From positions 62,001 through 126,000 of the forward strand of contig CALKJW010000028.1 in assembly GCA_937995595.1 (NCBI GenBank): DNA of 64,000 nt, written 5' to 3'. The stretch is from an uncultured Phycisphaerales bacterium. GTDB taxonomy: Bacteria > Planctomycetota > Phycisphaerae > Phycisphaerales > UBA1924. The position numbers and the translations under genes are program-made. Under the pieces are notes generated by a model, which was not told the origin of the DNA, made no database searches, and worked only from the letters and a program-made list of their open reading frames with translations. Shown here piece by piece: positions 1 through 64,000 of this stretch; within the stretch, counting starts at the first letter, position 1; the number at the start of each line of letters is the position of its first letter.

Positions 1-123
1 CCGATGCCACACCAGCCCCGGCAGCCACAGCCCCGCCTCGGGCGCCAGCACCCACGCCACCAACGCCCACGTGACACTCGCCAGCAGCACCATCGCCAGA
101 AGGGCGTTGCGCCGGTCGTGCAT
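1..123 (-). CDS. 5' end of a hypothetical membrane protein (partial)
   Basis: Only the first 41 codons lie in the window; the gene continues past the left edge. It starts at ATG 123-121, and the minus strand reads AAGGAGGTGG just upstream (complement of 127-136). That is a near-perfect Shine-Dalgarno sequence, unusually strong for this genome. The peptide begins MHDRRN and then runs into a hydrophobic stretch rich in Leu, Val, Ala and Trp (about residues 7-26). This fits a single membrane helix or a signal anchor. Nothing seen identifies the family. Confidence 0.6.
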   Translation of the reverse strand, partial: MHDRRNALLAMVLLASVTWALVAWVLAPEAGLWLPGLVWHR

Positions 124-347
124 CGTCCACCTCCTTGCCGCGTCTTGGCGGATCGGGAAGTCCGCGGCGGGCACGGACCCGCCGGCTCGAAACAACGGCC
201 GGGCACGGACGCGATCGGCCGTCGCGCATGACCCAACGGTTATCGGGCGCGGACCCAGGTTCTCCACAGGTTTTGCAGAGTGCGGCGGGTGCGGGCAAGC
301 ACAGGCAGCACGCTGCCTATGCCCCTCAATCGGGCATGCCGGCGCAG

Positions 348-374
348 AAAAACGCCCGCCTTCGGGCGGGCGTT
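348..374 (-). terminator. Intrinsic terminator after the TPR/alpha-CTD gene
   Basis: A perfect 10-bp stem (AACGCCCGCC at 351-360 and GGCGGGCGTT at 365-374) closes a TTCG/CGAA tetraloop. Read on the minus strand, the stem is followed by a T run (complement of the A run at 348-352). It lies about 30 bases beyond the stop of the gene at 406-1341 and is the clearest rho-independent terminator in the window. Confidence 0.85.
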
Positions 375-405
375 CAATGGAGCGTGGGCTGTCAACGGGC
401 GGCGG

Positions 406-1341
406 TCACTCGTCGAGGCGTCGCAGCGAGAGGCCGTACTCGGCAAGTTTGTCCTTCACTTCCTGCAGCGACGTGGCGCCGAAGTTCTTGACGCCCATGA
501 GTTCGGCCTCGGTGTGGCTGACCAGGTCGCCCAGCGTCTGGATGTTGAGCAGTTGCAGCGCCTTGCGGGCACGGACCGAGAGCGCCAGGTCCGACACCGA
601 CTTCTTGAGCATCTGCTCGTTCCCGCTGCCGCGGAGTTGGTCGAGGATCTTGCGGCGCGCCTGCCGGTGCGCGTCCTCGACGCCCTGCCCGAGGCGCATG
701 CCCTTGCTGGCGAGCATCTGCTTGATCTCCAGCAGGCTGGACTCGCCGAAGTTCTTGTACCCCAGCAGTTCCGCCTCGGTCGTGCGCAGCAGGTCGCCCA
801 GCGTGCGGATGTTCATCTTCTTCAGGCACGTGCGGGCGCGGACCGAGAGTTCAAAGTCCGTCACCGGGATGTCGAGCATCGCGTTGCGCTTGAGTTTGTC
901 GCGGTCGACGTCCTCGTTGATGACCATCTCGCGGCTGGCCTGCACGTCCTTCATGTACAGGCGCGCCCGCGGGTGGTTGGGCGCGGTCTCCAGCACCTGC
1001 CGCAGGCACCGCTCGGCCCGGGCCGAGTCGCCCATGTCCTCGTACAGCACCGCGAGGTTGATCAGCGCGTTGATGGGCGCGGGCCGGTGCTCGACGGCGC
1101 GCTCGTACATCGCCAGCGCTTCCTCGTCCTCGCCCGCCAGGTCGAGGTTGTACGCAAGCTTGAACAGCGTCTGCGGGTTCGGGTCCGCCGCCACCGCCCG
1201 GCGCAGTTCGGCGATCGCCGTCGCGCGGTCGCCGGCCTCCAGGGCCTTGTTCGCGGCGTCGGCGTGCACCTGCGCCTGCTTGGCGTTGCGCTGGGCCTCG
1301 CCCGCGCCGATGACCATGTCCAGCATTTCCTGCTTGGGCAT
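406..1341 (-). CDS. TPR protein with two RNA polymerase alpha-CTD-like domains
   Basis: This is a 311-residue protein. Residues about 12-130 are helical TPR-type repeats. Two copies of the RNA polymerase alpha-subunit C-terminal domain follow, at about 157-219 and 248-311. Both copies keep the helix-hairpin-helix pattern: LSVRAR, then L(G)DL, then KNFG and SL.EI/V. The residues matching alpha-CTD R265, N294, G296 and S299 of E. coli are kept; K298 is not. The start at 1341 (MPKQEM) is chosen because the upstream extension is Pro/Arg-rich and unlike a TPR. A terminator follows the gene. Such proteins are known from planctomycete genomes, but no function is established. A role in transcription, through UP-element DNA or sigma/activator contacts, is inference. 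Confidence 0.85.
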   Translation of the reverse strand: MPKQEMLDMVIGAGEAQRNAKQAQVHADAANKALEAGDRATAIAELRRAVAADPNPQTLFKLAYNLDLAGEDEEALAMYERAVEHRPAPINALINLAVLYEDMGDSARAERCLRQVLETAPNHPRARLYMKDVQASREMVINEDVDRDKLKRNAMLDIPVTDFELSVRARTCLKKMNIRTLGDLLRTTEAELLGYKNFGESSLLEIKQMLASKGMRLGQGVEDAHRQARRKILDQLRGSGNEQMLKKSVSDLALSVRARKALQLLNIQTLGDLVSHTEAELMGVKNFGATSLQEVKDKLAEYGLSLRRLDE

Positions 1342-1640
1342 TCCGGGAGACTCCGTAATGGTTCGGTTGTGAGATCCGGGGCTGAGTTTAGGCGGGCACG
1401 GTGACGAAGTCGGCCGACGCCACGCGGCCAGAGTACGACGATTGGTGTTTGATAGGGCGCCTGTCGCTGGCGGGGCCAACGGTCCCCGAGCGGGCAGAAG
1501 CACGGATCAATCGGATGGCCTGCCGATGGCGCGGATACAGCGCCTCCGATCTGCAGCACCCGTGCTGGTCTTGCGCAGGCATGGCCGCGCCGCCTCACTG
1601 AGACGGCGCGCCGCCCTTTGGAACACCGGCCCCGACCGGC

Positions 1641-2636
1641 TCACTCCCCCGCGTCCGCCCTTCGCGGCTCGCGCACCAGCGTGATGCACGTGATCGACAG
1701 CCGGCCGTCCTCCGCCGTCATCGCCAGTAGTTTCACGCGTCGGCCGTCGCCCAGGCGGATCGTCGGGTTCGTCATCACCGCGCGCCGGCCCGCGAACGCG
1801 CCCAGCACCTCGCGCGTCTCCGGCAGTTTCGCGAGTTCATCCGGCACGCGCTCGGCCTGCGCGACCTCGTCGGGCCTGCGGAGCATCCAACTCGCCGGGA
1901 CGGCGAGGCGGCCGAGCGCGACGCGACGCGCCGGCAGCCAGAGCGCGCCGTCGCCGCCGAACCGCGGCTCGACCGCGGCGGAGAAGTAGTTCCCCGGCCC
2001 GGGCGCCGCGCCGTCGGCTCCCGAACCGTCCTTGCCGCGCGTGCTCACCCTGGCGCCGACGAGGATCAACCCGTCGCGGAAGTCGACGCTGAGTTCCTGC
2101 ACCGACTCGGGCCACTTGAACTCCGCGCCGCCCTCGCGCTCGCGGCTCTCCATCCACGCGGGCAGGCGCGCGTTGAGCCACGCGTTCACGTCCGACGCGT
2201 TCACGCGCACCGTCCACGGGCGCGACAGGTCGCCGTCCTCGCCGGCCGGCCGCGCCTGCGTCATGATCGTCGCCAGCGCGTTCTCGAACCGCTCGGCGAC
2301 CTCGACGACCGCCGGGTCGCGGACGTTCACGCTGGTCCACCAGCGCGGCCTCTCCTGCGACAGCGCCAGCGCCACCAGCCCCAGCGCGGTGCCGAGGACG
2401 ATCAGCACAAACGCCCCGCCCGCGGCCCACTTCCTCGCCTGCGCCGCGACGCCGCCGCGGCGCATCGACTCGGCCAGCACCGTCCACGCGGCCAGCGTCC
2501 AGACCCGCGCCGCGCCCGCCGCGCGGCGGGCTCTGACGATCGCGCGACGCTGCGCGCGGGCGCGGCCGAACCCGCCCGCGTGCGCGAGGTCACTCGCGGC
2601 GTCCTGCCCGGCCTGCTGCGCGCTCGTCCCTTCCAT
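1641..2636 (-). CDS. Hypothetical single-pass membrane protein
   Basis: This 331-residue protein begins at ATG 2636 (MEGTSAQQAG). Upstream codons in the same frame run through the inverted repeat at 2654-2742 and are unlikely to be translated. The first 70 residues are Ala/Arg-rich and probably cytoplasmic. A strong membrane helix lies at about 72-92. The remaining roughly 240 residues look like a folded extracytoplasmic domain with a WTVRVNASDVNAWLNARLP segment. That resembles the lipid-binding-like domains of planctomycete conserved hypotheticals, but I cannot name a family. It is transcribed divergently from the sugar dehydrogenase at 2782. A short GC hairpin without a T run lies downstream at about 1586-1610. 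Confidence 0.7.
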   Translation of the reverse strand: MEGTSAQQAGQDAASDLAHAGGFGRARAQRRAIVRARRAAGAARVWTLAAWTVLAESMRRGGVAAQARKWAAGGAFVLIVLGTALGLVALALSQERPRWWTSVNVRDPAVVEVAERFENALATIMTQARPAGEDGDLSRPWTVRVNASDVNAWLNARLPAWMESREREGGAEFKWPESVQELSVDFRDGLILVGARVSTRGKDGSGADGAAPGPGNYFSAAVEPRFGGDGALWLPARRVALGRLAVPASWMLRRPDEVAQAERVPDELAKLPETREVLGAFAGRRAVMTNPTIRLGDGRRVKLLAMTAEDGRLSITCITLVREPRRADAGE

Positions 2637-2653
2637 CGACTCACTGTAGGAAC

Positions 2654-2742
2654 GTGCCACCGACCGACCGCGCAGCGGCGGTCGGTGCATAGACACACGC
2701 TCGATCCGCACCGACCGGTCCTTCGGACACGGTCGGTGGCAC
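2654..2742. repeat. Nested inverted repeat in a divergent promoter region
   Basis: The outer arms are a perfect 13-bp inverted repeat: GTGCCACCGACCG at 2654-2666 and CGGTCGGTGGCAC at 2730-2742. Inside it, CGGTCGGTGC (near 2679-2688) is inverted against GCACCGACCG (near 2708-2717). The region can therefore fold either as two small hairpins or as one long stem. It fills most of the space between the divergent genes starting at 2636 and 2782. It could be an operator pair, a REP/BIME-like mobile repeat or a bidirectional attenuator; the sequence alone does not decide. Confidence 0.7.
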
Positions 2743-2781
2743 GTCGTCTCTCCGCCGCGCGATCGTGTACGCTCTTGCCCG

Positions 2782-4119
2782 ATGTCCCTGCTCGCACGCA
2801 TCCGCCGCCGCTCCGCCCGCGTCGCCGTCATCGGGCTCGGCTACGTCGGCCTGCCGCTGGCGCGCGTCTTCGTCGACGCGGGCTTCCGCGTCATCGGGCT
2901 CGACACCGACCCGGCCAAGATCCAGTCGCTGTCGCGCGGCCGGTGCTACCTCAGGCATCTGGGCCGCGACTTCGTCCGTCAGATGAACGCGACCGGGCGG
3001 TTCGCCGCGACGGGCGACCCGCGCGCGCTCCGCGCGGCGGACGCGGTGCTTATCTGCGTGCCCACGCCGCTGGGCCCGCACATGGAGCCCGACCTGTCCT
3101 ACGTCGAACAGACGGCCGACGACGTGGGCGCGAACCTCAAGCGCGGCGCGCTGGTCGTGCTGGAATCGACCAGTTACCCCGGCACGACCCGCGGCGTCGT
3201 GCTGCCGCGGCTGGAAGGCGGGCGGAAGGGCCGCGCGTGCGGCTCGCCGCGCGGGTTCTACCTGGCCAGCAGCCCGGAGCGCGAAGACCCCGGCCGGCGC
3301 GACTTCACCACGCGCACCATCCCGAAACTCGTCGGCGGCGTCGACCGCGCCAGCGGCGAGGTCGCGGCCGCGCTCTACGCCGCGGCGTTCCAGACCGTCG
3401 TCCCCGTCGAGTCCGCGGAAGTCGCCGAGGCGGCCAAGATCCTCGAGAACACCTACCGCGCGGTGAATATCGCGCTGGTCAACGAGATGAAGGTGCTGCT
3501 GACGGCGATGGGCATCGACGTGTGGTCGGTCGTCGCCGCGGCGAGCACCAAGCCCTTTGGCTTTGCGCCCTTCTACCCGGGTCCGGGCCTCGGCGGGCAC
3601 TGCATCCCGATCGACCCGTACTACCTGACGTGGAAGGCGCGCGAGGTCGGCCTGCCGACGCGCTTCGTCGAACTCGCCGGCGAGATCAACCACGCCATGC
3701 CGGACTACGTGGTGACGCGCCTCGTCGAGGCGCTCAACGACCGCGGCGGCGCCGGGGGGCGGGGCAGAGCGGTGCGCGGCTCGCGCGTGCTGGTGCTCGG
3801 GCTGGCGTACAAGCCCGACATCGACGACGTGCGCGAGAGCCCGAGTTTCGAGATCATCCAGCGCCTGCGCGACTTGGGCGCGCGGGTCGATTACAACGAC
3901 CCGCTCGTGCCGCGGACGCACCGCATGCGCCGGCACGACCTGAAGATGAGCAGCGTCGCGTTGACCGCCGCGAGCCTGAGGCGCTACGACGCGGTGGTCG
4001 TGTCCACCGCGCACAGCGCGTACGACTGGGCGTTCATCGCCCGCCACGCGCGGCTGGTGGTCGACACGCGGAACGCGCTGCGGGGCGTGAGGAGTCGCCG
4101 GAACATCGTGATGGCGTAG
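2782..4119 (+). CDS. wbpA: Nucleotide sugar dehydrogenase, UDP-GlcNAc 6-dehydrogenase type
   Basis: This 445-residue enzyme of the UDP-glucose/UDP-N-acetylglucosamine dehydrogenase family oxidises C6 of the sugar to a uronate with two NAD+. The N-terminal Rossmann motif GLGYVGLPLA is at about residues 18-27. The signature GPGLGGHCIPIDPYY carries the catalytic Cys274. A C-terminal UDP-binding domain starts near GLAYKPDIDDVRESP. The CIPIDPYY form is typical of the WbpA/TviB group that makes precursors for O-antigen or capsule. The insertions around GRKGRACG and GGAGGRGR are low complexity. It stands alone downstream of the inverted repeat at 2654-2742. The sugar cluster at 13.8-19.4 kb and the aminotransferase at 50.0-51.2 kb could use its product, but that link is inference. 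Confidence 0.9.
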   Translation: MSLLARIRRRSARVAVIGLGYVGLPLARVFVDAGFRVIGLDTDPAKIQSLSRGRCYLRHLGRDFVRQMNATGRFAATGDPRALRAADAVLICVPTPLGPHMEPDLSYVEQTADDVGANLKRGALVVLESTSYPGTTRGVVLPRLEGGRKGRACGSPRGFYLASSPEREDPGRRDFTTRTIPKLVGGVDRASGEVAAALYAAAFQTVVPVESAEVAEAAKILENTYRAVNIALVNEMKVLLTAMGIDVWSVVAAASTKPFGFAPFYPGPGLGGHCIPIDPYYLTWKAREVGLPTRFVELAGEINHAMPDYVVTRLVEALNDRGGAGGRGRAVRGSRVLVLGLAYKPDIDDVRESPSFEIIQRLRDLGARVDYNDPLVPRTHRMRRHDLKMSSVALTAASLRRYDAVVVSTAHSAYDWAFIARHARLVVDTRNALRGVRSRRNIVMA

Positions 4120-4376
4120 GCGCGCACGGACGCCGAACACCGCAGGCCCGACGCCTGCCCGGCCAGCAGAAGGCGGGCCCCTCCGGCGAGCGGCGCGGCC
4201 AAGAACCGGAGCGCCGCTGAACCCGGCCTCTGAGTGAGGTCTTCAACGCCCATGAACGGGACGGCCGCGCCACGCGGTGAAACCCGTTCTGGTATCCTCG
4301 GAACAACTCCACGCCCGGGGAACGTGGAGGGCGCGGTCGATCTGTCCCTCTTTGGACGCAGGAAGGGAGGTGTCCG

Positions 4377-4946
4377 GTGTACAACCTGTTCTTCACCGAC
4401 TACGCCCTGTGGTTCTCCGGCCCCGCCCTGTTGGGCACGGCGTTCCTGCTGCTCCGGTTCCTCCTCCTGTCGGTCGGCGGCGGGCTCGACGTCGAGGGCG
4501 GCGACGACGTCGGCATCGACCACCACGCGCACGGGACCGACGGCCTCAAACTCTTCAGCGTCCAGACCGTCATCGCGTTCTTCATGGGCTTCGGCTGGGC
4601 CGGGCTGATCGCCTACCGCGGCCTGGAGTGGGGAGTCCCCGCGTCGATCGGCGTCGGCGCCGGCGGCGGGTTCTTCATGATGTGGCTGATGGCCTTCCTG
4701 CTCCGCGCGGCGATGGAACTCCAGTCGTCGGGCAACGTCGAGACGCGCGACGTCATCGGGCTCGAGGGCACGGTCTCCATCGCCGTGCCGGCGCAGGGGC
4801 AGGGCGCAGGGCAGGTGACGGTCGTCATCGGCGAGAAGCAGCGGAACTACCGGGCGGTCTCGGCCGACGAGCCGCTCGCGCGGAGCACGCGCGTCCGCGT
4901 GCTGGCGGTGAACGGGGACAACTCATTGACCGTGGCGCGGGCCTGA
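4377..4946 (+). CDS. YqiJ/NfeD-like membrane protein with C-terminal OB-fold
   Basis: This 189-residue protein precedes a flotillin by 49 bases. That is the usual yqiJ-yqiK arrangement, in which the partner supports assembly of flotillin membrane microdomains. Three hydrophobic segments are visible, near residues 10-35, 60-80 and 84-105. A soluble tail of about 70 residues follows, with the glycine-spaced pattern of an NfeD/OB-fold (DVIGLEGTVSIAVPAQG and so on). The start is a GTG at 4377, supported by GGAAGGGAGG at 4361-4370. No upstream ATG in frame fits a ribosome site. Confidence 0.8.
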   Translation: MYNLFFTDYALWFSGPALLGTAFLLLRFLLLSVGGGLDVEGGDDVGIDHHAHGTDGLKLFSVQTVIAFFMGFGWAGLIAYRGLEWGVPASIGVGAGGGFFMMWLMAFLLRAAMELQSSGNVETRDVIGLEGTVSIAVPAQGQGAGQVTVVIGEKQRNYRAVSADEPLARSTRVRVLAVNGDNSLTVARA

Positions 4947-4995
4947 GCGCGCAGCGCCCGGCCCGCGGCGCGGACTTCGGAGGGAGGTCGGTTCG

Positions 4996-6672
4996 ATGAT
5001 CAACGCACTCGCAGGTCCTTCGCCGCTGGCGGCAGCGCCCGCGTCGGCGCTCTCGCTGGCCCAGCGCCAGCAGCCCGCCGACACCACGGGCCTGCTGGTC
5101 TTCCTGTTCATCGCGGCGGTCGCGCTGGTGGTGCTGGTGGTGCTGGCGTGGGTGGCGACGCGCTACCGCCGCTGCCCGAGCAACCGCATCCTCGTGGTCT
5201 ACGGACGCGTCGGCACCGGCCGCGCCGCCAAGTGCATCCACGGCGGCGGCGCGTTCGTCTGGCCGCTGATCCAGGACTACGCCTACCTCTCGCTCGAGCC
5301 GCTGGTCATCGACATCCCCCTCGAGGGCGCGCTGTCGCTGAACAACATCCGCGTGAACGTGCCGAGCACCTTCACCGTCGCCATCTCGACCGACCCGGTG
5401 CTGATGAACAACGCCGCAGAGCGGCTCCTGAGCCTCAGCCCGCAGCAGGTCCGCGAGCAGGCCCAGGACATCATCCTCGGCCAGTTGCGACTGGTGATCG
5501 CGACCCTGACGATCGAGGAGATCAACAAGGACCGCGAGAAGTTCATGCACCTGATCAACGAGAACGTCGCGCAGGAGATCAACAAGGTCGGCCTCGACCT
5601 GATCAACGTCAACATCCGCGACATCACCGACGAGAGCGGGTACATCCAGGCGATCGGCAAGCGCGCCGCGGCCGAGGCGATCAACCGCGCCAAGGTCGAG
5701 GTCGCCCAGCAGGAACGCGACGGCGCGATCGGCGAGGCCGCCGCGGTCCGCGAGCGCACCGTGCAGGTCGCCAACGAGGCCGCCGCCGCGGCCGAGGGCC
5801 AGAAGAAGGCCGAGCAGGCCAAGCGCGTCGCCGTCGCCGCCTACGAGGCCCAGGCCATCTCCGGCGAGGTGCAGGCCAAGCGCGACATGGAGGTCGCCGC
5901 GGCCCAGCGCGAGGCCGAGACCATCGCCGCCAAGAAGAAGGCCGAGCAGGAGCAGCGCATCCGCGTCTCCGAGGCCGAGGCCAGCGCGACCACCGGCGAG
6001 AACGCCGCCGCGGCGACCATCGCCGAGTCCAACGCCAAACTCGCCGAGGTCCGCGCCGACGCCAGGCGCCGCTCCGACGTCGCCACGGCCAAGGCCGCCG
6101 AGGCGATCCTGCTGGCGCAGCGCGACCAGGAACTGGCCCGCCTGGCCAAGGACGAGATCGCCCCGCAGGAAATCGAGAAGAAGCGCGTCGAGATCGCCGC
6201 GATGGCCGAGGCCGAGAAGCGCCGCATCGAGGCCCAGGGCGAGGCCGACGCGATCCTCGCCAGGTTCACCGCCGAGGCCGAGGGCACGCGCAAGGTGCTC
6301 GAGGCCAAGGCCGAGGGCTACCGCCGCCTGATCGAGGCCTGCGGCAGCCAGCCGCAGGTCGGCCCGACGCTGCTCCTGATCGAGCAGTTGCCCAGGCTCG
6401 TCGCCGAGCAGGTCAAGGCGATCCAGAACCTCAAGATCGACAAGATCACCGTGTGGGACTCGGGCATGAACGCCGGCGGCCGCTCGACCACGGCGGACTT
6501 CCTCTCCGGGTTCGTCGGCTCGCTGCCGCGCCTGCACGAACTGGCCCTGCAGGCCGGCATCGAACTGCCCCCCGCGCTGGGACGCGTGACCGAGCGCCGC
6601 GAGCCGCCCGTCGACGCGGGCGCAAACGACGGACAGGCCGGCGGCAAGGCCGACGGGCAACGCCGGACCTAA
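4996..6672 (+). CDS. Flotillin (SPFH domain protein, YqiK type)
   Basis: This 558-residue scaffold protein organises membrane microdomains. One membrane helix lies at residues 31-54. It is followed by the SPFH/PHB domain (about 56-225), which begins CPSNRILVVYGR. A very long Glu/Ala/Lys-rich coiled coil (about 225-440) has many EAE and KAE repeats. The flotillin C-terminal region (QPQVGPTLLLIEQLPRLV) leads to a variable tail. The GGAGGG ribosome site at 4980-4985 supports ATG 4996. It is probably co-transcribed with the YqiJ-like gene before it and the lipoprotein after it, since the gaps are 49 and 26 bases. Confidence 0.92.
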   Translation: MINALAGPSPLAAAPASALSLAQRQQPADTTGLLVFLFIAAVALVVLVVLAWVATRYRRCPSNRILVVYGRVGTGRAAKCIHGGGAFVWPLIQDYAYLSLEPLVIDIPLEGALSLNNIRVNVPSTFTVAISTDPVLMNNAAERLLSLSPQQVREQAQDIILGQLRLVIATLTIEEINKDREKFMHLINENVAQEINKVGLDLINVNIRDITDESGYIQAIGKRAAAEAINRAKVEVAQQERDGAIGEAAAVRERTVQVANEAAAAAEGQKKAEQAKRVAVAAYEAQAISGEVQAKRDMEVAAAQREAETIAAKKKAEQEQRIRVSEAEASATTGENAAAATIAESNAKLAEVRADARRRSDVATAKAAEAILLAQRDQELARLAKDEIAPQEIEKKRVEIAAMAEAEKRRIEAQGEADAILARFTAEAEGTRKVLEAKAEGYRRLIEACGSQPQVGPTLLLIEQLPRLVAEQVKAIQNLKIDKITVWDSGMNAGGRSTTADFLSGFVGSLPRLHELALQAGIELPPALGRVTERREPPVDAGANDGQAGGKADGQRRT

Positions 6673-6698
6673 ACTCCCCGACCACGAAGGGGACCACC

Positions 6699-7289
6699 AT
6701 GCTCCGTCCGCGCCATGCCGTCCGCACGCTGCTGCTGCTCACCGTCGCCGCCCTGTGCGTGCCCGGATGCGTCGGCCACAACGTCATCAACCCCGTCGCC
6801 GACGGCGAGCGGGGCTTCAGCAACCCCAACTCCGACCCCATCCCGCCGCTCATGATCGAGGCGGTCCGCTGGGTCGCCACGCGCTACCCGCCCGAGGAAT
6901 CGGCCGAGTGGTCGGTCGGCGCGGCGAGCCTGCCCGAGGACGGCGCAACGGGCCCGCGCTTCGCCGTCAACCTGCCGCAGGGCGTGAACCGGCTGGTCTA
7001 CAAGCGCGTGTGCGACCTGATCGGCTTCGGCGCCGTGCCCATGCAGCCCGGTTACGAGTCCCTGCCGACCTACCACGTCTCCCGCATCTGGGTCTCGGGC
7101 GACGAGGCCCGCGTCGACGTCATCCGGCCCATCAAGGGCCTGCCCGGCGGCGCCGACGGCCGGCCGGTGACGCAGCCGATCACGGTGCGCCTCCGCGGCG
7201 GCCTGCAGCCCTGGCGCGTCACGAGCCACAACGTCTGGTCATTCAACTCGCTCCCGACGCCGCCGATCAACTACATGCCCGAGAACTGA
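6699..7289 (+). CDS. Hypothetical lipoprotein downstream of flotillin
   Basis: This 196-residue exported protein has a basic N-terminus, a hydrophobic stretch (LLLLTVAALCV) and a lipobox VPGC whose Cys would be lipidated by Lgt and cleaved by LspA. The mature part has no motif I recognise. It contains a conserved-looking VWSFNSLPTPPINYMP end. AAGGGG at 6687-6692 supports the start. The 26-base gap from the flotillin stop suggests one transcript, so a role at the flotillin membrane domain is possible but unproven. Confidence 0.75.
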   Translation: MLRPRHAVRTLLLLTVAALCVPGCVGHNVINPVADGERGFSNPNSDPIPPLMIEAVRWVATRYPPEESAEWSVGAASLPEDGATGPRFAVNLPQGVNRLVYKRVCDLIGFGAVPMQPGYESLPTYHVSRIWVSGDEARVDVIRPIKGLPGGADGRPVTQPITVRLRGGLQPWRVTSHNVWSFNSLPTPPINYMPEN

Positions 7290-7359
7290 CAGATCCGCAG
7301 AGGGTCAGACTGTCAGACGGCAGAGAGCGGCGGCCGGCCCCGGCCCCGGCCGCGGTCCG

Positions 7360-7614
7360 CTACCGCGCGGGCTCGACCCGCGTGTTGCGGTCGAGGTTCA
7401 GCACCACCGTCTCGCCGTCGTCCTTGCGGAGTTCGAGGCGGTCGAGCCAGAGTTTGTCGTCCTTGGCGTGCGCGTACCACGAGCCGGTCTTCTGCTGCTC
7501 GAACTTCACCACGGTGCCCTCGACCGTGGTGGCGAACGAGCCGCTCAGCCGCGGCACCTGCTGGATGACGCGGACGCGCTGGCCGGGCGTGTACAGGGCG
7601 TTGCCGGAGATCAT
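7360..7614 (-). CDS. Small conserved-looking hypothetical protein
   Basis: This 84-residue protein begins MISGNALYTPGQRVRV. The sequence is rich in beta-forming residues, with a TVEGTVVKFEQQKTGSWYAH segment and no membrane helix or Cys. It looks like a small beta-barrel (SH3-like or KOW-like) fold, but this is a shape argument only. It lies between the lipoprotein gene, with which it converges, and the phage-like block, whose strand it shares. It could be the last gene of that block or an unrelated host gene. Base composition matches the surroundings. Confidence 0.65.
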   Translation of the reverse strand: MISGNALYTPGQRVRVIQQVPRLSGSFATTVEGTVVKFEQQKTGSWYAHAKDDKLWLDRLELRKDDGETVVLNLDRNTRVEPAR

Positions 7615-7684
7615 GGGCGGAGTGTATGCGGCACGACCCCGCGCACGGGCCGAACGCCGCGACCAGTCCGGGAACCCCGGCTCT

Positions 7685-8089
7685 CTACAGGAACCGCACG
7701 AACACCGCCCGGTAGGCCAGCGACCGCAACCGCCCGCGGTCGATCCGCCCGCCCGTTCCCGCGGCCCCGCCCGTCGCCTCCAGCGGCTCGAACCGCACGA
7801 ACGACATGTTGTCCCACGTCCGGCCGTGGTGGTCGATCAGCGCCGCCGTCACCGGCGGGTCGGTCAGTTGCGCGGCGATCGTGTCGCGAAGCGACCACAG
7901 CCCGCCCTCGGTCGCCGATACCAGGCGCCCCGTCAACACCACGACCAGTTCCAGCGGCCCCGCGGCGATCGAGCCCGGCACGACCGGGTTCAGCGCGGCG
8001 TTGGGCACCACCAGTTCGCCGATCGCCCGCACGCCGAAGCGGTGCGGGCCGGAGTTGAACAGTCCCAGCGAGTTGAAGAAACTGGCCAT
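7685..8089 (-). CDS. Phage-block protein, possible tail or neck component
   Basis: This 134-residue protein has start MASFFNSLG at 8089, with GGAG ten bases upstream on the minus strand. It contains a beta-rich pattern (PLELVVVLTGRLVS, then SLRDTIAAQL, then WDNMSFVRFEPL) and ends SLAYRAVFVRFL. Two features recall small neck/tail-completion proteins: length about 130, and a place in gene order after portal, capsid and connector. No family motif can be named from sequence alone. It is the most distal gene of the virion block. Codon use is host-like and there are no internal stops. Confidence 0.6.
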   Translation of the reverse strand: MASFFNSLGLFNSGPHRFGVRAIGELVVPNAALNPVVPGSIAAGPLELVVVLTGRLVSATEGGLWSLRDTIAAQLTDPPVTAALIDHHGRTWDNMSFVRFEPLEATGGAAGTGGRIDRGRLRSLAYRAVFVRFL

Positions 8090-8534
8090 GAGAGTCTCCG
8101 GAACGAACTCGTACGCCTTCCCGATCAAACCCGTGCCGCGAAGAAAGTTCGAAAGACATGCACCGCAGAAGCGCGGAGAGCACCGAGCCATCAGGGATTT
8201 CGAACGCCTCGGAACTCGCGGTCGATCCTCTGTTCCTTCCGCCTTCTCTGCGTCCTCGGCGGGTCGGCGGTGAGTCCTGTCTCCGCCCGTCACGCCCGAG
8301 ACCGAGCGAGAGTCCGGATCAGAGAAGCGGGGCGAGCGGAGGACCGCGGAGCGTCAGAAAGTTGAACAAGCAGGTGCGATGTGGCCGGGCAGGGGCGCGT
8401 GATCAGGCGTTCGCCGGGGCAGCGGCCACTGAGCACCGGATCGACGGGCGCAACGCGCCGACGCGCCGACCCCGCACCCGCCCGCGCATCTCGCCCCGCT
8501 GCGCCCCGCTCGCTCTGCTTTCTGTGCGTTCCTC
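8090..8534. repeat. Gene-free spacer with decayed inverted repeats
   Basis: This 445-base gap splits the two last virion-block genes. Between about 8160 and 8275 it holds opposing copies of a degenerate repeat. One is CACCGCAGAAGCGCGGAG (8161-8178); the other, near 8240-8273, reads in complement CACCGCCGACCCGCCGAGG. Similar GCAGAG/CGCGGAG fragments occur in many spacers of this window. No open frame with a convincing ribosome site is seen here. It may mark the place where further phage genes were lost. Confidence 0.6.
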
Positions 8535-8945
8535 CTACTCCCAAACCGCGAACGGGTCCGCCGCGCCGTCGGTCGAGAGCGCGACCAGTTCGATGGTCTG
8601 CGTCGCCGTCGGGCCCTTGGCGCCGATGCCCAGTTCGTGCCGGACGCCGAGCACCACGCACGCCGCGCTGTGCGTGCGCCGACCCGCTTCGGTCGCCGCG
8701 GGCGAGACCTCGAACGCGAGCGTGCCGGCCTGCCCCGGCGTCGGCGCGGCCGGGTCGCCCCGGTCGAGCCGGCGCACGACGCGGACGGTGGTGCGCTGCT
8801 CGGGCACGTCGGCGAACGTCGGGTGCGGCCCCAGGTCCGTCCACTCCACCGCCTCGCGCGACGCGGCCCGGTCCACCGCGATCAGCGAGACGTCGGTCCA
8901 TTCCGTCGAGTCAAATCGCACCCGTTGCGGCGCAAACACCAGCAT
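8535..8945 (-). CDS. Phage-block protein, tail tube-like (tentative)
   Basis: This 136-residue protein starts MLVFAPQRVRF at 8945, after a strong AAGGAGGG site (complement of 8953-8960). It is all-beta in appearance: GTLAFEVSPAATEAGRRTH, then CVVLGVRHELG, then GPTATQTIELVALS. The size, the beta-sandwich pattern and the position after the head-tail connector fit a small tail tube or tail-decoration protein. I see no diagnostic motif, so this is a position-based guess. The 60-base gap to the connector gene implies co-transcription. Confidence 0.6.
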   Translation of the reverse strand: MLVFAPQRVRFDSTEWTDVSLIAVDRAASREAVEWTDLGPHPTFADVPEQRTTVRVVRRLDRGDPAAPTPGQAGTLAFEVSPAATEAGRRTHSAACVVLGVRHELGIGAKGPTATQTIELVALSTDGAADPFAVWE

Positions 8946-9005
8946 GACGGCCCTCCTTTCCGGGCGTGCCCCGCCGCCGCGCGGCCGGCGGAGACCGATG
9001 ACCAA

Positions 9006-9644
9006 CTACCCGCGCGTGACCATCGCCGCCGCGGCGCGGCGTTCGGCGTCGGCCACGCCGTCGCCGTTGAGGTCCAGCCGCGCGCGGGCGATCGCGCGGA
9101 TCGACGACGCGACGCGGTGGTACTGCGCGGCCCGCGCCGCCTGGGCCGAGCCCGGGCCTGCCAGCGCGCCCGCCGCGGCGTAGACCAGTTGCATCGCCAG
9201 CGCAGTCTCCAGCCCGCGCAGGTCGTCCGGGTTCACGATGCGCGTCTCGTCCGGCTCGCCCGGCGCGGCCAGGCCCGCCCGCGCGACGCCGAACATCGCC
9301 AGCACGGCGTCGTGCGCCGCGGCGATCTGCGGGGCGAACGTGAACACCACCGCCGGCGTCGAGCCCGCCGCGGGCGGCGGCAGGATCGGGCTCGTCCGCC
9401 GCGCGCGCAGCAGCGACACCGTCAGTTCCGTGTCGCTCAGACGCTCGACGACCTCCAGCGGCACGCCGCCGAACAGCACCACGCTCCCGGCGCCGATCCC
9501 CAGCGCGCCCAGTTGGCTCGACGCCGTCGTCAACTTGCCCGCGTTCAGCGTCGCGGTCGTCGACAGCAGGCGCTGGGCCAGGTACCCCAGGTCGCGGAAC
9601 AGGTCGGGCTCGACGGCCAGCAGGTCTCGGTCTGCGGTGAACAT
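9006..9644 (-). CDS. Head-tail connector/adaptor-like phage protein
   Basis: This 212-residue protein starts at ATG 9644, with AAGGA ten bases upstream on the minus strand. The N-terminal half is mixed (LGALGIGAGSVVLFGG, then ERLSDTELTVSLLRARR). The C-terminal half is helical: LRGLETALAMQLVYAAAG, followed by a segment ending RLDLNGDGVADAERR. Helical proteins of this length directly after the capsid gene are usually gp6-like head-tail connectors in tailed phages. DLNGDGVAD also resembles a calcium-binding dockerin-like loop, which may stabilise the fold. The assignment rests on gene order and pattern. The gene lies beyond the capsid terminator, so it may have its own promoter. Confidence 0.65.
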   Translation of the reverse strand: MFTADRDLLAVEPDLFRDLGYLAQRLLSTTATLNAGKLTTASSQLGALGIGAGSVVLFGGVPLEVVERLSDTELTVSLLRARRTSPILPPPAAGSTPAVVFTFAPQIAAAHDAVLAMFGVARAGLAAPGEPDETRIVNPDDLRGLETALAMQLVYAAAGALAGPGSAQAARAAQYHRVASSIRAIARARLDLNGDGVADAERRAAAAMVTRG

Positions 9645-9656
9645 GGGACGGTCCTT

Positions 9657-9720
9657 GAGTGCGGAGTGCGGAGTGCGGAGTGAGGGGGTGGGGGGTGAGG
9701 GGGGGTGGGTGGGGTGGGGG
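9657..9720. repeat. GAGTGCG tandem repeat followed by a G-run tract
   Basis: GAGTGCG occurs three times in tandem from 9657. It is followed at 9684-9720 by runs of five, six, seven, three, four and five G separated by T, TGA or TG. The plus strand could form a G-quadruplex; the minus-strand transcript is C-rich here. The tract sits just upstream of the ribosome site of the connector gene at 9644. It also lies downstream of the capsid terminator, so it could influence transcription or be a recombination-prone spot. Confidence 0.75.
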
Positions 9721-9784
9721 CGGCGCGATCGGCGGGGCCGGCCGTGCGCGTCGGCGCCTGCCCGCGTCGAAACTCGGTGTCAAA

Positions 9785-9814
9785 GGGCCCGGCTCCCCTT
9801 CGAGAGCCGGGCCC
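9785..9814 (-). terminator. Hairpin terminator after the capsid gene
   Basis: There is a perfect 11-bp stem, GGGCCCGGCTC (9785-9795) against GAGCCGGGCCC (9804-9814), with an 8-base loop. On the minus strand it is followed by TTT. It lies 21 bases beyond the stop of the capsid gene at 9835. It should uncouple capsid expression from the distal tail-like genes, as expected when the major capsid protein is needed in large amounts. Confidence 0.75.
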
Positions 9815-9834
9815 GGAGACGCGCCGCGTCCGTG

Positions 9835-11004
9835 TCACGAAGTCGCCAGACCCCGGATCAGCCCGTGCGCGTTCTCGTTCTTCATCTCCAGCGTGTACTC
9901 GCCCACGAGCATCCCGCTCTCGGCGTCGCCGGTCGCCGCCAGCGGCTTGTAGTGGAAACTCCGCCCCGCCAGCGGCAGCACGCTCAGCCGCGAGGAGTCC
10001 AGCAGCAGCACGTGGTCAGCCGGCACCCAGCGCGACAGCACCACGCGGCAGACGCCGAAGTCCGACTCGTACACGCCCACCAGCGAGCGGTACGACTCGT
10101 CGTCCGGCCCGTACAGCCGCGACGTCGAGAGGAACTCGTTGATCCGCCGCTTCTGCAGGCCCGAGCACACGATCGTGTCCACCCGCCCGGCCGACTGCTC
10201 CCAGATCAGCCGCAGCGCGGCGTTGAGCACCGGCTCGTTCAGCGCCGTGCCCGCCCCGCCGCCCGCCGGCACGCCGCCCTGCCCAGGCACGAACTGGTTG
10301 GTCGCGATCGTCGGGATGATCCCGTTCATCGTGCGACGCACGCTCGCCGAGCCCTGCTGCGTCGCCGTCGGCGCCACCCCGTTGACCACGCAGTTCTCAA
10401 GGTCGCGCAGCAGTTCGCGCAGCCGCTCCTGCTTCTGGTAGTCCGCCTCGTCGGCCACGCCGTGCGCCCGCGCCGCCTGCATCGACCCCGACACCTCCAC
10501 CGACGCGGTGAAGATCTGCGTGTAGTTGCGCCGGCGGACCCGGTCGGTGAACCGCGCCGCCGGTCGGTCGTCGCCCTCCAGCGCGGCGTTGCCCAGGATC
10601 GTCAGTTTCATCCCGTTGCTCAGCGCGCCGCCCGGCGTGTTCCCGTAGCGCCGGACCACCGTCAGCACGTTCCCCGCGACCGCCGACACGAACATCACCT
10701 CGCGCAGCCCCTCGGGCCGCACCTGGTCGCCGACGCGGAAGCGCGAGCCGTTGGCCACCGTGACCGCCGTGGCGTCCGTCGCGTTGGGCGTGAACGTCGT
10801 CTGGTTCACGCTGTCGGTGTTGGGCAGCAGGGCGTCCTCGATCCACTCGTGCACCGTGCTCAGCGCCGCGTGCGACGCGTCGCCCAGCGCGTCCAGCAGC
10901 GGCGTCTCGAACGGGCTGACGATGCCCACCACGTCCGACACGTCCTCCATCAGTTCCGGCAGAGTCGCCCCCGCCCCGTACGTCGCCTTTCCCGTAAACG
11001 GCAT
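9835..11004 (-). CDS. Phage major capsid protein, SU10/DUF5309 type
   Basis: This 389-residue HK97-fold-type capsid subunit starts MPFTGKATYG at 11004, preceded by AAAGGTGAGC. Recognisable features of the SU10-like/DUF5309 capsid family appear in order. These are a VVGIVSPFETPLLDALGD segment near residue 25; ALSTVHEWIEDALL; a small beta domain (GSRFRVGDQVRP to GNVLTVVRRYG); RRNYTQIFTASVEVSGSM; a helix with ELLRDLENCVVNG; and near the end YESDFGVCRVVLSRWVP and GEYTLEMKNENAHGLIRGL. All of it is in frame, full length and in host-like codon use. The next gene upstream is a short proline-rich protein and then the portal, the usual tailed-phage order. No separate protease gene is visible. Confidence 0.88.
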   Translation of the reverse strand: MPFTGKATYGAGATLPELMEDVSDVVGIVSPFETPLLDALGDASHAALSTVHEWIEDALLPNTDSVNQTTFTPNATDATAVTVANGSRFRVGDQVRPEGLREVMFVSAVAGNVLTVVRRYGNTPGGALSNGMKLTILGNAALEGDDRPAARFTDRVRRRNYTQIFTASVEVSGSMQAARAHGVADEADYQKQERLRELLRDLENCVVNGVAPTATQQGSASVRRTMNGIIPTIATNQFVPGQGGVPAGGGAGTALNEPVLNAALRLIWEQSAGRVDTIVCSGLQKRRINEFLSTSRLYGPDDESYRSLVGVYESDFGVCRVVLSRWVPADHVLLLDSSRLSVLPLAGRSFHYKPLAATGDAESGMLVGEYTLEMKNENAHGLIRGLATS

Positions 11005-11050
11005 GTGCTCACCTTTCATAAGAAGACCGCCACTCCGAACCACCCGCCCG

Positions 11051-11104
11051 ACTCAGCACCCAGGACTCAGGACTGAGCACCCAGGACCCAGCACCCCGCA
11101 CCCA
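11051..11104. repeat. CAGCACCCAGGACTCAG-type simple repeat
   Basis: This is a short array of the units ACTCAGCACCCAGG, ACTCAGGACTGAG and CACCCAGGACCCAGC. It lies in the spacer between the capsid and the small proline-rich gene. The same vocabulary recurs at about 27817-27857 and 39519-39600. It is non-coding here and interrupts an otherwise tight phage operon. Confidence 0.8.
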
Positions 11105-11107
11105 GAC

Positions 11108-11437
11108 TCACGTCCCCTCCGCCTCCCGCCGCGCACGCAGGTACGCCATCACCGCGCGGCTGTCGCCCGTCCGCGCCGCCGCCGACGCGGCTTCGGCCCG
11201 CGCCCGCTCGGCTCGGTCGGCCCGCTCCCGCGCCGACATCGCCCCCGACGGCGCGGGCGGCGGGGGGGGCGGCGGTGGGAGGGGCGTTGCCCGCTGCGCC
11301 GCGACCACCCGCTCGCCGATCTGCCCGATCTCCGCACGAAGCCCGCGGAGTTCCTCCATCACCCGGTCGGCCAGCGCCCGCTCGCCCGCGCCCTGCGCCG
11401 CCGTGTGCGCTCCGCCGCCCGTCGTTCCGTCGCTCAT
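11108..11437 (-). CDS. Small proline-rich phage-block protein, possible scaffold
   Basis: This 109-residue protein has an AGGAGA site seven bases before ATG 11437. Residues about 15-50 and 65-105 are strongly helical and rich in Arg, Glu and Ala. They flank a run of eight consecutive prolines in the middle. It lies between portal and capsid, the place of the scaffolding protein in many tailed phages. A short coiled-coil protein with a flexible linker fits that role, but no family motif is visible. The proline run (C/G homopolymer-like DNA at 11258-11283) could be length-variable. Confidence 0.55.
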   Translation of the reverse strand: MSDGTTGGGAHTAAQGAGERALADRVMEELRGLRAEIGQIGERVVAAQRATPLPPPPPPPPAPSGAMSARERADRAERARAEAASAAARTGDSRAVMAYLRARREAEGT

Positions 11438-11507
11438 GTTCGTTCTCCTGTGTGTGCACAGCGCCCGGCGCGCGGGCCGTCCGCGGCCCGCGCCGTCCCG
11501 GGCAGAC

Positions 11508-13082
11508 CTACATCACCCCCGCGTCGCGCGACCCGTACCCCAGTTCCGCCAGCACCCGCTCGCGCGGCACGCCCAGCGCGACCTTCCGCTCCGCCGCCAG
11601 CAGCGCGTCCTGCTCGTCCCGCGGCAGCGGGTCCGGCCACGCCAGGCTCAGCGCCCGGTCGCGCGGCTCGGTCCGCAGGATCCCCGCACGGTCCAGCGCG
11701 ACCAGCGCGAGGCGCGACGCCTCGACGATCCCGCGCCCGTACGTCTGCCGCTTCCGCGCAGTCCGGCTCAGCAGGCCCATCAGCGTCACGCGCAGCGCGT
11801 TGGCGCTCGACAGGTTCCCGATCCGCGCACGCACCACCCCCGCCGCCAGCGGCGGCACGCCGCTCGCCTTGTCCAGCGCCTCGCGGACCTCCTGCACGTG
11901 CGCCGCTTCCGACGGGCTCGCCGCGTCGCCCCCGAGCGACTCGATCGTCGCCTCCGGGTTGTCGGTCACGATCACCTGCCCCGGCCCCACGCGCACGCCC
12001 TCGACGCCCTCCAGGCCCTTGGCCAGCAGCATCTTGAACGACTGGAACGTCACGCGCGAGGCGCGGTCCGACAGCCGCGTGTTCAACTCGTCCTGCAGCG
12101 GGATCAGCGGCTCGACCTCGCCCAGCCCCTCCCACGCCAGCGGCTGCGCGATGTTCTGGATGTGCGCCACCGGCGGGGCCTCGCGCCGATCGCCCGCCGA
12201 CACCAGCGCGGGCCCGTCGAGCACCAGCCGCCAACCGGCCCGACGGCCCGCCTCGTCGCGCTCGAAGACGCGCCGGCGCGACCCGCTGAGCACCTCCAGA
12301 ACCAGCGTGCCGCGCGCGCCGGCGCGCGGCACGCCCTCCTCCGCCAGCCCGAGCCACCGACGCAGCAGCGACGGCGGTGCGCCCAGCGGCCCGCGCCCCG
12401 CCGCCGGCGACGTTCCCGCCTCCTCCTCGCGCCGCGTCACGATCAGGTACGCGTCCAGCACGCGATAGTCCGACGCCGACACCACCGGCACGCCGCGACG
12501 CGGCTCCACCGCCTCGATGCGAACCGCGCCCGCCGCGGCGTGCGCGACCGCCTCGTCGTCCGGTTCGTCCGCCGCCCCGCCCGCGCTCTCAACGCCACGC
12601 ACCACCAGGTCCACGTGCCCGTACACGTGCGCCATCAGCGCGGCGTCGTTGAGCAGCGCGGCCCCGCCCGAGGACTCCCACACCGCGTCCAGCGCACGCT
12701 CGATCCGCCGCGCCAGCGCGCCGTCCCGCGCGCCCGACACCACCCGCACCGGCCGCCCCAGCAGGAAGTCGATCATCGTGTGCACGCGCCACGCGATGTC
12801 GTTCTCGATCACGATCTCCTTGCGCTTCCACGCCCGGTCGTCCCACGGCCCAGCCGGGCCGACCAGCCGCGACGGCAGCCCCCGCTCCTGCGCCAGCCGG
12901 TACCCGCGCGACGACGGGTCGCGCTGTGTCTCGCGTCCGCCCAAGGCGCGCATCGGGTTGCGGTAGTAGTCCCACAGCGCGTCCAGCCGCGGCACAACGC
13001 TCCGCTCGTGCCGATCCAGCAGGTCCTCGACCCGCTCCCACGTGAGTCCCGCTTCCGCACACGGCGCATCGGTCTGGTGCAT
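11508..13082 (-). CDS. Phage portal protein, SPP1 gp6-like
   Basis: This 524-residue portal subunit belongs to the dodecameric ring through which DNA enters the head. The N-terminus WERVEDLLDRHERSVVPRL and YYRN, then WKRKEIVIENDIAWRVHTM and FLLGRPVRV, follow the SPP1-type portal pattern of an early amphipathic helix followed by N...R....D...G.P. The middle part (VPVVSASDYRVLDAYLI) is the wing/clip region. The segment HIQNIAQPLAWEGLGEVEPL leads to LQDELNTRLSDRASRVTFQ, the stem/core helices typical of the family. The start at 13082 has GGAGCGGAG upstream. Length is normal and uninterrupted. It is the first gene of the virion block, with a gene-free 711-base region before it. Confidence 0.85.
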   Translation of the reverse strand: MHQTDAPCAEAGLTWERVEDLLDRHERSVVPRLDALWDYYRNPMRALGGRETQRDPSSRGYRLAQERGLPSRLVGPAGPWDDRAWKRKEIVIENDIAWRVHTMIDFLLGRPVRVVSGARDGALARRIERALDAVWESSGGAALLNDAALMAHVYGHVDLVVRGVESAGGAADEPDDEAVAHAAAGAVRIEAVEPRRGVPVVSASDYRVLDAYLIVTRREEEAGTSPAAGRGPLGAPPSLLRRWLGLAEEGVPRAGARGTLVLEVLSGSRRRVFERDEAGRRAGWRLVLDGPALVSAGDRREAPPVAHIQNIAQPLAWEGLGEVEPLIPLQDELNTRLSDRASRVTFQSFKMLLAKGLEGVEGVRVGPGQVIVTDNPEATIESLGGDAASPSEAAHVQEVREALDKASGVPPLAAGVVRARIGNLSSANALRVTLMGLLSRTARKRQTYGRGIVEASRLALVALDRAGILRTEPRDRALSLAWPDPLPRDEQDALLAAERKVALGVPRERVLAELGYGSRDAGVM

Positions 13083-13793
13083 GGCTCCGCTCCGGGTTCC
13101 GCGACGCCCCGGCGCCGCTCACCCGTCGGACCACGTGCGCGCGGCTGCGCGCCCAACCCCGGCGCGGCCCGACCGCCGCGCACCCCCGTCCTGCCGCGCA
13201 ACCGACAACGCGGCACGGGTTTAGCGGAAATCGCAAAAACTCCGGCAGCGCGGCCCGGCTCGCGCGCGCCGTGTGCGCCCGGGCCCGGCGCGGCCGCCCC
13301 GCACCCCGCCCGCGCCGCGTTGAGATGCCCCCCGCAACGGCCGATGTATCCCCGCCTGCTGCCGCGAACGAGCCGTTCGTGCGGACGCTGTTCGGACGAT
13401 CGGACGCGGATTTGGATCGGGGAAGGGGACACCTCGGAGGCCTCGCATGCGACTGCCCCCGTTCTCACCGCCGACCCAGGGTCTGCCTCGAACTCCGCGC
13501 CCCGCGTCCGAGACGCCCGCGGGCGGCCTGTCCGCCGCGGCCGGAGTGAGCCCGAGAACCCCGGGTCCGAACTTCCCGGGCCTAGAGTCCGTAGCAGCCC
13601 CGCCGGAGGCGGTCCGTCCCTCCGACAGCCCGCCCGCCCCCGACCCAGACGGGGCGCGGCGCCGGCCGGGCAAGTCCGGGCCACGGCCGGCCGCGGGAGT
13701 CGTCAAGCCCTGATTCGCTCCTCACCCACGCACCACGCACGAGCGCCCGACGCCGGCACCAACCGGCGCGGCCAACCGAAAGGTCAGTTGCAC
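13083..13793. other. Gene-free region between the portal and epimerase genes
   Basis: No convincing gene is visible in these 711 bases. A plus-strand frame at 13447-13713 (88 codons, Pro/Ser/Gly-rich, GGAGG ten bases upstream) is the only candidate, and its composition looks like translated spacer. The region must contain promoters for the minus-strand portal operon and the plus-strand epimerase. In a compact phage, the terminase would be encoded here, next to portal. Instead the terminase gene lies about 26 kb away at 39603-41186. Confidence 0.55.
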
Positions 13794-14936
13794 ATGGCCA
13801 GCAAGGATCAACCCATTGTCGTCTGCGGCGGCGGCGGTTTCATCGGCGGGCATCTGGTCGGCGAGTTCCGACGCCTGGGCTTCAGGAACATCCGCAGCAT
13901 CGACATCAAGCCGCTCGACGAGTGGTACCAGGTCTTCCCCGACGTCAAGAACATGCGCCTGGACCTCAAGGACCTGGCCAACTGCCGCAAGGCCATGAAG
14001 GGCGCCGAGGGCGCGCAGGTCTTCCAACTCGCGGCCGACATGGGCGGCATGGGCTTTATCGAGAACAACAAGGCCCTGTGCATGCTCAGCGTGCTGACCA
14101 ACACGCACATGCTGATGGCGGCGCAGGAAACGGGCGTCCAGCGGTTCTTCTACAGTTCCTCCGCCTGCGTCTACAACGCCAGCAAGCAGAAGGACCCCAA
14201 CGTCACCGCGCTCAAGGAGGAGGACGCCTACCCCGCCATGCCCGAGGACGGCTACGGCTGGGAGAAACTCTTCTCCGAGCGCATGTGCCGCCACTTCCGC
14301 GAGGACTTCGGCGTGCCGACGCGCGTCGCCCGCTTCCACAACGTCTACGGCCCGCACGGCACGTGGGAGGGCGGACGCGAGAAGGCCCCCGCCGCCATCT
14401 GCCGCAAGGTCATCCACGCGCTGCACACCGGCAACCACCAGATCGAGATCTGGGGCGACGGCACGCAGACCCGCTCGTTCATGTACATCACCGACTGCAC
14501 CAAGGGCGTCCGGATGCTGACCGATTCGGACTTCACCCAGCCGATCAACCTCGGCTCGAGCGAACTGGTCAGCATCAACGAACTGGTCTCCATCGCCGAG
14601 GACATCGCGGGCATCAAACTCCAGCGCACCTACAAACTCGACGCGCCCAAGGGCGTCGCCGGGCGCAACTCCGACAACACGCTCATCCGGCAGGTCTTCA
14701 ACTGGGAGCCCGACACGCGCCTGCGCGACGGCATGGAGAAGACCTACCGCTGGATCTACGACGAGTACATGGCCAAGTACGGCCCGGAGGCCCGCCCCGC
14801 GCGCCCGCGTCCCGCGCCCGCCGCCCAGCCCAAGAAGCCCGCCGCGGCACGCGCCAAGAAGAAGCCCGCCCGCGTCGCCACCCGCGCCGCCGGCAAGAAG
14901 AAGAAGCCCGCCCCGCGCGCCCGCGCCCGCCGCTGA
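13794..14936 (+). CDS. GDP-mannose 3,5-epimerase-like SDR with a basic Lys/Ala tail
   Basis: This 380-residue NAD-dependent epimerase/dehydratase has the glycine motif GGGGFIGGHL near residue 12. QLAADMGGMGFIENN closely matches the hallmark segment of GDP-mannose 3,5-epimerases. The catalytic triad region is SSSACVY with the following YGWEK. These enzymes interconvert GDP-mannose, GDP-L-galactose and GDP-L-gulose. After about residue 332 the protein ends in roughly 50 residues made almost only of Ala, Pro, Lys and Arg (AARAKKKPARVATR, then KKKKPAPRAR). This resembles a histone-H1-like tail and is not part of the enzyme fold. The gene opens a four-gene surface-sugar run on the plus strand. Confidence 0.85.
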   Translation: MASKDQPIVVCGGGGFIGGHLVGEFRRLGFRNIRSIDIKPLDEWYQVFPDVKNMRLDLKDLANCRKAMKGAEGAQVFQLAADMGGMGFIENNKALCMLSVLTNTHMLMAAQETGVQRFFYSSSACVYNASKQKDPNVTALKEEDAYPAMPEDGYGWEKLFSERMCRHFREDFGVPTRVARFHNVYGPHGTWEGGREKAPAAICRKVIHALHTGNHQIEIWGDGTQTRSFMYITDCTKGVRMLTDSDFTQPINLGSSELVSINELVSIAEDIAGIKLQRTYKLDAPKGVAGRNSDNTLIRQVFNWEPDTRLRDGMEKTYRWIYDEYMAKYGPEARPARPRPAPAAQPKKPAAARAKKKPARVATRAAGKKKKPAPRARARR

Positions 14937-15017
14937 GCGGCCCCGCGCCCGCGCACGCCACGTCCGAGCCCGCGGCGCGCCCGACGCACCCACCGCCGAC
15001 CCGGAGCCCACCGCCGG

Positions 15018-17000
15018 ATGAGCACGGACGCACTCCTCAACCAGTTCGCCGCCGAGATCCGCACCGCGGTCACCGTGCGCCTCGTCGAGCAGCGCCTCCT
15101 CCGGCTCTTCTCCGAGGGCAAACTCTTCGGCACCGTGCACACCTGCATCGGCCAGGAGTTCGTCGGCGTCAGCGTCGCGCGACGCCTCACCGACGCCGAC
15201 ACCATCTTCTCCAACCACCGCGGGCACGGCCACTTCCTCGCCTACCGACGAAACATCAAGGGCCTGATCGGCGAGATCATGGGCAAGAGCGTCGGCGTCT
15301 GCGGCGGACGCGGCGGCAGCCAGCACGTCCAGCAGGACGGCTTCTACTCCAACGGCATCCAGGGCGGCATCGTGCCCGTCACAACCGGAATGGCCCTGGC
15401 CCACAAGATGCAGGGCACCGGCGGCATCGCCGTCGTCTACGTCGGCGACGGCACCCTCGGACAGGGCGCCCTCTACGAGAGCATGAACATCGCCAGCAAG
15501 TGGGACCTGCCGGTGCTGTTCGTCTGCGAGAACAACCTGTACGCCCAGAGCACCTGCCAGACCCAGACGCTGGCCGGCGACATCTGCGCCCGCGCCGCGG
15601 CGTTCGGCATCGAGACCGCACACAACGACACCTGGGACTGGCCCGCGCTCTTCGCCGCCATGGAGCGGTCGATCGCCCACGTCCGCGCCACCTCGCGACC
15701 GATCTTCCACCGCGTCGACACCTACCGCCTGATGGCGCACTCCAAGGGCGACGACAACCGCCCCGAGAGCGACGTGCAGCCCTACCGCGACCGCGACCCG
15801 ATCAACATCCTGATGCGCCAGCGCGAGAACGACCCCGCCTGGCGCGCCATGCTCACCGACATCGAGCGCGAGATCGAGGACGCCGTCCGCGAGGCCGACG
15901 AGGCGCCCTGGGGCGACGTCGAGCGCGACATCGCCGCGGCGGCCGCCGCGCCCCGCGCCCTCCGATGGAAGCGGGCCCAGTTCGAGCGCGAGAAGTGCGT
16001 CGCCTCGGTGCGCAAGGGCCTCGAAGAGGCGCTCGACACCCGCGACAACGTCGTGCTCATCGGCGAGGACATCGAGTCGCCCTACGGCGGCGCGTTCAAG
16101 TGCACCCAGGGCCTCAGCGCCAGGCACCCGGCGAGGGTCCGCAACACGCCCATCAGCGAACTGGCCATCGTCGGAATCGGCAACGGCCTGGCGCTCCGCG
16201 GCATGATCCCCGTCGTCGAGATCATGTTCGGCGACTTCCTCACCCTCGCGGCCGACCAGTGGATCAACCACGCCGCGAAGTTCCGGTTCATGTACGACGG
16301 CAAGGTCCGCGTGCCGCTCATCGTGCGCACCCCCATGGGCGGCAAGCGCGGCTACGCCGCGACCCACAGCCAGTCGTTGGAGAAGCACTTCGTCGGCGTG
16401 CCCGACACGCGCGTGCTGTGCCTGAACCACCGCGTCTCGCCCGCGCTGCTCTACCGCGCGCTGTTCCAGACCATCGACCGCCCCACGCTCGTCATCGAGA
16501 ACAAACTCCTCTACGCCCAGAACGTCAGCAGCGAGCCCCCCGCGGGATGGGACCTGCTCCACACCGACGAGCCCTTCCCGACCGCCTGGCTCCGCGCCGG
16601 CGGCGGCGCGGCGGCCGAGGTGACCATCGTCGCCCTCGGCGGCGCGGCCATCGACGCCGAGGAAGCCGCGCGCCGGCTCTTCGAGGAGGACGAGATCGCC
16701 GCCGACGTGTTCATGCCGACCTGCCTGTATCCTTTCGACGTGAGCGTGCTGGCCGACAGCCTGTCGCGGACGCGGCGCCTCGTCGTCGTCGAGGAGGGGC
16801 AGGGCTTCGTGTCGCCCTCGGGAGAGATCGTCGCACAGGCCGCCGAACGCTTCGGCGCCAACGGGCTGAGCTGCCGGCGCGTGACCGCCGCGCCCGTCGC
16901 GATCCCCGCCGCGCGCCCGCTGGAGGCCCGCTGCCTCCCGCGGCCCGAGGACGTCCTGCACAAGTGCCTGGAGGTGGCGCGTGAACTCGTCCACCACTGA
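15018..17000 (+). CDS. Fused 2-oxoacid dehydrogenase E1 alpha-beta (TPP enzyme)
   Basis: This 660-residue protein joins E1 alpha (about 1-300) to E1 beta (about 325-655). The alpha half keeps HTCIGQE, the TPP motif GDGTLGQGALYE ending in ENN (about residues 142-172), and the loop RLMAHSKGDD. The beta half has IGEDIESPYGGAF, NTPISELAIVG, EIMFGDFL and THSQSLE. Together they decarboxylate a 2-oxoacid and reductively acylate a lipoyl group. Pyruvate and branched-chain substrates cannot be told apart here. The gene overlaps the next one by 20 bases, so the lipoyl protein is surely its partner. No E3 gene or ordinary E2 is nearby, and the setting is polysaccharide metabolism rather than central metabolism. 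Confidence 0.88.
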   Translation: MSTDALLNQFAAEIRTAVTVRLVEQRLLRLFSEGKLFGTVHTCIGQEFVGVSVARRLTDADTIFSNHRGHGHFLAYRRNIKGLIGEIMGKSVGVCGGRGGSQHVQQDGFYSNGIQGGIVPVTTGMALAHKMQGTGGIAVVYVGDGTLGQGALYESMNIASKWDLPVLFVCENNLYAQSTCQTQTLAGDICARAAAFGIETAHNDTWDWPALFAAMERSIAHVRATSRPIFHRVDTYRLMAHSKGDDNRPESDVQPYRDRDPINILMRQRENDPAWRAMLTDIEREIEDAVREADEAPWGDVERDIAAAAAAPRALRWKRAQFEREKCVASVRKGLEEALDTRDNVVLIGEDIESPYGGAFKCTQGLSARHPARVRNTPISELAIVGIGNGLALRGMIPVVEIMFGDFLTLAADQWINHAAKFRFMYDGKVRVPLIVRTPMGGKRGYAATHSQSLEKHFVGVPDTRVLCLNHRVSPALLYRALFQTIDRPTLVIENKLLYAQNVSSEPPAGWDLLHTDEPFPTAWLRAGGGAAAEVTIVALGGAAIDAEEAARRLFEEDEIAADVFMPTCLYPFDVSVLADSLSRTRRLVVVEEGQGFVSPSGEIVAQAAERFGANGLSCRRVTAAPVAIPAARPLEARCLPRPEDVLHKCLEVARELVHH

Positions 17001-18213
17001 GATCGTGTGCGAGGTGCGCGTCCCGCGCGAGACGGTGAACGACGACGTCGTCACCGTGCAGGCCTGGCAGCGCGCCCACGGCGACCCGGTACGCAAGGGC
17101 GAGTGCGTCGTCCACATCGAGACCTCCAAGGCCGTGCTCGAGGTCGAGGCCGAGGGCGACGGCTTCCTCGAAGTGCTGCACGCCGCGGGCGCCGAGGTGC
17201 CCGTCGGCGAGTTGATCGGCCGCGTGCTCACCTGCCCGCCCCCCGCGCTGCGCCTGCACAAGGACGAGCCGTCGGCCCACGCCGAACCGGCGCGACCCGC
17301 GCGCATCCCCATCGGCAACGGCGCGCCCGCGCGGTCGAGCAACCGCCTGCGCGACCGGACGGAGGCGAAGGGGGACGAGCCCGAGAGCCGCCACCCCGCG
17401 CCGACGCCGGAACCGGCCCACCCGGAGGCGACCTACCCCGACGCCGCGGTGCAGACCGCGATCTCGAAGAAGGCCCAGCGACTGATCGACGAGCACGCCA
17501 TCGACCCCGCGGTCTTCGCGCACCTGCCGCTGGTGCGCGAGGCCGACGTGATCCGCTACCTGGAGCAGCGCGCCGCCGAGCGCCTGCGCCGCGAGCCCGC
17601 CCCGCCCTCTCCCGCCGCCGCGGCGGGCGAACAGGCCCGGCGCGACGCCGCGGCCAGCGCAGGCCCGCGCGTCGACAGCGCCTACCCCGGCCCCAGGACG
17701 CGCGGCCTGCTCGGCGACGCCGCGGCCAGCGCACGCGACCGCGGCAACCGCTCCATCCTCTGGCTCGCCTGGAACTACTTCTGGCGCAACTGGCTGCTGG
17801 GCAACCTGGCACGATGGGCGCCGCGCGGCGTCATCCTGCCCATCCACCGCCTGCGCGGCGTGAAGATGGGCGCCGACGTGTTCATCGACCCCACCGCCAT
17901 CATCGAGACCGCCTTCCCCGAGAACATCACCATCGGCAACGACGTGCGCATCACCGCCGGGTGCGTCATCATGTCGCACATCAAGGCCCCGCACTACCTG
18001 CGCGAGACCGGCCTCGTGCCCGTCGTCCTCAGGCCCGTCGTGCTCGAGGACCACTGTTTCATCGGCGTCAACAGCGTCATCATGCCCGGCGTGACGGTCG
18101 GCAAGGCCAGCGTCGTCGCCAGCGGCAGCGTCGTCGTCAGCAACGTCCCGCCCTACACCATGGTGCAGGGCAACCCCGCCAGAGTCATCAGGCAGTTCCC
18201 GCGTCCGGAGTAG
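16981..18213 (+). CDS. Lipoyl + E3-binding domain fused to a hexapeptide acyltransferase
   Basis: This 410-residue protein starts with GTG at 16981, inside the end of the E1 gene (20-base overlap, translational coupling). Domains in order: a lipoyl domain (about 5-85) with modified-lysine motif ETSKA at Lys50; a Pro/Ala linker; a peripheral-subunit/E3-binding domain (about 158-196, ISKKAQRLIDEHAIDP); a second linker; and a left-handed beta-helix acyltransferase (about 290-405). The last keeps GADVFIDPTAIIE, MSHIKAP with the likely catalytic His333, and a GNPARVI end. An ordinary E2 would have a chloramphenicol-acetyltransferase-like domain in this place. Inference: the acyl group made by E1 on Lys50-lipoyl is passed to a sugar hydroxyl or amine by the beta-helix domain. 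Confidence 0.85.
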   Translation: MNSSTTEIVCEVRVPRETVNDDVVTVQAWQRAHGDPVRKGECVVHIETSKAVLEVEAEGDGFLEVLHAAGAEVPVGELIGRVLTCPPPALRLHKDEPSAHAEPARPARIPIGNGAPARSSNRLRDRTEAKGDEPESRHPAPTPEPAHPEATYPDAAVQTAISKKAQRLIDEHAIDPAVFAHLPLVREADVIRYLEQRAAERLRREPAPPSPAAAAGEQARRDAAASAGPRVDSAYPGPRTRGLLGDAAASARDRGNRSILWLAWNYFWRNWLLGNLARWAPRGVILPIHRLRGVKMGADVFIDPTAIIETAFPENITIGNDVRITAGCVIMSHIKAPHYLRETGLVPVVLRPVVLEDHCFIGVNSVIMPGVTVGKASVVASGSVVVSNVPPYTMVQGNPARVIRQFPRPE

Positions 18214-18408
18214 TTTCTGTCCACAGAGACCACGGACCAGACGCAGCGTTCACGGAGAAACAGCCCCGAAGCGAGTCAGGATCAACGCTCTTTCCTCGAT
18301 GTACTCTCCGCGGCACGACCCGAGTGCGATCGGCCCTTCAACTCCGCGTGCCTCTCCGGGCCCTCCGTGCCGCCTCTGCGATCTCTGCGGACCACCTTCA
18401 AGCAGTTC

Positions 18409-19389
18409 ATGATGCAGCCCGAACCGCTCAACGCCTTCTGCGTCGACCTCGAGGAGTGGTGGCACATCTGCGCCGCGGACACGCCCTACAACGACCCCGC
18501 CACGTGGGACAGCGCGCCGCCCTTTGTCGAGAAGGACACCGAGACGCTCTTGCGCCTGCTCGACGAGACCCGCGCACGCGGCACCTTCCTCACCGTCGGC
18601 TGGGTCGCCGAGAAGTACCCGCGGCTCATCAGGCGACTGGCCGACGCCGGCCACGAGATCGGCTGCCACACCTACTTCCACCGCGTGGTGTACGAGCAGT
18701 CGCCCGAGGAGTTCGACGCCGACATCGCCCGATGCCTCAAGGTCCTGCGCGAGGTGAGCGGGCAACCGGTCAACAGTTTCCGCGCGCCCGGCTTCAGCAT
18801 GAAGCGCGAGGCGTTCGCGTACGCGTACCCGATCCTGCGCAGGCACGGGATCGAGGTCGACGTGAGCATCGTGCCCGCGGCCCGCGACCACGGCGGCGTC
18901 GAGGGCTTCACGCGTGACCCGTTCCTGCTCCGCATCCCCGGCGGCCTGCCTCTGGGTCCCGCGCAGCCGACCAGCATGAAGTGCTGGCCCGTGAGCGTGA
19001 TGGACTTCCTCGGCCGCACCACGCCCTTCTCGGGCGGGGGCTACCTGCGCCTGTTCCCGCTCCCCATCGTGCGCGCCGGCTACCGGCAGAACCACCGCGC
19101 CGGCCGCCCGGGCATGTCGTACATCCACCCGCGCGAGATCGACCCCGACCAGCCGCGCCTCAAACTCCCGTGGAAGAAGTACTTCAAGTACTACGTCGGC
19201 ATCAGGGGGTGCGAGAGCAAACTCCGCAGCGTGCTCAACACCTACCGCTTCACCACCATCGCCGAGGTCATCGCCAGCGTGCGCCGATGGCCCGAGTACG
19301 AACTGGTCGGCGGCGACATCCGGCCCCTTGCGCCCGGTGCCGTCGCCCAGCCTGCCCCGCCGCCGCTCGCCGCGGGCCGCGCGGCGTGA
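18409..19389 (+). CDS. Polysaccharide deacetylase, NodB/DUF3473 type
   Basis: About 326 residues long, starting at ATG 18409 (a second ATG follows at 18412). The NodB fold begins NAFCVDLEEWW, whose Asp is the general base. The metal-binding His pair lies in GCHTYFHR, and FRAPGFS is motif 3. The C-terminal extension with SYIHPREIDPDQPR is typical of the DUF3473 deacetylases found in exopolysaccharide/exosortase loci. It would remove acetyl groups from N-acetyl sugars. The spacer 18214-18408 before it is filled with degenerate GCAGAG/CACGGAG-type repeats, and any 5' extension of the gene would run into these, so the internal start is preferred. Confidence 0.88.
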   Translation: MMQPEPLNAFCVDLEEWWHICAADTPYNDPATWDSAPPFVEKDTETLLRLLDETRARGTFLTVGWVAEKYPRLIRRLADAGHEIGCHTYFHRVVYEQSPEEFDADIARCLKVLREVSGQPVNSFRAPGFSMKREAFAYAYPILRRHGIEVDVSIVPAARDHGGVEGFTRDPFLLRIPGGLPLGPAQPTSMKCWPVSVMDFLGRTTPFSGGGYLRLFPLPIVRAGYRQNHRAGRPGMSYIHPREIDPDQPRLKLPWKKYFKYYVGIRGCESKLRSVLNTYRFTTIAEVIASVRRWPEYELVGGDIRPLAPGAVAQPAPPPLAAGRAA

Positions 19390-19573
19390 AGCCCGGTTCA
19401 TAAACCGTTCATGTCCGGATAAATCCGCCGTTCCCGCCGCCGCCGGGGCCGTTCGGGTCGCGCACGCGCGACCCGGCCGCCGATCGACGCGCGGCGCGGC
19501 AACCCTCGGCCCCCCTGCGTCGAACAGCATGGCAGAGCCTGTGGGTGGCGGGAACACCCGGTCAACCGCAAGC

Positions 19574-19608
19574 GTCCTGCCCGTCCGGCCTCCGGACGGG
19601 CGGGGACG
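19574..19608 (+). terminator. Strong hairpin in the spacer before sixA
   Basis: A 9-10-bp perfect stem, CCCGTCCGG (19580-19588) and CCGGACGGG (19592-19600), has a 3-base loop. It extends with one interruption to CGTCC/GGACG. No T run follows. It sits in the 305-base gene-free spacer 19390-19694 between the deacetylase and SixA. It could end the sugar-cluster transcript or act in the sixA leader. The rest of the spacer shows nothing further. Confidence 0.5.
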
Positions 19609-19694
19609 CCGTCTTGCCCGGTTATCCGACCTCCTGCTGGGCTTGGTTGTCCGTTGCGTCGATATGAGGGGGGTCACCCCATCGGAGGTCTCAC

Positions 19695-20279
19695 ATGCGT
19701 CTGTTCATCGTCAGGCACGCCAAGGCCGCGGACCTGCCGGCGGATCCGTGTTGTGCGCCGCGGGGGTGCGGCTGTTCCAGCCTCGACGCCGACTCGCGCC
19801 GCCCGCTGACCCGGCGCGGCGTCGCACAGGCCGAGTTCCTCGCCTCGTGGCTCGGCGCGGCCGAGCGCCGACCGCAACTGATCCTCGCCAGCGCGGCCGT
19901 CCGCGCGATGGAAACCGCCACCCGCCTGCACCGCGTGCTGGGCGCCGCGTGCGAACTCCGCGCCGCGACCGAACTGGCGCAGGACCGGCCCATCGGCGAC
20001 GCGCTGGCGCTCATCGAGCGGTACGCGCACGTCCGCGACCTCATGTTCGTCGGCCACAACCCGCAGGTGGGCGAACTGCTCTCGGTGCTGGCCCGCGGCC
20101 TGCCCCCGCAGCAACTGCTCATGCGCACCGGCGACCTGGTCGCGCTCGACATCCGCGCGGCCGACCCCATCGGCTCGGCGAAGATCGCCGACCGCCAGCG
20201 GCTCGACGACCGCGCAGGGCCCGACGACTCGCTCACGCTCGCCAGCGCGATCCGCGTCACCGCCGCGGGCGGGTGCTGA
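19695..20279 (+). CDS. sixA: Phosphohistidine phosphatase SixA family
   Basis: This 194-residue histidine phosphatase begins MRLFIVRHAKA, the RH catalytic motif. It has SAAVRAMETA and ends the core with VGHNPQVGELL, whose His completes the site. SixA removes phosphate from phosphohistidine in phosphotransfer domains. Unlike typical SixA proteins of about 160 residues, it carries a Cys-rich insertion right after the active-site loop (CCAPRGCGC, about residues 16-24). That could bind a metal or be disulfide-linked. GGAGG at 19683-19687 supports the ATG. Confidence 0.82.
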   Translation: MRLFIVRHAKAADLPADPCCAPRGCGCSSLDADSRRPLTRRGVAQAEFLASWLGAAERRPQLILASAAVRAMETATRLHRVLGAACELRAATELAQDRPIGDALALIERYAHVRDLMFVGHNPQVGELLSVLARGLPPQQLLMRTGDLVALDIRAADPIGSAKIADRQRLDDRAGPDDSLTLASAIRVTAAGGC

Positions 20280-20640
20280 GCGTTCTCAGCCCGTCGGCGG
20301 GGGGGGGAACACGTGCGCGACTCTGCGTCGCGAGCGCGGGCACGTGCACCGTCGCGACACGCCAGACCGGTTCGGGCTGGACTTCGCCATACTCGTGCGC
20401 GAGCACGTGCCGCCGCGCAATGATCGGCCGCCGCGGCACCTCCGGGTGCGCCCTCCGGAACGCGTCGGAAACACCGCGCGCCGCCTCGCCGATGATCTCC
20501 ACCTGCCGCTCGACCGCCGATCGAAAAGAATCGTCGTCGAGGAACTCCCGCCGCGAGCGGCCCGCGACGTGCTGCGCAATCCGAGCCCACGCGCCGAGCA
20601 TGCCACGCAGCCGTGCCGCGTCGCCCGCGTCAGGCCGCAT
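20257..20640 (-). CDS. hepT: HEPN-domain toxin, HepT/DUF86 family
   Basis: This 127-residue protein starts at ATG 20640 and overlaps the end of the nucleotidyltransferase gene by 11 bases. The HEPN fold shows ERQVEIIGEAAR (about 44-55) and the RNase motif RX4HXY as R77-HVLA-H82-E-Y84. In the characterised MntA/HepT systems, the tyrosine of this motif is AMPylated by the partner to block toxicity. A run of nine C (G on the plus strand, 20299-20307) lies near the 3' end. Slippage there would exchange the C-terminal tail. The last 23 bases overlap sixA on the other strand. Confidence 0.82.
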   Translation of the reverse strand: MRPDAGDAARLRGMLGAWARIAQHVAGRSRREFLDDDSFRSAVERQVEIIGEAARGVSDAFRRAHPEVPRRPIIARRHVLAHEYGEVQPEPVWRVATVHVPALATQSRARVPPPADGLRTLSTRPRR

Positions 20641-20929
20641 ACAGCACCTGTCGGTCGCGCATGATCGTCGCCCGGCGGAACGGGTTGCGCAGGATCCCCT
20701 CCGACAGCAGGTCCACCTCTCGCCCGAAAGTCGCCTCCAGTTCGTCCGTCATCGCGGGCCGGTCCCATGTCGGCGTCTCGGAATCGGGTAGAAAGCGCGC
20801 CAGGACGTCGACGTCGCTGTCCGGCCGCTGGTCCCCGCGCGCAGCGGATCCGAACAGCCACAACTCGGCGACGACCCACCGCCGACAGAAGGCCTCGATC
20901 CGCGCCCGCTTGTCAGGATCGATCGACAT
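20630..20929 (-). CDS. mntA: Minimal nucleotidyltransferase antitoxin, MntA
   Basis: This 99-residue protein with start MSIDPDKRAR at 20929 has the nucleotidyltransferase signature GSAARG (Gly27, Ser28) followed by SDVDVL with metal-binding Asp39 and Asp41. In type VII toxin-antitoxin pairs, this enzyme transfers AMP to a tyrosine of HepT. The overlap with the hepT start (ATG inside its last codons) ensures coupled translation. The fold is the short MNT version without extra domains. The catalytic residues look intact. Confidence 0.82.
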   Translation of the reverse strand: MSIDPDKRARIEAFCRRWVVAELWLFGSAARGDQRPDSDVDVLARFLPDSETPTWDRPAMTDELEATFGREVDLLSEGILRNPFRRATIMRDRQVLYAA

Positions 20930-20982
20930 GCCGCCATTCAACCGGGGCAGGCGCGAAACCCACCGACGCCGCGCGCGCACCC

Positions 20983-21879
20983 TCACTTCTCCGGGATCGC
21001 CACCAGGTTGCTCGGCTGCAGCCGCGCGGGCTGCCCCGGCGTCTTCACCCGGATCGCCTGCCCGTTGTACAAGTTGTACGGGAACCGCTTCTGCGTCTCG
21101 CGCAGACGCGAACTCTTGTAACTCGGCACGCGCGGGTCGAAGTCCGTCAGGTCGAACACGCCCACCGTCACCATGCTCCGCCGCGGGCCGTGGTAGTAGA
21201 ACGCCAGTTCCCCCTCCTGACGCAGTTTGATCACCGCCGCCTCCGCCGCGGCGCGGCATTCCCTGAGGTCCTTCTCCGTCGGCCGCTCGATGTCCTCGCG
21301 CCCGTACACGCCGACCTGCAGCGTCTGCACCGCGCGCTTCCCGTACAGCAGTTTCGCCTGCGTCAGGTTGTACTCCGGGATCGACCCCTTCAGGTCCTTC
21401 TTCGGCGGCGGCGCAAGGTAACTCCCCGCGTACACCGCCACACCGTCGATCACCATCGTCTGCACGCGCTCCAGTTCCGCCTTGGCCGCGGCGTCGTCCG
21501 GGCCCTTGAACGAGCCCACGAGGATGCAACTCGCCTCGCCGCGCTTCTGCACCAGCGCCTCGGGCAGCTGCCCCTTGGTCCGCACCTGCGCCAGCGCGGC
21601 CGCGGCTTCCTTCTCCTGGTCCTCCCCCCGGAAGATCGCGATCAGGATCGACCACGCGCCCTGCTCGGCGTCCTGATCGCCGGGGTTGGCCGACTTGTCG
21701 CCAAAGACGCGCCGGCCCTCCTCGATGATCCGCTCCTTCCGCTGCTGCTCGTCCTTGGACGACTGGCCAAACGCCGCCGCCGGGCCCAGCGCGGCCGCGA
21801 TCGCCACCACCGCCGCCCCGCGGCATCCAAGCATGGGAAAGACCCGGCATTGGCGGTTCCGACCTGCCGAAACTTGCAT
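20983..21879 (-). CDS. Exported hypothetical protein
   Basis: This protein is up to 298 residues. Starts at 21879 (MQVSAGRN, with AAAGGCAGG upstream) and 21834 (MLGCRG) are both possible. The latter gives a textbook signal peptide cleaved after AAAFGQ. The mature part is mixed alpha/beta with two roughly similar halves. One is WSILIAIFRG to CILVGSFKG; the other is LQVGVYG to VTVGVFD. This recalls paired SPOR-like or sporulation-repeat folds, but no motif confirms it. GVAVYAGSYLAPPP and FYYHGPRRSMVTVGVF are the best conserved-looking stretches. It is monocistronic. Confidence 0.7.
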   Translation of the reverse strand: MQVSAGRNRQCRVFPMLGCRGAAVVAIAAALGPAAAFGQSSKDEQQRKERIIEEGRRVFGDKSANPGDQDAEQGAWSILIAIFRGEDQEKEAAAALAQVRTKGQLPEALVQKRGEASCILVGSFKGPDDAAAKAELERVQTMVIDGVAVYAGSYLAPPPKKDLKGSIPEYNLTQAKLLYGKRAVQTLQVGVYGREDIERPTEKDLRECRAAAEAAVIKLRQEGELAFYYHGPRRSMVTVGVFDLTDFDPRVPSYKSSRLRETQKRFPYNLYNGQAIRVKTPGQPARLQPSNLVAIPEK

Positions 21880-22112
21880 AAATACCTGCCTTTGCTCGCT
21901 TTACGGATTCCTGACCCGCTCGGTCAACTATTGCAGTTTCCAAACCGCGGCCGACGATAAGACTATTCGTCCGGAACGCCGCCCAGGTGCGACGCTCCGG
22001 CCAGCGAGGTCGGGTCAGGACGGCCCGGCGGCACGCGCGACGGATTGCTCACGCACCACGCGCCTCCCGGCAACCGGGCTACGTGCTCCGGGCCGGGTCA
22101 AGGAGACTTGCC

Positions 22113-22400
22113 ATGGCGCATCTTTCGATCGTGGGTGAGGGTCCGTCCGGCAGAGTCGATGCTTCCGTCCGACGCCCGGGCGACGACTCGACGCGCCCGA
22201 GCCGCCCACCCGTCCGAGACTCCGATTCCGCCGAGTTCTCCAGCCGCGCCAGACTGGCCGCCGGCGCCGAGCCGCGACCCGTCCGGCACGAACTGGTCGA
22301 GCAGGTCCGCAGGCAGATCCAGACCGGCCGCTACGCCACCACCGAGAAACTCGAAGTCGCCGCCGACCGTCTGGCCCGCGACCTCGACCTGACCGCCTGA
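22113..22400 (+). CDS. FlgM-like anti-sigma-28 protein
   Basis: This 95-residue protein has AAGGAG eleven bases before ATG 22113. The first 55 residues are disordered and Ser/Pro/Arg-rich. The C-terminal 35 residues (VRHELVEQVRRQIQTGRY, then EKLEVAADRLARDLDL) fit the FlgM pattern of two short helices that bind sigma-28. FlgM holds FliA inactive until the flagellar hook is finished. No other flagellar gene is in the window, so it is an orphan here. Genes for chaperone or regulator proteins with a FlgM-like end are an alternative. Confidence 0.7.
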   Translation: MAHLSIVGEGPSGRVDASVRRPGDDSTRPSRPPVRDSDSAEFSSRARLAAGAEPRPVRHELVEQVRRQIQTGRYATTEKLEVAADRLARDLDLTA

Positions 22401-22627
22401 ACGCGGTCCGCACGAACCCCCGGCGTGCCGCGCGCGTCTCTCCGCCGCGGCACGCCTCCCAGGCCTCTATCCCACGGTGCACCGGGGAACGGACGCTCAC
22501 GCGTGCGTTCCTTCGGTGCGCGCCGGGAAGAAGAGTCTCAGATCGCGGATGCGCAGATACTCAGATTCGAGGCGCTCGAAAGCGTCTCCGAGCGACAACC
22601 TGCCCATCTGCGCATGTGTTTACCCGC

Positions 22628-23680
22628 TCACCTGCCGCTCGGCTCACCTTCCGCTCGCGGCGGGCCCAGCGGCGGCACGGGCTGATCCGCCGGCCCGGCG
22701 AGCCGCCACGCCGCGCCGACCAGCGCACGCACCGCGAGCGTGTACCGCTCGGGCTCGATCCTGTCGATCGTGTCCGTCGGCTTGTGGTAGTGCGCGTAGC
22801 GCATCTCCGCCGTGGTCGAGAGAATCACCGCGGGCTGGCCCGCCGCGAGAAACGGCGCGTGGTCCGACCGCAGCAGGTCCGGCGGCGCGATGGGCAGAAA
22901 GTCCAGCGCATACGTCGGCAGTTTCGGCTCCGACTCGTGCATGGCGCGCAGCAGCGCGGTGCTCCACCACCGGTGCGCCAGGATGCCGCCCAGACCCAGG
23001 AAGTTGCCCACCGTCGGCGGCTGGAAGTTGCCCCGCGGCGGGATCGGGCTCTTCTGGCTCTCCGGCTCGTCGGTGTAGTAGCCGATCATGTCGAGGCTCA
23101 CCATGCCGAGGACGCGCTCCTCGCCCGCGTCCCAGCGCTCCTTGTTCCGCTCGACGTACGCACGCGACCCGACCAGCCCGTTCTCCTCGAGGTTGAAGAA
23201 GATCAGCCGCACCGTCCGGTGCATCGGCCGGTCCTTGAGCAGCCGCGCCATCTCCAGCAGCGCGGCGGTGCCCGAGCCGTTGTCCTCCGCGCCCGGGCAG
23301 TTGGGCATGGCGTCAAAGTGCGCGGCGAAGATCAGCACTTCATCTGGCAGCGTGCGACCCTTGATCTCGACGACCAGGTTGTTCCACGGCTCCTCGCCCT
23401 CGCGCCGACCGCCGCCGCCGATGAAGTCGATCGGGTCCAGCGCGACCTCGTACCCCAGCGCGCGCAGTTTGTCGGCCAGCAGCTGCTCGGTCCGGCGCAG
23501 GCCGGCGCGGTGATCCGCATCGCCCCACGCGGCACGCTTGGTCGGCAGCACGCCCAGTTCGGCCATCACGCGCTCGCGGCTGACCTCGGCCTCGGGACCG
23601 GCCGGCGCGGCGGGCGGCTCGGCGAGTATCGGCGCGGCGTGAACACACAGGGCGAATATGACGGCGATGACGCGCAGCAT
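22628..23680 (-). CDS. Exported M28-family zinc aminopeptidase
   Basis: About 350 residues, starting at MLRVIAVIFA (23680), with a signal peptide ending near ILAEPP. The M28 co-catalytic zinc ligands are visible in order: AAHFDA, GAEDNGSGTAALLE, FNLEENGLVGS with the general-base Glu, SLDMIGYY, and the late His in AHYHKPTDT. Such enzymes release N-terminal amino acids in the periplasm or outside the cell. A WNNLVVEIKG segment and a P-rich tail (PPLGPPRAEGEP) flank the core. Length is close to the family norm. Confidence 0.87.
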   Translation of the reverse strand: MLRVIAVIFALCVHAAPILAEPPAAPAGPEAEVSRERVMAELGVLPTKRAAWGDADHRAGLRRTEQLLADKLRALGYEVALDPIDFIGGGGRREGEEPWNNLVVEIKGRTLPDEVLIFAAHFDAMPNCPGAEDNGSGTAALLEMARLLKDRPMHRTVRLIFFNLEENGLVGSRAYVERNKERWDAGEERVLGMVSLDMIGYYTDEPESQKSPIPPRGNFQPPTVGNFLGLGGILAHRWWSTALLRAMHESEPKLPTYALDFLPIAPPDLLRSDHAPFLAAGQPAVILSTTAEMRYAHYHKPTDTIDRIEPERYTLAVRALVGAAWRLAGPADQPVPPLGPPRAEGEPSGR

Positions 23681-23731
23681 GACCAACGGTAGCGGTGCTC
23701 GACAAGGCCCGCATCAGACGGCCCCGCCCGA

Positions 23732-24511
23732 TCATCGCCTCCGCAGAATCGCCCCGTAGAACGGCCGCCGCTCGCGCCGGTACTTGCGCTCGAAGTTCGT
23801 CCCCACCACCTCGTCCTGCCCCGCCGATTCGGCACGGTCGAACGGCAACCGCTCAAACCCGCCGGGTACGTCGCCACCCCGTGGCGACCCCTGATCGTGC
23901 CCCGACCCGACGCCGCGGAGCGGCGACGGACCCGAAGGCACGCACCACCGCGCAAAGTGCTCCTCCATCCACGCCCAGTACCCGGCGTGGTCGGTCACGA
24001 TCCGCAGTTCCCCGCCCGGCTCCAGCACGCGCCGGCACTGCCGCAGGAACTCGTCGCGCACCATCCGCCGCTTGTGGTGCCGCGTCTTGGGCCACGGGTC
24101 GGCAAAGTACAGGTGGATCACCCGCGCGCACGCGTCCGGCACGCGCCACCGCAGAAACTCGAACGCGTCGGCGTGCAGCAGGCGAACGTTGGTCAACTCG
24201 CCCGCCGCCTCCACGCGACGCCGCACGCGGTCCGCCGCGTACAGGTAGAACTCCCGCGCGTACTCGATGCCGAGGTAGTTCGTCTCCGGACGCAGCGCGC
24301 CCTGCTGCACCAGGAACGTCCCCTTCCCCGAGCCGATCTCGATCTCCAGCGGGCGCTGCGGGTGCGGGAACCACGCGCGGATATCGACCTGCCCGGCACG
24401 CCCCTCGGGCCCGAGGTCGTCCGGCAGCGGCGGCAACTCGCCGCCCGGCCCGGCGCGCACCCCCACCCCGGCATCATCCAGCGCACGACCGCGTCCGAGT
24501 CCGAACGACAT
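23732..24511 (-). CDS. trmB: tRNA (guanine-N7-)-methyltransferase
   Basis: This 259-residue protein has the SAM motif EIEIGSGKGTF (about 57-65), a central HLYFADPWPKTRHHKRR (about 133-149) that is diagnostic of TrmB, and a C-terminal TNFERKYRR. It methylates G46 in the variable loop of tRNAs. Residues about 193-218 (SGPSPLRGVGSGHDQGSPRG) are an insertion absent from ordinary TrmB proteins. Its DNA contains the small palindrome GTCGCCACCCCGTGGCGAC. The N-terminal 45 residues are also longer than usual. Both are likely loops outside the active site. Confidence 0.9.
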   Translation of the reverse strand: MSFGLGRGRALDDAGVGVRAGPGGELPPLPDDLGPEGRAGQVDIRAWFPHPQRPLEIEIGSGKGTFLVQQGALRPETNYLGIEYAREFYLYAADRVRRRVEAAGELTNVRLLHADAFEFLRWRVPDACARVIHLYFADPWPKTRHHKRRMVRDEFLRQCRRVLEPGGELRIVTDHAGYWAWMEEHFARWCVPSGPSPLRGVGSGHDQGSPRGGDVPGGFERLPFDRAESAGQDEVVGTNFERKYRRERRPFYGAILRRR

Positions 24512-24541
24512 GCACGACTGTACGCCGCGCCGTCGATGCCC

Positions 24542-25555
24542 CTACGGCCGGCGCGCACGCACCGCGAACACCTCGTCGAAGCAGAAGAAACCGTTGAGCG
24601 CGGCGTCGATCTCCAGCCGCTGCGGCGGGAACACCACGTCGTTGAAGTTCAACTCCGCCCAGCCGCTGTTCCACACTCTCTCGCCCTGCCCGTCGAACGT
24701 CAGACCGACCAGCAGCCGATGCCTGAACGGCACCGCCGCGGCGGGCGTGACGCTGTAGAACCCCGAGCCCGACACCGCGCCCTCGGCCTGCGGACGCACG
24801 ATCGCCCAGCCGATGTTCACAACCGCCCACTCCTGCACCCCGGGCGTCTGGTCCATGGGTTCGAGCGGGACCATCACCATGCCCCCGGTGACGGGGCGCG
24901 TCTCCAGCAGCGGGCACAGGCACGGCGGCAGGCACCCGCGCGTGTACGTCGAGTCATCGTCGAGGCGGTAGGGGATGAACTCCGCAGGGCTCACCGGCGC
25001 GGCGTCGATCGTCAGCACGCGGTCGAAGCACTCTTGGTTGCTGTGGTCGATCTGGATGCGGATCGGCGGGAATCGCCCGTCGCTCGCCCCGCCGACGACG
25101 CCGCTGTCGTAGCGGCGCGACTCCTCGTCGCCCACGCGCAGGTCGAGTTCCATGCGGTGCGCCAGCACCGTCAGCGAGCCCATGTGCGAGTACCACGTGT
25201 ACGTCCCCTCGCCGCGGATGAGCACGTCCTGCCCGTTCTCGCTCACGCGGAAGTTCACGTCCGAGACCCGGTACCGCCGCTCCATCGGCGTCGCGCTCGG
25301 CAGGGCGGACAGTTGCATCGTCCCGATCAGGTCGCTCTCGACGTGCAGCACGCAGTCGCACGGGTCGAAGCACGCCAGCAGCGAGCCCGAGTCCCCGGCG
25401 AGGCGGTACACCACCGGCCGCGCCCACGCCGCCGCGGTGAGCGACGGCCGCGGGCCCGCGCCCGCCGCCGAAACCGGCTGCGCGCCCGCCGAGACGACCG
25501 ACGACCACACCCCACCGACCAGCCACGCCGCGGCGAACGCGAGTGTGCGAATCAT
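24542..25555 (-). CDS. Exported protein of two duplicated Cys-containing domains
   Basis: This 337-residue protein starts MIRTLAFAAA at 25555, with AGGGAGA upstream and a signal peptide ending near VSAGAQ. The mature part is a tandem duplication. Half one has YRLAGDSGSLLACFDPCDC and ends FPPIRIQIDHSNQECFD. Half two has YRLDDDSTYTRGCLPPCLC and ends FPPQRLEIDAALNGFFCFD. Each half therefore carries a CxxPCxC cluster and a closing Cys, suited to disulfides in a secreted protein. The family is not recognised; it looks like a planctomycete-type secreted beta-sandwich protein. Confidence 0.75.
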   Translation of the reverse strand: MIRTLAFAAAWLVGGVWSSVVSAGAQPVSAAGAGPRPSLTAAAWARPVVYRLAGDSGSLLACFDPCDCVLHVESDLIGTMQLSALPSATPMERRYRVSDVNFRVSENGQDVLIRGEGTYTWYSHMGSLTVLAHRMELDLRVGDEESRRYDSGVVGGASDGRFPPIRIQIDHSNQECFDRVLTIDAAPVSPAEFIPYRLDDDSTYTRGCLPPCLCPLLETRPVTGGMVMVPLEPMDQTPGVQEWAVVNIGWAIVRPQAEGAVSGSGFYSVTPAAAVPFRHRLLVGLTFDGQGERVWNSGWAELNFNDVVFPPQRLEIDAALNGFFCFDEVFAVRARRP

Positions 25556-25681
25556 GGTGTTTCTCCCTTGGATTGACGGTCTCCCCGTTGTCCAGCGTAC
25601 CACGTTGTCAGCCGTCGTCCAGCCGTGTTGACGTGACGCGCGCCGGTCTTCGCACAATCGTCAACCTACGATCCGAACAAC

Positions 25682-26440
25682 GTGCTGACGCGACCCTCTC
25701 AACAGGTGGTGGTTCTTGTGTCCGGCGGCTTGGACAGCGCGGTGACCCTCGCCGCGGCGTGCGCCGAGTTCGGCCCCGCACGCGTCGCCGCGATCACCTT
25801 CGACTACGGCCAGCGGCACCGCGTCGAACTCGCCGCCGCGGCCCGCGTGGCCCGCGCCGCGGGGATCGACCCCGCGCGGCACGTCACGCTCCGCATCGAC
25901 CTCCGCGCCATCGGCGGCTCCGCGCTCACCGCCGACATCGACGTGCCAAAGGACCGGCTGGCGCATGCCGATCCGCCCCCGGCCGGCGCGCACGAGATCC
26001 CGGTGACGTACGTCCCCGCTCGGAACCTGATCTTCCTCTCGTGCGCCGCGGCGCTGGCGGAGACCATCGGGGCCGACCGCATCGACATCGGCGCCAACGC
26101 CGTCGATTACTCCGGATACCCCGACTGCCGCGGGCCGTTCCTGCGGGCCTTCGAGGCCGCGGCCAACGCGGGCACGAAGGCCGGCGCGGAGGACGGCCGC
26201 ACGCTGCGCGTCCACGCGCCGCTGCTGCGCCTGAGCAAGGTCGAGATCATCCGACTCGGCGCACGCCTCGGCGTCGACTTCTCGCTCACCACCTCGTGCT
26301 ACGACCCGCGCGTGGACAACGACCGTGCCCTGGCCTGCGGGCGCTGCGATTCGTGCGTCATCCGCGCCCGCGCGTTCGCCGCGGCGGGCATCGCCGACCC
26401 CACGGCGTACGACCACGCCGGGCGGAGCACGCGCGCATGA
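25682..26440 (+). CDS. queC: 7-cyano-7-deazaguanine (preQ0) synthase
   Basis: This 252-residue protein converts 7-carboxy-7-deazaguanine to preQ0 using ATP and ammonia. The PP-loop SGGLDSAV is at residues 14-21. Later come FDYGQRH, ARNLIFLS, GANAVDYSGYPDCR and a zinc site made by SCYDP plus ACGRCDSC. The start is GTG 25682, just before RPSQQVVVLVSGG. The gene is the first of queC-queE-queD; its stop overlaps the queE start (ATGA at 26437-26440). The whole set yields preQ0 from GTP-derived dihydroneopterin triphosphate. Confidence 0.93.
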   Translation: MLTRPSQQVVVLVSGGLDSAVTLAAACAEFGPARVAAITFDYGQRHRVELAAAARVARAAGIDPARHVTLRIDLRAIGGSALTADIDVPKDRLAHADPPPAGAHEIPVTYVPARNLIFLSCAAALAETIGADRIDIGANAVDYSGYPDCRGPFLRAFEAAANAGTKAGAEDGRTLRVHAPLLRLSKVEIIRLGARLGVDFSLTTSCYDPRVDNDRALACGRCDSCVIRARAFAAAGIADPTAYDHAGRSTRA

Positions 26441-27165
26441 GCGACGCGCCGCGCACCATCCCGATCTCCGAGACCTTCGTGTCGATCCAGGGCGAGGGCA
26501 AACTGACCGGCGTCCCGAGTTTCTTCGTGCGCGTGTCGGGCTGCAACCTGCGGTGCGCGTGGTGCGACACGCCCTACGCCTCGTGGCAGCCCGACGGCGC
26601 CGCACGGACGATCGACTCGATCGTCGAGGATGCGCGCGGCGCGGCCGCACGCGGCGTGCGCCACGCGGTGCTCACCGGCGGCGAGCCCATGATGTTCGCG
26701 CAACTGACCGAACTCTCGGCGCGGCTCGGTGAGGCGCACATGCACGTCACCATCGAGACCGCGGGCACGGTCATCCCGCCCGAGGGCGTGACGTGCCATC
26801 TCATGTCCATCAGCCCGAAACTCGCGAACTCAACGCCCCGCGCCGACCCGCGCGACCCGTCGGGCGCGTGGGCCGCGCGGCACGAGTCGCGCCGCATCAA
26901 CCCCCCGGTCCTGCAGCGGCTGATCGACGGGCACCCCGACCGGCAGTTGAAGTTCGTCATCGCGTCCGAGGCCGACGCCGCGGAGATCGACGCGCTCCTC
27001 GCGCGACTGCGCAACTGGTCGCCCCACGACGTCCTGCTCATGCCCGAGGGCACGCCGCCGCCGCGCGGGCACGTCGACGCGGCGGTGAACCTGTGCCTCG
27101 CCCGCGGCTGGCGCTACTGCCACCGCCTGCATCTGGACCTGTTCGGAAACCGGCGGGGGACGTGA
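26437..27165 (+). CDS. queE: 7-carboxy-7-deazaguanine synthase (radical SAM)
   Basis: This 242-residue radical SAM enzyme rearranges 6-carboxytetrahydropterin to 7-carboxy-7-deazaguanine. The iron-sulfur motif is CNLRCAWC (Cys36, Cys40, Cys43). SETFVSIQGEG at the N-terminus and LTGGEPMM in the middle are family hallmarks. It overlaps queC by four bases, so translation is coupled. An AHESRRINPPV segment replaces part of the usual loop, and the C-terminus HRLHLDLFGNRRGT is normal. Confidence 0.93.
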   Translation: MSDAPRTIPISETFVSIQGEGKLTGVPSFFVRVSGCNLRCAWCDTPYASWQPDGAARTIDSIVEDARGAAARGVRHAVLTGGEPMMFAQLTELSARLGEAHMHVTIETAGTVIPPEGVTCHLMSISPKLANSTPRADPRDPSGAWAARHESRRINPPVLQRLIDGHPDRQLKFVIASEADAAEIDALLARLRNWSPHDVLLMPEGTPPPRGHVDAAVNLCLARGWRYCHRLHLDLFGNRRGT

Positions 27166-27303
27166 GGCAGACCGGCAAAGCCGCAGAACAGCGGATCCGG
27201 CCGAGAACAAGCCGCCCCCAACGCCGCGGCGGCGTCGGCCCTCCAATGATTGCCGCTGCCGGCTCCATCCCGGTTGCTGATTTGCCCATCCGCCGCTCCG
27301 ACC

Positions 27304-27765
27304 ATGCCCTACCGCGTCTGCAAGTCGTTCGAGATCGAGAGCGGGCACATGCTCTCCAAGCACCCCGGCCTGTGCCGGTTCCCGCACGGGCACAGCCGGC
27401 GCGTCGACGTGGTGCTGGCAGCCGAGGCGCTCGACTCGCAGGACATGGTCTGCGATTTCAAGACGCTCAAACTCGCGCTCGCGCCGTTTCTGGCTCGGTT
27501 CGATCACGCGATGCTGGTGAACAGCGCCGACCCCATGGCCGCCGCGTTGGCGCCCGTGAAAGAGCGCGTCATCGCGCTCGAGGGCGTGGACCCGACGACC
27601 GAAGTGCTGGCCGAGCGGATCTACCGATTTCTTGAGACCGAGTTGCGCACCGGGCGCACGTACCGCGACGAGCAGGGGCTGGAGTACCGCTTCGGCCGCG
27701 GCGTGCGCATCGAGCGCGTCCGCGTGACCGAGACCAGCAGCAGTTGGGCCGAGTTCGCGGGGTGA
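27304..27765 (+). CDS. queD: 6-carboxytetrahydropterin synthase
   Basis: This 153-residue QueD-type enzyme has zinc ligands His15 (SGHML) and His28/His30 (PHGH). Cys24 precedes them as the catalytic thiol. The order is typical: FEIESGH, then CRFPHGHSRR, then MVCDFKTLK, then FDHAMLVN, then TTEVLAERI, and finally VRVTETSSSWAEF. It converts dihydroneopterin triphosphate to 6-carboxytetrahydropterin, the step before QueE. A 138-base gap separates it from queE. No queF, tgt or queA is in the window, so the fate of preQ0 (tRNA queuosine or another product) is not shown here. Confidence 0.9.
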   Translation: MPYRVCKSFEIESGHMLSKHPGLCRFPHGHSRRVDVVLAAEALDSQDMVCDFKTLKLALAPFLARFDHAMLVNSADPMAAALAPVKERVIALEGVDPTTEVLAERIYRFLETELRTGRTYRDEQGLEYRFGRGVRIERVRVTETSSSWAEFAG

Positions 27766-28187
27766 GCAAACACGGGGACGCACGGGGCCGCACCCAAGTC
27801 GAGGCAGGAGCCGAGGTCCTGAGTGCTGAGTCCTGAGTGCTGTGCCCTGTGTCCTGCCCGCTCCCGCGTCCTGCGCAGCGGGCGAGTGGCCCGAAACACA
27901 CACGAGTCAGATCGAAGCGCGGATGTTCGGCATTCGAGCGCCTCGATCCGTCCGATCCGTCCCCCATCCGTTCCATGCATGTTCCTGCATCGAACTCCGT
28001 GCGACCCCGTGCGCCCCCGTGTTGAAGAGCGCTTCAGACCGCCCGTCCGGGGGGTCGCCAAGCCGAGTTCCCAGCCCGCCGCGATCTTCATCTCCCCAGC
28101 GCCCTTGACCTCTCGCGGCTGGAGCGCGACGATGCCCCATCACCACGGCACACATCCCGGCGGAGCCGGAGCGAGCACACAGAGCAC
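27766..28187. repeat. Repeat-filled spacer before dnaE
   Basis: This gene-free 422-base spacer holds two things. First, an imperfect 25-bp inverted repeat: AACACGGGGACGCACGGGG at 27769-27787 opposes CCCCGTGCGCCCCCGTGTT at 28005-28023. The copies are about 210 bases apart. Second, a simple array of GTCCTGAGT and GCTGAGTCC units at about 27817-27857. The promoter of dnaE must be in the right part, but no clear -35/-10 pair stands out. Confidence 0.65.
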
Positions 28188-31100
28188 ATGGCGGGCGCAG
28201 CGAAGGGCAGGGAAGCGGGCAGGGCCGAAGGCCGGCACGGGGTGCCGGCCCACTCGATGCCGAGCGCGGTCGTCGCGCCCGACAGCCCGCTCGCCCAGTG
28301 GCTCAACCCCGACGGCTCGCCCAAGGACCTCGGCGTCGGGTTCGCGCACCTGCACCTGCACAGCGAGTACTCGCTGCTCGATGGCGGCAACCGCGTCGAC
28401 AAACTCGTCAGGCGCGTCAAGGAACTGGGCATGTGGTCGGTGGCCGTCACCGACCACGGCAACCTCTTCGGCGCGGCGAGTTTCTACCAGGCCGCGAAGG
28501 ACGCGGGCGTCGTCCCCATCCTCGGCGTCGAGGCCTACGTCACCCCGCCCGACCGCCCGCGTCAGGACCGTACCTACACCGGCGTTTCCGACGGCGGCTA
28601 CCACCTCGTGCTGCTGGCCGAAACGCAGGAAGGGTGGGACAACCTCGTCTACCTCTGCAGCGAGGCGTACCTCACGGGGTTCTACTTCAAGCCGCGGATC
28701 GACCGCGCCCTGCTCGCCGCGCACAGCGCGGGGCTGATCGCCATCAACGGGCACCTCGGCAGCGAGATCGGCGACCACCTGCTGAACTTCGAGCGCACGG
28801 GCGATGCCAAGTGGTGGGACAGGGCGATGGAGAGCGCGCTCTGGCACCGCGACACGTTCGGCGCGGGAGACGGCGACGCCGCGCGGGCGCGGTTCTTCGT
28901 CGAACTCCAGCACCACGTGCCCGAGCAGAACTCGATCAACAAGCACCTGGCGCGCCTGGCGCGCGAGGTCGGCGCGCCGCTGGTGTGCGACAACGACTCG
29001 CACTTCCTGCGGGCCGAGGACCACGACGCCCACGACACGCTGATCTGCATCTCGATGGGCAAGGTCAAGCACGACACCGAGCGCCTGCGCTACCCGGAGG
29101 AGTTGTACGTCAAGTCCCCCGCCGAGATGCGCGCGGTCTTCGAATCGAACTACGTCGGCGGCGAGTGGGCCCAGATCGGGCGCGAGGCCCTCGACAACAC
29201 CCTGCGGATCGCCGCGCGGTGCGCCATCGGCGGGGCCAGGCCGCCGATCGGCCAGAACCACGCGCCGATGGTGCGGGTGCAGCGAAGGAAAATCGCAGAG
29301 CCGCAGAGCGGCAAGGCGGCAGGTGGCATGAGGGCCGTTGAGCCGGGGGCGGGCGACGAGTGGGCGGGCATGCCCTCGTGGGACGAGCCGCGCTTCGCGG
29401 GCGACCTCACGGCGTGGTTCGCGGCGTACTGCGACGAGTTCGAGGTCGTCCCGCTGCGCTTCGACGACGACGCGAGCGCGGAGGAACGGCAGAGAATCAA
29501 CGCCGCGGCCAAGGCCGAGTGCGACCGCGCCCTCCGCATGCTGTCGGAGGCGGGGCTGGTCTGGCGGTACGGGCCTGAACCGGACGCCCCGCCGCGCCGA
29601 GGCGGGAACAACGACGACGGTTCGGACCAGCACCGCCGCACCCGCGACGACATCCGCACCCGCCTGGAGCGCGAACTGTCGATCCTGTGCGACAAGAACA
29701 TCTCCGCGTACTTCCTGATCGTCTGGGACTTTGTCAACTGGGGCCGCCAGCGCGGCATCCCGGCCAACGCGCGTGGCTCGGGCGTGGGCACGATGGTCGG
29801 CTACGTCCTGGGCCTGTCCAACGCCTGCCCGGTGCGCTACGGCCTGCTCTTCGAGCGCTTCACCGACCCCGACCGCTCCGAGTACCCCGACATCGACATC
29901 GACCTCTGCCAGGACGGCCGCGCCGCCGTCATCGACTACGTCCGACGCAAGTACGGGCACGTGGCGCAGATCATTACATTCGGGACGCTCAAGGCCCGCG
30001 CCGCGATCCGCGACGTGGCCCGCGTGCTCGCCGTGCCCCTGCCCGTCGCCGACAGAGTCGCCAAACTCGTCCCCGAGCAGCTCAACATCACGATCGACGA
30101 CGCGCTGGAGCAGGAGCCCGAACTCAGGAAGATCTACGAGGGCGACGCCGCGGCGATCGACAGACTGCACCAGAACCTGCCCGGCGGCCAGCGCGCCGAG
30201 GCGGGAACGCTGCGCGCCCTGATCGACAACGCCCGCACCATCGAGGGCCAGGCGCGCCACGCCAGCGTCCACGCCGCGGGCGTCATCGTCGCCACGCGCC
30301 CGCTCCACGAGATCGTCCCGCTCTACAAGCAGTCGGGCGCGGCCGAGCACGAGATCGTGACCCAGTGGGACGGGCCGACGTGCGAGAAGGTCGGCCTGCT
30401 CAAGATGGACTTCCTCGGCCTCCGAACGCTCAGCGTCATCGAGCGGTGCAAGAAACTCATCCGCGAGACGCTGGGCGAGGAGGAGATCTGGAGCGCCGTC
30501 GGGCGCGCCGATGATTACCGGCGCACGCTCGCCGCCCGGAGCACCGATGCCGCGGCGACGCAGGGCAGGGGCGAAAGGCATCCGACATCCGACGTCGCAC
30601 ACCCGACGTCGGTCCATCCGCTGGACCTGGAACGCCTGACCTACGACGACCCGAAGGTCTTCGAACTCTTCCAGCGCGCCGACACCACCGGCGTCTTCCA
30701 GTTCGAGTCCGGCGGCATGCGCCGCCTGCTGGTCGACATGCGCCCCGACCGGCTCGAGGACCTCATCGCGGCCAACGCGCTGTTCCGCCCCGGCCCGATG
30801 GACCTGATCCCCGACTACAACCGCCGCAAGCACGGGCAGGCCGAGGTCCCGCGCGTGCACCCGATCGTCGACCGCTACACCGCCGAGACCTACGGCGTGA
30901 TGGTCTACCAGGAGCAGGTCATGCAGATCGTGCACGGCCTGGGCGGCATCAAACTCCGCGACGCCTACACGCTCATCAAGAACATCAGCAAGAAGAAGCA
31001 CGACAAGATCGAGAAGGAGCGGCCCAGGTTCGTCGAGGGCGCGCAGAAGCAGGGCCTGAGCCGCGACGCCGCCGAGAGCCTGTTCGAACTCATCCTGAAG

Positions 31101-32780
31101 TTCGCCGGCTACGGCTTCAACAAGAGCCACTCGACCGGCTACGCCATCATCGCCTACCAGACCGCCTACCTCAAGACCTACTTCCCCAACCAGTACATGG
31201 CCGCCTTCCTGACCTACGAGAGCCAGGCGCAGAAGGTGGCCGACTGGATCCCCTACGTCGAGGACTGCCGCAAGACCCGGTTCACCAGCGGCAGGGTCGG
31301 CGTCGAGGTGCGCCCGCCCGACGTGAACCTCTCGCGCGAGGACTTCGCCGTCGTCTTCGAGGACGGCGAGCCGCGCGACGCCCAGCACGGGCACGTCCGC
31401 TTCGGCCTGCGGGCCATCAAGGGCGCGGGCGACCGGGCCATCGCCGCGATCGTCGAGGAACGCGAGACCGGCGAAAGCGGCGCGCAAAGAAAGTTCACCT
31501 CCCTCTTCGATTTCTGCGAGCGCGTCATGGCGCGGCTCGCGGCCCAGTCCGCCGCGGCCGGCGCCGGCGGCTCGGCCAGCGGGGGCGGCGGTGGGGGGGC
31601 CAACCTGCTCAACAAGACCACGCTCGAAGCGCTCATCAAGTGCGGCGCGATGGACTCGCTGCACCCGCCGTCGGGCCGCTCCCTCCGCGCCGCGATGTGC
31701 GCCAGCATCGAGGCGGCGATCTCCGCCGCGCAGAAGGTCGCGCAGGACAGGGCCGCGGGGCAGGGCGGCCTGTTCATGGGCGGCGGTGGCGGCGTCCCCG
31801 CGCCACGAGCCGACGCCAAGGCCGAGTCCGCGCTGCTGGCCAAGGCGACGCCCTGGAGCGAGAGCGAAACCCTCGCCAGGGAGAAGGAGGTCCTCGGCTT
31901 CTACGTTTCGAGCCACCCGCTCGAAGAATGGAGCGCGTGGACCAAGGTGTTCGTCACCGCCGGGTGCGACGCGGCCAAGGCGCTCCCGCACGATTCGCGC
32001 GTCGTGCTCGCCGGTCTCATCGGCTCGGTGCGGACGCTGATCGTCAAGTCCGGCCGCAGCGCGGGGCAGAAGATGGCGATCGTGCCGATCGAGGACCAGG
32101 GCGGCTCGATCGAGGCCGTGTTGTTTGCCGACCGCTACGCGCAGTTCGCCGACACGGTGCAGCCGGGCAACGCGGTGTTCGTCGTCGGCCGCGTCGATCG
32201 GTCACGCGCCGGCGGGGCGGGAGGATCGGCCGGCGCAAGCCACGCCGCGGGCGACGACGACGCGCACGCCGGCAGCGGCCGCGGCGGCGCGGGAGGCGGC
32301 GGCGGCGGGCAGCAGAACAACGTGCAGGTCATCGTCGACCGCGTGGTGCCGATCGACGGTGTGCCGCTGATGCCCGGAAAACTCTGGGTCCGCCTCGACG
32401 CCGAACGTCTCAACGGCGACGGCTCGCGGAAGATCAGGGAACTCGCCGCGATCATCCGCGCGGCGAGCCTCGGCGGCCGCGACGAACGCCTCGCCGCCGG
32501 CGCCGGCAACGCCGCGACGGCCCGCGCGCCCAGCGCCGAAGACCGTGCCGCGGCGTTCCCGCTCGATCTGGTCGTCGACCTCCCCCACCAGCGCGTGCGG
32601 CTGGAGGCCTCGCCGCACATGCGCGTGCGCCTGAGCGCGCCGATGGTGGCCGAACTCTCTCGCCACCTCGGCGACGGCTGCGTGCGCGTCGTCGGCGGCG
32701 TGACGGTCGAGACCATGGACGGCCGCGGAAACAGCAAGCCGTGGGCCAAGAAGCCCGCCGCGGCGGGCGCCGGGCGCTGA
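28188..32780 (+). CDS. dnaE: DNA polymerase III alpha subunit
   Basis: This 1530-residue replicative polymerase, against about 1160 in most bacteria, starts at 28188 or an inner ATG at 28257. Order: PHP domain from HLHLHSEYSLLDG (about residue 54) with VTDHGN; palm with PDIDIDLCQDGR (about residue 566) carrying catalytic Asp; RHASVHAAGVI; then fingers with FQFESGGM and RPGPMDLIP; helix-hairpin-helix; and an OB-fold near the end. The extra length comes from low-complexity inserts near residues 365-386 and 778-810. Their DNA contains the window's dispersed GCAGAG-type and CATCCGACATCCGACG units. Gly/Ala runs near 1120 and 1350 add more. The active-site motifs are intact, so the inserts are presumably loops. 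Confidence 0.95.
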   Translation: MAGAAKGREAGRAEGRHGVPAHSMPSAVVAPDSPLAQWLNPDGSPKDLGVGFAHLHLHSEYSLLDGGNRVDKLVRRVKELGMWSVAVTDHGNLFGAASFYQAAKDAGVVPILGVEAYVTPPDRPRQDRTYTGVSDGGYHLVLLAETQEGWDNLVYLCSEAYLTGFYFKPRIDRALLAAHSAGLIAINGHLGSEIGDHLLNFERTGDAKWWDRAMESALWHRDTFGAGDGDAARARFFVELQHHVPEQNSINKHLARLAREVGAPLVCDNDSHFLRAEDHDAHDTLICISMGKVKHDTERLRYPEELYVKSPAEMRAVFESNYVGGEWAQIGREALDNTLRIAARCAIGGARPPIGQNHAPMVRVQRRKIAEPQSGKAAGGMRAVEPGAGDEWAGMPSWDEPRFAGDLTAWFAAYCDEFEVVPLRFDDDASAEERQRINAAAKAECDRALRMLSEAGLVWRYGPEPDAPPRRGGNNDDGSDQHRRTRDDIRTRLERELSILCDKNISAYFLIVWDFVNWGRQRGIPANARGSGVGTMVGYVLGLSNACPVRYGLLFERFTDPDRSEYPDIDIDLCQDGRAAVIDYVRRKYGHVAQIITFGTLKARAAIRDVARVLAVPLPVADRVAKLVPEQLNITIDDALEQEPELRKIYEGDAAAIDRLHQNLPGGQRAEAGTLRALIDNARTIEGQARHASVHAAGVIVATRPLHEIVPLYKQSGAAEHEIVTQWDGPTCEKVGLLKMDFLGLRTLSVIERCKKLIRETLGEEEIWSAVGRADDYRRTLAARSTDAAATQGRGERHPTSDVAHPTSVHPLDLERLTYDDPKVFELFQRADTTGVFQFESGGMRRLLVDMRPDRLEDLIAANALFRPGPMDLIPDYNRRKHGQAEVPRVHPIVDRYTAETYGVMVYQEQVMQIVHGLGGIKLRDAYTLIKNISKKKHDKIEKERPRFVEGAQKQGLSRDAAESLFELILKFAGYGFNKSHSTGYAIIAYQTAYLKTYFPNQYMAAFLTYESQAQKVADWIPYVEDCRKTRFTSGRVGVEVRPPDVNLSREDFAVVFEDGEPRDAQHGHVRFGLRAIKGAGDRAIAAIVEERETGESGAQRKFTSLFDFCERVMARLAAQSAAAGAGGSASGGGGGGANLLNKTTLEALIKCGAMDSLHPPSGRSLRAAMCASIEAAISAAQKVAQDRAAGQGGLFMGGGGGVPAPRADAKAESALLAKATPWSESETLAREKEVLGFYVSSHPLEEWSAWTKVFVTAGCDAAKALPHDSRVVLAGLIGSVRTLIVKSGRSAGQKMAIVPIEDQGGSIEAVLFADRYAQFADTVQPGNAVFVVGRVDRSRAGGAGGSAGASHAAGDDDAHAGSGRGGAGGGGGGQQNNVQVIVDRVVPIDGVPLMPGKLWVRLDAERLNGDGSRKIRELAAIIRAASLGGRDERLAAGAGNAATARAPSAEDRAAAFPLDLVVDLPHQRVRLEASPHMRVRLSAPMVAELSRHLGDGCVRVVGGVTVETMDGRGNSKPWAKKPAAAGAGR

Positions 32781-32791
32781 ACCTCATCCGG

Positions 32792-32833
32792 GCACAATCT
32801 CGGGATCAGCGTCTGACGATCAGACGATTGTGC
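32792..32833 (+). terminator. Two-tier hairpin after dnaE
   Basis: An outer stem GCACAATC (32792-32799) pairs with GATTGTGC (32826-32833). Inside it, CGTCTGA (32810-32816) pairs with TCAGACG (32820-32826) around a 3-base loop. It begins 12 bases after the dnaE stop. There is no long T run, so it may be a weak terminator, a 3'-end stabiliser or a binding site upstream of the glycosidase gene. Confidence 0.5.
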
Positions 32834-32913
32834 TCCAGCAACGGGTCGGGACCACGAATGGGCGCTCGGTGCTCGTTCATCTGTGCGTGGTAGACTCCGC
32901 GCCGGAGATCCCC

Positions 32914-35241
32914 ATGCTTCACGCAGCGATTCTCGCCGCGGCCGTCGCGCTCGCGTCCTTCACTTCTCCCGTGATGCGCAGCGACGCCGCACAACCCACC
33001 GCGTCCACGCCGCCCGCGCCGTGGCGGCCCGTGCCCGGCAAACTCATGTCGCGCTGGTCCAAGGACGTCAACCCCGCCAACCCGTGGCCCGAGTACCCGC
33101 GACCGCTCCTGCAGCGCGAGCGGTGGATGAACCTCAACGGCCTGTGGGAGTTCGCGATCTCGGCCAAGGGTGCCCCGATGCCCGAGCGGGCCGATGGCAG
33201 GATCCTTGTCCCCTTCCCAATCGAGTCCGCGCTCTCCGGCGTCGGCCGCGCGCTGCGGCCCGACCAGGCCCTGCACTACCGCCGCACATTCCCGGTCCCA
33301 GCCGCGTGGGACCGCGCCCACGCCGTCCTGCTGCACTTCGGCGCCGTCGATTGGCAGTGCACCGTCACCGTCAACGGCAGGCGGGTCGGCGAGCACACCG
33401 GCGGCTTCGACCCCTTCCGTTTCAACATCACCGATGCGCTGCAGCGGGAACCCGGCGCAAACAACGAGATCGTCGTCACCGTGACCGACCCGACCGACAC
33501 CGGCGGCCAGCCCCGCGGCAAGCAGTGGCTCACGCCGCACGGCATCTGGTACACACCCACCAGCGGCATCTGGCAGACGGTGTGGATCGAGCCTGTGCCG
33601 GGCCCGGGCCTCAGCGCGCTGCGCTTCGACGCCGACCGCGGCACGGGCACGGTGACCATCACCCCCGAGACCGACGCGCCGGCTTCCGGCCCGGACCACC
33701 CCTGGCGCGTCGAGGTCTTCGCCGATGGCAGGCCCGTCGCCTCCGCCCGCGCCGACAGGCCCGGACCGCTGCGGTTGCACATCCCCGAGCCGCGGCTGTG
33801 GACGCCCGATGACCCGTTCCTCTACACCGTCCGCGCGACCATCGGGGACCATGACCCGATCGACACGGCCACCTCGTACTTCGCCTTCCGCGACATCGCC
33901 GTCGCGCCCGACCGGCACGGCGTCAACCGCCTGATGCTCAACGGCGAGCCGCTTTTCCAGTTCGGCCCGCTCGACCAGGGATACTGGCCCGACGGCCTCT
34001 ACACCCCGCCCACCGAGGAAGCCATGATCTTCGACATCCTCGCCGCGAAGAAGATGGGCGCGAACATGCTCCGCAAGCACGTCAAGGTCGAATCGCAGCG
34101 CTTCTACCACGCCTGCGACAAACTCGGCATGCTGGTGTGGCAGGACATCCCCAGCCCGTTCTTCTGGGATGGCAGGAGCGACAACCCCCACAACAACCCG
34201 CCGCTCTCGGGCCAGTGGAAGCAGAACTTCGAGCGCGAGATGCGGGCCATCATCCGCGCCTTCGACCAGCACCCCTCCATCATCATGTGGGTGCCGTTCA
34301 ACGAGGGCTGGGGGCAGAACGACCTCGCTTGGTCAGAGTCCATGGTCAACCTGTGCAGGCAACTCGACCCCACGCGCCTGGTCAACAACGCCAGCGGATG
34401 GACCGACATGGGCATCGGCGACGTCAACGACGTCCACGTCTACCCCGGCCCCGGCACCGCCACGCCCCAACTGCCGCGCGATGCGCACCGCGCCATGGTC
34501 CTCGGCGAGTTCGGCGGCCTCGGCCTGCCCGTCGAGGGCCACACCTGGCTCGACCGGAACAACTGGGGATATAAGAGTTACACAACAAACGAAGAACTCA
34601 CAAACGCGTACATCGACCTGATCGAGCAGTTGCCCCTGCACATCGGCCGCGGCCTGGCCGCGGCGGTCTACACCCAGACCACCGACGTCGAGATCGAGGT
34701 CAACGGCTGGCTGACCTACGACCGCGCGGTGTGGAAGATCGACCCCGACCGCGCCGCCGCGGCGGCCCGCGCGCTCTACGGCCCGCCGCCGCAGTTGACC
34801 ACGATCGTGCCCGATGCCCGCGCCGCCCCGCAGCCGTGGCGCTCCACCTTCGACACGCCGATCGACGGGTGGGAACAGCCCGACTTCGACGATTCATCGT
34901 GGGCCGAGGGCCGGTCGGGCTTCGGCACACGCGGCACGCCGGGGGCGATCGTGGGGACCGTCTGGTCCTCGCCGGCCATCTGGCTGCGGCGGACGGTGCG
35001 GCTCGACGCGCCGCCCGCGCGGCCGTTCCTGTCGATCCATCACGACGAGGACTGCGAGGTGTACATCAACGGCCATCTCGCGCTGGCGCGCACCGGCTAC
35101 ACGACCGACTACCTGTACGTGCCGCTGTCGGGCGATGCGGCCAAGTTGCCGCGCGCGGGCGAGAACACCATCGCCGTGCGCTGCCGACAGACCCGCGGCG
35201 GGCAGTACATCGACGTGGGGCTGGTGGACGTTCGGCGTTGA
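32914..35241 (+). CDS. Exported glycoside hydrolase family 2 protein
   Basis: This 775-residue protein starts MLHAAIL at 32914 (GGAG at 32904-32907), with a signal peptide. The GH2 order is clear. A sugar-binding domain (about 70-210) includes HYRRTF and WQCTVTVNG. An Ig-like domain precedes a TIM barrel with general acid/base Glu464 in VPFNEGWGQND and nucleophile Glu532 in VLGEFGG. A C-terminal beta-sandwich with WLRRTVRLDAPP may bind sugar. The family includes beta-galactosidases, glucuronidases and mannosidases; the substrate is not decidable here. It is followed by a GH127 gene, suggesting joint action on an arabinose-containing plant or algal glycan. Confidence 0.9.
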   Translation: MLHAAILAAAVALASFTSPVMRSDAAQPTASTPPAPWRPVPGKLMSRWSKDVNPANPWPEYPRPLLQRERWMNLNGLWEFAISAKGAPMPERADGRILVPFPIESALSGVGRALRPDQALHYRRTFPVPAAWDRAHAVLLHFGAVDWQCTVTVNGRRVGEHTGGFDPFRFNITDALQREPGANNEIVVTVTDPTDTGGQPRGKQWLTPHGIWYTPTSGIWQTVWIEPVPGPGLSALRFDADRGTGTVTITPETDAPASGPDHPWRVEVFADGRPVASARADRPGPLRLHIPEPRLWTPDDPFLYTVRATIGDHDPIDTATSYFAFRDIAVAPDRHGVNRLMLNGEPLFQFGPLDQGYWPDGLYTPPTEEAMIFDILAAKKMGANMLRKHVKVESQRFYHACDKLGMLVWQDIPSPFFWDGRSDNPHNNPPLSGQWKQNFEREMRAIIRAFDQHPSIIMWVPFNEGWGQNDLAWSESMVNLCRQLDPTRLVNNASGWTDMGIGDVNDVHVYPGPGTATPQLPRDAHRAMVLGEFGGLGLPVEGHTWLDRNNWGYKSYTTNEELTNAYIDLIEQLPLHIGRGLAAAVYTQTTDVEIEVNGWLTYDRAVWKIDPDRAAAAARALYGPPPQLTTIVPDARAAPQPWRSTFDTPIDGWEQPDFDDSSWAEGRSGFGTRGTPGAIVGTVWSSPAIWLRRTVRLDAPPARPFLSIHHDEDCEVYINGHLALARTGYTTDYLYVPLSGDAAKLPRAGENTIAVRCRQTRGGQYIDVGLVDVRR

Positions 35242-35460
35242 AGGGGCGCTCGGAGCAGCAGTGCGATCGGAGGGATGCGGAGAGAGCGCACCAAGTGAGC
35301 GGCACGCCGTGGCCGATCGTTCGCCTTCGCCCGCCTTGCATCCTTCAGGCACCCACTCCACGATCCTCCGATTGCCCCGCGTCTCTGAGTTCTTCTTCCG
35401 AGCCATGCCGCCGCAGTTGTTCGCCGGTTCCGCTCTCCCCGCGTTCGATCGGAAGCCCCC

Positions 35461-37863
35461 ATGCTCACCACCATCATGCTCGCCACCGTTCTTGCGGCAC
35501 AACCGCCCGCCGCCGACGACACGCCCGCTCCGCCCCGCGTCATCACGCCCGTGTCGTACCGGAACGTCACCATCGACAGCCCCTTCTGGTCCCCCCGCCT
35601 CGACGCCATCCGGCGCGGCACGCTCGCCGCCAACCGCCACCAGTGCGACATCACCGGCCGCCTCGCCAACTTCGACAACGCCGCGAAGAAACTCCGCGGC
35701 GAGAACGACCACGGCGAGTTTCAGGGCCTCGTCTTCAACGATTCCGACGTCTACAAGATGATCGAGGGCTGGTGCTACGTCCTCGCGACCGAGACGGACG
35801 AAGCACGCCGCAGGCAACTCGACGCCGACCTCGACGCGCTCATCGCCCGAATCGCCGCGGCACAGCATCCCGATGGGTACATCAACACCTACTGCACGCT
35901 CAAGGCCGGCATCGCCAACCGCTTCACGCGCGAGGAGTGGGACCACGAGACCTACTGCATCGGCCACCTGATCGAGGCCGGCGTGGCGCACTTCGAGGCG
36001 ACCGGCAAACGCTCGCTGCTCGACGTCGCCATCCGCGCGGCAGACTTCCTCGACCAACTCTACGGCCCCGACAAGTTCACCGCGCCCCCAGGCCACCAGG
36101 AAGTCGAGCTCGCGCTGGTGCGCCTGTCCGACGTTCAGCGCGACAGGCGGTACACCAATCTCGCCCACTTCCTCATCGAGCAGCGCGGCAGGCCGCACCG
36201 CAAACTCGATGGGACGGTGTACGGGCCGTGGGGCGACTACGCGCAGGACCACGCGCCCGCGGCCGAGCAGACCGAGGCCGCGGGCCACGCCGTCCGCGCG
36301 GCGTACATGTACTGCGCGATGGCGGATCTGGCGCGCCTGGGCCTCGGCAACTACCGCCCCGCGCTGCACGCGCTCTGGGACGACGTCACGCAGCGGCGCA
36401 TCTTCGTCACCGGCGGCATCGGCCCCAGCGGCCACAACGAGGGCTTCACCACCCCCTTCGACATCCCCACGCACTCGGCCTACCAGGAAACCTGCGCCTC
36501 CATCGGCCTGTGCATGTGGGCCCACCGCATGTTCCTGATCACCGGCCAGGCCCGGTACATGGAGCAGTTCGAACGCACGCTCTACAACGCCGTCCTCGCC
36601 GGCGTCGCGCTCGACGGCGAGTCGTTCTTCTACGTCAACCCGCTGGCCAGCCGCGGCGGGCACCGCCGCAGCGCGTGGTTCGCCTGCGCCTGCTGCCCGC
36701 CCAACCTGCTCCGCTTCCTCGCCTCGCTCGGCCGGTACGTCTACGCCGCCGACAGCAACGGTCGGATCTACGTCAACCTGCACGTCGGCGGCAGCGCGAC
36801 CATCGACGTGCCCGACGGGCAGGTCGTCATCACCCAGGAGACCGGCTACCCCTTCGACAGCCGCCACTCGCTGACGATCGACAACCGCTCGCCGCGCCCC
36901 GTGACGGTCATGCGCCGGCTCGACGCCGAGACCGCGCCCAGCGGCGCGGCCTCGGCCGATGGCTTCATCAGTTGGATCGTGCCGCCGGGCCTGAACAGGC
37001 ACGAGATCCCGCTGCCGCTGCGAACCCGCCGCGTGGTGGCCGATCACCGCGTCAGGCAGGCCGTGGGGCGCGTGGCGATCATGCGCGGCCCGCTGGTCTT
37101 CGCGGCCGAATCCATCGACAACAACGCGCCCGTCGCGCAGGTGGTCCTGCCCGCCGATGCCGCGCTCGAGGAACGCACCGGCGCCGACGGCGTGCCCGAG
37201 ATTCTCGCCGCGGCGGTGGTGTTGCACGAGCGCGCCGCGCCCGAGCCCGGCGGCCCCCGCCCGCACGGCCCGCCCGAATCGCCCGACGACCGCCTGTACC
37301 GCGACGCGCCCGTCGCGACCCCCGCGCCGATCGTGCTGCGGCCGTACTTCACGTGGGCCAACCGCGGCCCGTCCGAGATGGTCGTCTGGCTGCCCGAGTC
37401 GGCGCACCTCGGCGAGCCGCGCCCCGCGCGGGGCATCACCGCCTCCGCCTCGTTCGTCGGCCACGGCGACGGCCTGCCCGCGCTCTTCGACCGCGTCGAG
37501 CCTGCGAGCAGCAACGACCACGACGTGCCGCGGTTCACCTTCTGGAACCGCAAGGGCACCAGCGAGTGGGTGCGCTACGACTTCGACTGCCCGCGCGTGG
37601 TCTCGGCGGTGGAGGTGTACTGGTTCGACGACACCGGCCGCGGCGAGTGCCGCGTGCCCGCATCATGGACGGTTGAGTACCTCGATGACGAAGCCTGGAA
37701 GCCGGTCACCGGTACCAGCCCGACGATCCCCATCGCCAGCGGTGTCGCCAAGGACCGATTCAACTCCTGCACGTTCGCACCCGTCACGACCTCCGCCATC
37801 CGCGTGAACATCCGGCAGCAGGACAAGTTCTCTTCAGGCATTCTGGAGTTGCGGGTGAAGTAA
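35461..37863 (+). CDS. Exported GH127-type beta-L-arabinofuranosidase-like protein
   Basis: This 800-residue protein has a short signal peptide (MLTTIMLATVLAAQP). The GH127 domain starts VSYRNVTIDSPFWSPRL and contains GHLIEAGVAHF, GESFFYVNPLAS and the Cys cluster WFACACCPPNLLRF. Cys411 and Cys412 match the zinc-bound, nucleophilic Cys pair of Bifidobacterium HypBA1. The C-terminal region has a beta-sandwich with a DFDCPRVVSAVEVYWFDD segment, a F5/8-like binding domain. The substrate is likely a beta-L-arabinofuranoside by family. The 219-base gap after the GH2 gene contains repeat debris, so co-transcription is uncertain. Confidence 0.88.
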   Translation: MLTTIMLATVLAAQPPAADDTPAPPRVITPVSYRNVTIDSPFWSPRLDAIRRGTLAANRHQCDITGRLANFDNAAKKLRGENDHGEFQGLVFNDSDVYKMIEGWCYVLATETDEARRRQLDADLDALIARIAAAQHPDGYINTYCTLKAGIANRFTREEWDHETYCIGHLIEAGVAHFEATGKRSLLDVAIRAADFLDQLYGPDKFTAPPGHQEVELALVRLSDVQRDRRYTNLAHFLIEQRGRPHRKLDGTVYGPWGDYAQDHAPAAEQTEAAGHAVRAAYMYCAMADLARLGLGNYRPALHALWDDVTQRRIFVTGGIGPSGHNEGFTTPFDIPTHSAYQETCASIGLCMWAHRMFLITGQARYMEQFERTLYNAVLAGVALDGESFFYVNPLASRGGHRRSAWFACACCPPNLLRFLASLGRYVYAADSNGRIYVNLHVGGSATIDVPDGQVVITQETGYPFDSRHSLTIDNRSPRPVTVMRRLDAETAPSGAASADGFISWIVPPGLNRHEIPLPLRTRRVVADHRVRQAVGRVAIMRGPLVFAAESIDNNAPVAQVVLPADAALEERTGADGVPEILAAAVVLHERAAPEPGGPRPHGPPESPDDRLYRDAPVATPAPIVLRPYFTWANRGPSEMVVWLPESAHLGEPRPARGITASASFVGHGDGLPALFDRVEPASSNDHDVPRFTFWNRKGTSEWVRYDFDCPRVVSAVEVYWFDDTGRGECRVPASWTVEYLDDEAWKPVTGTSPTIPIASGVAKDRFNSCTFAPVTTSAIRVNIRQQDKFSSGILELRVK

Positions 37864-38004
37864 CCTCGCACAGAATCGCGGAGAGTCGAACCGCTGAGAT
37901 CGCGGCAAACGTTGAGTTCGCGCGTTCAAGTGGCGCACATGATGCTCCCTTTTCCGTGTTGTCCGTGGTGAAGGACCGGCATCTCCGCGCCCCTGTGCGC
38001 ACTC

Positions 38005-39459
38005 TCATTCCCCTCCTGCGGTCCTCTGCTCGCGCTGCTTCTCTGAGTTCTTTCCCGTCCCCCGCAGCCGCTTGACCTCCTCCAGCCGTTCCTTGAGCAG
38101 TCTCTCCGCGCCGAACTCCGTCGGCCGGTAGTAGTTCTTCGCCACGCCCAGGTAGTCCTGCGTGCCCACCACGCCCACGCCGCGCTCGCCGGTGCGGACG
38201 CCCTCGGTGTGCGCATACGCGTACGACTCGCCGCGCTCCCCGCCGACCGACTTCTCCGCCGCCTTCCGCACGTTCCCGTCCTTGATGTGCAGCGGCACCG
38301 GCACCGTGCGCCCCTCGCGCACGTCGTCGATGGCCTCGTTGATCGCGTTGTACGCGGCGTTGCTCTTGGGCGCAAGCGCGAGATACGTCGCGCACTGCGC
38401 CAGAATGATCCGCGCCTCGGGCATGCCCACGCGCTCCACCAGTTCCCAGCACGCCGCCGCGACCATGATCCCCCGCGGATCGGCGTTGCCGATGTCCTCG
38501 CTCGCCAGGATCGCCAGCCGGCGCGCGATGAAGCGGACATCCTCCCCCGCCTCCAGCATCACGGCGATCCAGTACACCGCCGCATCGGGGTCGCTCCCGC
38601 GCACGCTCTTGATCATCGCGCTCGCGGCGTCGTAGTGCCCGTCGCCGGCGTGGTCGTACGCCGCGGCCTTCTGCTGGATCGAGTCCTCCGCGTCCCGCCG
38701 CGAGATCACGATGGGCGCGCCCGGAGCGGCGGGCGCGGGCGCGCTGAGCACCGCCACCTCCAGCGCGGTCAGCGCCCGCCGAGCGTCGCCGTCGCACTTC
38801 ACCGCCCACACGCGCAGCGCCTCGTCATCCACGCGCACGTCGAGCCGTCCATAGCCGCGCTCCGCATCGGCGATGGCGCGCCGGAGCACGCCGACGATCT
38901 CGTCCTCGCTCAGCGGCTCGAGCCGGAACAGCGTCGAGCGCGAGACCAGCGCCGAGTTGACCGCGAACAGCGGGTTCTCCGTCGTCGCGCCGATGAGCGT
39001 GACCACGCCGCGTTCGACGTCGGCCAGCAGCGCGTCCTGCTGCGCGCGGCTGAACCGGTGGATCTCATCGAGAAAGAGCACCGTGCGCCGGCCATCGTTC
39101 TGCAGCCGCTGGCGCGCCAGGTCGCCGATCTCGCGGATGCGCGCCACGCCGACCGATGACGCGTTCTCGCGCTCGAAGTGGCGGTTGGTGTGCCGCGCGA
39201 TCAACTCCGCCAGTGTCGTCTTGCCCGTCCCCGGCGGGCCGTGCAGGATGATGCTCGTGAGCGCCCCCCCTTGGCCCCCGCCGCCCCCAACTCCCGCGCC
39301 GGCCCTCTCGGCCTGCAGCATGCGCCACAGGAGTTTGCCGGGGGCGAGGACGTGCCGCTGGCCGGCGAACTCTTCGAGCGTGCGCGGGCGCATGCGCACC
39401 GCCAGCGGCTCCACGCCGCGGACCGCCCTCTCGCGCTTCTCGGCCCACAGATCGGCCAT
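38005..39459 (-). CDS. rarA: Replication-associated recombination protein A
   Basis: This 484-residue AAA+ ATPase of the RarA/MgsA/WRNIP1 family acts at stalled forks with SSB and the clamp loader. It begins MADLWAEKRERAV. It has PLAVRMRPRTLEEFAGQ, Walker A HGPPGTGKTTL (about 73-83), Walker B LFLDEIHRF, a sensor GATTENPLFAVN and the C-terminal tetramerisation region (SAMIKSVRGSDPDAA, then RRLAILASEDIGNADP). A Gly-rich insert (GAGVGGGGGQGG) sits just before Walker A, where other RarA proteins are shorter. A repeat array separates it from the terminase gene. Confidence 0.93.
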   Translation of the reverse strand: MADLWAEKRERAVRGVEPLAVRMRPRTLEEFAGQRHVLAPGKLLWRMLQAERAGAGVGGGGGQGGALTSIILHGPPGTGKTTLAELIARHTNRHFERENASSVGVARIREIGDLARQRLQNDGRRTVLFLDEIHRFSRAQQDALLADVERGVVTLIGATTENPLFAVNSALVSRSTLFRLEPLSEDEIVGVLRRAIADAERGYGRLDVRVDDEALRVWAVKCDGDARRALTALEVAVLSAPAPAAPGAPIVISRRDAEDSIQQKAAAYDHAGDGHYDAASAMIKSVRGSDPDAAVYWIAVMLEAGEDVRFIARRLAILASEDIGNADPRGIMVAAACWELVERVGMPEARIILAQCATYLALAPKSNAAYNAINEAIDDVREGRTVPVPLHIKDGNVRKAAEKSVGGERGESYAYAHTEGVRTGERGVGVVGTQDYLGVAKNYYRPTEFGAERLLKERLEEVKRLRGTGKNSEKQREQRTAGGE

Positions 39460-39518
39460 GCTGTAGGGTAGGGAACAGCTCGCGTGCGATGACTCCGAAG
39501 TCCGGACGTGGAGTGCGA

Positions 39519-39600
39519 TGTCCTGCAGCCCGAGTCCTGCAGTCCTGAGTCCTGTGTCCTGAGTCGTAGTTCTGCGCCCTGACTCAGCACCCAGCACTGT
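39519..39600. repeat. GTCCTGAGTCCTG-type simple repeat
   Basis: This is a degenerate array of GTCCTGCAG, GTCCTGAGT, GTCCTGTGT and CTGAGTC units, closing with ACTCAGCACCCAGCACTG. It occupies the spacer between rarA and the terminase stop. The same units, in both orientations, occur at 11051-11104 and 27817-27857. Two of the three copies therefore lie at or inside phage-like blocks, a coincidence worth testing for recombination. Confidence 0.8.
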
Positions 39601-39602
39601 CT

Positions 39603-41186
39603 CTACCACCTCCCCACGCGTTCCTTCCGAGCGCAATCCAGCGACAGCACCAGGTACCGCAGCGCGTCGCACGCGTGGTCGTGCCTGCCCTTCACCGGCT
39701 CGCGCGAGCGCGGGTCGCTCGCGTCGTAGTGGTACCGCCGAAGGCTCTCGATCAGCCGCACGCACCGCGCGTGCACGAGCAACCGCGCCGGCGCGTCGCC
39801 CCCGCCCAGCCGCGCCCGCACCAGCGCCACGCCCTCGGCCACGCGCGACCCGCGCGTCCGCACCCGCAGGCCCGCGCCGCGGATCAGTTCGCAGTCGGCC
39901 TTGCCCGTCTGCCGGCTCGCGGCGTTGCCCGCCGGGTCCGCCGCGACCCACGACACCATGCGGACCCCGCCCAGTTCCTCCGCCCAGCGCTTCATCACCG
40001 CCACGTGAGCCTCCAGCCGCGCCTGACGCGCCACGTGCTCGCGCTCGACCCACAGCACGTCCGCGTCGTCGACCCGCGCCAGCAGCAGCGCGGTCTCGTC
40101 GCGGAACCCGAAGTCGATCCCCATCACCCAGCGCACCGTCGGCCGGCCCGCCGAGACCCCCGGCGGCGCAGCGCCCTCGCCGAACACGTGCACCCGCGCG
40201 TCAAACTCCGGGTACACCAGGTCGCGCCTGGCCGGCTCGCGGCAGAGCATCTCGCTCGCCCACGTCGGCCCGTCCACCCGCACCTTCATCGCCCGCGCGT
40301 CCGCGATCCCAACGTGCCCCGGCGCCGTGCGACGCTTCGCCTCGCCGCGGCAGTCGTCCCACAGGTTGCACCCCTCGCACGACTCCTCCCGCCCGCACCG
40401 CGCCAGCACGTCGACCAGCCCCCAGCGGAACACCGGCGCGGGCCGGCCCGGCCGCGTCAGGTCCCACATCAGCCCGAACGGCCGGTGCATCGTCGAGAGC
40501 GCCTCCACCGCGCCGCGCGCCTCGGGCCCCCACGGCCCGTCGCACGGCATCGAGCGCGTCGTGAGTTGCACCGCGCTCCAGATCGCCGGCTCGAACAGGT
40601 CCACCTCGTCGCACCGCACCTTCTGCACGCGAACCCCGCGCACGCTCGTCTCCGACGCCGCCAGCACCTCCGCGCACGAACCGTTCACCAGCGCCACCCG
40701 CCGACGCGCCTGCGCCGCGCGCCCGCGACGCACCAGACCCGACAGCGCCGGCCGCTCGAACAGCGACCGCAGATGCCCCTGCATCCGCTCGCTCTGCTCC
40801 AGCGAGCCGCCGAGGATCCGCGCCTGCACGCCCGGCTTGTACACCAGGTCCAGCATCGTCGCCACCGCGCCAAGAAACGTCTTGCCCCCGCCGCGACAGG
40901 CCCACACCACGCAGTCCGCCGGCGCGCGGTCCCCCGCCGCGCCCGCGCCCCCTTCGAGCGATCCCTCTCGCCCCGAACGTCCGAAGCGCAGCCCCTCAAA
41001 GAACGTGTGCGCCAGGTACGACAGCGGCGCCGACGAGCCCGCCTCGATCGCCCGGTCGGGAACGTCGATCCCCAACGCGTCGCGAAGGACCAGCCGCAAC
41101 TCCGCCGGGTTCCGCGGCGGGTCGGCCGGGTCGATCGTCCACGTCTTCCTGCGCCGCGCCGCCGTGCCCCGCGTGCCCGTGTGCAT
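39603..41186 (-). CDS. terL: Phage terminase large subunit
   Basis: This 527-residue DNA-packaging motor starts at ATG 41186, three bases after the GNAT stop. The ATPase part has Walker A WACRGGGKTF (about 95-104) and Walker B VQKVRCDE (187-194). The nuclease part has GIDFGFRD with Asp358, ADPAGN with Asp417 and HDHACDALRYL with Asp503/Asp507. Both activities look intact. Between them, Cys264, Cys270, Cys273 and Cys279 form a C-x5-C-x2-C-x5-C cluster suited to Zn or an Fe-S centre. It is not next to portal, as it would be in a phage, but about 26 kb away; the base composition is host-like. Confidence 0.9.
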   Translation of the reverse strand: MHTGTRGTAARRRKTWTIDPADPPRNPAELRLVLRDALGIDVPDRAIEAGSSAPLSYLAHTFFEGLRFGRSGREGSLEGGAGAAGDRAPADCVVWACRGGGKTFLGAVATMLDLVYKPGVQARILGGSLEQSERMQGHLRSLFERPALSGLVRRGRAAQARRRVALVNGSCAEVLAASETSVRGVRVQKVRCDEVDLFEPAIWSAVQLTTRSMPCDGPWGPEARGAVEALSTMHRPFGLMWDLTRPGRPAPVFRWGLVDVLARCGREESCEGCNLWDDCRGEAKRRTAPGHVGIADARAMKVRVDGPTWASEMLCREPARRDLVYPEFDARVHVFGEGAAPPGVSAGRPTVRWVMGIDFGFRDETALLLARVDDADVLWVEREHVARQARLEAHVAVMKRWAEELGGVRMVSWVAADPAGNAASRQTGKADCELIRGAGLRVRTRGSRVAEGVALVRARLGGGDAPARLLVHARCVRLIESLRRYHYDASDPRSREPVKGRHDHACDALRYLVLSLDCARKERVGRW

Positions 41187-41189
41187 GTG

Positions 41190-41882
41190 TCAGCCCTCCC
41201 GTGTGCGCCCCTCGGCGTCGTGCCCGTACGCGCGCAGCGCCGCCGGCGAGGCGACGGCGCGTGCCGCGTGCTCGATCAGTTCCTCAAGCGGCGCGCCGAC
41301 CAGGCCGCGCGTGCCCCGCGCGTCGTTGGCCCAGCGGCGCAGGTCGCGCTCGATCCGACGCGCACGCCCCGCCACGCGCCCCGCGTCGAGCAACTCCCAC
41401 GGCGCGATCCCCGCGACCCGCAACGCGCGCCGCAGCGCAAGGTCGCGCACCGTGCGCGGCAGCCGCACCTCGCGCATCCCCGCCGCGCGGAACAGCCCGC
41501 ACGCCGCGCCCATCGCCGCGACCGCCTCCGTCCGGCGCGTCAGCGGCGCGCCCAGGTACGCCCGCACCAGCGACGTGCCGACGCCCAGCCCGCGCGCACG
41601 CGGATCGACGATCACGCGCGACACGCGCCGCACGTCCGCGTTCAGCCGCGCCGCGTCCGCGCGCCGGTCGCCGCCGGCGTAGTCGCCCGGCCACAGCCGC
41701 TCGCGCCACCGCCCGTTCAGCGTCGGATGCGACACCACCAGCACGCCGACCGTCTCGCCGCGCCACCGCGCCGCCAGCACGCGGCACACCGTCGCCGGGC
41801 GCGCCGCGCGGTAGTGCAGCGACGCCAGCGCGTCGTAGTCGCGCGGCCCGCCGTCGCCGATCTCAATCCCGCTCGCGCTCAT
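41190..41882 (-). CDS. GNAT acyltransferase in the packaging operon, possibly Mom-like
   Basis: This 230-residue protein starts MSASGIEIGD at 41882, overlapping the ATPase stop by four bases. The GNAT core reads LHYRAARPATVCRVL, then GETVGVLVVSHP, then RVSRVIVDPRARGLGVGTSL, where RGLGVG is the acyl-CoA pyrophosphate loop. FRAAGMREVRLP closes the core, and a helical C-terminal region of about 85 residues follows. The HY..xP segment near residue 23 and the phage setting recall the GNAT-fold phage Mu Mom enzyme that modifies adenine in DNA. That link is a hypothesis from pattern only. Protein or antibiotic acetylation is the alternative. Confidence 0.8.
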   Translation of the reverse strand: MSASGIEIGDGGPRDYDALASLHYRAARPATVCRVLAARWRGETVGVLVVSHPTLNGRWRERLWPGDYAGGDRRADAARLNADVRRVSRVIVDPRARGLGVGTSLVRAYLGAPLTRRTEAVAAMGAACGLFRAAGMREVRLPRTVRDLALRRALRVAGIAPWELLDAGRVAGRARRIERDLRRWANDARGTRGLVGAPLEELIEHAARAVASPAALRAYGHDAEGRTREG

Positions 41883-42526
41883 CGCGCCGCCGCTCCCGCG
41901 CGCAGGGCGACCACGCGCCACCGCGACATGCCCCGCGCCATCGCCGCCACGTCGTCCCGCGCCGAAGCGCCCGCCAGAACCAGCCCCGGCGTCCGCGCGC
42001 AGACCGACGCCGCGCCCGACAGCACCCCCAGCGCAGCCAACGCGTCCAGCCCACCGCACAACTCGTCGGCGATCACCAGCGTCCGCGCCACGCTCCCGCG
42101 CGTCCCGCGGCACAGCGCGACGCACAGCGCCAGCCGCCAGCGCTGACCCTCCGACATCCGGCACGCGGGCGTGGCCAGCAGCGACGCGTCCGACAGCCCG
42201 CACCGCGACAGCAGCGCGAGCATCGGCATCACGCCCCGCCGCAGGATCTCCGGCGGCGTCCGGGCGTCGCGCTCCAGCGCCGCGGCCCGAACCCGCACCA
42301 CGCGCGTGCCCCGCGCACGCTCCCGCCGCGCCAGCGCGGCAAGCGCCGTGCTCTTGCCCGACCCGCTCGGCCCCGCGAGCAGCACGCACGGGGCAACCGC
42401 CAGCGCCCCCGCGGCCTGCCCCGCCGCAGCCAGCCCGCTCGGCGCGCGGCCGGCCCGCGCCGCCGGAAGGCCGAACACCGCCAGCGCCCGCAGCGTGCGC
42501 TCCGACACCGCCCGCGTGCAGGTCAT
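41879..42526 (-). CDS. Soluble ABC-class ATPase in the packaging operon
   Basis: This 215-residue protein starts at ATG 42526, overlapping the HTH gene stop as ATGA. Walker A is GPSGSGKST (52-60), the signature is MSEGQ (124-128) and Walker B is LVIADE (150-155), so all ABC nucleotide-binding motifs are present. There is no membrane segment or exporter partner. Its neighbour is a GNAT. COG2401 is described as an ABC-type ATPase fused to a predicted acetyltransferase, so this pair looks like the split form of that architecture. A DNA- or terminase-associated role is inferred from the operon. Confidence 0.82.
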   Translation of the reverse strand: MTCTRAVSERTLRALAVFGLPAARAGRAPSGLAAAGQAAGALAVAPCVLLAGPSGSGKSTALAALARRERARGTRVVRVRAAALERDARTPPEILRRGVMPMLALLSRCGLSDASLLATPACRMSEGQRWRLALCVALCRGTRGSVARTLVIADELCGGLDALAALGVLSGAASVCARTPGLVLAGASARDDVAAMARGMSRWRVVALRAGAAAR

Positions 42527-43146
42527 CGCACGCCCCCCGCGCCCCGGGCGTGCCCGTCGCGCCGCGCCGTGGCCCACCACTCCGCCGCCAACTCGCGCAG
42601 CGTCCGCACCTGCCGCAGCACCGCGCGCAGGTTCTCGCCGCTGCTCGCCGCGGCACGGCGCGCCGACATCCCGCGCAGCACGCACATCTCCGCCGCGACG
42701 CGGCGCGACCGGCTCCACTCCGCCGGCCAGGCCCGCGCGCCTTGCGCGACCGGGTCGTCCCGGTCGTGCCGGCCCGTGCGCGGCGCCGGCGCCGCCGCCG
42801 CCGCGCCCATCCGTCGCGCAGCGACAAACGCGAACGCCGGATCGCTCATCCGCGCCAGCATCCCGCGCACCCGTCGCCGAACCGTCGACGCCGGCACGCC
42901 GCACAGCCGCGCAACCTGCGCGATCGACCGGCCCTCGCGCAGCACCTCCAGCACCAACGCGCGCTCGTGCTCCGGCAAAAACGCCGCGAGCGCCTCCATC
43001 CGCCCGCACTCGGCCGTCCCCAGCGCGGCCCGCACGCTCGGCTTTAGCGGAGCGATCCGCACCGAATCGCTCGACCACCCCTTGCCGCAGTGGACGGTAT
43101 GTGTTAGGATGTTCTGACGATCAGCGAGTGTTGCCGCGGCCTGCAT
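42523..43146 (-). CDS. Double helix-turn-helix DNA-binding protein, possible TerS/regulator
   Basis: This 207-residue protein starts at ATG 43146 with GGAGGG eight bases upstream. Residues about 51-92 resemble sigma-factor region 4: LPEHERALVLEVLREG, then AQVARLCGVPASTVRRRV. A second, weaker HTH lies at about 150-190 (SRRVAAEMCVLRGMSARRAA). An HTH protein as first gene of an operon that ends with terL is the normal place of the small terminase subunit, which recognises packaging sites. A sigma-like transcription factor is equally possible. Expression starts from the divergent control region at 43147-43229. Confidence 0.72.
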   Translation of the reverse strand: MQAAATLADRQNILTHTVHCGKGWSSDSVRIAPLKPSVRAALGTAECGRMEALAAFLPEHERALVLEVLREGRSIAQVARLCGVPASTVRRRVRGMLARMSDPAFAFVAARRMGAAAAAPAPRTGRHDRDDPVAQGARAWPAEWSRSRRVAAEMCVLRGMSARRAAASSGENLRAVLRQVRTLRELAAEWWATARRDGHARGAGGVR

Positions 43147-43183
43147 GCGACCCTCCAGAGCAGGATTGAGGCGTGTTTGCGAG

Positions 43184-43229
43184 TTGGTGAACTTCCGAGT
43201 CAGTGTACCAAACAGAAACCATACTGCAA
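43184..43229. promoter_or_regulatory. Divergent promoter and putative repressor operator
   Basis: On the minus strand, TTGCAG (43229-43224), a 16-base spacer and TACACT (43207-43202) make a good sigma-70 promoter for the HTH-ATPase-GNAT-terminase operon. The same DNA holds an imperfect dyad TTGGTGAAC (43184-43192) against GTGTACCAA (43203-43211), 7 of 9 matching. The dyad covers the -10 box and the GTG start of the repressor. A dimeric XRE repressor bound here would shut off the packaging operon and touch its own start. The plus-strand promoter is less clear. Confidence 0.5.
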
Positions 43230-44111
43230 GTGCCTGCACGTCTTCCCAGCCCCGCGCACGACCCCGACCCCGCCGACACGGGGCGGGTCATCCGCGCCGC
43301 GCGAACGCGCAAAGGCATGACACTGCAGGAGTTGGCCGACAAGGCCGGGTGCGGCAGATCCTACCTGTCGCAACTCGAAAACCGCCACAAACCCGGCGCG
43401 GGCGTCGATCACGGCCTGCTCGCACGCATCGAGTCCGCGCTCGACCTCGCGCCAGGCACGCTCGTGTTCACCTCGCAGTGGGAAGCCACGCCCGGGCCCG
43501 TTCGCCGCGAGGTCGCGCGGGCCGAGGCCGAACGCCGCGCCGCCGCGGACCAACTCCGCCGACTGCTGCACGCCAACGCGCCCGGCTCGCTCGACGAACT
43601 GCACCGCTCCGGCCGTCTGCGCGCCCTCATCGACCGGATCGCCGGCGACCACGCGACCCGCGAACTCGACCTCGTCGGCGCGGCGGTCCAGGTCCCGCTG
43701 ATCAACTCAGTCGCCGCGGGCTATCCGACCGACTTCACCGACCTCGGCTACCCCGCGCGCGTCGCCGACGAGTACGTCCGCGTGCCCGACGTGCGCGACC
43801 CCGACGCCTTCGCCGCGCGGGTCGTCGGCGACTCGATGCTCCCCGACTACCGCGAGGGCGACATCGTCGTCTTCAGCCCCATGCGCGACCTGCGCGACGG
43901 CATGGACTGCTTCGTGCGCCTCGAGCCCGACCACCAGACGACCTTCAAGCGCGTCTTCTTCGAGTCCGGCCCGCGCGCCGGGAGCGGCGAGGACGGGTGC
44001 GGCCAGATGATCCGCCTGCAGCCGCTCAACCCACGCTACGCGCCGATGGTTGTCCCGCGCGAGCGCGTCGCGGGCCTCTACGCCGCCGTCAGCGTCACAC
44101 GCATGGTCTGA
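43203..44111 (+). CDS. XRE-family repressor with self-cleaving S24 peptidase domain
   Basis: About 302 residues from GTG 43203 (a start at GTG 43230 is possible). The N-terminal HTH (about 28-65) reads RKGMTLQELADKAGCGRSYL. The C-terminal LexA/CI-type domain has the cleavage bond Ala172-Gly173 in SVAAGYP, catalytic Ser211 in GDSMLPDY and Lys249 in TTFKRVF. All three parts are present, so RecA-stimulated self-cleavage after DNA damage is expected. It is divergent from the terminase operon, the layout of a lysogeny switch. Length exceeds LexA (about 200) because of a helical linker at about 100-150. It is not the usual LexA fold at its N-terminus. Confidence 0.87.
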   Translation: MYQTETILQVPARLPSPAHDPDPADTGRVIRAARTRKGMTLQELADKAGCGRSYLSQLENRHKPGAGVDHGLLARIESALDLAPGTLVFTSQWEATPGPVRREVARAEAERRAAADQLRRLLHANAPGSLDELHRSGRLRALIDRIAGDHATRELDLVGAAVQVPLINSVAAGYPTDFTDLGYPARVADEYVRVPDVRDPDAFAARVVGDSMLPDYREGDIVVFSPMRDLRDGMDCFVRLEPDHQTTFKRVFFESGPRAGSGEDGCGQMIRLQPLNPRYAPMVVPRERVAGLYAAVSVTRMV

Positions 44112-44148
44112 ACGCCGGCGACGCGCGCGACGCGCACTACGATCACCC

Positions 44149-45285
44149 ATGACCGCCGCGAGCGACAACCGGCCCGTCGTCGCCGTCTCGATGGGCGACC
44201 CGCTGGGCATCGGCCCGGAGGTCGTCGTCAAGGCGCTGGCGGACCGCGCGCTGCGGGCCCGCGCGCGCTTCCGCGTCTTCGGCTGGGCCTACGCGATGCA
44301 CCGCGCCGCCCAGCGCGCCGGCGTCGAGCCCTACTGGTGGCGCGCCGCCGCGCAGGCCGACGAGTCCGGCGCGCCCGCCGTTCCCGCCGCCATCACGCAC
44401 CACGACGTCGCCGTGCTCGAAGACCCCGCGATCGAACCCGACGAGCGCGCCCTCGACGCGCCGCCCGGCCCCACGCGCGCCGGCGGCGCGGCGTCGTTCC
44501 GCTGGGTCGAGCACGCCCTCGCCTGCGCCCTCTTGCCCGCCGGCGACCCGCGACGCGCCGACGCCATCGTCACCGCGCCCATCAGCAAGGAGGCGTGGAC
44601 GCTCGCGGGCGGCGCGGCGAAGAAGTTCCCCGGTCACACCGAACTGCTCGCCGCGCGAACCGCCAGCCGGCGCGTCGCGATGGTCTTCGTCGGCCCCTCG
44701 CTCGTGGTCTCGCTCGCGACCGTGCACGTGCCGCTCGCCTCCGTGCCCGAACTGCTCAGCATCGGCCGCGTCTTCGACGCCATCGAACTCACGCACCAGG
44801 CGTGCGCCATGCTCGGGCGCGCCCCGGCCGGGGAGGAGGCGGGCAGGCGGCCGCGCATCGCCGTCTGCGGCGTCAACCCGCACGCGGGCGAGCGCGGCCT
44901 GATGGGCGACGAGGAGCAGCGGCTCATCACCCCCGCCATCGAACTGGCCGTCAAGCAGGGGATCGACGCCCGCGGACCCTTCCCCGGCGACTCCGTCTTC
45001 CTCGCCGCGTCCCGCGGCGGGTTCGACGCCGTCGTCGCCATGTACCACGACCAGGGCCTGATCCCCATGAAACTGCTCGACCGCGAGCGCACCGTCAACC
45101 TGACCGTCGGCCTGCGCCACCCGCACGGCGGGGCGGGCGGCGCGGTCGTCCGCACCTCGCCCGCGCACGGCACGGCCTTCGACATCGCCGGACGCAACGC
45201 CGCCGACCCGTCGTCGATGCGCGCCGCGATCGACCTGGCGCTCGAGGTCATCGCGACCGGTAAGGACAGAAACCCGCGGGCCTGA
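44149..45285 (+). CDS. pdxA: 4-hydroxythreonine-4-phosphate dehydrogenase
   Basis: This 378-residue enzyme of the DXP-dependent vitamin B6 pathway oxidises 4-phosphohydroxythreonine with NAD+. It starts at ATG 44149 with AVSMGDPLGIGPEV. The metal ligands are in FPGHTELLA, CGVNPHAGE and YHDQGLIPMKL. TAPISKEAW is a further hallmark. Inserts such as YWWRAAAQADESGAP are unremarkable. The gene begins 37 bases after the repressor gene on the same strand and may be read through, but it is a host housekeeping gene. Confidence 0.95.
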   Translation: MTAASDNRPVVAVSMGDPLGIGPEVVVKALADRALRARARFRVFGWAYAMHRAAQRAGVEPYWWRAAAQADESGAPAVPAAITHHDVAVLEDPAIEPDERALDAPPGPTRAGGAASFRWVEHALACALLPAGDPRRADAIVTAPISKEAWTLAGGAAKKFPGHTELLAARTASRRVAMVFVGPSLVVSLATVHVPLASVPELLSIGRVFDAIELTHQACAMLGRAPAGEEAGRRPRIAVCGVNPHAGERGLMGDEEQRLITPAIELAVKQGIDARGPFPGDSVFLAASRGGFDAVVAMYHDQGLIPMKLLDRERTVNLTVGLRHPHGGAGGAVVRTSPAHGTAFDIAGRNAADPSSMRAAIDLALEVIATGKDRNPRA

Positions 45286-45370
45286 GCACCAGTCCACGGT
45301 CTCGACCCTCTCTCCCCTCGCCCCCGCGGGCTTGCGCAGCAATCATTCCCGCACACACGGAGTCACCGCC

Positions 45371-45511
45371 ATGACCGCCAACCCCAACACCGTCCGCAAG
45401 AAGATCAAGTGGGCCACCGGCCGGCGCAAGTGCGGCTCGCGCGTCTGGAAGACCCGCTGGGTCACCGTCCACGTCGCGCCCAGGGGCAAGGACAAGCCCG
45501 CCAAGGCCTGA
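45371..45511 (+). CDS. 46-residue basic small protein
   Basis: ATG 45371 opens a 46-codon frame ending TGA 45509-45511, preceded by ACGGAGTCACCGCC. The product begins MTANPNTVRKKIKWATGRRK and ends KDKPAKA. It is rich in Lys and Arg, with two or three Trp and one Cys. The size, charge and Trp content fit a small nucleic-acid-binding or ribosome-associated protein. I do not recognise the family. Codon use matches neighbours, and the frame is clean while the other frames are not, which supports a real gene. Confidence 0.55.
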   Translation: MTANPNTVRKKIKWATGRRKCGSRVWKTRWVTVHVAPRGKDKPAKA

Positions 45512-45610
45512 CCCCGCGCCCGCGCAGCCGGGCTCCGCGGCACCGATCACGCTGCCGCCGCGATATCCGCGGCGGCCGCCGTCGCGCTGGCGGTACCATC
45601 CCCGGTCAGG

Positions 45611-48226
45611 ATGACCACGGCCCCGCACACCGCCACCCCCGCCGCCGCGCGCTGCACGCCCAAGGGGCGCACGGTGGCCCTGCCCGTGCTGGGCGCCGAC
45701 GCGGCAGGGCCGCGCGGCGCGCACTCGGCCTGGCAGGCCGAGCACCCGAAGATCAGGCACTCCCGCGTCGGCCGGTGGCGCGCCGCCGTGCTCGTCCTCG
45801 TGCACGTGCTCATGGCCGCGCACATCGCCCACTGGCTCCTCACCGGCATGACCATCTCACCGGTCGAGCCCAGCGAGAGCATCCAGACCTTCCGCGACGG
45901 CCTGATCAACACCGGCTTCGTGTTCTTCATGGGCGCGATCCTCGCGACCGCGATCCTCGGCCGCTGGTTCTGCGGGTGGGCGTGCCACATCGTCGCCCTG
46001 CAGGACCTCTGCTCGTGGTTCATGGCCCGCGTCCGCGTGAAGCCCAAGCCCTTCCGCTCGCGCCTGCTGGTGTGGGTCCCGCTCATCGTCGCGCTCTACA
46101 TGTTCGTCTGGCCCGTGTTCCACCGCGAGGTGGTGCGCCCGCTGCTCATGGACGCGCACGGCAACCTGCCCCGCTGGCTCGGGCAGAACGAACCGCTCGA
46201 CGCCCTGCGCACCGAGTTCGTCACCACCGACTTCTGGGCCACGTTCGCCCCGTGGTACATCGCCATCCCCTTCATCCTCGTCTGCACCTTCGGCGTGGTC
46301 TACTTCCTCGGATCCAAGGGCTACTGCACCTACGCCTGCCCCTACGGCGGCTTCTTCGGCCCGGCCGACCTCGTCGCGCCCGGAAAGATCCGCGTCACCG
46401 ACGCCTGCGAGGGCTGCGGCCACTGCACCGCCGTCTGCACCTCCAACGTCCGAGTGCACGAAGAGGTCCGCGACTTCGGAATGGTCCTCGACCCCGGATG
46501 CATGAAGTGCTTCGACTGCGTCAGCGTCTGCCCCAACCAGGCGCTCTACTTCGGCTTCGGCCGTCCGTCGCTGGGCGCTAGGCCGAAGCCGGCCGCGCGC
46601 CTGACCGATGACGAGGCCGCCGCGGCACGCGCCAAGGCCAGAGCCGATCGCGCCGCGCGCTACGACCTCGACCTGTGGGAGGAGTGGGCCGTCGCCGCGC
46701 TCTTCCTTCTCTACTTCCTCGCCTTCCGCGGCATGGCGCACGCCGTCCCGATGCTCATGGCCCTGGGCATGGCCGGCATCGCCGCGTTCTGCACCTGGAA
46801 ACTCTGGTCGCTGGCCCGGCGCGACAGCGCGCGCCTCCAGAGCCTGCAACTCAAGGTCAAGGGCCGCCTCACCGGCGCGGGACGCGTCTTCATCGCCGGC
46901 ACGATCGTCACCATCGCCGCCGCCGCGTGGAGCGGCTACGTGCGCTTCCACACCTGGCGCGCCGACGCGCTGCACGGTCAACTCGACGTGCCCCTGGAGG
47001 TCATGCTCCGGCCCGAGTTCGAGGCGTCGCCGCGCGAGAAGGCCATCGCCCGCCGCGCCGTCGAGCACTTCCGCCGCGCCGGCCCGCCGCCCGACGGCGG
47101 GATCGGCTGGCCGCTCAGCCCCGACGAACTGGTGAACCTCGCCTACCTCCACGCCGTCCTCGGCGAGTTCGACCGCGTCGAGTCGCTGCTCCGCGAGGTC
47201 ATCGTCCGCGGCAAGCCGCGCGACGCCCTCGTGCAGCAGGCCGCGCAACTCGTCCTCCGCCGCGGCGGGAGCGAGGCCGACGTCCTCGCGCTCTACACCG
47301 ACGCGCTGGCACGCCACGACCGCCTCGACGGCGTCCGCGCCGAACTCGCCGCGTGGCACCTCTCCAACAACCGGCGCGCCGAGGCCGAGGCGCTGTGGGA
47401 GGTCCGCGTCGCGCAGCGCCACGTCGCCCCGCCCACGCTCCTGGGCGCGGCGAGGTTCCAGATCGCCGCGGGCCGACGCGACGACGCGCTGGCCCTCATC
47501 GACCGCGCCGTTGCCGACAAGCACGCGACCGCGGACACCTTCCTCGTCGCCGCCGGACAGATGCTCCTGCTCGGCGAGCGCGCACGCGCCGCAGAGTTCG
47601 CACGCCGCGCCGCCGAGTTCCGCACCCGTCGCGGCGGCACGCTCGTCTCCGCCGCGGGAATCCTGCTGCAGGCCGGCGACGCCGCCGCCGCGGCGGAAAA
47701 GACCGCGCGCGGCGTCGACCGCGCCCGCGCACTGGGCCCGCACACCGCGCGCATCCCCACCATGAGCAACGCCGCGGGCGTCTACCTGCAACTCGGGCGC
47801 GTCGCCGACGCCAAGGCCCTGATCGTGGAGGCCGCCGACATGGCCGGCCCCGCGCCGTGGGCGCACTCGGGCCTGGCCGGCATGCTCTACGGCTACGCGA
47901 CGCAGACCGGCGACGCGCAGGCCGCCGAACTCGCCCTCGACCTGCTCCGCCGCGCACGCGACGAACGCCCCGACGCGCCGATCATCCGGTCCGACCTGGC
48001 GATGGTCAACTTCGCGCTGGGCCGCAACGACGACGCGCTCGCCGAGATGCGCGCCGCCGTCGAGCGCAGCGAGGCGAACCCCGTCCTGCCGGCGCGCCTG
48101 GCCGAACTCCTCCGCACGCTCGGCCGGACCGACGAAGCGGCCCGTTGGGAGGCCGAGTCCGCCCGCCGCGCCGCCGCCGCGCGCCGCCCCGCGGGTCCGT
48201 CCGTACCGCCCGCACCCGCGCCGTGA
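45611..48226 (+). CDS. NapH/CcoG-like polyferredoxin fused to TPR repeats
   Basis: This 871-residue membrane protein has helices at about 58-78, 103-120, 152-170, 216-234 and 365-400. Membrane-edge Cys pairs are CGWAC (121/125) and CTYAC (239/243). Two 4Fe-4S clusters are CEGCGHCTAVC (266-276) and CMKCFDCVSVC (297-307). This is the NapH/NosR/CcoG electron-transfer layout. After another helix near 430-450, residues about 485-855 are TPR repeats, probably periplasmic or cytosolic docking. CcoG reduces copper for cytochrome oxidase, and NapH passes quinol electrons. Which role applies here is unknown, and the TPR fusion is not part of those prototypes. Confidence 0.85.
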   Translation: MTTAPHTATPAAARCTPKGRTVALPVLGADAAGPRGAHSAWQAEHPKIRHSRVGRWRAAVLVLVHVLMAAHIAHWLLTGMTISPVEPSESIQTFRDGLINTGFVFFMGAILATAILGRWFCGWACHIVALQDLCSWFMARVRVKPKPFRSRLLVWVPLIVALYMFVWPVFHREVVRPLLMDAHGNLPRWLGQNEPLDALRTEFVTTDFWATFAPWYIAIPFILVCTFGVVYFLGSKGYCTYACPYGGFFGPADLVAPGKIRVTDACEGCGHCTAVCTSNVRVHEEVRDFGMVLDPGCMKCFDCVSVCPNQALYFGFGRPSLGARPKPAARLTDDEAAAARAKARADRAARYDLDLWEEWAVAALFLLYFLAFRGMAHAVPMLMALGMAGIAAFCTWKLWSLARRDSARLQSLQLKVKGRLTGAGRVFIAGTIVTIAAAAWSGYVRFHTWRADALHGQLDVPLEVMLRPEFEASPREKAIARRAVEHFRRAGPPPDGGIGWPLSPDELVNLAYLHAVLGEFDRVESLLREVIVRGKPRDALVQQAAQLVLRRGGSEADVLALYTDALARHDRLDGVRAELAAWHLSNNRRAEAEALWEVRVAQRHVAPPTLLGAARFQIAAGRRDDALALIDRAVADKHATADTFLVAAGQMLLLGERARAAEFARRAAEFRTRRGGTLVSAAGILLQAGDAAAAAEKTARGVDRARALGPHTARIPTMSNAAGVYLQLGRVADAKALIVEAADMAGPAPWAHSGLAGMLYGYATQTGDAQAAELALDLLRRARDERPDAPIIRSDLAMVNFALGRNDDALAEMRAAVERSEANPVLPARLAELLRTLGRTDEAARWEAESARRAAAARRPAGPSVPPAPAP

Positions 48227-48358
48227 CGTGAATCTGGGCGATCTGTGCCGCGGTGCGCGGGCCTCCCGCGCTCGCCGCGCCGCGTCTGCTTGCCGTGCGC
48301 CCGTCCCGTGGCACGCTTGCAATGCCCCGGCCTCCCGCCGCGGCGACGCGAGTAGGCC

Positions 48359-48769
48359 ATGAAGACACGAACCAATCCCCACGCCATCGGCGCGCGCGCC
48401 GCGCTTGCCTGCTTCGTGCTCGCGGCGGGCGGCTGCGCTTCCAGCATCGAACGCCGCGCCGACGCCCGGGGCGGCGAGGGCGCGCTCGCGCCGACCGCCT
48501 CGCAGGGCGGCGCGTGGGAACTGGTCTTCGCGACGCCCGACGTCGAGCCGCGCACGCGCGACGCCGGGCCCGAACTGGCCCGGCGCGACGGCGAGTTGAA
48601 CCCGCGCGCCGGCCGCGCGCTCACCGCGGCCGACGGCTGGCCCGAGGCCGACCGGCCGAGCCTGTCGCGCTCCCGACGCATCCCCACGCGCGACACCGGC
48701 AGCAGTTCCGTGTTCTACTTCACCGAGCGCGAGCGCCGGCGCGACGGCGACGCGCAGTGGTGGTACTGA
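48359..48769 (+). CDS. Hypothetical lipoprotein
   Basis: This 136-residue protein begins MKTRTNPHA, followed by a hydrophobic stretch and the lipobox LAAGGC. The mature part is short, charged and probably disordered, with an end rich in Arg and Asp and closing QWWY. No domain is recognised. It stands between the polyferredoxin and an MBL hydrolase, all on the plus strand. Gaps of 132 and 176 bases leave operon membership open. Confidence 0.65.
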   Translation: MKTRTNPHAIGARAALACFVLAAGGCASSIERRADARGGEGALAPTASQGGAWELVFATPDVEPRTRDAGPELARRDGELNPRAGRALTAADGWPEADRPSLSRSRRIPTRDTGSSSVFYFTERERRRDGDAQWWY

Positions 48770-48945
48770 ACGAACCGGAATCACCAAGAGCCAAGCCCGT
48801 CGGTGTGGCTTCGATCAATCCTGCCCCCGGACCCGGACGGCGCCGTGCCCGCGTGCACGTCCCGATACCGACCCGTGCGGGCATCGTCTCCGCGGCTCTC
48901 TGATCCCTCCGCTCCCTCTGTGTTCCTCCAGACGTACGCTCTGCC

Positions 48946-49794
48946 GTGCGTTTCACCTTCCTCGGCACCGGCACCAGCGCGGGGGTCCCGGCGATCGCCT
49001 GCGCCTGCGAGGTCTGCACCTCGACCGACCCGCGCGACCAGCGCCTCCGCACCGGCGCGTGCGTGCAGTTTGTCGACGCGACCGGGCAGGAACGCACCAT
49101 CCTGATCGACACCACGCCCGACCTTCGCCAGCAGGCGCTCCGCGCCGGCCTGACCCGCTGCGACGCCGTGCTCTACACGCACAACCACGTCGACCACACC
49201 TTCGGCCTCGACGAGGTGCGGCGCTTCAACGCCGTTCAGAAGTCGCCGATCGACGTCTACGCCGAGGCGCACACGCTGGACCACCTGCGCCGCGTCTACC
49301 AGCACATCTTCGAGGCCGCGCACAACGTCAACCAGAGTTTCGTCGCCACGCTCATCGCCCACGAGATCGCGCCCGAACGGCCGCTGGACCTCTTCGGCCT
49401 GCGCATCACGCCCTTCCGCCTGCTGCACGGGCGCCTGCCCGTGCTGGGCTTCCGGATCGAGCGTCAGGACCCGGGCCCCCGGCATTCAGGACGTCAGGAC
49501 CCCGGCCTCCCCTCCGCCTCTCCCTTCCCCCTTGCGTACTGCACCGACGTTTCGGCGATCCCGCCCGAGTCGTGGCGCTTCATCCGCGGCGTCAACACGC
49601 TGGTGCTCGACGCGCTCCGGCCGCGCCACCACCCGACGCACTTCACGCTCGACCAGGCGATCGGCGTCGCCGAGCGCATCGCCGCGCCGCGGACGTACTT
49701 CATCCACATGTCGCACGACCTCAAGCACGCCGAAACCAACGCCGCGCTGCCCGAGGGGATGCAACTGGCGCACGACGGGCTGGTGCTGGGGTGA
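48946..49794 (+). CDS. MBL-fold metallohydrolase, PhnP-like
   Basis: This 282-residue protein starts with GTG 48946 (MRFTFLGTGTSAGVP). The metal-binding motif is THNHVDH (His79, His81, Asp83, His84). Further ligands lie in the late TDVS and in IHMSHDLKH. A Cys pair, CACEVC, near residue 19 fits the PhnP-type zinc site. PhnP is a cyclic phosphodiesterase. An insert at about 173-195 (RQDPGPRHSGRQDPG) interrupts the core before AYCTDVS. Its DNA (about 49462-49530) contains the repeated unit GTCAGGACCC, the same sort of simple repeat found in spacers here. Confidence 0.85.
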   Translation: MRFTFLGTGTSAGVPAIACACEVCTSTDPRDQRLRTGACVQFVDATGQERTILIDTTPDLRQQALRAGLTRCDAVLYTHNHVDHTFGLDEVRRFNAVQKSPIDVYAEAHTLDHLRRVYQHIFEAAHNVNQSFVATLIAHEIAPERPLDLFGLRITPFRLLHGRLPVLGFRIERQDPGPRHSGRQDPGLPSASPFPLAYCTDVSAIPPESWRFIRGVNTLVLDALRPRHHPTHFTLDQAIGVAERIAAPRTYFIHMSHDLKHAETNAALPEGMQLAHDGLVLG

Positions 49795-50017
49795 TGATGG
49801 GGCGGAGGTAGGGGTCACCACGGAGGCGCACCGAGGCGCACGAACTCGGGCATCGGTGTCAGCCTTCAAGACCCGGGGCCTGTGATGCCCGGCAGGGCCG
49901 GGGCGCGCACCTGCACGCGGCAGGCCCGGTGCGGACACCCTCCCGGGTCCACTCCGTGATCTCCGCGCGCCCCAGCGTTGGACGGACTTTGCGCCATGCC
50001 GGGGGCGGTAGACGCGT

Positions 50018-51238
50018 TCACGCCCGGTACGCGTCCGCCACCTTCCGCAGCGCGGCCTCGACGGTCGCGAAGTGCTCGTCGGTCAGGCCGTGGTGCATGG
50101 GCAGCGCGAAGACCTGGTGGCACAGCTTCTCGCTCACCGGGCAACTCGCCCCGCCGTCCTTCACGAACGCGCTGAACGCCGGCTGCCGCGTGAGCGGGCG
50201 CGGGTAGTGCACGGCGGTGGGGACGCCCTCGGCCCTCAGCGCGTCGCAGAACTGGTCGCGCGTGCACAGGAACCTGCTCGGGTCGATGCGCGCGATGTAC
50301 AGGTGGTACGCGCTCACCGCGCCCGGCGTCGTCTTCGGCGCGATCAGGCCCGGGATCGCCGAGACGATCGCGTCGTACCTCGCCGCGGCGTCCCGGCGCT
50401 TCTTCGTCTCCGCCTCGAGCCGGTCCAGCCGCGAGCAGCCGATCGCGCCGGTGATGTCGTTCATGCGGTAGTTGTACCCGACCTGCTCGTGCAGGTACTT
50501 GTCCGTCTCGCCGTGGCTGCGGAGCAGTTTGATCTGCCGCGCCAGCGCGTCGTCGTTGCAGGTGATCATCCCGCCCTCGCCGGTGGCGAGGTTCTTGGTC
50601 GCGTAGAACGAGTACGTCACCGCGTCGCCGAACGCCCCGATCCCCTTGCCCCTGTACGTCGCCAGGTGCGCCTGCGCCGCGTCGTAGATCACCCTCAACC
50701 CGTGTCTGGCCGCCAGCGCCTGCACCGCGTCGATGTCCACCGGGCAGCCGTACAGGTGCGTCGCGGCGATCGCCCGCGTCCGCGCCGTGATCTTCCTCGC
50801 CGCGTCGGCCATGTCGATCTGCATCGTGTCCGGCAGCGCGTCGACGAAGACCGGGTTGCCGCCGCGCGCCACGACCATCGACACCGTCGCGATGTACGTC
50901 CACGCGGGGACGAGCACGTCGTCGCCGCGCTCGAACAGCGGCTCGTAGGCCAGTTGCAGCGCGCACGTGCCGTTGGCGCAGGTCATGGCGTGCCTCGCCC
51001 CGCTCAACGGCGCCATGCGGGCTTCGAGTTCCTCGCACTTCTTCCACGCGCGCAGCATGCCCGACTTGAGCACCGCGACCGCCGCGTCGATGTCGGCCTG
51101 CGCCAGCGCGGTCTGCATGAACGGCACGGGCGTCCTGCTCACCGGCGTGCCCCCGTTGATCGCCAGCCCCGGGGCGGCGGGAAGGGACTCCGAACCAGCG
51201 GCGGGCGCAACGGGCGGACGGGCGGCGGCTGTGGCCAT
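50018..51238 (-). CDS. DegT/DnrJ/EryC1-type sugar aminotransferase
   Basis: This 406-residue PLP enzyme installs an amino group on a nucleotide keto-sugar. AAGGAG precedes ATG 51238. NGTCALQLA is near the phosphate-binding region, YDAAQAHLA has the cofactor-binding Asp, and Lys215 in YATKNLATGEGG forms the Schiff base. The GxxxRM-type segment GYNYRMNDITGAIG completes the family pattern. It stands alone, with repeat debris downstream at 49795-50017. The product may feed the surface polysaccharide of the 13.8-19.4 kb cluster, but gene distance leaves this open. Confidence 0.9.
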   Translation of the reverse strand: MATAAARPPVAPAAGSESLPAAPGLAINGGTPVSRTPVPFMQTALAQADIDAAVAVLKSGMLRAWKKCEELEARMAPLSGARHAMTCANGTCALQLAYEPLFERGDDVLVPAWTYIATVSMVVARGGNPVFVDALPDTMQIDMADAARKITARTRAIAATHLYGCPVDIDAVQALAARHGLRVIYDAAQAHLATYRGKGIGAFGDAVTYSFYATKNLATGEGGMITCNDDALARQIKLLRSHGETDKYLHEQVGYNYRMNDITGAIGCSRLDRLEAETKKRRDAAARYDAIVSAIPGLIAPKTTPGAVSAYHLYIARIDPSRFLCTRDQFCDALRAEGVPTAVHYPRPLTRQPAFSAFVKDGGASCPVSEKLCHQVFALPMHHGLTDEHFATVEAALRKVADAYRA

Positions 51239-51322
51239 CGAGACAACTCCTTGGTGAGCGGCAAGTGTAGGTGTTGCGCCCGTGCCGTCGCACACGGCGG
51301 ACGGACGCCGAACACCGACCGC

Positions 51323-52924
51323 TCACCGCCAATCGTCACGCACCGAGGCGGGCTCCTCCGGCTTCCACTTCCGCCACTCGGCCTCGTACGCCTCCAGACC
51401 CGTCTTCCACCCCTTCTCCCAGTTCGCGACGTACTCGTACTTCTCCAGCGCGTCGGCCGGGAGTTTGTGCTCCTCGGCACGACGGCTCCACAACCGCAGC
51501 CGCGCGCCGATGTCCAGCGGCAGGCTGTCCGACAGCCACGCGTCCAGCACCCCCTGCACGCCCGTCTCGAACGCCTCGCGCACGTCGCCGTCGGGCGTCC
51601 ACACCTCGCGCAGCGTCACCGCGTTCTCGTGGTGCTCCCCGGCCAGTTCGTCGTACCCGATCTCCGCCGCGAACGCCTCGACGCTCTTCACGCCGCGGAA
51701 GTCCTCGCGCACCCCGACGAGGTACCCCAGCCACGGCCCGCCGTCCAGCGGCTGCTCGGCCAGCGGGCCCCCGGCCATCATCGCGCGCACCGCGGCGACG
51801 TGCCGTGCGCCCTCCGCCTCGACACGCTCGATCAGCGCCCGCGCCGCCGCGGCGGCCTCCGCGGGCACGTTCTCGATCGGCTTGCTCCCCTCGCCCACCA
51901 GCCGCCCCAGCGCCTCGCGCGCAGCGCCGAACCACACCGCGCACCGGTACTCGTACTCGTCCGGAGGCTTGGGCGTCAGCAGCGCGCGGGCCGCGGCGAG
52001 CGCCTCCGCCGCGTCGTCGGTCCGCACCGCCTTGAGGTAGTCGATGCACTCGGCCACGCGCACCGGGTTGGGGAAGTCGTTGAACGACTGCAGCACCCGC
52101 ACGCGCACGTTGGCGTGTTCCGCCGCGCGATAGGCCCGGGCCGCCTCGCGGCTGGCGCTCACCGGCACCATCAGGTCCTTGGCCCCGTGCAGCAGCACCA
52201 CCGGCATGTCGCCCTTGCGGGCGCAGTCGGTCGGCACGCCGCACCCGTGCGCGACGACTCCATCGGCCAGCGCCGGAAACCGCGCCGCGAAGCACTGCGC
52301 AAACGCCCCGCCACCGCCCATGCCGTACAGGTAGATCCGCTGCGTCGGAAAGACGCGCGACACCTCCAGCACCAGGTCGCGGAAACGCACCAGCGAGTCC
52401 GGGTCGATCGGGAACGTCCGCACGTCCGGGTTGCGCTCGTGCGCGCCGGTGCCGTCCACGGCGATCACGATGTCGCCGGGCCGGAAGGCCCGCGGCCCCG
52501 CGCCCGCCGGGTGGTTCAGATATCCCCATCGGAAGTCGGATCGGTCCGGGTGGCACAGGATCACCAGGTCGTACGCCTGCCCCTTCTTGAACTCGCGCGG
52601 CAGCGACCACGTGTACCGCAGCCCGTCGACCGACTTCCACGCAAACGCGCGGCCCGGCTCGGCGTCGGCGGTGGGGGCCTTGCGCTCCGGGTCCTCGTCG
52701 CGCCACTCGCGCCACGTCGGCGCGGCGGGGTTGGCCGTCGAGCCCAGAAGCGGATCGGCCGCCCCGCCGCCGGACCCGGGGTCGGGGGCGGGCGCGACGG
52801 GCGCGGGCTGGGCCGGCCGCGGGCGCGGCTTGCCGAAACCGGGCTGGGCCGACGCGGGCCACCCCGCCGCCGACACCACCACCGCCGCGCAGACCAGCCC
52901 CGCCAAGCAGTTCGTCCCAGCCAT
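51323..52924 (-). CDS. Exported alpha/beta-hydrolase-like protein lacking the Ser nucleophile
   Basis: This 533-residue protein has a signal peptide ending near ASAQPG and a Pro-rich linker. The fold reads like a PHB-depolymerase/prolyl-oligopeptidase-type hydrolase: YDLVILCHPD, then IVIAVDGTGAHERNP, then RIYLYGMGGGGAFAQ, then MPVVLLHGAKDLMVP. In the nucleophile elbow, the expected Ser of GxSxG is Gly203 (GMGGG). The C-terminal 230 residues are helical with TPR-like appearance. A non-catalytic binding or scaffold role is therefore likely, unless another residue serves. The gene is 13 bases from the prenyltransferase-repeat gene upstream, so both are likely co-transcribed. Confidence 0.8.
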   Translation of the reverse strand: MAGTNCLAGLVCAAVVVSAAGWPASAQPGFGKPRPRPAQPAPVAPAPDPGSGGGAADPLLGSTANPAAPTWREWRDEDPERKAPTADAEPGRAFAWKSVDGLRYTWSLPREFKKGQAYDLVILCHPDRSDFRWGYLNHPAGAGPRAFRPGDIVIAVDGTGAHERNPDVRTFPIDPDSLVRFRDLVLEVSRVFPTQRIYLYGMGGGGAFAQCFAARFPALADGVVAHGCGVPTDCARKGDMPVVLLHGAKDLMVPVSASREAARAYRAAEHANVRVRVLQSFNDFPNPVRVAECIDYLKAVRTDDAAEALAAARALLTPKPPDEYEYRCAVWFGAAREALGRLVGEGSKPIENVPAEAAAAARALIERVEAEGARHVAAVRAMMAGGPLAEQPLDGGPWLGYLVGVREDFRGVKSVEAFAAEIGYDELAGEHHENAVTLREVWTPDGDVREAFETGVQGVLDAWLSDSLPLDIGARLRLWSRRAEEHKLPADALEKYEYVANWEKGWKTGLEAYEAEWRKWKPEEPASVRDDWR

Positions 52925-52937
52925 GGTGCCGCCCCTC

Positions 52938-54200
52938 TCACTTCCGCGCCGCGTTCAGCGCGACCAGCGCGTACGCCGTGATCAGCACCGGGTCGTTCTC
53001 GCGCCAGCGGTCGTCCACGCTCCGGAACGACCCGTCCTCGTTCTGCAGCGTCGCCAGTTTCGCCACCAGGTCCGCGCGCCAGTCGCGCCGCGACGTCTCC
53101 ATCCCCTCGCCCTCGATCAGCGTCAGCGTCGGCTCGCCCCACGCGGCCAGCGCGCGGGCGAACGTAACATAATAATAATATAAGCCGTTTGTCCCCAGCC
53201 CCGGGTTCTCGTCCACCGTGTAGTTCCGCCGGATCCAGTCCAGCGCGGCCCGCACGCGCTCGTCGTCACGGTCCAGCCGCGCGTACACGTAACTCTTGAA
53301 CCCCGCGTACGTCATCGACCCGTACGCCCGCAGACGGCTCACCCGCGTCCCGTCGTCCAGCGTCTCCTCGATCGTCCCCGCCATGCTCTGCCCGGCCCGC
53401 CCGTCCACCGACTCGGCGTTCTCCACCGTCGCGTAGATGAACCCGCCCTGCCGGCTCCCGTCGGCGTACGGCATGTCGTTCACCGCGTCGGTCATCTGCA
53501 ACCGCTCGAGGAACACCAGCGCGCGGCGCACCGCCGGGTCCGTCGGCTCGACCCCCGCGTCCTCCAGCGCCTGCATGAACAGGTTCAGGTTCGACCCGTC
53601 CGGACGCCCGTGCCGGCCGTACCCCACCCCGCCGTAGAACGGGTGGTTCCGCTCCACCGGCCGCGGCGCCTCGCTCCCCCCCGCGCCGACATCGGAGAAC
53701 TCGCTCCACTGCAGCCCGCGCAGGAACGCCACGCTCCGCCGCACCGCCTCGCGCGCCCGCGGCGTCTGCACGCGCGAGAGCGCCGACACCGCCAGCGACG
53801 TGTTGTACGAAGGCAGCGCGCGGTCGTAGATGCCCCCGTCGGGCTGCTGCCAGTTCAGCAGGTACTTCACGCCCAGCAGCACCGGCCCGGGCGGCTCGTC
53901 CTCCTGCGCGCCCTCCGCCGCGCCGTGGTCGAGCAGACCCGTCAGCACCAGCGCGGTCACACCCGGCAGGTGCGGCTGCACGGTCCGGCCCTGTTCGTCC
54001 ACCTCCGTCGGCACCGACCACCCGCCGCTCGCCGCGTCCTGCTGCGTCACCAGCCACGCCGCGGCCTTGCGCGACATCTCCCGCGCCTGCGCGCGCCACG
54101 CCGGCTCGCTCTGCGCAACCGGCGATGGCGGCACCGTCGGCGGCTGCGCCGCGCCGACGCCCTGCCCGACCAACGCCGCGGCGATCAACTCAAGGATCAT
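52938..54200 (-). CDS. Exported prenyltransferase/squalene-cyclase-repeat protein
   Basis: This 420-residue protein has a short signal peptide. The body is an alpha/alpha toroid like those of squalene cyclases and prenyltransferases, with repeats of the type WLVTQQDAASGGWSVP, LLNWQQPDGGIYD and LATLQNEDGSFRS. The acidic DXDD motif of cyclases is not visible, so catalysis is doubtful. Planctomycetes encode many such exported repeat proteins with no known role. It is the first gene of a pair with the hydrolase-like protein at 51323-52924. The tract AATAATAATA at 53168-53177 encodes a run of tyrosines. Confidence 0.82.
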   Translation of the reverse strand: MILELIAAALVGQGVGAAQPPTVPPSPVAQSEPAWRAQAREMSRKAAAWLVTQQDAASGGWSVPTEVDEQGRTVQPHLPGVTALVLTGLLDHGAAEGAQEDEPPGPVLLGVKYLLNWQQPDGGIYDRALPSYNTSLAVSALSRVQTPRAREAVRRSVAFLRGLQWSEFSDVGAGGSEAPRPVERNHPFYGGVGYGRHGRPDGSNLNLFMQALEDAGVEPTDPAVRRALVFLERLQMTDAVNDMPYADGSRQGGFIYATVENAESVDGRAGQSMAGTIEETLDDGTRVSRLRAYGSMTYAGFKSYVYARLDRDDERVRAALDWIRRNYTVDENPGLGTNGLYYYYVTFARALAAWGEPTLTLIEGEGMETSRRDWRADLVAKLATLQNEDGSFRSVDDRWRENDPVLITAYALVALNAARK

Positions 54201-54254
54201 GCGTCCGACTCCTTCCCGACTGATTGTTGGCGCGGTGCCCTGCGCCCCATCCTT

Positions 54255-54980
54255 CTACCCGCCAGCGCCGTCCCGGTGCCGGTCCAGCACCACCGCCGCG
54301 GCGACCACCGCCGCCGTTTCGATCCGCATCGCGTGCGGGCCGAAACTCGCCGCGACCGCCCCCGCGCGCAGCGCGTCGCGCCGCTCGTCGTCCGTCCATC
54401 CGCCCTCGGGGCCGATGAGCAGCCGGACCGTGTCCGCGCCGGAGTCGGGGCGATAGGGCGGCGCAGGACCGTCGGCGAGCACGACCGCCGCGCCCCGATT
54501 CTCAGCGAGCGCACCGGCCAGACCGCACTCCCGCCCGATCTCCAGCACCCACGCCCGCCCGCACTGCTTGGCCGACTCGACCGCGATCCGCCGCAGCCGG
54601 TCCAGTTTCGCCGCACGCGGCTCCACCACCGTTCGCGCCGTGACCAGCGGCGTCCACGACGCCGCGCCCGCTTCCGACAACCCTTCGACCATCTCGTCCA
54701 CGCGTCCCCCCTTGGGCGTCGCGGCAAAGACCTCCACCCTCGGACGCACCGGCTCGCGCCGCGCCAGGCCCAATACGCGAAGGACCAGCGTGCCGGCCCG
54801 TCGGCCCGACTCCGAATCCTGCACCTCGCACGCCGCGACCCGCCCCGCGCCGTCAAAGACCTCGACGCGCTCGCCGGCCCGCAGCCGCTTGGCCCGCAGC
54901 GCGTGCGACGCCTCGTCGCCGTCGATGGCGAGCGTCTGCCCGACGTCCGGCCACGCGCCCTGCCAGTGGATTCGGTGCAT
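54255..54980 (-). CDS. rsmE: 16S rRNA m3U1498 methyltransferase
   Basis: This 241-residue SPOUT-class methyltransferase starts MHRIHWQGAW at 54980. The N-terminal PUA-like domain has HALRAKRLRAGERVEVFDG. The knot region has IGPEGGWTDDERRDA and MRIETAAVVAAAV, the two hallmark segments. ESAKQCGRAWV is also typical. It methylates N3 of U1498 in 16S rRNA. The gene lies close to its upstream neighbour on the opposite strand, with a divergent promoter space of about 190 bases. Confidence 0.9.
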   Translation of the reverse strand: MHRIHWQGAWPDVGQTLAIDGDEASHALRAKRLRAGERVEVFDGAGRVAACEVQDSESGRRAGTLVLRVLGLARREPVRPRVEVFAATPKGGRVDEMVEGLSEAGAASWTPLVTARTVVEPRAAKLDRLRRIAVESAKQCGRAWVLEIGRECGLAGALAENRGAAVVLADGPAPPYRPDSGADTVRLLIGPEGGWTDDERRDALRAGAVAASFGPHAMRIETAAVVAAAVVLDRHRDGAGG

Positions 54981-55171
54981 GCCGGTGTGCTCGCCGTTGG
55001 TCAAAGAGCGGTTCGGCCCGCCAAAGTCCCCGGCCGCGTCCCGCGTCCGGCCGGAATCCTGTTCCCGCGCGGGGGCCGTCCTGATAAATTAGCATCGCCC
55101 GACCGCGAGTACCCGACGGACCTTCAGCACACCCGCACAGGGGCCGATAGTCCCAGGCGCGGAAGCGCCCC

Positions 55172-56290
55172 ATGCCCGAGCGTGCCCAGCACATCCCTCC
55201 GCCCCCGCCGCTCGACGAACAGGTCGATCAGTTGCTGGCCGACGCGGCCACCAACGACGACGCAGTGGGCAACGCCGCGCCGGCCGACGACGATCACGAC
55301 TTCACCTCGCCCGACCAACTGCTCGACGACGTCAACGCCTCGATGCAGGCCCTGGAATCCGAGGCCGTCGCCGCGGCCGACGCCGAAGTGCAGCACTTGG
55401 CCGCGGCCGTTGCCGACGCCTCCTCCACGGTGACGGAGCCACCGCACGCCGAACCGGCGGCCGCGGCGCAGCAAACCGTCACCACGCCCGCCGCCGCACC
55501 GTCGCCCGCGCCAGACGACGACTTCGCCGCACCCGACGCGATCCAGAAACTCGACGAGAAACTCGCCGCCAGCGCGCAGGAACTCTCCGACCTCGCGGCC
55601 AGTCTGACCGTCGATGAAGAGCCCGCGCCCGAGCCTCCCGCCGCCGCTGTCGCCCCGGCCGCCCGGCCCGTCGACGACGCGGCCCTCGCGGCCGACACCG
55701 AGGCCGACGCCGAAGCCGGCGCGCACGTTGAGCCCGCAACCGCGCCCGCGGCGGAACAGCCTGCATCGAGCCCGACCGCGGCCGGGCCGACTCCCGCCCC
55801 GACCGTCCCCGTCGCGCCCGCACCGGTCGCTCAGGCCCGCCCGGACACAGACCGCGCGACTCCGAAACCCGCCGCGCCGACGCCGGCCCCAGCCGCGCCC
55901 GCGGTCGAAAAAGTTGTCTCCGTCGCGCCGACGCCCAAGCCGGCCCCGCGCCAATACAGCGTGGGCAGGGTGCTCGCAGGCCCGCTGGTGTTCCTGGTCC
56001 GCCCGATCGCGAACTACACCTCGCGGCTCAGCCCGACTGTCCGCCAGACCATCGGCTACGCCGCGATCATCACCATCTTCCAGGCCGCGTGCCTGTGGGG
56101 GTTCCTGGTGTTCCGCGGCCCGCCCGGCGAGCCCGCGCCGACCGGCGAGGGCACGGTGCTGCGCCGCGTGGGCGACGACGCCGAGCACGAGGCCCGCGCC
56201 AAGGCCGAGTCCGCGCACGCCAAGCCCGCGCCCAAGCCCGCCGCGAAGACCGACTCCAAGGCCAAGACCGCCAACAGCGGCGGGCACTGA
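55172..56290 (+). CDS. Ala/Pro-rich low-complexity protein with one membrane helix
   Basis: This 372-residue protein has about 265 residues of Ala/Pro/Asp-rich, probably disordered sequence, with short helical pieces (QLLDDVNASMQALESEAV and QKLDEKLAASAQELSDLAA) that could be coiled coils. A membrane segment follows near residues 292-315 (IGYAAIITIFQAACLWGFL). The end is a Lys/Ala-rich tail. The family is not recognised. By shape it resembles a TonB-like or tethering protein, but no TonB motif is seen. Confidence 0.65.
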   Translation: MPERAQHIPPPPPLDEQVDQLLADAATNDDAVGNAAPADDDHDFTSPDQLLDDVNASMQALESEAVAAADAEVQHLAAAVADASSTVTEPPHAEPAAAAQQTVTTPAAAPSPAPDDDFAAPDAIQKLDEKLAASAQELSDLAASLTVDEEPAPEPPAAAVAPAARPVDDAALAADTEADAEAGAHVEPATAPAAEQPASSPTAAGPTPAPTVPVAPAPVAQARPDTDRATPKPAAPTPAPAAPAVEKVVSVAPTPKPAPRQYSVGRVLAGPLVFLVRPIANYTSRLSPTVRQTIGYAAIITIFQAACLWGFLVFRGPPGEPAPTGEGTVLRRVGDDAEHEARAKAESAHAKPAPKPAAKTDSKAKTANSGGH

Positions 56291-56512
56291 AGCAGCAACG
56301 CGTATACGGACACTCGCTCGTTCTCGGGCGCGAAGGGTCGAAGACGACACCGACCGCAGAGCCGCGGAGAACGCTGAGGGTTCGGGAGGGACGGAAGACC
56401 GATCCCGATTCCCGGAGCATGCGCCGTTGTTTGCCTCTCTGCGCTCGCCGCGTCGCCGCGGTGAAACTCGTCCGAACATCCTTTGCAACACGAGTCCCGT
56501 CGAGAGGTCGTG

Positions 56513-57589
56513 TCACGCGTTCGGCGGTCGGTGCGCGCGGATCGACTCGATCAGCCGCGCGTGCAGCGCGGGCGGCGCAACGACCACGCCGCGGTTGGCC
56601 TCCAGCCCGCGCCCGTGCCCGAACTCCAGCGGGCGCCCCTCAACGTCCGTCACCACGCAGCCCGCCTCCTCGGCGATGAGCGCGCCCGCGGCGTGATCCC
56701 AGATGCGCTCGACGTACCCCCTCTTCGAAGGCAGCCGCAGGTACACGTCCGCCTGCCCGCGCGCCACCACCGCGTACTTGCACTGGCTGTCGAGGCGCAC
56801 CAGCCCGTACGCCGCGTCCAGGTCGCGCATGATCAGCGCCGACGCCGATTGATCCGAGTGCGCGCTCTCGACGCTCTCGGCCAGCACCGGGTGCGCCCGC
56901 GCGCCCGCGAACGCCGCGCGCGACGCCGGCGTCACCAGCAACTCGCCCCCGCCGCGACCGCACGATGCGCCCAGCGGCGACTGCACCACCCGCCCCGTCC
57001 CACGCGCGCCGACAAACACGCAACCCGCCGCCGCGGCGTCGAACCCGACCGTCGGATCGGGCGACAGGTTCGGGCAGCCCATCGCGGCCAGTTCGGGCCG
57101 GCCCGCGCGGATGTACGCCAGCGCGACCGCGTACTGGCCGCCGCGCAAAAAGCCCTTCGTCCCGTCGATCGGGTCGAGCGTGAAGAAGCCCCGCGGGTCG
57201 TCGCCCCGCCGCGGCTCGGCCCCGCCCACGTCGATCGCCTCGAACAGTGCCTCGGCCGTCACGCCCGGCCACGCCCCGGCGCGCAGCACCTCGAGCGCGG
57301 CGCGCAGGTGCGCCCCGTGCGCGGGGTCGCGCAGGAACGACGACGACTCCTCGCCGACGAGGATCAGGTCGTCGCCCAGCGCGGCCCGTAGCGCGCGGGC
57401 CACCACCGCCTGCGAGGCAAAGTCCGCGATCGTCACCGGCGAACGGTCGTCCTTCGTGATCGCGCGGTACTGGTCGAGTCCGGCCTGCACCGCGGCGCAC
57501 ACGGCCGACGCCGCCGACACCGCCGCGGCCATCGTCGCCGACAGCGCGTGATGCTCGACGGACGCTTCGCACGTTTGGGATTGGTTCAC
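56513..57589 (-). CDS. 3'(2'),5'-bisphosphate nucleotidase-like phosphatase
   Basis: About 358 residues, starting from GTG 57589 (an ATG at 57532 would shorten it by 19). It belongs to the lithium-sensitive inositol-monophosphatase superfamily. The order is KDDRSPVTIADFASQ, then LVGEESSSFL, then the metal site LDPIDGTKGFLRGGQYA, and near the end IWDHAAGALIAEEAG. The GTKGFLRGGQYA form is that of Hal2/CysQ-type enzymes, which hydrolyse PAP to AMP during sulfate assimilation. No sulfate genes are adjacent. It is divergent from the zinc-ribbon gene at 57671. Confidence 0.85.
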   Translation of the reverse strand: MNQSQTCEASVEHHALSATMAAAVSAASAVCAAVQAGLDQYRAITKDDRSPVTIADFASQAVVARALRAALGDDLILVGEESSSFLRDPAHGAHLRAALEVLRAGAWPGVTAEALFEAIDVGGAEPRRGDDPRGFFTLDPIDGTKGFLRGGQYAVALAYIRAGRPELAAMGCPNLSPDPTVGFDAAAAGCVFVGARGTGRVVQSPLGASCGRGGGELLVTPASRAAFAGARAHPVLAESVESAHSDQSASALIMRDLDAAYGLVRLDSQCKYAVVARGQADVYLRLPSKRGYVERIWDHAAGALIAEEAGCVVTDVEGRPLEFGHGRGLEANRGVVVAPPALHARLIESIRAHRPPNA

Positions 57590-57670
57590 ACGCCAGCATA
57601 GGTCCGGCGCGCCCGAACCGTCGAACCGCGCCGGGCGGCTTCCGAATAGTCTTCCGCCAAGCGAGGGCCC

Positions 57671-58501
57671 GTGCGCCAGACACACGACAACGACGACCGG
57701 CGCAAGCGCCCGTCACGCCGACGCCGCGAGCCGGTCCCGCCCCCCGGCCACAGCCGAATCCGACGGCTGCTGCGCCGGGCCTGGCGCATCGCCGGCACCT
57801 GGCCCTTCACCGTCGCGGCGATTCTCCTGCTCTGGGCCAACGCGCGCTACCTGTCCGTCGACGCCACCGGCAACTGGCCCGCGCTCGCGCCCCGCGGCAA
57901 CGTCGGCCAGCCCGCCGTGCCCAGCGCCATGGCCGTCTATCGAAACGGCGAGATCGTCTGCATCGACCTCGACACCGAGCAGCCCGGCGACGTCGCCATC
58001 GGCATGCTGAGTTACGCCTACCGGGCGCGGTCGGCGGCCTCCGGCGTCGTCAACTTCGAGATGGAGGAAGTGCTCAACTCCACCATCGGCGGGGCGGCCG
58101 CCGACCCGGCGAAGGTGCGCGCCGCGTACCTCGCCTGGCTCGGCGCGCACAAGGAGCCCTACTGGCGTCGCACCGCCGCGCGGGTGAGCGCCAGCGCCGG
58201 CACGTCAACGGGGTACTCGCTGCGGTTGTTCGAGATGGCCCGCGCCGTCGCCGTCGTGCTGCTGCTCGCGCTGCTGGTGCGCTCGCTCGCGTGGACGCTG
58301 CCGATACTCGATGCAGCCGGTCGCGCCCTCAGCGGCGCGACACTGACCCCGGCGGAGCGCGCCGCGCTGCACCGTAAGAAGGCCCTGCAGAAAGGGCAAT
58401 GCCCCGAGTGCGGCTACGACATCCGCCGCCTGCCGGTGCGCGTGTGCCCGGAGTGTGCGCACAGGTGGAGCGAGCGGGAAGCGGGACTGCTGCCGCCGTG
58501 A
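57671..58501 (+). CDS. Membrane protein with a C-terminal CPxCGYD zinc ribbon
   Basis: This 276-residue protein starts with GTG 57671. A basic N-terminus is followed by one helix near 43-60 and a second near 190-208 (AVAVVLLLALLVRSLAW). The end is a four-Cys zinc ribbon, CPECGYDIRR plus CPEC, of a form seen repeatedly in planctomycete membrane proteins. The loop between the helices has a VNFEMEEVLNSTIGG segment. Function is unknown. Confidence 0.78.
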   Translation: MRQTHDNDDRRKRPSRRRREPVPPPGHSRIRRLLRRAWRIAGTWPFTVAAILLLWANARYLSVDATGNWPALAPRGNVGQPAVPSAMAVYRNGEIVCIDLDTEQPGDVAIGMLSYAYRARSAASGVVNFEMEEVLNSTIGGAAADPAKVRAAYLAWLGAHKEPYWRRTAARVSASAGTSTGYSLRLFEMARAVAVVLLLALLVRSLAWTLPILDAAGRALSGATLTPAERAALHRKKALQKGQCPECGYDIRRLPVRVCPECAHRWSEREAGLLPP

Positions 58502-58683
58502 GCAAGCCGCGCAGGGGTCGCTCTGTGCGGCCTCCCCACCGGATCGGGGCGATGAACGCGACAGGCGGCGGGCCTTGCCGCGGCGCACTCGGCGCAGGCC
58601 GCGCAGGCGTTCAGGTCGTGCGCGGACGGGCCGATCCCTTGCCGTCGCGGCGGAGCGCCGCGAACGCGCAGGGAGAGAGAGCC

Positions 58684-59031
58684 ATGCAGCGAACCGCCGT
58701 CAATGTCCGCCCAGTGTCCGCGAAGGTGAGCGACCGCGGCACGCTGAAACTCGAACGCCGCGCCAGCGAGCGCGAGCCCGCCGCCCGCACCATGGCCGCG
58801 ACCTACACCAACGGGCGCGACCGCTTCGGCCTGACGCACCTGGAACTCCTCGACCGCTCCGAGACGGGCCTCGGCGCGCTGACCCGCTCGGCGCTGGAGC
58901 CGGGCATGCACGTGACCATCTGCCCCGAGGGATCGAGCATCCCGTGGGCCGGCGCGGTGTGCGTGCGCTGCGAACCCGCGGGCGATCTGTACCGCGTCGG
59001 TCTGGCCTTCACGCGCCGCAGGGCCGCATGA
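58684..59031 (+). CDS. PilZ-like small domain protein
   Basis: This 115-residue protein has GGAGAGAGA before ATG 58684. The N-terminal 30 residues are basic and disordered (KLERRASEREPAARTM). The rest is a small beta-barrel: DRFGLTHLELLDRSETGLG, then VTICPEGSSIPWAGAVCVRC, then YRVGLAFTRRRAA. This is PilZ-like in pattern (RxxxR before and S.GLG inside), so cyclic-di-GMP binding is possible. The second PilZ signature (D/NxSxxG) appears as DRSETG. The gene ends inside an inverted repeat. Confidence 0.65.
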   Translation: MQRTAVNVRPVSAKVSDRGTLKLERRASEREPAARTMAATYTNGRDRFGLTHLELLDRSETGLGALTRSALEPGMHVTICPEGSSIPWAGAVCVRCEPAGDLYRVGLAFTRRRAA

Positions 59032-59170
59032 GCAGCCCGAGCGTAAGCGAGGGCGCTTCCGCCGCAGGCGGAAGTCTCGTCTGCGAGCCGAGATCCGCCG
59101 CAGGCGGTAACGCTCACCGCAGCCTCGCGGCGCTGCCGCGAATGCCCTCCCTGACGGTCGGGCTGCTCAT
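59028..59170. terminator. Bidirectional inverted-repeat terminator of planctomycete-type repeats
   Basis: The outer arms ATGAGCAGCCCGAGCGT (from 59028) and ACGGTCGGGCTGCTCAT (to 59170) match in 22 of 25 bases over the full arms 59028-59052 and 59146-59170. The left arm contains the stop codon of the plus-strand PilZ-like gene; the right arm contains the stop of the minus-strand HIT gene. Inside is a perfect small hairpin, CTTCCGCC-GCA-GGCGGAAG (59056-59074), and a second CCGCCGCAGGCGG. The CCCGAGCGTAAGCGAGGG core is a sequence I associate with dispersed planctomycete repeats (recollection, not checked). Confidence 0.7.
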
Positions 59171-59742
59171 GCGGGCTGCTCCCACGTGCCTCCGATCCGC
59201 TCCCACGCCTGCCGGTACCTCGCCGCCATCCGTTCCAGCGACACCGGGATCACGCGCACCTGCGCCACCACGCTCATGAAGTTCACGTCCCCGCCCCAGC
59301 GCGGCACGAGATGCACGTGCAGGTGCCCCGGCACGCCCGCCCCCGCCGCGCGACCCTGGTTGACGCCGATGTTGATCCCCTGCGGCGCGAGCGTCTCCTG
59401 CATCAGCGCCGCCGCGGCATCGACCAGCCGCCACAGCGCGGCCCGCTGGTCGGCGTCGTAATCCAGCAGCACCGGCCGCGCCTCCCCCAGCGCGACCAGC
59501 AGGTGCCCGCCCGCGTACGGGAACCGGTTCAGCAGGATCATCCCGCGGGCCGTGCGCACCACCACGTGGTTGTCAACATCGCGCTGCGGCGCGAGCCAGT
59601 ACGCGCGGAGAAAGTTGCCGCCATCCGCGGCCGTCGCCCCCCCGGCCCTGCCGCGCTCCGCCGCGTCGATGGTCTCTAGGTACTCCTGCCTCCAGGGGGC
59701 CTGGATCGCGGCGGGCCGGTCTGTGCGCTCGGTCGCGTGCAT
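59167..59742 (-). CDS. HIT-family nucleotide hydrolase/transferase
   Basis: This 191-residue protein has the HIT triad GHLHVHLVPRW near residues 136-146. It also has the upstream ILLNRFPYAGGHLLVAL and GINIGVNQGRAAGAG segments typical of Fhit/Ap4A-phosphorylase-like HIT proteins. The likely substrates are dinucleoside polyphosphates. The last codon lies in the inverted repeat at 59028-59170. It is monocistronic on the minus strand. Confidence 0.87.
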   Translation of the reverse strand: MHATERTDRPAAIQAPWRQEYLETIDAAERGRAGGATAADGGNFLRAYWLAPQRDVDNHVVVRTARGMILLNRFPYAGGHLLVALGEARPVLLDYDADQRAALWRLVDAAAALMQETLAPQGINIGVNQGRAAGAGVPGHLHVHLVPRWGGDVNFMSVVAQVRVIPVSLERMAARYRQAWERIGGTWEQPA

Positions 59743-59810
59743 GGTGAGAGGATATGAGGTTTGGTCGACGGGTTGGAAGCCAGCAAGGTGACCGAAGTCG
59801 TATCACCGCC

Positions 59811-60113
59811 TCACCCCGCAGGCTCGACCGTCAGCGACAGACCCAGCGCTTTGGTGATCGCCACAATGGTGGAAAAGCGAGGGTTCCCGTTCGGAGACAG
59901 AGCCCGGTACAGGCTTTCGCGCTCGATGTTCGCCTTCCTCGCGACCTTGGCCACGCCATGCGCCTGCGCGAGTTGACGCAGCGCAATCAGCAGCACCTTG
60001 GGCTCGTCGCTGTCTTCCATCGCGGCCTTGAGGTACTCGGCCGCGAACTCGGGATCATCGCGAAGTTCCCGGATGATCGCTTCGTCGTGCGAAATGCTCG
60101 CCTTGCGCTTCAT
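59811..60113 (-). CDS. HigA-like addiction-module antitoxin (XRE HTH)
   Basis: This 100-residue protein starts [13 protein letters not shown] at 60113; its ATG overlaps the toxin stop (ATGA). The N-terminal half, with [15 protein letters not shown] and [10 protein letters not shown], and the [19 protein letters not shown] match the putative addiction-module antidote proteins that accompany COG3657-type killers. It ends [11 protein letters not shown]. The base composition is visibly less GC-rich than its neighbours, suggesting transfer. Its toxin partner is frameshifted, so the antitoxin may now be a free regulator or a relic. Confidence 0.8.
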
Positions 60114-60435
60114 GATTCCGTCGTCCTTTGTCGGAAGTCTTTCCAAAGTGCCTTGGCTCGGTCGATGTCCGCTGACTGCTTCCGCTTGTCTCCCCCGCAC
60201 AGGAGCAAGACCACCTCGCTGCCCACAAGCGCGGAACACACGCGATACCCCGGTCCGAAGTCGACCGCAACTCCCACACGCCCTCGCCCACCGGTTTGCA
60301 GTCGCCGAAGTTGCCGGCCTCAAGGCGGGCCATGCGCGCGGCGACCCGTGCCTTGGCGCGAGTGTCCCGGAGTGCCGCCAGCCACTCGCCGCCGACGTCC
60401 CTGCCCGAACGAGTGAGGTAACGCCGAATCTCCAT
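60110..60435 (-). pseudogene. Frameshifted RelE/HigB-like toxin (COG3657 type)
   Basis: From ATG 60435 ([18 protein letters not shown]) the frame is good up to GVWELR near 60265. The following bases then need one more nucleotide to continue correctly. In the shifted frame the rest reads [15 protein letters not shown], then [21 protein letters not shown], ending TTES and stop at 60110, which is what the family expects after WELR. A single-base deletion (or a sequencing error) near 60262-60266 thus breaks the toxin. Without it, the product would be about 108 residues. The stop overlaps the antitoxin ATG, the usual toxin-first order of this type. Confidence 0.75.
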
Positions 60436-60590
60436 CCTACCGAAGACTGTAACGTATACGTCACAGGTAGTCAATCGCGCTGGCCGTGCTCACCCACCCC
60501 AACTCCCGGCTTGAAGGTCGTCCGCACCCGCCCGCCCGCCGCGGCGTAGCAGTCATGGGTCCCTCCCTTCTGGCCGATAACACCAACACC

Positions 60591-62165
60591 ATGCCCGGCA
60601 CGCCGCACACCGATCTCTCGCCCGAACTGCTCGAGCACATGCAGGCCATCAAGGCCAAGGCCATCGAGTACGGGCTGTCGTTCTACGAGGTCGTCTTCGA
60701 GGTCCTGCCGTTTGACGTGATGAACCAGATCGCCGCCTACCAGGGCTTCCCGGTCCGCTACCCGCATTGGAAGTGGGGCATGGAGTACGAGTCGCTCTCC
60801 AAGCGCGACGCCTACGGCATGGGCCGAATCTACGAGATGGTCATCAACAACGACCCCGTCTACGCCTACCTGCAGGAGAGCAACGCCGTCACCGACCAGA
60901 AACTGGTCATGGCCCACGTCTACGGCCACGCCGACTTCTTCAAGAACAACTTCTGGTTCAGCCGCACCGACCGCAAGATGATCGACCAGATGGCCAACCA
61001 CGCCACCCGCGTGCGCCGCCACGTCGACCGGCACGGTCAGGAAACCGTCGAGCGCTTCATCGACGCGTGCCTCTCGCTCGAGCACCTCATCGACCCGCAC
61101 TCGATGTTCATGACCCGCCCCGGCGAGCCCGCGCGACCCGCGCGCGACGCCGACGACCGCCGCGCCGCCCACCGCGACGACGACGACGACGGCGGGGAGC
61201 GCCTGCCCGCCAAGGACTACATGGACCCGTTCATCAACCCGCGCGAACTGCTCGACAGGCAGCGCAGGGAGCGCGAGGAGCAGGCCAGGGCCGAGCGCGG
61301 CCGATTCCCGCGACAGCCCACGCGCGACGTGCTGCTCTTCCTCCTCCGCCACGCCCCGCTGGAAGACTGGCAGCAGGACATCCTCTCCATCATCCGCGAC
61401 GAGGCGTACTACTTCGCGCCCCAGGCGATGACCAAGGTCATGAACGAGGGCTGGGCCGTCTACTGGCACTCCAAACTCATGACCCAGCACTTCGTCGAGG
61501 CCTCCGAGATCGTGCAGTACGCCGACCAGCACTCCGGCGTGCTCGCCATGGCCCCCGGCGGCTTCAACCCCTACAAGATCGGGTACGAACTCTTCCGCGA
61601 CATCGAGCGCCGCTGGAACACCGGCCAGCACGGCCCCCAGTGGGAGCGCATGGAGGGGCTGGGCGCCAAGGAGGAGTACGACGACAGGTCGATGAAGGGC
61701 CGCCAGAAGATCTTCGAGGTCCGCCGCATCTACAACGACGTGCAGTTCATCGACGAGTTCCTCACGCCCGAGTTCGTCGAGCGCCACAGGATGTACCAGT
61801 ACCGCCGCGACCCGCAGACCGGCGAGAACAAGATCGTCTCGCGCGACTTCGACCGCATCAAGCAGACGCTCCTCTACCGCCTCACCAACATGGGCCAGCC
61901 GTTCATCTACGTCGTCGACGCCAACTACCGCAACCGCGGCGAGTTGTACCTCGCCCACCAGTTCAACGGCCTGGAGGTCGACGTCGCCAGAGCCCGCGAG
62001 GTCCTCGGCAGCCTCCGCCTGCTCTGGGGCCGCCCGGTGCACCTGCAGATCCGCCTCGACGACGACCAGTGGCTGCTCTCCTGCGAAGAACCGCCGCCGA
62101 GCGAGAACGTGAAGAAGGAGAAGATCAGGGCAGACACGCCCAGACCGGCGCACGTGCTGGCGTGA
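60591..62165 (+). CDS. SpoVR/YcgB family protein
   Basis: About 524 residues from ATG 60591 (60555 is also possible). The family pattern is clear: KAIEYGLSFYEVVFEVLPF, then AAYQGFPVRYPHWKWGMEY, then LVMAHVYGHADFFKNN, then RDEAYYFAPQAMTKVMNEGWA, then KIGYELFRDIERRW. The product is cytoplasmic; in Bacillus it affects spore cortex, and in other bacteria it pairs with PrkA/YeaG and YeaH (DUF444). Those partners are not in the window, so it is an orphan here. An acidic loop (DDRRAAHRDDDDDGGER, about residue 185) is an extra. Confidence 0.92.
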   Translation: MPGTPHTDLSPELLEHMQAIKAKAIEYGLSFYEVVFEVLPFDVMNQIAAYQGFPVRYPHWKWGMEYESLSKRDAYGMGRIYEMVINNDPVYAYLQESNAVTDQKLVMAHVYGHADFFKNNFWFSRTDRKMIDQMANHATRVRRHVDRHGQETVERFIDACLSLEHLIDPHSMFMTRPGEPARPARDADDRRAAHRDDDDDGGERLPAKDYMDPFINPRELLDRQRREREEQARAERGRFPRQPTRDVLLFLLRHAPLEDWQQDILSIIRDEAYYFAPQAMTKVMNEGWAVYWHSKLMTQHFVEASEIVQYADQHSGVLAMAPGGFNPYKIGYELFRDIERRWNTGQHGPQWERMEGLGAKEEYDDRSMKGRQKIFEVRRIYNDVQFIDEFLTPEFVERHRMYQYRRDPQTGENKIVSRDFDRIKQTLLYRLTNMGQPFIYVVDANYRNRGELYLAHQFNGLEVDVARAREVLGSLRLLWGRPVHLQIRLDDDQWLLSCEEPPPSENVKKEKIRADTPRPAHVLA

Positions 62166-62208
62166 GCCCGCGGTGGCGCGGCCGATGAGCCGGGTACAAT
62201 GCCGCGCC

Positions 62209-62619
62209 ATGCCCCCCGCCTACGTCTGGCTCATCGTCGCCATCTTCCTCGCCGTCGACGCCGTCGTCCTCTGGGCCGTGTGCATGTGGGTCAAGTCGAT
62301 CTTCGCCGAACTCGCGGCGAAGTTTCCGCCGCGCGAGCCCGCGCCAGACGCCGTCCGCCGCGAGTTCCAGAGTTTCAGCATCGACACCGTCAACATGGGC
62401 TGGTCGGTGCACGCCGCGGCCGACGACTTCGGCCTGCACCTCCGCCCCGCGCTGCTCATCCGCCTCTTCGGCGGGCGCGCGCTGAGCATCCCGTGGAGCG
62501 AAGTATCCCCCTACGGCCGCCGCGGCAGGTGGTTCAGCAAGGCGAAGATCGGCGGGCGCTGGAGCATGACCGGCCCGAGTTGGTGCCTGCGCCTGGCGGA
62601 GGGCGACGCCGCGGCGTAG
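62209..62619 (+). CDS. Small hypothetical membrane protein
   Basis: This 136-residue protein starts MPPAYVWLIVAIFL at 62209. One membrane helix covers residues 5-28. The soluble part contains FSIDTVNMGWSVHAAADDFGLHLRPALL and IPWSEVSPYGRRG, typical of small PH-like or lipid-facing domains, but not enough to name a family. It begins 43 bases after the SpoVR gene on the same strand. Base composition matches the host. Confidence 0.68.
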   Translation: MPPAYVWLIVAIFLAVDAVVLWAVCMWVKSIFAELAAKFPPREPAPDAVRREFQSFSIDTVNMGWSVHAAADDFGLHLRPALLIRLFGGRALSIPWSEVSPYGRRGRWFSKAKIGGRWSMTGPSWCLRLAEGDAAA

Positions 62620-62668
62620 GCGGCGGGCAAACTGTGCGGACGGACGCACAAGCCACTACACTTCCCGT

Positions 62669-62980
62669 GTGATCGATCTGATCCGCGCCAACCTCGGTTC
62701 CATCATCGAACTCTGCCGCCAACACCGTGTGCAGCGACTGTTTCTCGTCGGCTCTGCGACCGGGGGAGAGTTTGACGCTTCACGCAGTGACGTCGATTTC
62801 CTGGTCGAGTTCGAGCCGCATCCCCGCCGCGGCTTCGACGATGTGTACTTTCTCCTGAAGGAGGACCTTGAGCGGCTGTTGGGCCGGCCGGTAGATCTCA
62901 TCGAGCGCCACTGCGTGCACAATCCCTACGTACGCGCCTCCATGGAACGGTCAAAGGTGCCCCTGTATGCCGCAGCGTGA
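62669..62980 (+). CDS. mntA: Minimal nucleotidyltransferase antitoxin, MntA (second copy)
   Basis: This 103-residue protein starts with GTG 62669. The nucleotidyltransferase signature is LVGSATGGEFD (Gly28, Ser29), and the metal Asp pair is Asp41 and Asp43 in SRSDVDFLVEF. It overlaps the HepT-like gene by 14 bases. The sequence is distinct from the MntA at 20630-20929, so the two modules are not recent duplicates. The DNA here is less GC-rich than in flanking genes, as expected for an acquired module. Confidence 0.8.
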   Translation: MIDLIRANLGSIIELCRQHRVQRLFLVGSATGGEFDASRSDVDFLVEFEPHPRRGFDDVYFLLKEDLERLLGRPVDLIERHCVHNPYVRASMERSKVPLYAAA

Positions 62981-63338
62981 CCTTCCCGCGTACGTGCATG
63001 ATGTCGTGATGGCATGCAGACGTGTGGTCGAGTATGCAGACGGGCTCACAGCGGACGACTTCATCGCGGACAACCGTTCCCGAGATGCCATCGAACGACA
63101 ACTGCTGATCATTGGTGAAGCAGTTAACCACATCCGCCGACTGAGCCGAGAGACAGCGGAACTTCTGGGGCCCATCGACCGGATCATCGCGTTCCGGAAC
63201 ATTCTCGTACACGGGTATCATCTGATCGAGCCCCGAACGGTCTGGCAGATTGTCGAAGAACATGTGCCTGCACTGATGACTGAAGCCCAACGGCTTCTCG
63301 ATCAGATGCCCCCGCCGGACGAGGTGCCGCTTGACTAG
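62967..63338 (+). CDS. hepT: HEPN-domain toxin, HepT/DUF86 family (second copy)
   Basis: This 123-residue protein starts MPQRDLPAYVHDV at 62967. It has SRDAIERQLLIIGEAVN (about 38-54) and the RNase motif RX4HXY as R77-NILV-H82-G-Y84 in FRNILVHGYHLI. Its tyrosine would be AMPylated by MntA. The stop TAG (63336-63338) overlaps the purB frame, whose TTG start is at 63331. The toxin gene therefore sits directly against an essential gene. Confidence 0.82.
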   Translation: MPQRDLPAYVHDVVMACRRVVEYADGLTADDFIADNRSRDAIERQLLIIGEAVNHIRRLSRETAELLGPIDRIIAFRNILVHGYHLIEPRTVWQIVEEHVPALMTEAQRLLDQMPPPDEVPLD

Positions 63339-64000
63339 TCCCTACGACACATACACCTCTCCCCTCGCCACACGCAACGCCGGCGAGCAGATGCTGCGGC
63401 TGTGGTCGCCGCGGCACAAGTTCAACACGTGGCGAAGGATCTGGCTCGCCGTCGCGGAGACGCAGCACGAACTCGGCCTGCCGGTGAGCAAGGAACAGGT
63501 CGAGGAACTCCGCGCCGTCGTCAACCGCCCCGGCGGCATCACCGACGCCGAGATCAAGGCCGCGGAACGGTACGAGCGCGAACTGCGCCACGACGTGATG
63601 GCGCACGTGCACGCGCTGGGCGACTCGTGCCCCAAGGCCAGGGGGATCATCCATCTGGGGATGACCAGCCAGGACGTGGTGTGCAACGCCGACTTCGTCG
63701 TGCTCCACCAGTCCGTCGACCTGATCCGCGCCAAGGTCGCGAGGCTCATCCTGTCGCTCGGCGAGCAGGCCTCGCGTCACGCGCGCGTGCCCGCGCTGGG
63801 CTTGACCCACTACCAGCCCGCGCAGCCCGTCACCGTCGGCCGCCGCGCGGCGATGTGGGCCAGCGATCTCCGGCTCACGCTCGAGCGCCTCGACGGCCTG
63901 CACCCGTACCACGGCGCGCTCGCCGGTTCGCTGTTCGGCATCCTGCGGCCGCGCGGGTTCCGAGGCGCGACCGGTACGCAGGCCTCGTTCCTCGCGCTCA
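63331..64000 (+). CDS. purB: Adenylosuccinate lyase, N-terminal part
   Basis: The gene runs off the right edge; about 223 codons are present. The frame begins at a TTG at 63331, overlapping the HepT stop by eight bases; no ATG fits better. YTSPLATRNAGEQML, FNTWRRIWLAVAETQ, RHDVMAHVHALG, IIHLGMTSQDV and LTHYQPAQPVTVGRRA follow the eukaryote-type PurB pattern. GATGTQASFLAL comes after an unusual insert, HPYHGALAGSLFGILRPRG, just before the FRG motif. PurB acts twice in purine synthesis. The catalytic Ser lies beyond the window. Confidence 0.88.
   Translation, partial: MTSPYDTYTSPLATRNAGEQMLRLWSPRHKFNTWRRIWLAVAETQHELGLPVSKEQVEELRAVVNRPGGITDAEIKAAERYERELRHDVMAHVHALGDSCPKARGIIHLGMTSQDVVCNADFVVLHQSVDLIRAKVARLILSLGEQASRHARVPALGLTHYQPAQPVTVGRRAAMWASDLRLTLERLDGLHPYHGALAGSLFGILRPRGFRGATGTQASFLAL

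Follow-up and report, generated by a model that had tools for sequence, protein, structure and literature searches.

A planctomycete gene pair coupling a fused dehydrogenase E1 to a lipoyl protein with a left-handed beta-helix acyltransferase domain, a candidate acyl relay to sugars

The window, a stretch of 64,000 nucleotides from an uncultured Phycisphaerales bacterium, contains two genes that share 20 bases, the first encoding a fused dehydrogenase E1 and the second a protein in which a lipoyl domain precedes a left-handed beta-helix (LbH) acyltransferase domain (Table 1). Pfam profiles find the complete E1 domain set in the first product (E1_dh, 1.3e-47; Transket_pyr, 3.8e-26; Transketolase_C, 2.6e-14), and in the second Biotin_lipoyl at residues 13–80 (7e-9) and Hexapep_2/Hexapep at residues 352–385 (3e-11 and 1e-10). 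The 2-oxoacid_dh catalytic domain (PF00198) was absent from the second product and its homologues in the Pfam profile search. A preliminary description of this DNA had reported a fused E1 overlapping a lipoyl (Lys50) and LbH (His333) gene that lacks an ordinary E2 catalytic domain; the layout is borne out by the Pfam matches, the coordinates, and its conservation elsewhere, and the missing domain by the PF00198 search. Between the window and a relative (L030), dN/dS is ∼0.10 for the lipoyl domain, ∼0.11 for the PSBD-like domain, ∼0.09 for the LbH, and ∼0.09 for E1; judged by these ratios of ∼0.1, each part of the gene pair is separately under purifying selection.

Table 1. Features of the locus, with positions counted from the first nucleotide of the window.
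Feature	Position	Strand	Basis or detail
NAD-dependent sugar-nucleotide epimerase (GDP-fucose synthase/GalE-like SDR)	13794..14936	+	Pfam Epimerase 5e-36
Fused E1 alpha-beta ThDP enzyme, AHSKGDD subfamily	15018..17000	+	660 aa
Altered E1 active-site loop R-L-M-A-H-S-K-G-D-D-N-R, residues 237–248	15726..15761	+	Alignment; ordinary E1 is YRxxGHSxSDP
Lipoyl – PSBD-like – LbH acyltransferase	16981..18213	+	410 aa, GTG start
Lipoyl domain, residues ∼9–86, N-terminal VPRETVNDD motif	17005..17238	+	Pfam PF00364, AF2, Foldseek
Lys50 codon, predicted lipoylation site (ETSKA)	17128..17130	+	Alignment
PSBD-like helical domain with short loop, residues ∼158–204	17452..17592	+	AF2 and alignment with the genome's own E2s
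MAT/GAT/NodL-type LbH acyltransferase domain with helical cap	17698..18210	+	AF2, structural alignment
His333 codon, candidate catalytic base	17977..17979	+	Alignment
NodB/XrtA-type polysaccharide deacetylase	18409..19389	+	Pfam Polysacc_deac_1 4e-21

The lipoyl domain is modeled by AF2 with a pLDDT of ∼90, and its Foldseek matches are lipoyl domains. Lys50 lies in the sequence IETSKAV; the lysine is present in all nine homologues compared, and together with the ETSK motif it is invariant in the eight that were aligned and also found in a ninth. In a tree built on the lipoyl domains only, the canonical class and the present one are separated (99/94), with little resolution inside the class. 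The motif VPxxxxND is common to the lipoyl domains described here and those of the RenI, L037, and L053 E2s, as would be expected had an LbH been swapped in for an E2 catalytic domain. Downstream of the lipoyl domain, AF2 predicts a compact helical domain at residues ∼161–204 (pLDDT ∼90) at the place where the preliminary description had put an E3-binding domain. Pfam E3_binding gives no match in the window protein, and none in the homologues even at an E-value of 0.1, and in an alignment with the genome's own E2s the loop is three residues shorter than the GTGxxGR loop of ordinary PSBDs; because of the absent match and the shortened loop the domain is better named PSBD-like.

The full-length AF2 model gave a poor LbH, and the LbH was therefore modeled alone with WcaF-type relatives added, resulting in a pLDDT of 81.7 and a pTM of 0.75. 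VIA-align of this model gives Z scores of 16.8 to 3ect and 16.5 to GAT 1kru, and as modeled the fold is of the sugar or amino-sugar acyltransferase kind, that is, MAT/GAT/NodL with a helical cap. His333 is invariant in the eight aligned homologues and present in a ninth (L055); it aligns with the histidine of the THPLN segment of Staphylococcus aureus galactoside acetyltransferase (3ftt), and is two residues off in other alignments (3ect). The LbH retains GNPAKVIK, the usual C-terminal motif of CoA-using relatives, and for this reason the domain may still use CoA.

Residues His41, His241, and His450 of E1 and its ThDP motif (GDG143–145/NN172–173) align with human E1, whose alpha and beta subunits have their catalytic histidines in the same places. 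The ordinary active-site loop YRxxGHSxSDP is not matched by the window E1, whose sequence there is RLMAHSKGDDNR. In the E1 tree, which like the loop comparison was made without the QncN and NapB sequences, the window E1 groups with RenH (renieramycin) and with E1s adjoining lipoyl-E2 and carrier-protein genes (100/100), apart from ordinary E1s. The LbH-coupled E1s form a subclade inside this RenH clade (100/99), the branching order within the clade being weakly supported. An HSKGDD-type loop (AHSKGDD versus GHSxSDP) is common to all members of the RenH clade, whereas the comparison E1s L059–L061 (41–43% identity) have the ordinary GHSxSD-type loop. A precedent is offered by QncN/QncL, for which two reports describe a two-carbon glycolyl unit passing from a ketose phosphate by way of lipoyl to a carrier protein (PMC6335953; PMC5384830). 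The grouping with RenH and other E1s of specialized metabolism, the altered loop, and this precedent make a 2-oxoacid donor less likely; judged from the sequence, the donor is probably not pyruvate or a branched-chain 2-oxoacid as the preliminary description had supposed, and the clade, loop, and QncN/QncL function point instead to a ketose phosphate.

A search for the lipoyl-PSBD-LbH architecture with E1 neighbors, proposed in the preliminary description, found the layout in ten planctomycete genomes, for which two orders are named, with the same E1 directly upstream in all nine loci having enough flanking DNA. A NodB-type deacetylase lies downstream in the same nine. Identities to the other genomes are 56–85% for the lipoyl-LbH protein and 60–92% for E1, and the layout is rare: 301 genomes were sampled from the order, and seven carry it. 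In the window the sugar context is thin, consisting of an epimerase upstream (NCBIfam GDPFucSynFcl 6e-30, below cut-off; kept in seven of nine homologous loci) and a deacetylase downstream (TIGR03006, 236.6 bits versus a cut-off of 276.2), with phage head genes beyond. The loci of relatives contain glycosyltransferases, a flippase-like protein, an NDP-sugar dehydrogenase, and sulfate activation, so that the surface-sugar cluster claimed previously is clear in the relatives and thin in the window itself. A WcaI-type glycosyltransferase is in the same cluster in seven loci; in the genus of the window it is found elsewhere in the genome, in both genomes, at 78–79% identity. The smallest locus (L036) consists of GT4, E1, lipoyl-LbH, and deacetylase genes with housekeeping genes on either side. 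Around the LbH loci, gene calling brought no carrier-protein gene to notice, some of the small ORFs there having been scanned with profiles, and PADLOC returned no match.

The genome contains LipA and lipoamide dehydrogenase (E3), as well as three ordinary E2s, all away from the lipoyl-LbH locus. One of these adjoins a SucA-type OGDH E1, another adjoins a PDH E1 beta, and the third is unlinked; besides the window E1 the genome has three E1s, and two E1 alpha genes lie elsewhere in it. A separate E2 sharing the E1 of the window, which the preliminary description had named as evidence against its own reading, was looked for, and each of the three E2s can be matched to another E1, the third pairing by inference.

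On balance, we consider it probable that the two proteins constitute a relay for surface glycan modification leading from a ketose phosphate, or less likely a 2-oxoacid, through E1 and an acyl-lipoyl intermediate to the LbH and a sugar; lipoylation, donor, direct lipoyl-to-sugar transfer, and acceptor are all elements that we infer. The acyl unit that the fused ThDP E1 would draw from a small metabolite is glycolyl if the donor is, as seems most likely, a ketose phosphate; with oxidation at the lipoyl group, E1 would pass this unit to the lipoyl-lysine at position 50 of the overlapping partner. The swinging arm would bring the thioester to the groove between subunits of an LbH trimer, where His333 would activate a sugar hydroxyl or amine to receive the acyl group directly, apparently without free acyl-CoA. 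Docking of E1 may be the role of the PSBD-like domain, or docking of the common E3 of the cell, or of both, and E3 would re-oxidize the dihydrolipoyl arm; the absence of the classical PSBD loop that contacts E3/E1 counts against this explanation. Because of the conserved NodB-type deacetylase and the WcaI-type glycosyltransferase, the likely product would be an amino sugar from which N-acetyl is removed and then replaced, perhaps by N-glycolylation after the deacetylase has acted. The fully specified version, a CoA-independent N- or O-glycolylation of glycans by a ketose-phosphate E1, glycolyl-lipoyl, and an LbH in the place of the E2 domain acting on an amino sugar that the deacetylase has freed, is put forward only tentatively. 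Of the chain E1, lipoyl group, and LbH as it was originally proposed, the relay logic and the sugar context are supported, and the 2-oxoacid start is probably wrong.

The same relay might be fed by pyruvate, 2-oxobutyrate, or a branched-chain 2-oxoacid and yield acetyl, propionyl, or branched acyl sugars, which we regard as possible but doubtful. Among NCBIfam models, E1 scores best with pyruvate dehydrogenase E1 alpha, at 219.8 bits and thus short of the cut-off of 393.85; its nearest match in the PDB is a chain of human PDH E1, and alpha-keto acids are the proposed substrates of the pepteridine E1/E2-NRPS system (PMC5384830); however, the clade and loop are unlike those of all ordinary decarboxylating E1s compared, and an acetyl-only relay would bring little gain where acetyl-CoA is free. 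An unlikely reading is that the LbH works on free acyl-CoA and that the E1-lipoyl part either makes acyl-CoA via another E2 or merely tethers E1. MAT/GAT-type LbH proteins are acetyl-CoA enzymes, the compared structures hold CoA, and the genome has three E2 genes, yet each E2 is matchable to another E1, and the lipoyl/PSBD-like/LbH fusion is kept in all ten genomes and linked to E1 wherever this could be assessed.

There is also a slight chance that E1 is a carboligase adding a two-carbon branch to a keto-sugar, the LbH then acylating the new hydroxyl. Branched-sugar pathways do use E1 alpha/beta homologues, namely AviB1/AviB2 and Pau11/Pau12, for which carbon-carbon ligation is proposed (PMC4425429), and an epimerase is adjacent here; but those pairs are described without a lipoyl acyltransferase partner, whereas the window pair includes an overlapping, conserved lipoyl gene whose domain and lysine are under purifying selection. 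A chance fusion or assembly artefact with no joint function, which the rarity of the layout might suggest, is refuted by its conservation: independent assemblies, at 56–92% identity and dN/dS of ∼0.1, have the same gene order.

Lipoyl arms are known to feed CoA, or carrier proteins in a few antibiotic pathways, via an E2 catalytic domain. In the present system that domain has seemingly given way to an unrelated fold, and a sugar would receive its acyl group from the arm itself. Should this hold, glycan modification would gain a new kind of acyl donor, there would be a way for bacteria to glycolylate their sugars, and a central metabolic complex would provide a clear example of one domain exchanged for another. 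With two proteins and E3, the system is small enough to be rebuilt in vitro. Pyruvate and branched-chain 2-oxoacid dehydrogenase complexes have the same E1 fold, catalytic histidines, and lipoyl domain, and a PSBD corresponding to the PSBD-like domain, whereas the window pair has no E2 catalytic domain, a different active-site loop, and a sugar context. The MAT/GAT/NodL and WcaF family shares the LbH fold and helical cap, but its members are stand-alone CoA enzymes, and to our knowledge none is fused to a lipoyl domain. RenH of the renieramycin cluster (MK748462.1) is likewise a fused E1; it is 45% identical, shares the AHSKGDD loop, and its gene too is overlapped by a lipoyl gene, whose product RenI has a 2-oxoacid_dh catalytic domain and an NRPS context, in contrast to the LbH here. 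Use of ketose phosphate by RenH itself is at most presumed, a point against the relay as proposed. The glycolyl relays of quinocarcin (QncN/QncL/QncM) and scleric acid (SclQ1-4), and NapB/NapD in naphthyridinomycin biosynthesis, likewise combine an E1-like ThDP protein and a lipoyl protein with a non-CoA acceptor (described in PMC6335953 and cited in PMC5384830); these systems retain an E2 catalytic domain, and what they load is an acyl carrier protein, in contrast to the LbH system. The literature search, lying mostly outside subscription papers, found no title or abstract describing a lipoyl-LbH layout. The earlier statement that no described enzyme of such a layout was known is narrowed: E1-lipoyl delivery to carrier proteins has already been described or proposed, and the novelty lies in an LbH occupying the position of the E2 catalytic domain. 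Two further candidates for comparison were rejected. An E1/E2/ACP set on a Streptomyces plasmid, a candidate Qnc-type reference, has the loop AHSMYDPDR and groups with ordinary E1s, and plasmid lipoyl matches in Phaeobacter, Tritonibacter, and Pacificitalea, considered as stand-alone carriers on a polysaccharide plasmid, have a separate E2 two genes on and a transport/catabolism context.

The fused alpha-beta E1 gene and the gene for the lipoyl protein carrying a left-handed beta-helix (LbH) acyltransferase domain overlap by 20 bases, from the end of the former to the start of the latter, in a planctomycete genome (3.1 Mb, 55 contigs). A domain search of the lipoyl-LbH protein finds no 2-oxoacid_dh domain, the catalytic domain of an ordinary E2.

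Features of the cassette and of related loci, with positions in each sequence
Sequence	Position	Size	Feature
Window	9835-13082 (-)		phage major head protein and portal genes
Window	13794-14936		epimerase gene, upstream of E1
Window	15018-17000	660 aa	E1; E1_dh, Transket_pyr and Transketolase_C in a single chain
Window	16981-18213	410 aa	lipoyl-LbH gene; lipoyl domain and hexapeptide repeats
Window	18409-19389		NodB/XrtA-type polysaccharide deacetylase, downstream of lipoyl-LbH
L022 (sister species)	1699-4923 (-)		phage head and portal genes
L022	7033-7977		Methyltransf_24 gene
L023	1053-2360		WcaI-type glycosyltransferase, copy of locus L031
L035 (Pirellulales)	11038-12695		second polysaccharide deacetylase and formyltransferase gene
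L037 (Armatimonadota)	8004-12107		E1, lipoyl-E2, phosphopantetheinyl transferase-domain gene with ACP-like N-terminus
L053 (another planctomycete)	10184-13467		in order: E1, lipoyl-PSBD-E2cat, carrier protein-sulfotransferase-thioesterase
L054	10073-10513 (-)	146 aa	stand-alone lipoyl-PSBD-like protein
L085 (Streptomyces plasmid)	5998-9540		E1 alpha, E1 beta, E2, acyl carrier protein

Lys50 lies within the motif ETSKA, of which E-T-S and the lysine are invariant in all eight aligned homologues, and the lysine motif is also present in a ninth (L055). In a model of the whole protein the lipoyl domain and a small helical domain (residues 161-204) are both confident. The preliminary description had called the latter an E3-binding domain, and it does align with the peripheral subunit-binding domains (PSBDs) of the genome's own E2s; its GTGxxGR loop is three residues shorter, however, and it is therefore named only PSBD-like here. 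The LbH domain modeled alone (pLDDT 81.7, pTM 0.75) belongs to the maltose/galactoside acetyltransferase kind and has a helical cap (Z 16.8 to 3ect and 16.5 to 1kru). His333 is invariant and aligns, though not in all alignments, with the histidine of the THPLN segment of the S. aureus galactoside acetyltransferase. E2 catalytic domains and LbH acyltransferases are both trimers having active sites between subunits and accepting a long thiol arm, so that exchange of one for the other is structurally reasonable.

Full-length homologues of the lipoyl-LbH protein occur in six genomes (G001/L030, G031/L031, G578/L032, G706/L033, G023/L034 and G608/L055), and G606 has a split match at a contig end. 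Scanning 84,980 species genomes with a pattern brought in L035 and L036, the latter from another planctomycete, for a total of ten loci including the window. The protein is found in 7 of 163 genomes of the window's family and is thus rare and patchy. Among the nine loci with enough flank, fused E1 is directly upstream and deacetylase downstream in every case, an epimerase is present in seven, and a WcaI-type glycosyltransferase lies inside the same cluster in seven; in both genomes of the window's genus that glycosyltransferase is encoded away from the cassette (78-79% identity). The smallest set, in L036, comprises glycosyltransferase, E1, lipoyl-LbH and deacetylase with housekeeping genes on either side. 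Between the window and L030, dN/dS is near 0.1 in each of four parts (lipoyl, PSBD-like, LbH and E1), and change is greatest in the linker. The arrangement first proposed from the window, a lipoyl-LbH protein lacking an E2 catalytic domain beside a fused E1, is real and conserved.

In alignment the window E1 retains the histidines and the ThDP motif of human E1, and its active-site loop, YRxxGHSxSDP in ordinary E1s, is RLMAHSKGDDNR. Of 72,556 plasmid records, the one that matches it best is RenH from the renieramycin cluster (45% over 97% of length). RenH shares the window loop and likewise overlaps a lipoyl partner gene; that partner, RenI, is a lipoyl-E2, unlike the lipoyl-LbH partner in the window. 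E1s with the window-type loop also adjoin lipoyl-E2 genes in L037 and L053. In L053 the frames of the E2 and the carrier overlap but differ, and the two may be a single fusion carrying a frameshift. The L054 E1 has this loop as well, and the lipoyl-PSBD-like protein beside it lacks an acyltransferase domain. A tree built from 27 E1s places the window, RenH, L037, L053 and L054 types in one clade (100/100) on a long branch, with the LbH-coupled E1s as one subclade (100/99) and a weakly supported branching order among the other members. The E1 of the Streptomyces plasmid row (loop AHSMYDPDR) groups with ordinary E1s. The lipoyl domains of the LbH proteins, RenI, L037 and L053 share VPxxxxND, in which they differ from ordinary E2s; in a tree of lipoyl domains alone, the ordinary ones separate from these (99/94). 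The simplest history would be that the catalytic domain of a RenI-kind E2 was swapped for LbH.

On balance, we lean toward a relay from E1 through lipoyl and LbH to a sugar as the best reading. E1 would charge the lipoyl group on Lys50, the charged arm would swing to LbH, His333 would activate the sugar, the acyl group would pass to it, and E3 would re-oxidize the arm; LipA and lipoamide dehydrogenase are encoded in the genome. Of three E2 genes elsewhere in the genome, one adjoins a SucA-type OGDH E1, one adjoins a PDH E1 beta and one is unlinked, and there are two further E1 alpha genes, leaving no E2 evidently served by the window E1.

Judged by clade, the window E1 is nearer RenH than ordinary 2-oxoacid E1s. 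RenH may in turn be linked to QncN, by pathway type. One source describes QncN/QncL/QncM as directing how a C2-glycolicacyl unit is made and attached, and proposes that the related SclQ1-4 convert a ketose phosphate, for example xylulose-5-phosphate (PMC6335953); another groups the Qnc system with further PDH-like proteins priming carrier proteins instead of CoA (PMC5384830). With some reserve, a ketose phosphate giving glycolyl is ranked as a likelier donor than a 2-oxoacid. E1-lipoyl relays to non-CoA acceptors are already known, and the LbH version varies these rather than constituting a new class of chemistry; no description of an E1-lipoyl-LbH relay was found in the literature searched, which lacks most subscription papers.

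With respect to the acceptor, the conserved deacetylase suggests, by analogy, that a sugar may be de-N-acetylated and then re-acylated, as NodB and NodA do in Nod factors. O-acylation instead of N-acylation is possible, since most of the closest LbH relatives act as O-acetyltransferases.

Several neighboring genes vary. In the sister species a Methyltransf_24 gene, absent from the window, separates epimerase from E1, and the additional Pirellulales genes in L035 lie between lipoyl-LbH and the conserved deacetylase. In L032, L033, L023 and L034, genes for sulfate activation (APS kinase or sulfate adenylyltransferase, bisphosphate nucleotidase) near the cassette hint at a sulfated glycan. The phage genes just 5' of the cassette have counterparts at the equivalent position in the sister species with 79-92% identity, which suggests an old inherited phage remnant or a gene-transfer-like particle.

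Follow-up and report, generated by a model that had tools for sequence, protein, structure and literature searches.

The window analysed here, a stretch of 64,000 nucleotides from an uncultured Phycisphaerales bacterium (contig CALKJW010000028.1), probably holds two of the loci of a caudoviricete element that has been domesticated, is passed on vertically and is of the kind known as gene transfer agents (GTAs), as judged from the gene content, conservation, selection, inheritance and operator motif that we observed. Particles, random packaging and delivery by this system are predicted from homology. The element looks like a previously undescribed GTA, and it may serve to move DNA between planctomycete cells; in the open literature searched, we found no GTA reported from planctomycetes. 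If it is a GTA, this element, kept across the class Phycisphaerae, would represent a further and apparently independent domestication in a phylum without a GTA in that literature.

Genes and arrangement of the two loci

One locus is a block of portal, scaffold, capsid, adaptor, tail tube and distal-tail (Dit) genes (7685-13082, strand -), and the other is a packaging operon that runs from an HTH protein through an ABC ATPase and a GNAT protein to the terminase large subunit, TerL (39603-43146, strand -), with an XRE/S24 repressor gene diverging from it (Table 1). The distance from the portal end to TerL is 26.5 kb, in agreement with the 26 kb of the original prediction, whose gene junctions were likewise confirmed: there is a 4-nt overlap at both HTH/ABC and ABC/GNAT, and GNAT and TerL lie 3 nt apart.

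Table 1. Features of the capsid block and the packaging operon in the window
Feature	Position	Strand	Evidence or remark
84-aa SH3-like protein, block membership uncertain	7360..7614	-	often neighbours capsid block (12 genomes, either orientation)
Distal-tail (Dit)/baseplate-like protein	7685..8089	-	model pLDDT 84.1
Tail tube protein	8535..8945	-	AlphaFold model pLDDT 89.6
Head-completion/head-tail adaptor candidate	9006..9644	-	function inferred from position
Major capsid protein, SU10 type	9835..11019	-	SU10_MCP 1.8e-86; phrog_1328 4.5e-78
Scaffold-like coiled-coil protein, short in this genome	11108..11437	-	relatives' family profile matches, 7.9e-10
Portal protein (SPP1 gp6-like)	11508..13082	-	SPP1_portal 2.3e-9; phrog_64 2.7e-15
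TerL (ATPase + RNase H-like nuclease)	39603..41186	-	Pfam Terminase_6C 1e-7; phrog_2 terminase large subunit 1.8e-12
GNAT-fold acetyltransferase-like protein	41190..41882	-	Pfam GNAT 1.3e-3; phrog_886 1.4e-7
ABC-type ATPase	41879..42526	-	Pfam ABC_tran 3.4e-7
HTH DNA-binding protein (sigma-70 region 4-like)	42523..43146	-	Pfam Sigma70_r4_2 2.6e-6
Predicted operator, degenerate GTTCAC-N6-GTGAAC palindrome	43175..43192	.	between repressor and operon
XRE/S24 repressor, start codon uncertain	43203..44111	+	Peptidase_S24 1.5e-14 plus HTH_3; phrog_4 9.2e-26

The capsid protein scores 290.7 bits over the SU10_MCP domain, where the Pfam gathering cut-off is 24.1. The scaffold-like protein keeps a constant place between portal and capsid in 22 genomes, and the family of the adaptor candidate directly follows the capsid gene in 25. 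The model of the tail tube finds its best match in the tail tube of siphophage R4C (8gtb; Foldseek 2e-4, Z 10.8), and that of the Dit-like protein matches phage baseplate and Dit proteins at Z 9.6-10.1 with no Foldseek E <1e-3. When the adaptor and tube families were searched by sequence against solved structures, no meaningful match came up, and none of the NCBIfam phage or GTA models reached its cut-off.

In the packaging operon, the ABC ATPase is held at the same position in 16 genomes and has a conserved partner in the GNAT protein, with which it is fused in several relatives; the Pfam GNAT match is under the Pfam cut-off, and the family is nonetheless conserved in 23 genomes. The family of the HTH protein, a candidate late activator, was found in 20 genomes. 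No paper title in our literature search, which covered titles only, names an ABC ATPase-GNAT-ParB-terminase module. The prediction that terminase and repressor retain their catalytic residues held well beyond this genome: the Walker A motif (RGGGKT) of TerL, the DE of its CDEV[ED]LF motif and its acidic nuclease positions (MDFG, DPAG, DHxxDALRY) are invariant across 26 homologues, and the Ala-Gly (A172-G173), Ser (S211) and Lys (K249) of the S24 repressor are unchanged in 23/23, so that this protein, with its HTH and Peptidase_S24 domains, belongs by sequence with the self-cleaving S24 (LexA/CI-like) repressors.

The separation of the blocks is widespread. Where both lie on one contig (18 genomes) the gap is 8.5-647 kb, and in eight single-contig genomes it is 9 (G299), 32, 40, 63, 127, 166, 687 and 981 kb (G170); some genomes have both blocks within ~20 kb. 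Joint packaging of both blocks in one particle is implausible where they lie up to 981 kb apart. That the blocks form one split set was upheld, but their lying on the same strand is no general rule, as the sister genome G001 has them on opposite strands, 45 kb apart, and only 12/18 same-contig cases are co-oriented. In G000 and G001 the host genes on either side of both blocks are the same, and neither block is accompanied by an integrase or replication gene; a temperate prophage would be one contiguous genome equipped for integration and replication, which is not what we find.

Conservation, selection and inheritance

Across the order Phycisphaerales, and in other Phycisphaerae too, TerL and capsid genes occur together, nearly always as single copies. 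Among 61 relatives, 44 have both blocks, 7 neither, 6 TerL only and 4 capsid only (Fisher p=9e-4), and in the phylum scan, where a capsid carrier was defined by a capsid gene match of E<1e-50, TerL is present in all 39 carriers sampled from the family, the order and the class. The presence is patchy: host family f2 is almost entirely without the system, and some relatives have a degenerate capsid gene or none (G023, G045).

All 11 genes tested are under purifying selection, with dN/dS between 0.045 and 0.34 (capsid 0.045, S24 repressor 0.079, TerL 0.148, GNAT 0.227, HTH 0.34); median pN/pS is somewhat higher in phage-like genes (0.243) than in host genes (0.156). Protein distances correlate with those of the host DnaE (Mantel: capsid 0.72, portal 0.69, TerL 0.68, repressor 0.58; all p<=0.002), and the capsid proteins form one clade with short branches, apart from most free phages. 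The orthologues are largely vertically inherited.

These data support the GTA interpretation on those genomic criteria of Kogay et al. 2022 (PMC9662315) that are open to sequence test. Derivation of the particle proteins from caudoviricetes is seen, as far as homology goes, in the capsid, portal and TerL families and the fold of the tail tube; full endogenisation, often in several loci, in blocks 8.5-981 kb apart with no integrase and with the same flanks in G000 and G001; and mostly vertical inheritance with co-diversification in the Mantel correlations with DnaE (0.58-0.72) and the capsid clade. The criteria also include own genes that cannot all be packaged in one particle, encapsidation of mostly random host DNA, and delivery of DNA to other cells (PMC9662315). 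The patchy presence of the system and the higher pN/pS of its phage-like genes count against the GTA interpretation.

Regulation, proposed working and competing explanations

A conserved palindrome, GTTCAC-N6-GTGAAC, sits between repressor and operon: it scores >=10 of 12 in 13/26 genomes, with a spacing that is always 6, and >=11 in 7 genomes versus 0/300 control regions. This S24 operator is absent upstream of the portal gene (0/24 regions), which rules out a single operator for both blocks. Since a conserved operator fronts the packaging operon and none fronts the capsid block, a second regulatory step is needed. The motif TGTGCGC[AG]C is enriched upstream of portal (9/24 vs 7/385, p=1.5e-8), where composition bias is possible.

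We propose that the S24 repressor, bound to its operator, would keep the packaging operon silent until DNA damage yields active RecA and, to judge from the conserved residues, the repressor cleaves itself between Ala172 and Gly173, allowing expression of HTH, ABC, GNAT and TerL. By homology, the HTH protein would then turn on the distant capsid block via different promoter elements, SU10-type heads would be built on scaffold and portal, TerL would fill them with available chromosomal DNA, a short tail (tube and Dit-like protein) would be joined to the filled heads, and particles with pieces of host DNA would be released. Induction by DNA damage is only predicted, from the invariant self-cleavage residues and the conserved operator before the packaging operon; because the S24 repressor is still present, such control is directly testable.

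Tail genes vary by host family, which makes delivery the weakest step of the GTA reading. Families f3, f5, f6 and f9 have a tail module, complete or in part; f1 has tube and Dit-like proteins only, and f4 keeps the packaging operon, portal, scaffold, capsid and adaptor with every tail gene found elsewhere absent. Single-protein and profile searches found no tail hub in f1 or f4 genomes, the tail tube was not found in f4-f6, and no tape measure was recognised in any block examined. The domesticated genes might be kept for another role than gene delivery, such as DNA-filled heads without tails, self-lysis or a bacteriocin-like activity, and with f4 lacking the known tail genes the system may do something besides or instead of delivery. 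The absence of recognisable tail genes in f4, the reduced set of f1 and the missing tape measure favour such a role; the modules of f3, f5, f6 and f9 speak against it, as does the possibility that tail genes of f1 and f4 lie unrecognised elsewhere in the genome, and we consider it unlikely. The gradient from these fuller modules through f1 to f4, with none known, would allow a test of whether selection keeps a GTA without delivery.

The loci could also be ancient prophage remnants, split by rearrangement, decaying and functionless. This genome or family does lack tail, TerS and holin genes: next to the two blocks of this genome we saw no gene for a tape measure, a fibre, a lysin or a TerS-like protein, and the holin-like gene F9 of G001 is missing from this contig. 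The degenerate or absent capsid genes of G023 and G045 point the same way. However, dN/dS and the retention of both loci in all 39 capsid carriers largely refute decay, which is very unlikely given also the catalytic residues invariant over the order; as the main reading it is ruled out by selection and host-marker congruence. The layout, with a CI-like S24 repressor gene diverging from the packaging operon, is like that of a temperate phage, and an ordinary active phage of this sort might have been misassembled or recently rearranged in this MAG. This is scarcely credible, as the blocks are single-copy, integrase and replication genes are lacking beside both, G001 has the same host flanks, and the locus order in relatives, compared as a check on misassembly, has the same split in dozens of independent assemblies, single-contig ones included, which rules out misassembly or recent rearrangement. 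As for lysis, F9 (a TM segment and a coiled coil) and F11 (a lipoprotein) have no Pfam or PHROG match, and that they form a lysis pair is a guess.

Relation to known systems and a satellite-like insert

The genetic basis is established for three groups of GTAs, two of them alphaproteobacterial and one from spirochaetes (PMC9662315). Like the putative Phycisphaerales GTA, the Rhodobacter capsulatus GTA (RcGTA; Rhodogtaviriformidae) is vertically inherited and has caudoviricete-derived head, packaging and tail genes over several chromosomal loci, five in its case (PMC9662315), and our tail tube model resembles the RcGTA particle chain 6tba_50 (Z 9.4). Different from RcGTA, the Phycisphaerales system has an SU10-type capsid and an SPP1-type portal (compared by families and fold), retains an S24 repressor with its own operator, gives TerL ABC ATPase and GNAT partners, and has a tail gene set that varies and shrinks by host family. 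The Brachyspira hyodysenteriae GTA (BhGTA, formerly VSH-1), from a different phylum, is alike in arrangement, with a single conserved terL outside the structural cluster, and has also co-diversified with its host (PMC9662315). We know of no S24-controlled packaging operon in BhGTA.

The SU10_MCP phages (Caudoviricetes) share the capsid protein family, but the best annotated phage match, Sporosarcina phage Lietuvens, is only 31% identical, and among annotated phages TerL has just one weak relative. In uncultivated phages whose capsids are 36-42% identical, a related TerL and the capsid gene lie in one short stretch of one contig. The TerL profile did not match record L139, which may be a fragment.

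Unexpectedly, the GTA capsid gene of several relatives is interrupted by a satellite-like element of 11 kb, which brings a capsid gene of its own. This element has the integrase, primase and own capsid gene of capsid-forming phage satellites, and no large terminase, portal or tail gene was recognised in it. We tentatively suggest, as a possibility that we rate below even, that such satellites parasitise the Phycisphaerales GTA: a serine integrase would use the GTA capsid gene as attachment site, the satellite would put its own head in place of the GTA head and might use the terminase, portal and tail of the GTA for its spread between genera, and gene transfer would be switched off and on, reversibly, as the element inserts and excises. 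If the insert does exploit the system, it would be evidence that such systems are active enough for parasitism.

Distribution and separation of the two blocks

That packaging and capsid genes lie in two split blocks is a real finding, and we consider a gene transfer agent (GTA) its best-supported and probable reading, with particles, packaged cargo and delivery as its predicted parts. The element (both blocks together) shows the genomic features of the GTA definition in PMC9662315 (caudoviricete-derived proteins, genes spread over several host loci, co-diversification with the host), in agreement with the original prediction; no GTA is reported from Planctomycetes or Phycisphaerae in the titles and abstracts of the open-access literature searched.

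The window covers positions 62001-126000 of contig C28, and its genome comprises 3.1 Mb in 55 contigs. Of 61 relatives, 50 carry the terminase large subunit gene (TerL) and 48 the capsid gene, for the most part as single copies; 44 genomes carry both and seven carry neither (Fisher p = 9e-4). A phylum-wide sampling of 391 genomes includes 39 capsid-bearing genomes of the family, order and class (capsid match at E<1e-50), and TerL is present in every one of them. Of the 80 top-scoring capsid loci from named genomes, nearly all come from assemblies labelled Phycisphaerales, Phycisphaerae, Phycisphaeraceae or Planctomycetota; the few other labels are Cyanobacteria, Leptolyngbya, Planctomycetaceae, Tepidisphaera and "bacterium", and some of the off-group ones look like mislabelled assemblies. 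Outside the class, group f32 (locus L372 in genome G248 and L373 in G178) has a related SU10-type capsid gene and a scaffold-like gene, with only a partial, distant TerL match; it may represent another such lineage.

Where TerL and the capsid gene share a contig (n = 18), they lie 8.5–647 kb apart (median 26 kb) and are co-oriented in 12 cases. Among single-contig genomes the gap is 9 kb (G299), 32 kb (G324), 40 kb (G350), 63 kb (G407), 127 kb (G141), 166 kb (G277), 687 kb (G287) and 981 kb (G170). The same-genus sister genome, G001, has the blocks on opposite strands with 45 kb between them, flanked by the host genes that also border them in the window's genome. From these gaps and the sister's layout it follows that the split is real and old, and that the shared strand is not conserved: of the predicted split set on one strand, the split holds in many genomes, including single-contig ones, but the common strand does not.

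Coordinates of features in the window and in relatives' loci
Feature	Sequence	Position	Strand
HTH-ABC ATPase-GNAT-TerL	window	39603-43146	-
XRE/S24 repressor	window	43203-44111	+
Palindrome copy, degenerate	window	43175-43192	
Portal, SPP1-type	window	11508-13082	-
Scaffold-like protein, short	window	11108-11437	-
Major capsid protein, SU10-type	window	9835-11019	-
Further small capsid-block genes	window	down to 7685	-
Insert in capsid gene	G003 L080	6761-17670	
Insert in capsid gene	G018 L087	4874-15780	
Insert in capsid gene	G324 L362	5248-16821	
Small families 3' of TerL (example)	L047	10823-12734	
Nucleotidyltransferase-like ORF	window	20630-20929	
Nucleotidyltransferase-like ORF	window	62669-62980	

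Gene content and regulation

The five packaging-block and repressor genes were confirmed in coordinates and spacing, and Pfam and PHROG assign them as TerL, ABC ATPase, GNAT (weakly), a sigma-70 region 4-like HTH protein and an XRE/S24 repressor. Alignment bears out the predicted catalytic residues: in TerL, the Walker A motif, the DE of CDEV[ED]LF and the acidic nuclease positions are invariant across 26 homologues, and the repressor's Ala-Gly, Ser and Lys are retained in 23. Relatives share the layout of an S24 repressor divergent from HTH-ABC-GNAT-TerL; families f4–f6 have a ParB-like and a small TerS-like gene upstream of TerL, and several genomes of f1, the family including the window's genome, have an ABC-GNAT fusion. 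Gene starts are approximate, since the gene families were derived from 20-kb neighbourhoods by means of a basic in-house gene caller. Three small families (F14, F16, F17) recur just 3' of TerL in many genomes.

The f1 capsid block reads portal-scaffold-capsid-adaptor-tail tube-Dit-F9-F11. The predicted fold of the 136-aa product is a tail tube (pLDDT 89.6; Z 10.8 to the R4C tube and 9.4 to a chain of the RcGTA particle), and that of the 134-aa product is similar to Dit/baseplate proteins (pLDDT 84; Z at most 10.1; no Foldseek E <1e-3). In the sister genome the Dit-like and 84-aa genes are separated by F9, a gene of about 95 aa with a transmembrane segment and coiled coil that is holin-like by architecture only; F9 is missing from the window (site 7600-7700) and from the searched parts of its contig. 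Between Dit and F9, some six additional tail-like genes occur in families f5 and f6, among them one for a hub-like protein of roughly 550 aa, for which a profile search gave no match in f1. In f3 (G038) both the tube and the tail module are present, spread over two contigs; f4 (L077, L047, L095, L096, L097) keeps the packaging operon, portal, scaffold, capsid and adaptor, with neither tube nor tail module and no recognisable tail gene in these loci.

A palindrome, GTTCAC-N6-GTGAAC, occupies the repressor-HTH intergenic region, scoring at least 10/12 in 13 of 26 genomes, always with a spacing of six, and at least 11 in 7 of 26 versus 0 of 300 control regions; these controls measure strength only and are not an independent prediction, because the motif was spotted by eye in the same regions before scoring. 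Upstream of the portal the palindrome is absent (0/24) and TGTGCGC[AG]C is enriched (p = 1.5e-8). We hypothesize a two-step cascade, in which the S24 repressor would control the packaging operon and the HTH protein would control the capsid block.

Selection and inheritance

All 11 genes tested between the window's genome and its sister are under purifying selection, with dN/dS of 0.045 for capsid, 0.079 for repressor, 0.114 for adaptor, 0.138 for portal, 0.148 for TerL and 0.34 for HTH. Distances of capsid (0.72), portal (0.69), TerL (0.68) and repressor (0.58) correlate with those of DnaE, a host marker encoded within the window (all p<=0.002). Members of f4 cluster in the capsid and TerL trees, as do those of f5 wherever a tree includes two or more of them. 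When uncultivated phages are included, the capsids of the element make up a single short-branched clade, within which three viral contigs from IMG/VR nest (L101, L102 and L139; 57–63% identity to the window's capsid). L139 may represent host DNA catalogued as a virus, since its capsid is placed beside that of G277 in the tree and its gene order is similar to the element's; the L101 capsid gene lies in a different, phage-like context.

A capsid-gene insert in related genomes

Relatives from several genera have an interrupted capsid gene: in G003, G018 and G324, roughly 10.9–11.6 kb of DNA split it at identical codons (...HEWxEDAL / LPN...), whereas its two halves in G005 are found at or close to the ends of contigs and the G048 region has been rearranged. 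Joining the flanks, shown for G003 only, restores an open frame of 394 codons that reads normally across the joint. Gene order in the insert is constant: large serine recombinase, HARE-HTH protein, primase/helicase, protease-capsid fusion, sigma-like protein and 172-aa protein, with no terminase, portal or tail gene recognised within it, and appears to be a satellite-like element. Its capsid protein has 97–99% copies in other genera and in f4 and no match in the window's genome, and the G003 and G059 inserts are 95% identical over 7.5 kb; such near-identical copies imply a recent horizontal spread.

Elsewhere in the window, two short nucleotidyltransferase-like ORFs carry a GSAxxGxxxxxSDVD-type motif, spotted by eye only, as in MNT-type toxin-antitoxin modules.

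Follow-up and report, generated by a model that had tools for sequence, protein, structure and literature searches.

In the window, a stretch of 64,000 nucleotides (contig C28, positions 62001–126000, of a 3.1-Mb bacterial genome of the Phycisphaerae, Planctomycetota), a GNAT-fold acyltransferase and a soluble ABC-type ATPase are encoded directly upstream of the terminase large subunit (TerL). The packaging operon that contains them is of phage origin, and the pair is very probably a functional part of the packaging machine. There is an even chance that the two proteins constitute the DNA-marking step of this operon, which is predicted to be a packaging-coupled acylation of DNA.

The GNAT-ABC pair and its operon

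On the minus strand, the genes of the HTH protein, the ABC ATPase, the GNAT and TerL follow each other in a tight operon that is divergent from an S24 repressor gene (Table 1). The ABC gene (42526–41879) and the GNAT gene (41882–41190) share the bases ATGA at 41879–41882. A four-base overlap is also present between the HTH gene (43146–42523) and the ABC gene, and three bases separate the stop codon of the GNAT gene from the start of TerL at 41186. Both open reading frames and their overlap between the HTH protein and TerL are as described in the initial annotation.

Table 1. Features of the packaging operon and of the head-gene cluster in the window
Feature	Position	Strand	Basis
Major capsid protein, SU10 type	9835..11043	-	PF17236, E 1.9e-86
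Small ORF between portal and capsid, scaffold-like by position only	11108..11437	-	
Portal, SPP1 Gp6-like	11508..13082	-	PF05133, E 2.3e-9
TerL, terminase large subunit, Terminase_6C nuclease domain, single copy in the genome	39603..41186	-	
GNAT-fold acyltransferase, 230 aa, basic; invariant H23-Y24, R60, R89, P94, R97, E119, G135	41190..41882	-	Profile matches and AlphaFold model
Soluble ABC-type ATPase, 215 aa; Walker A, signature MSEGQ, Walker B; without the H-loop His	41879..42526	-	
HTH protein, first gene of the operon; start codon uncertain	42523..43146	-	Sigma70_r4_2/HTH_23
S24/CI-like repressor, divergent	43203..44111	+	

The Terminase_6C match of TerL has an E-value of 1e-7. The divergent S24/CI-like repressor is present in 40/56 relatives with sufficient upstream DNA and is probably the switch of the operon. 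The HTH protein (window 42523–43146) has Sigma70_r4_2 and HTH_23 matches, and its relatives are ~140 residues long with two HTH segments. This sigma-region-4-like protein is kept as the first gene of the operon in the relatives and may be a second regulator. Downstream of TerL lies an ordinary RarA/MgsA gene. Neither an Rfam RNA nor a convincing operator palindrome was found at the locus.

The ABC ATPase matches ABC_tran above the Pfam cut-off (E 3.4e-7). Its motifs had been described as complete. This is correct for Walker A (GPSGSGKS), the signature (MSEGQ) and Walker B with the D-loop (VIADELCGGLD), but the H-loop histidine is missing: the window protein reads GASARDDV where 62 of 75 relatives have His (ATTHDDL). 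No membrane partner for this soluble ATPase is encoded within the operon.

The GNAT is marginal in Pfam (19.4 bits with a cut-off of 20.7) and its best PHROG is phrog_886 (E 1.4e-7). The AlphaFold model (pLDDT 87) displays a GNAT fold, and the acyl-CoA motif A (RxxGxG/A) reads RGLGVG. Modelled fold and motif A together place the protein in the GNAT superfamily. All eight invariant residues of the family are retained in the window protein (H23, Y24, R60, R89, P94, R97, E119 and G135), which deviates at F130, a position conserved elsewhere. The HY-containing segment pointed out in the initial annotation is real and invariant, with H23-Y24 found in 79/79 GNATs. The phage set, read against the profile alignment, has the same invariants except P94. 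The median charge is +10.8 for the GNATs, +9.0 for the phage GNATs and +14.8 for Mom; the ABC partner, unlike the GNAT, is not basic.

Loci were collected from 20-kb regions around TerL and from a scan of 84,980 species, and the relatives are Phycisphaerae according to their organism titles. The scan yielded 184 confirmed loci, of which the best 80 are nearly all labelled Planctomycetota. TerL is present in 55/392 genomes of the phylum, including all ten searched from the family of the window. The consensus order is S24 (divergent), HTH, ABC, GNAT, ParB-like, probable TerS and TerL. ABC lies immediately upstream of GNAT in 66 of the 70 loci that extend far enough, and TerL is located downstream of GNAT on the same strand in 44/50 loci. 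Since the GNAT-ABC arrangement is found again in dozens of genomes, it is far beyond chance. Every genome of the family has one copy of the pair; fused forms occur in four relatives (L037, L039, L047 and L063). In four members of the class (L049, L054, L055 and L057), the frame just upstream of TerL resembles RpiB (ribose-5-phosphate isomerase B), a name given by reading the sequence and an unusual neighbour for packaging genes.

Among 41 genomes of the class, the GNAT is present in 29/30 TerL-positive and 0/11 TerL-negative genomes, and the capsid gene in 28/30 and 0/11, respectively. The co-occurrence with TerL has Fisher P values of 3.8e-9 (GNAT) and 2.5e-8 (capsid), both of which ignore kinship. 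The distance matrices of GNAT and TerL correlate with r 0.83, a value reached by none of 999 permutations. A GNAT toxin-antitoxin system was considered and dropped, as no RHH antitoxin is present and the linkage to TerL and capsid is strict. In five genomes of the f8 family (G142, G157, G209, G261 and G388) the pair lies apart from TerL; in G142 it is located ~2 kb from the capsid gene.

A gene that most relatives have between GNAT and TerS encodes a ParB N-terminal domain (PF02195, E down to 4.5e-8). It is present in 71 relative loci (L032, L040, L041, L057 and L059 are examples with the gene between GNAT and TerL), and 15 loci, several of them from the window's own family, retain the C-terminal tail alone. 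In this family the tail survives on its own or fused to the probable TerS. No ParB-like gene is found near the pair of the window. Thus, the window holds a reduced version of the operon.

Phage counterparts and dispersed head genes

A search of IMG/VR with TerL gave no relatives. The window GNAT alone as a query had no phage match, whereas the less biased GNAT of a relative did match. Using the latter in tblastn, the pair was found in SSU5-like phage-plasmids, Pseudomonas phage nickie and Rhizobium and Stenotrophomonas phages, and the GNAT is carried by 905 plasmids. The order in the phages is ParB, ParB, ABC, GNAT, one or more small genes, a TerS-like DNA-binding protein, TerL, portal and then capsid. 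Planctomycete and phage GNAT profiles align at full length over 231 columns (probability 99.4%, E 1.2e-21) and the ABC profiles with a probability of 98%. By these profile comparisons, the GNAT and the adjoining ABC ATPase of the window are homologous to the phage pair (phrog_886 and its partner). SSU5-like phage-plasmids, Nickievirus and the Rhizobium phages have the homologous genes in the same order directly upstream of terS-terL. They differ from the window by two upstream ParB-like genes, which the window lacks, and by the portal and capsid genes right after TerL, whereas the head genes of the window are 30 kb away.

Fused ABC-GNAT proteins are encoded in IMG/VR contig L199. Pasteurella phage Pmp13, Leptospira phage LE4 and Gordonia phage Jace also have such a fusion, with a ParB-like gene as its neighbour. 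In Pmp13 and LE4 the fused gene shortly precedes the terminase genes. One phage homologue is annotated as 'MK0520 protein, ABC-type ATPase fused to a predicted ...'. The initial annotation had linked the pair to COG2401 as its fused form; such a fusion does exist in the virus contigs and in some relatives, and no paper naming COG2401 was found in the literature searched. The fused phage proteins with a COG2401-like annotation (Tenacibaculum phage pT24, LE4, Pmp13, Jace and IMG/VR contigs) consist of the same two domains, fused or adjacent, often with a ParB-like gene and a terminase nearby. In the window, on the other hand, there are two separate, overlapping genes. Furthermore, some viruses (including P12024S) carry the pair among replication rather than packaging genes.

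The portal/capsid cluster of the window is 30 kb from TerL, and a DNA polymerase gene (28188–32780) is among the intervening genes. HK97 portal and capsid models (PF04860 and PF05065) have no match in most genomes. This had led to the view that head genes are absent, which was overturned by the matches to an SU10 capsid and an SPP1 portal in the window. Within the region 7360–13082 (minus strand), the capsid gene is followed by small ORFs at 9006–9644, 8535–9005 and 7685–8293 without family matches, which are possibly connector genes. TerL and capsid are present in one copy each in nearly all genomes, at distances from ~10 kb (G331) to ~980 kb (G127).

Packaging and head genes are single-copy, dispersed and probably kept vertically, as in a gene transfer agent (GTA). 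Considering the co-occurrence of TerL, capsid and the pair together with head genes 30 kb away, the pair is part of a GTA-like element of the Phycisphaerae that is dispersed and single-copy. This element shares with GTAs of the RcGTA type the single-copy phage packaging and head genes that are dispersed on the chromosome and found class-wide. In contrast to RcGTA, it has an SU10 capsid and an SPP1 portal instead of the RcGTA set and a GNAT-ABC pair inside the packaging operon. In the literature searched, neither a link between GTAs and SU10 nor such an element in planctomycetes was found, and no earlier report places the pair in a GTA-like packaging operon that belongs to a dispersed chromosomal element found across the Phycisphaerae.

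The neighbourhood survey shows that the pair co-occurs with terminases in these genomes and elsewhere; the initial annotation had named a lack of co-occurrence as evidence against its proposal. It had also considered that a DNA-modification or DNA-loading step tied to packaging would be new for such particles. The link to packaging as such is not new, as the arrangement is the standard one in SSU5-like phages, but in the literature searched it is unreported for a dispersed chromosomal element spanning the Phycisphaerae.

Comparison with Mom

The DNA-modifying enzyme Mom of phage Mu had been proposed as a relative of the GNAT. Membership in the Mom family is unsupported. Alignment of the GNAT profile with nine Mom proteins by hhalign gave a probability of 2.3% over 43 columns, that of the phage GNATs with Mom a probability of 10.7%, and the profile comparisons revealed nothing past HY and a VGV strip. 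In the structure search, the GNAT model matches many GNATs with Z-scores of 10–11. The crystal structure of Mom (pdb entry 8bv8) is among these neighbours (Z 10.7, 130 aligned residues, 3.1 Å; best neighbour Z 11.2), yet it is no closer than Ard1 (Ard1/NatA), AAC(6') and RimI, which are amino-terminal, aminoglycoside and ribosomal-protein acetyltransferases, respectively. The search favoured neither a small-molecule or ribosomal-protein clade, which would have spoken against DNA modification, nor Mom.

Similarities to Mom are the GNAT fold, the HY that ends the first helix, the arginine of β4 and the basic charge. H58-Y59 and R111 are invariant in the nine Mom proteins and correspond to H23-Y24 and R89, an equivalence judged from secondary structure. 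The invariant Asp (SFAD) and Tyr (VYQ) of Mom, on the other hand, are absent from the GNAT, in which these segments carry M124 and F/L130-F131. The GNAT has an ABC partner, whereas Mom has none. Although it may act in a Mom-like manner, the GNAT is not a Mom. A Mom-like gene adjoins TerL in Bacillus phage Riggi and a ParB-like gene in Arthrobacter phage Sicarius2 (loci L113 and L115).

Possible function of the pair

A passage in Iyer et al. 2021 (PMC7824862) recounts a prediction, for which it cites the authors' own 2013 paper, of an uncharacterised acyl modification of a DNA base by a GNAT that is coupled with an ABC ATPase, and pT24 is named there as an example of this class. pT24 matches the GNAT-ABC family of the window across both domains. 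DNA modification, as suggested in the initial annotation, is therefore not a new idea for this pair; it is backed by the published prediction, whereas the route to it through the Mom family is not.

In the proposed mechanism, release of the S24 repressor would allow the HTH protein, ABC ATPase, GNAT and TerL to be made together, in most relatives along with the ParB/Srx-like protein and the probable TerS. The basic GNAT would bind DNA and, with an acyl-CoA as donor, acylate a nucleobase amine in the DNA that awaits packaging. The soluble ABC ATPase may assist by loading or positioning the GNAT on DNA at the expense of ATP. TerL would pump the DNA into SU10-type heads supplied by the portal/capsid cluster elsewhere on the chromosome, and the resulting particles would contain marked DNA. 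Such a mark may shield the cargo from the restriction systems of the recipient, a protection that Mom gives to phage Mu.

DNA marking is suggested by the operon overlap, the conserved order of pair and TerL, their co-occurrence, the correlated distance matrices (r 0.83) and the homologous phage pair ahead of the terminase. It is further suggested by the published class of predicted DNA-base acylation with its matching example pT24, by ParB-like genes that accompany both the pair and the Mom-like gene of Sicarius2, and by the basic charge of the GNAT (but not of the ABC ATPase) with an HY and a β4 arginine that match Mom invariants. Several observations argue against it. The Mom profile fails, the Asp and Tyr of Mom are absent and the fold is not closer to Mom than to protein or small-molecule GNATs. 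The lineage of the window has lost the ParB-like gene and the H-loop histidine. Finally, five genomes of the f8 family have the pair away from TerL and some viral pairs are in a replication context.

Alternatively, the GNAT could acetylate a protein (TerS, TerL, the portal, a nucleoid protein or the host RNA polymerase) and thereby switch or speed packaging, with the ABC ATPase regulating the GNAT. Ard1/NatA and RimI are structural neighbours with the same Z-score as Mom, and the near-perfect co-occurrence of the GNAT with TerL and capsid would agree with such a role. The GNAT is strongly basic, however, it has the HY in common with Mom, and both the ParB-like partners and the published assignment indicate DNA, which leaves protein acetylation unlikely. 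Selection or loading of DNA without base chemistry is also conceivable. The ABC ATPase and the ParB-like protein would then clamp DNA, with the GNAT fold either binding DNA or acting on TerS. The pair adjoins terS-terL in many phages, most relatives have the ParB-like gene, and the soluble ATPase lacks a membrane partner in the operon. Conservation of the acetyl-CoA motif RxxGxG/A and of the HY/R/E set across phylum and phages fits catalysis, though, and the window kept GNAT and ABC despite the loss of ParB. A loading role of this kind is accordingly rather improbable.

In the lineage of the window, the pair might instead be a passenger or decaying, with TerL working without it. The loss of the H-loop histidine and of the ParB-like gene and the deviation at F130 point in this direction. 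Against this, neither reading frame is interrupted, their starts overlap, the eight GNAT invariants are all in place and no genome of the family lacks its single copy of the pair. Decay is thus very unlikely.

If the GNAT does mark DNA during packing, the Phycisphaerae would possess a GTA-like machine that modifies its own cargo, and the survival of transferred host DNA in the face of restriction would have an explanation. A GTA-like system with its own DNA hypermodification enzyme, by which host DNA is marked only when packed and is thereby spared from restriction after transfer to a recipient, is a tentative proposal and somewhat doubtful. If true, DNA marking would provide a function for the GNAT-ABC pair of ~900 sequenced plasmids and several phage lineages, the chemistry of which has so far only been predicted.
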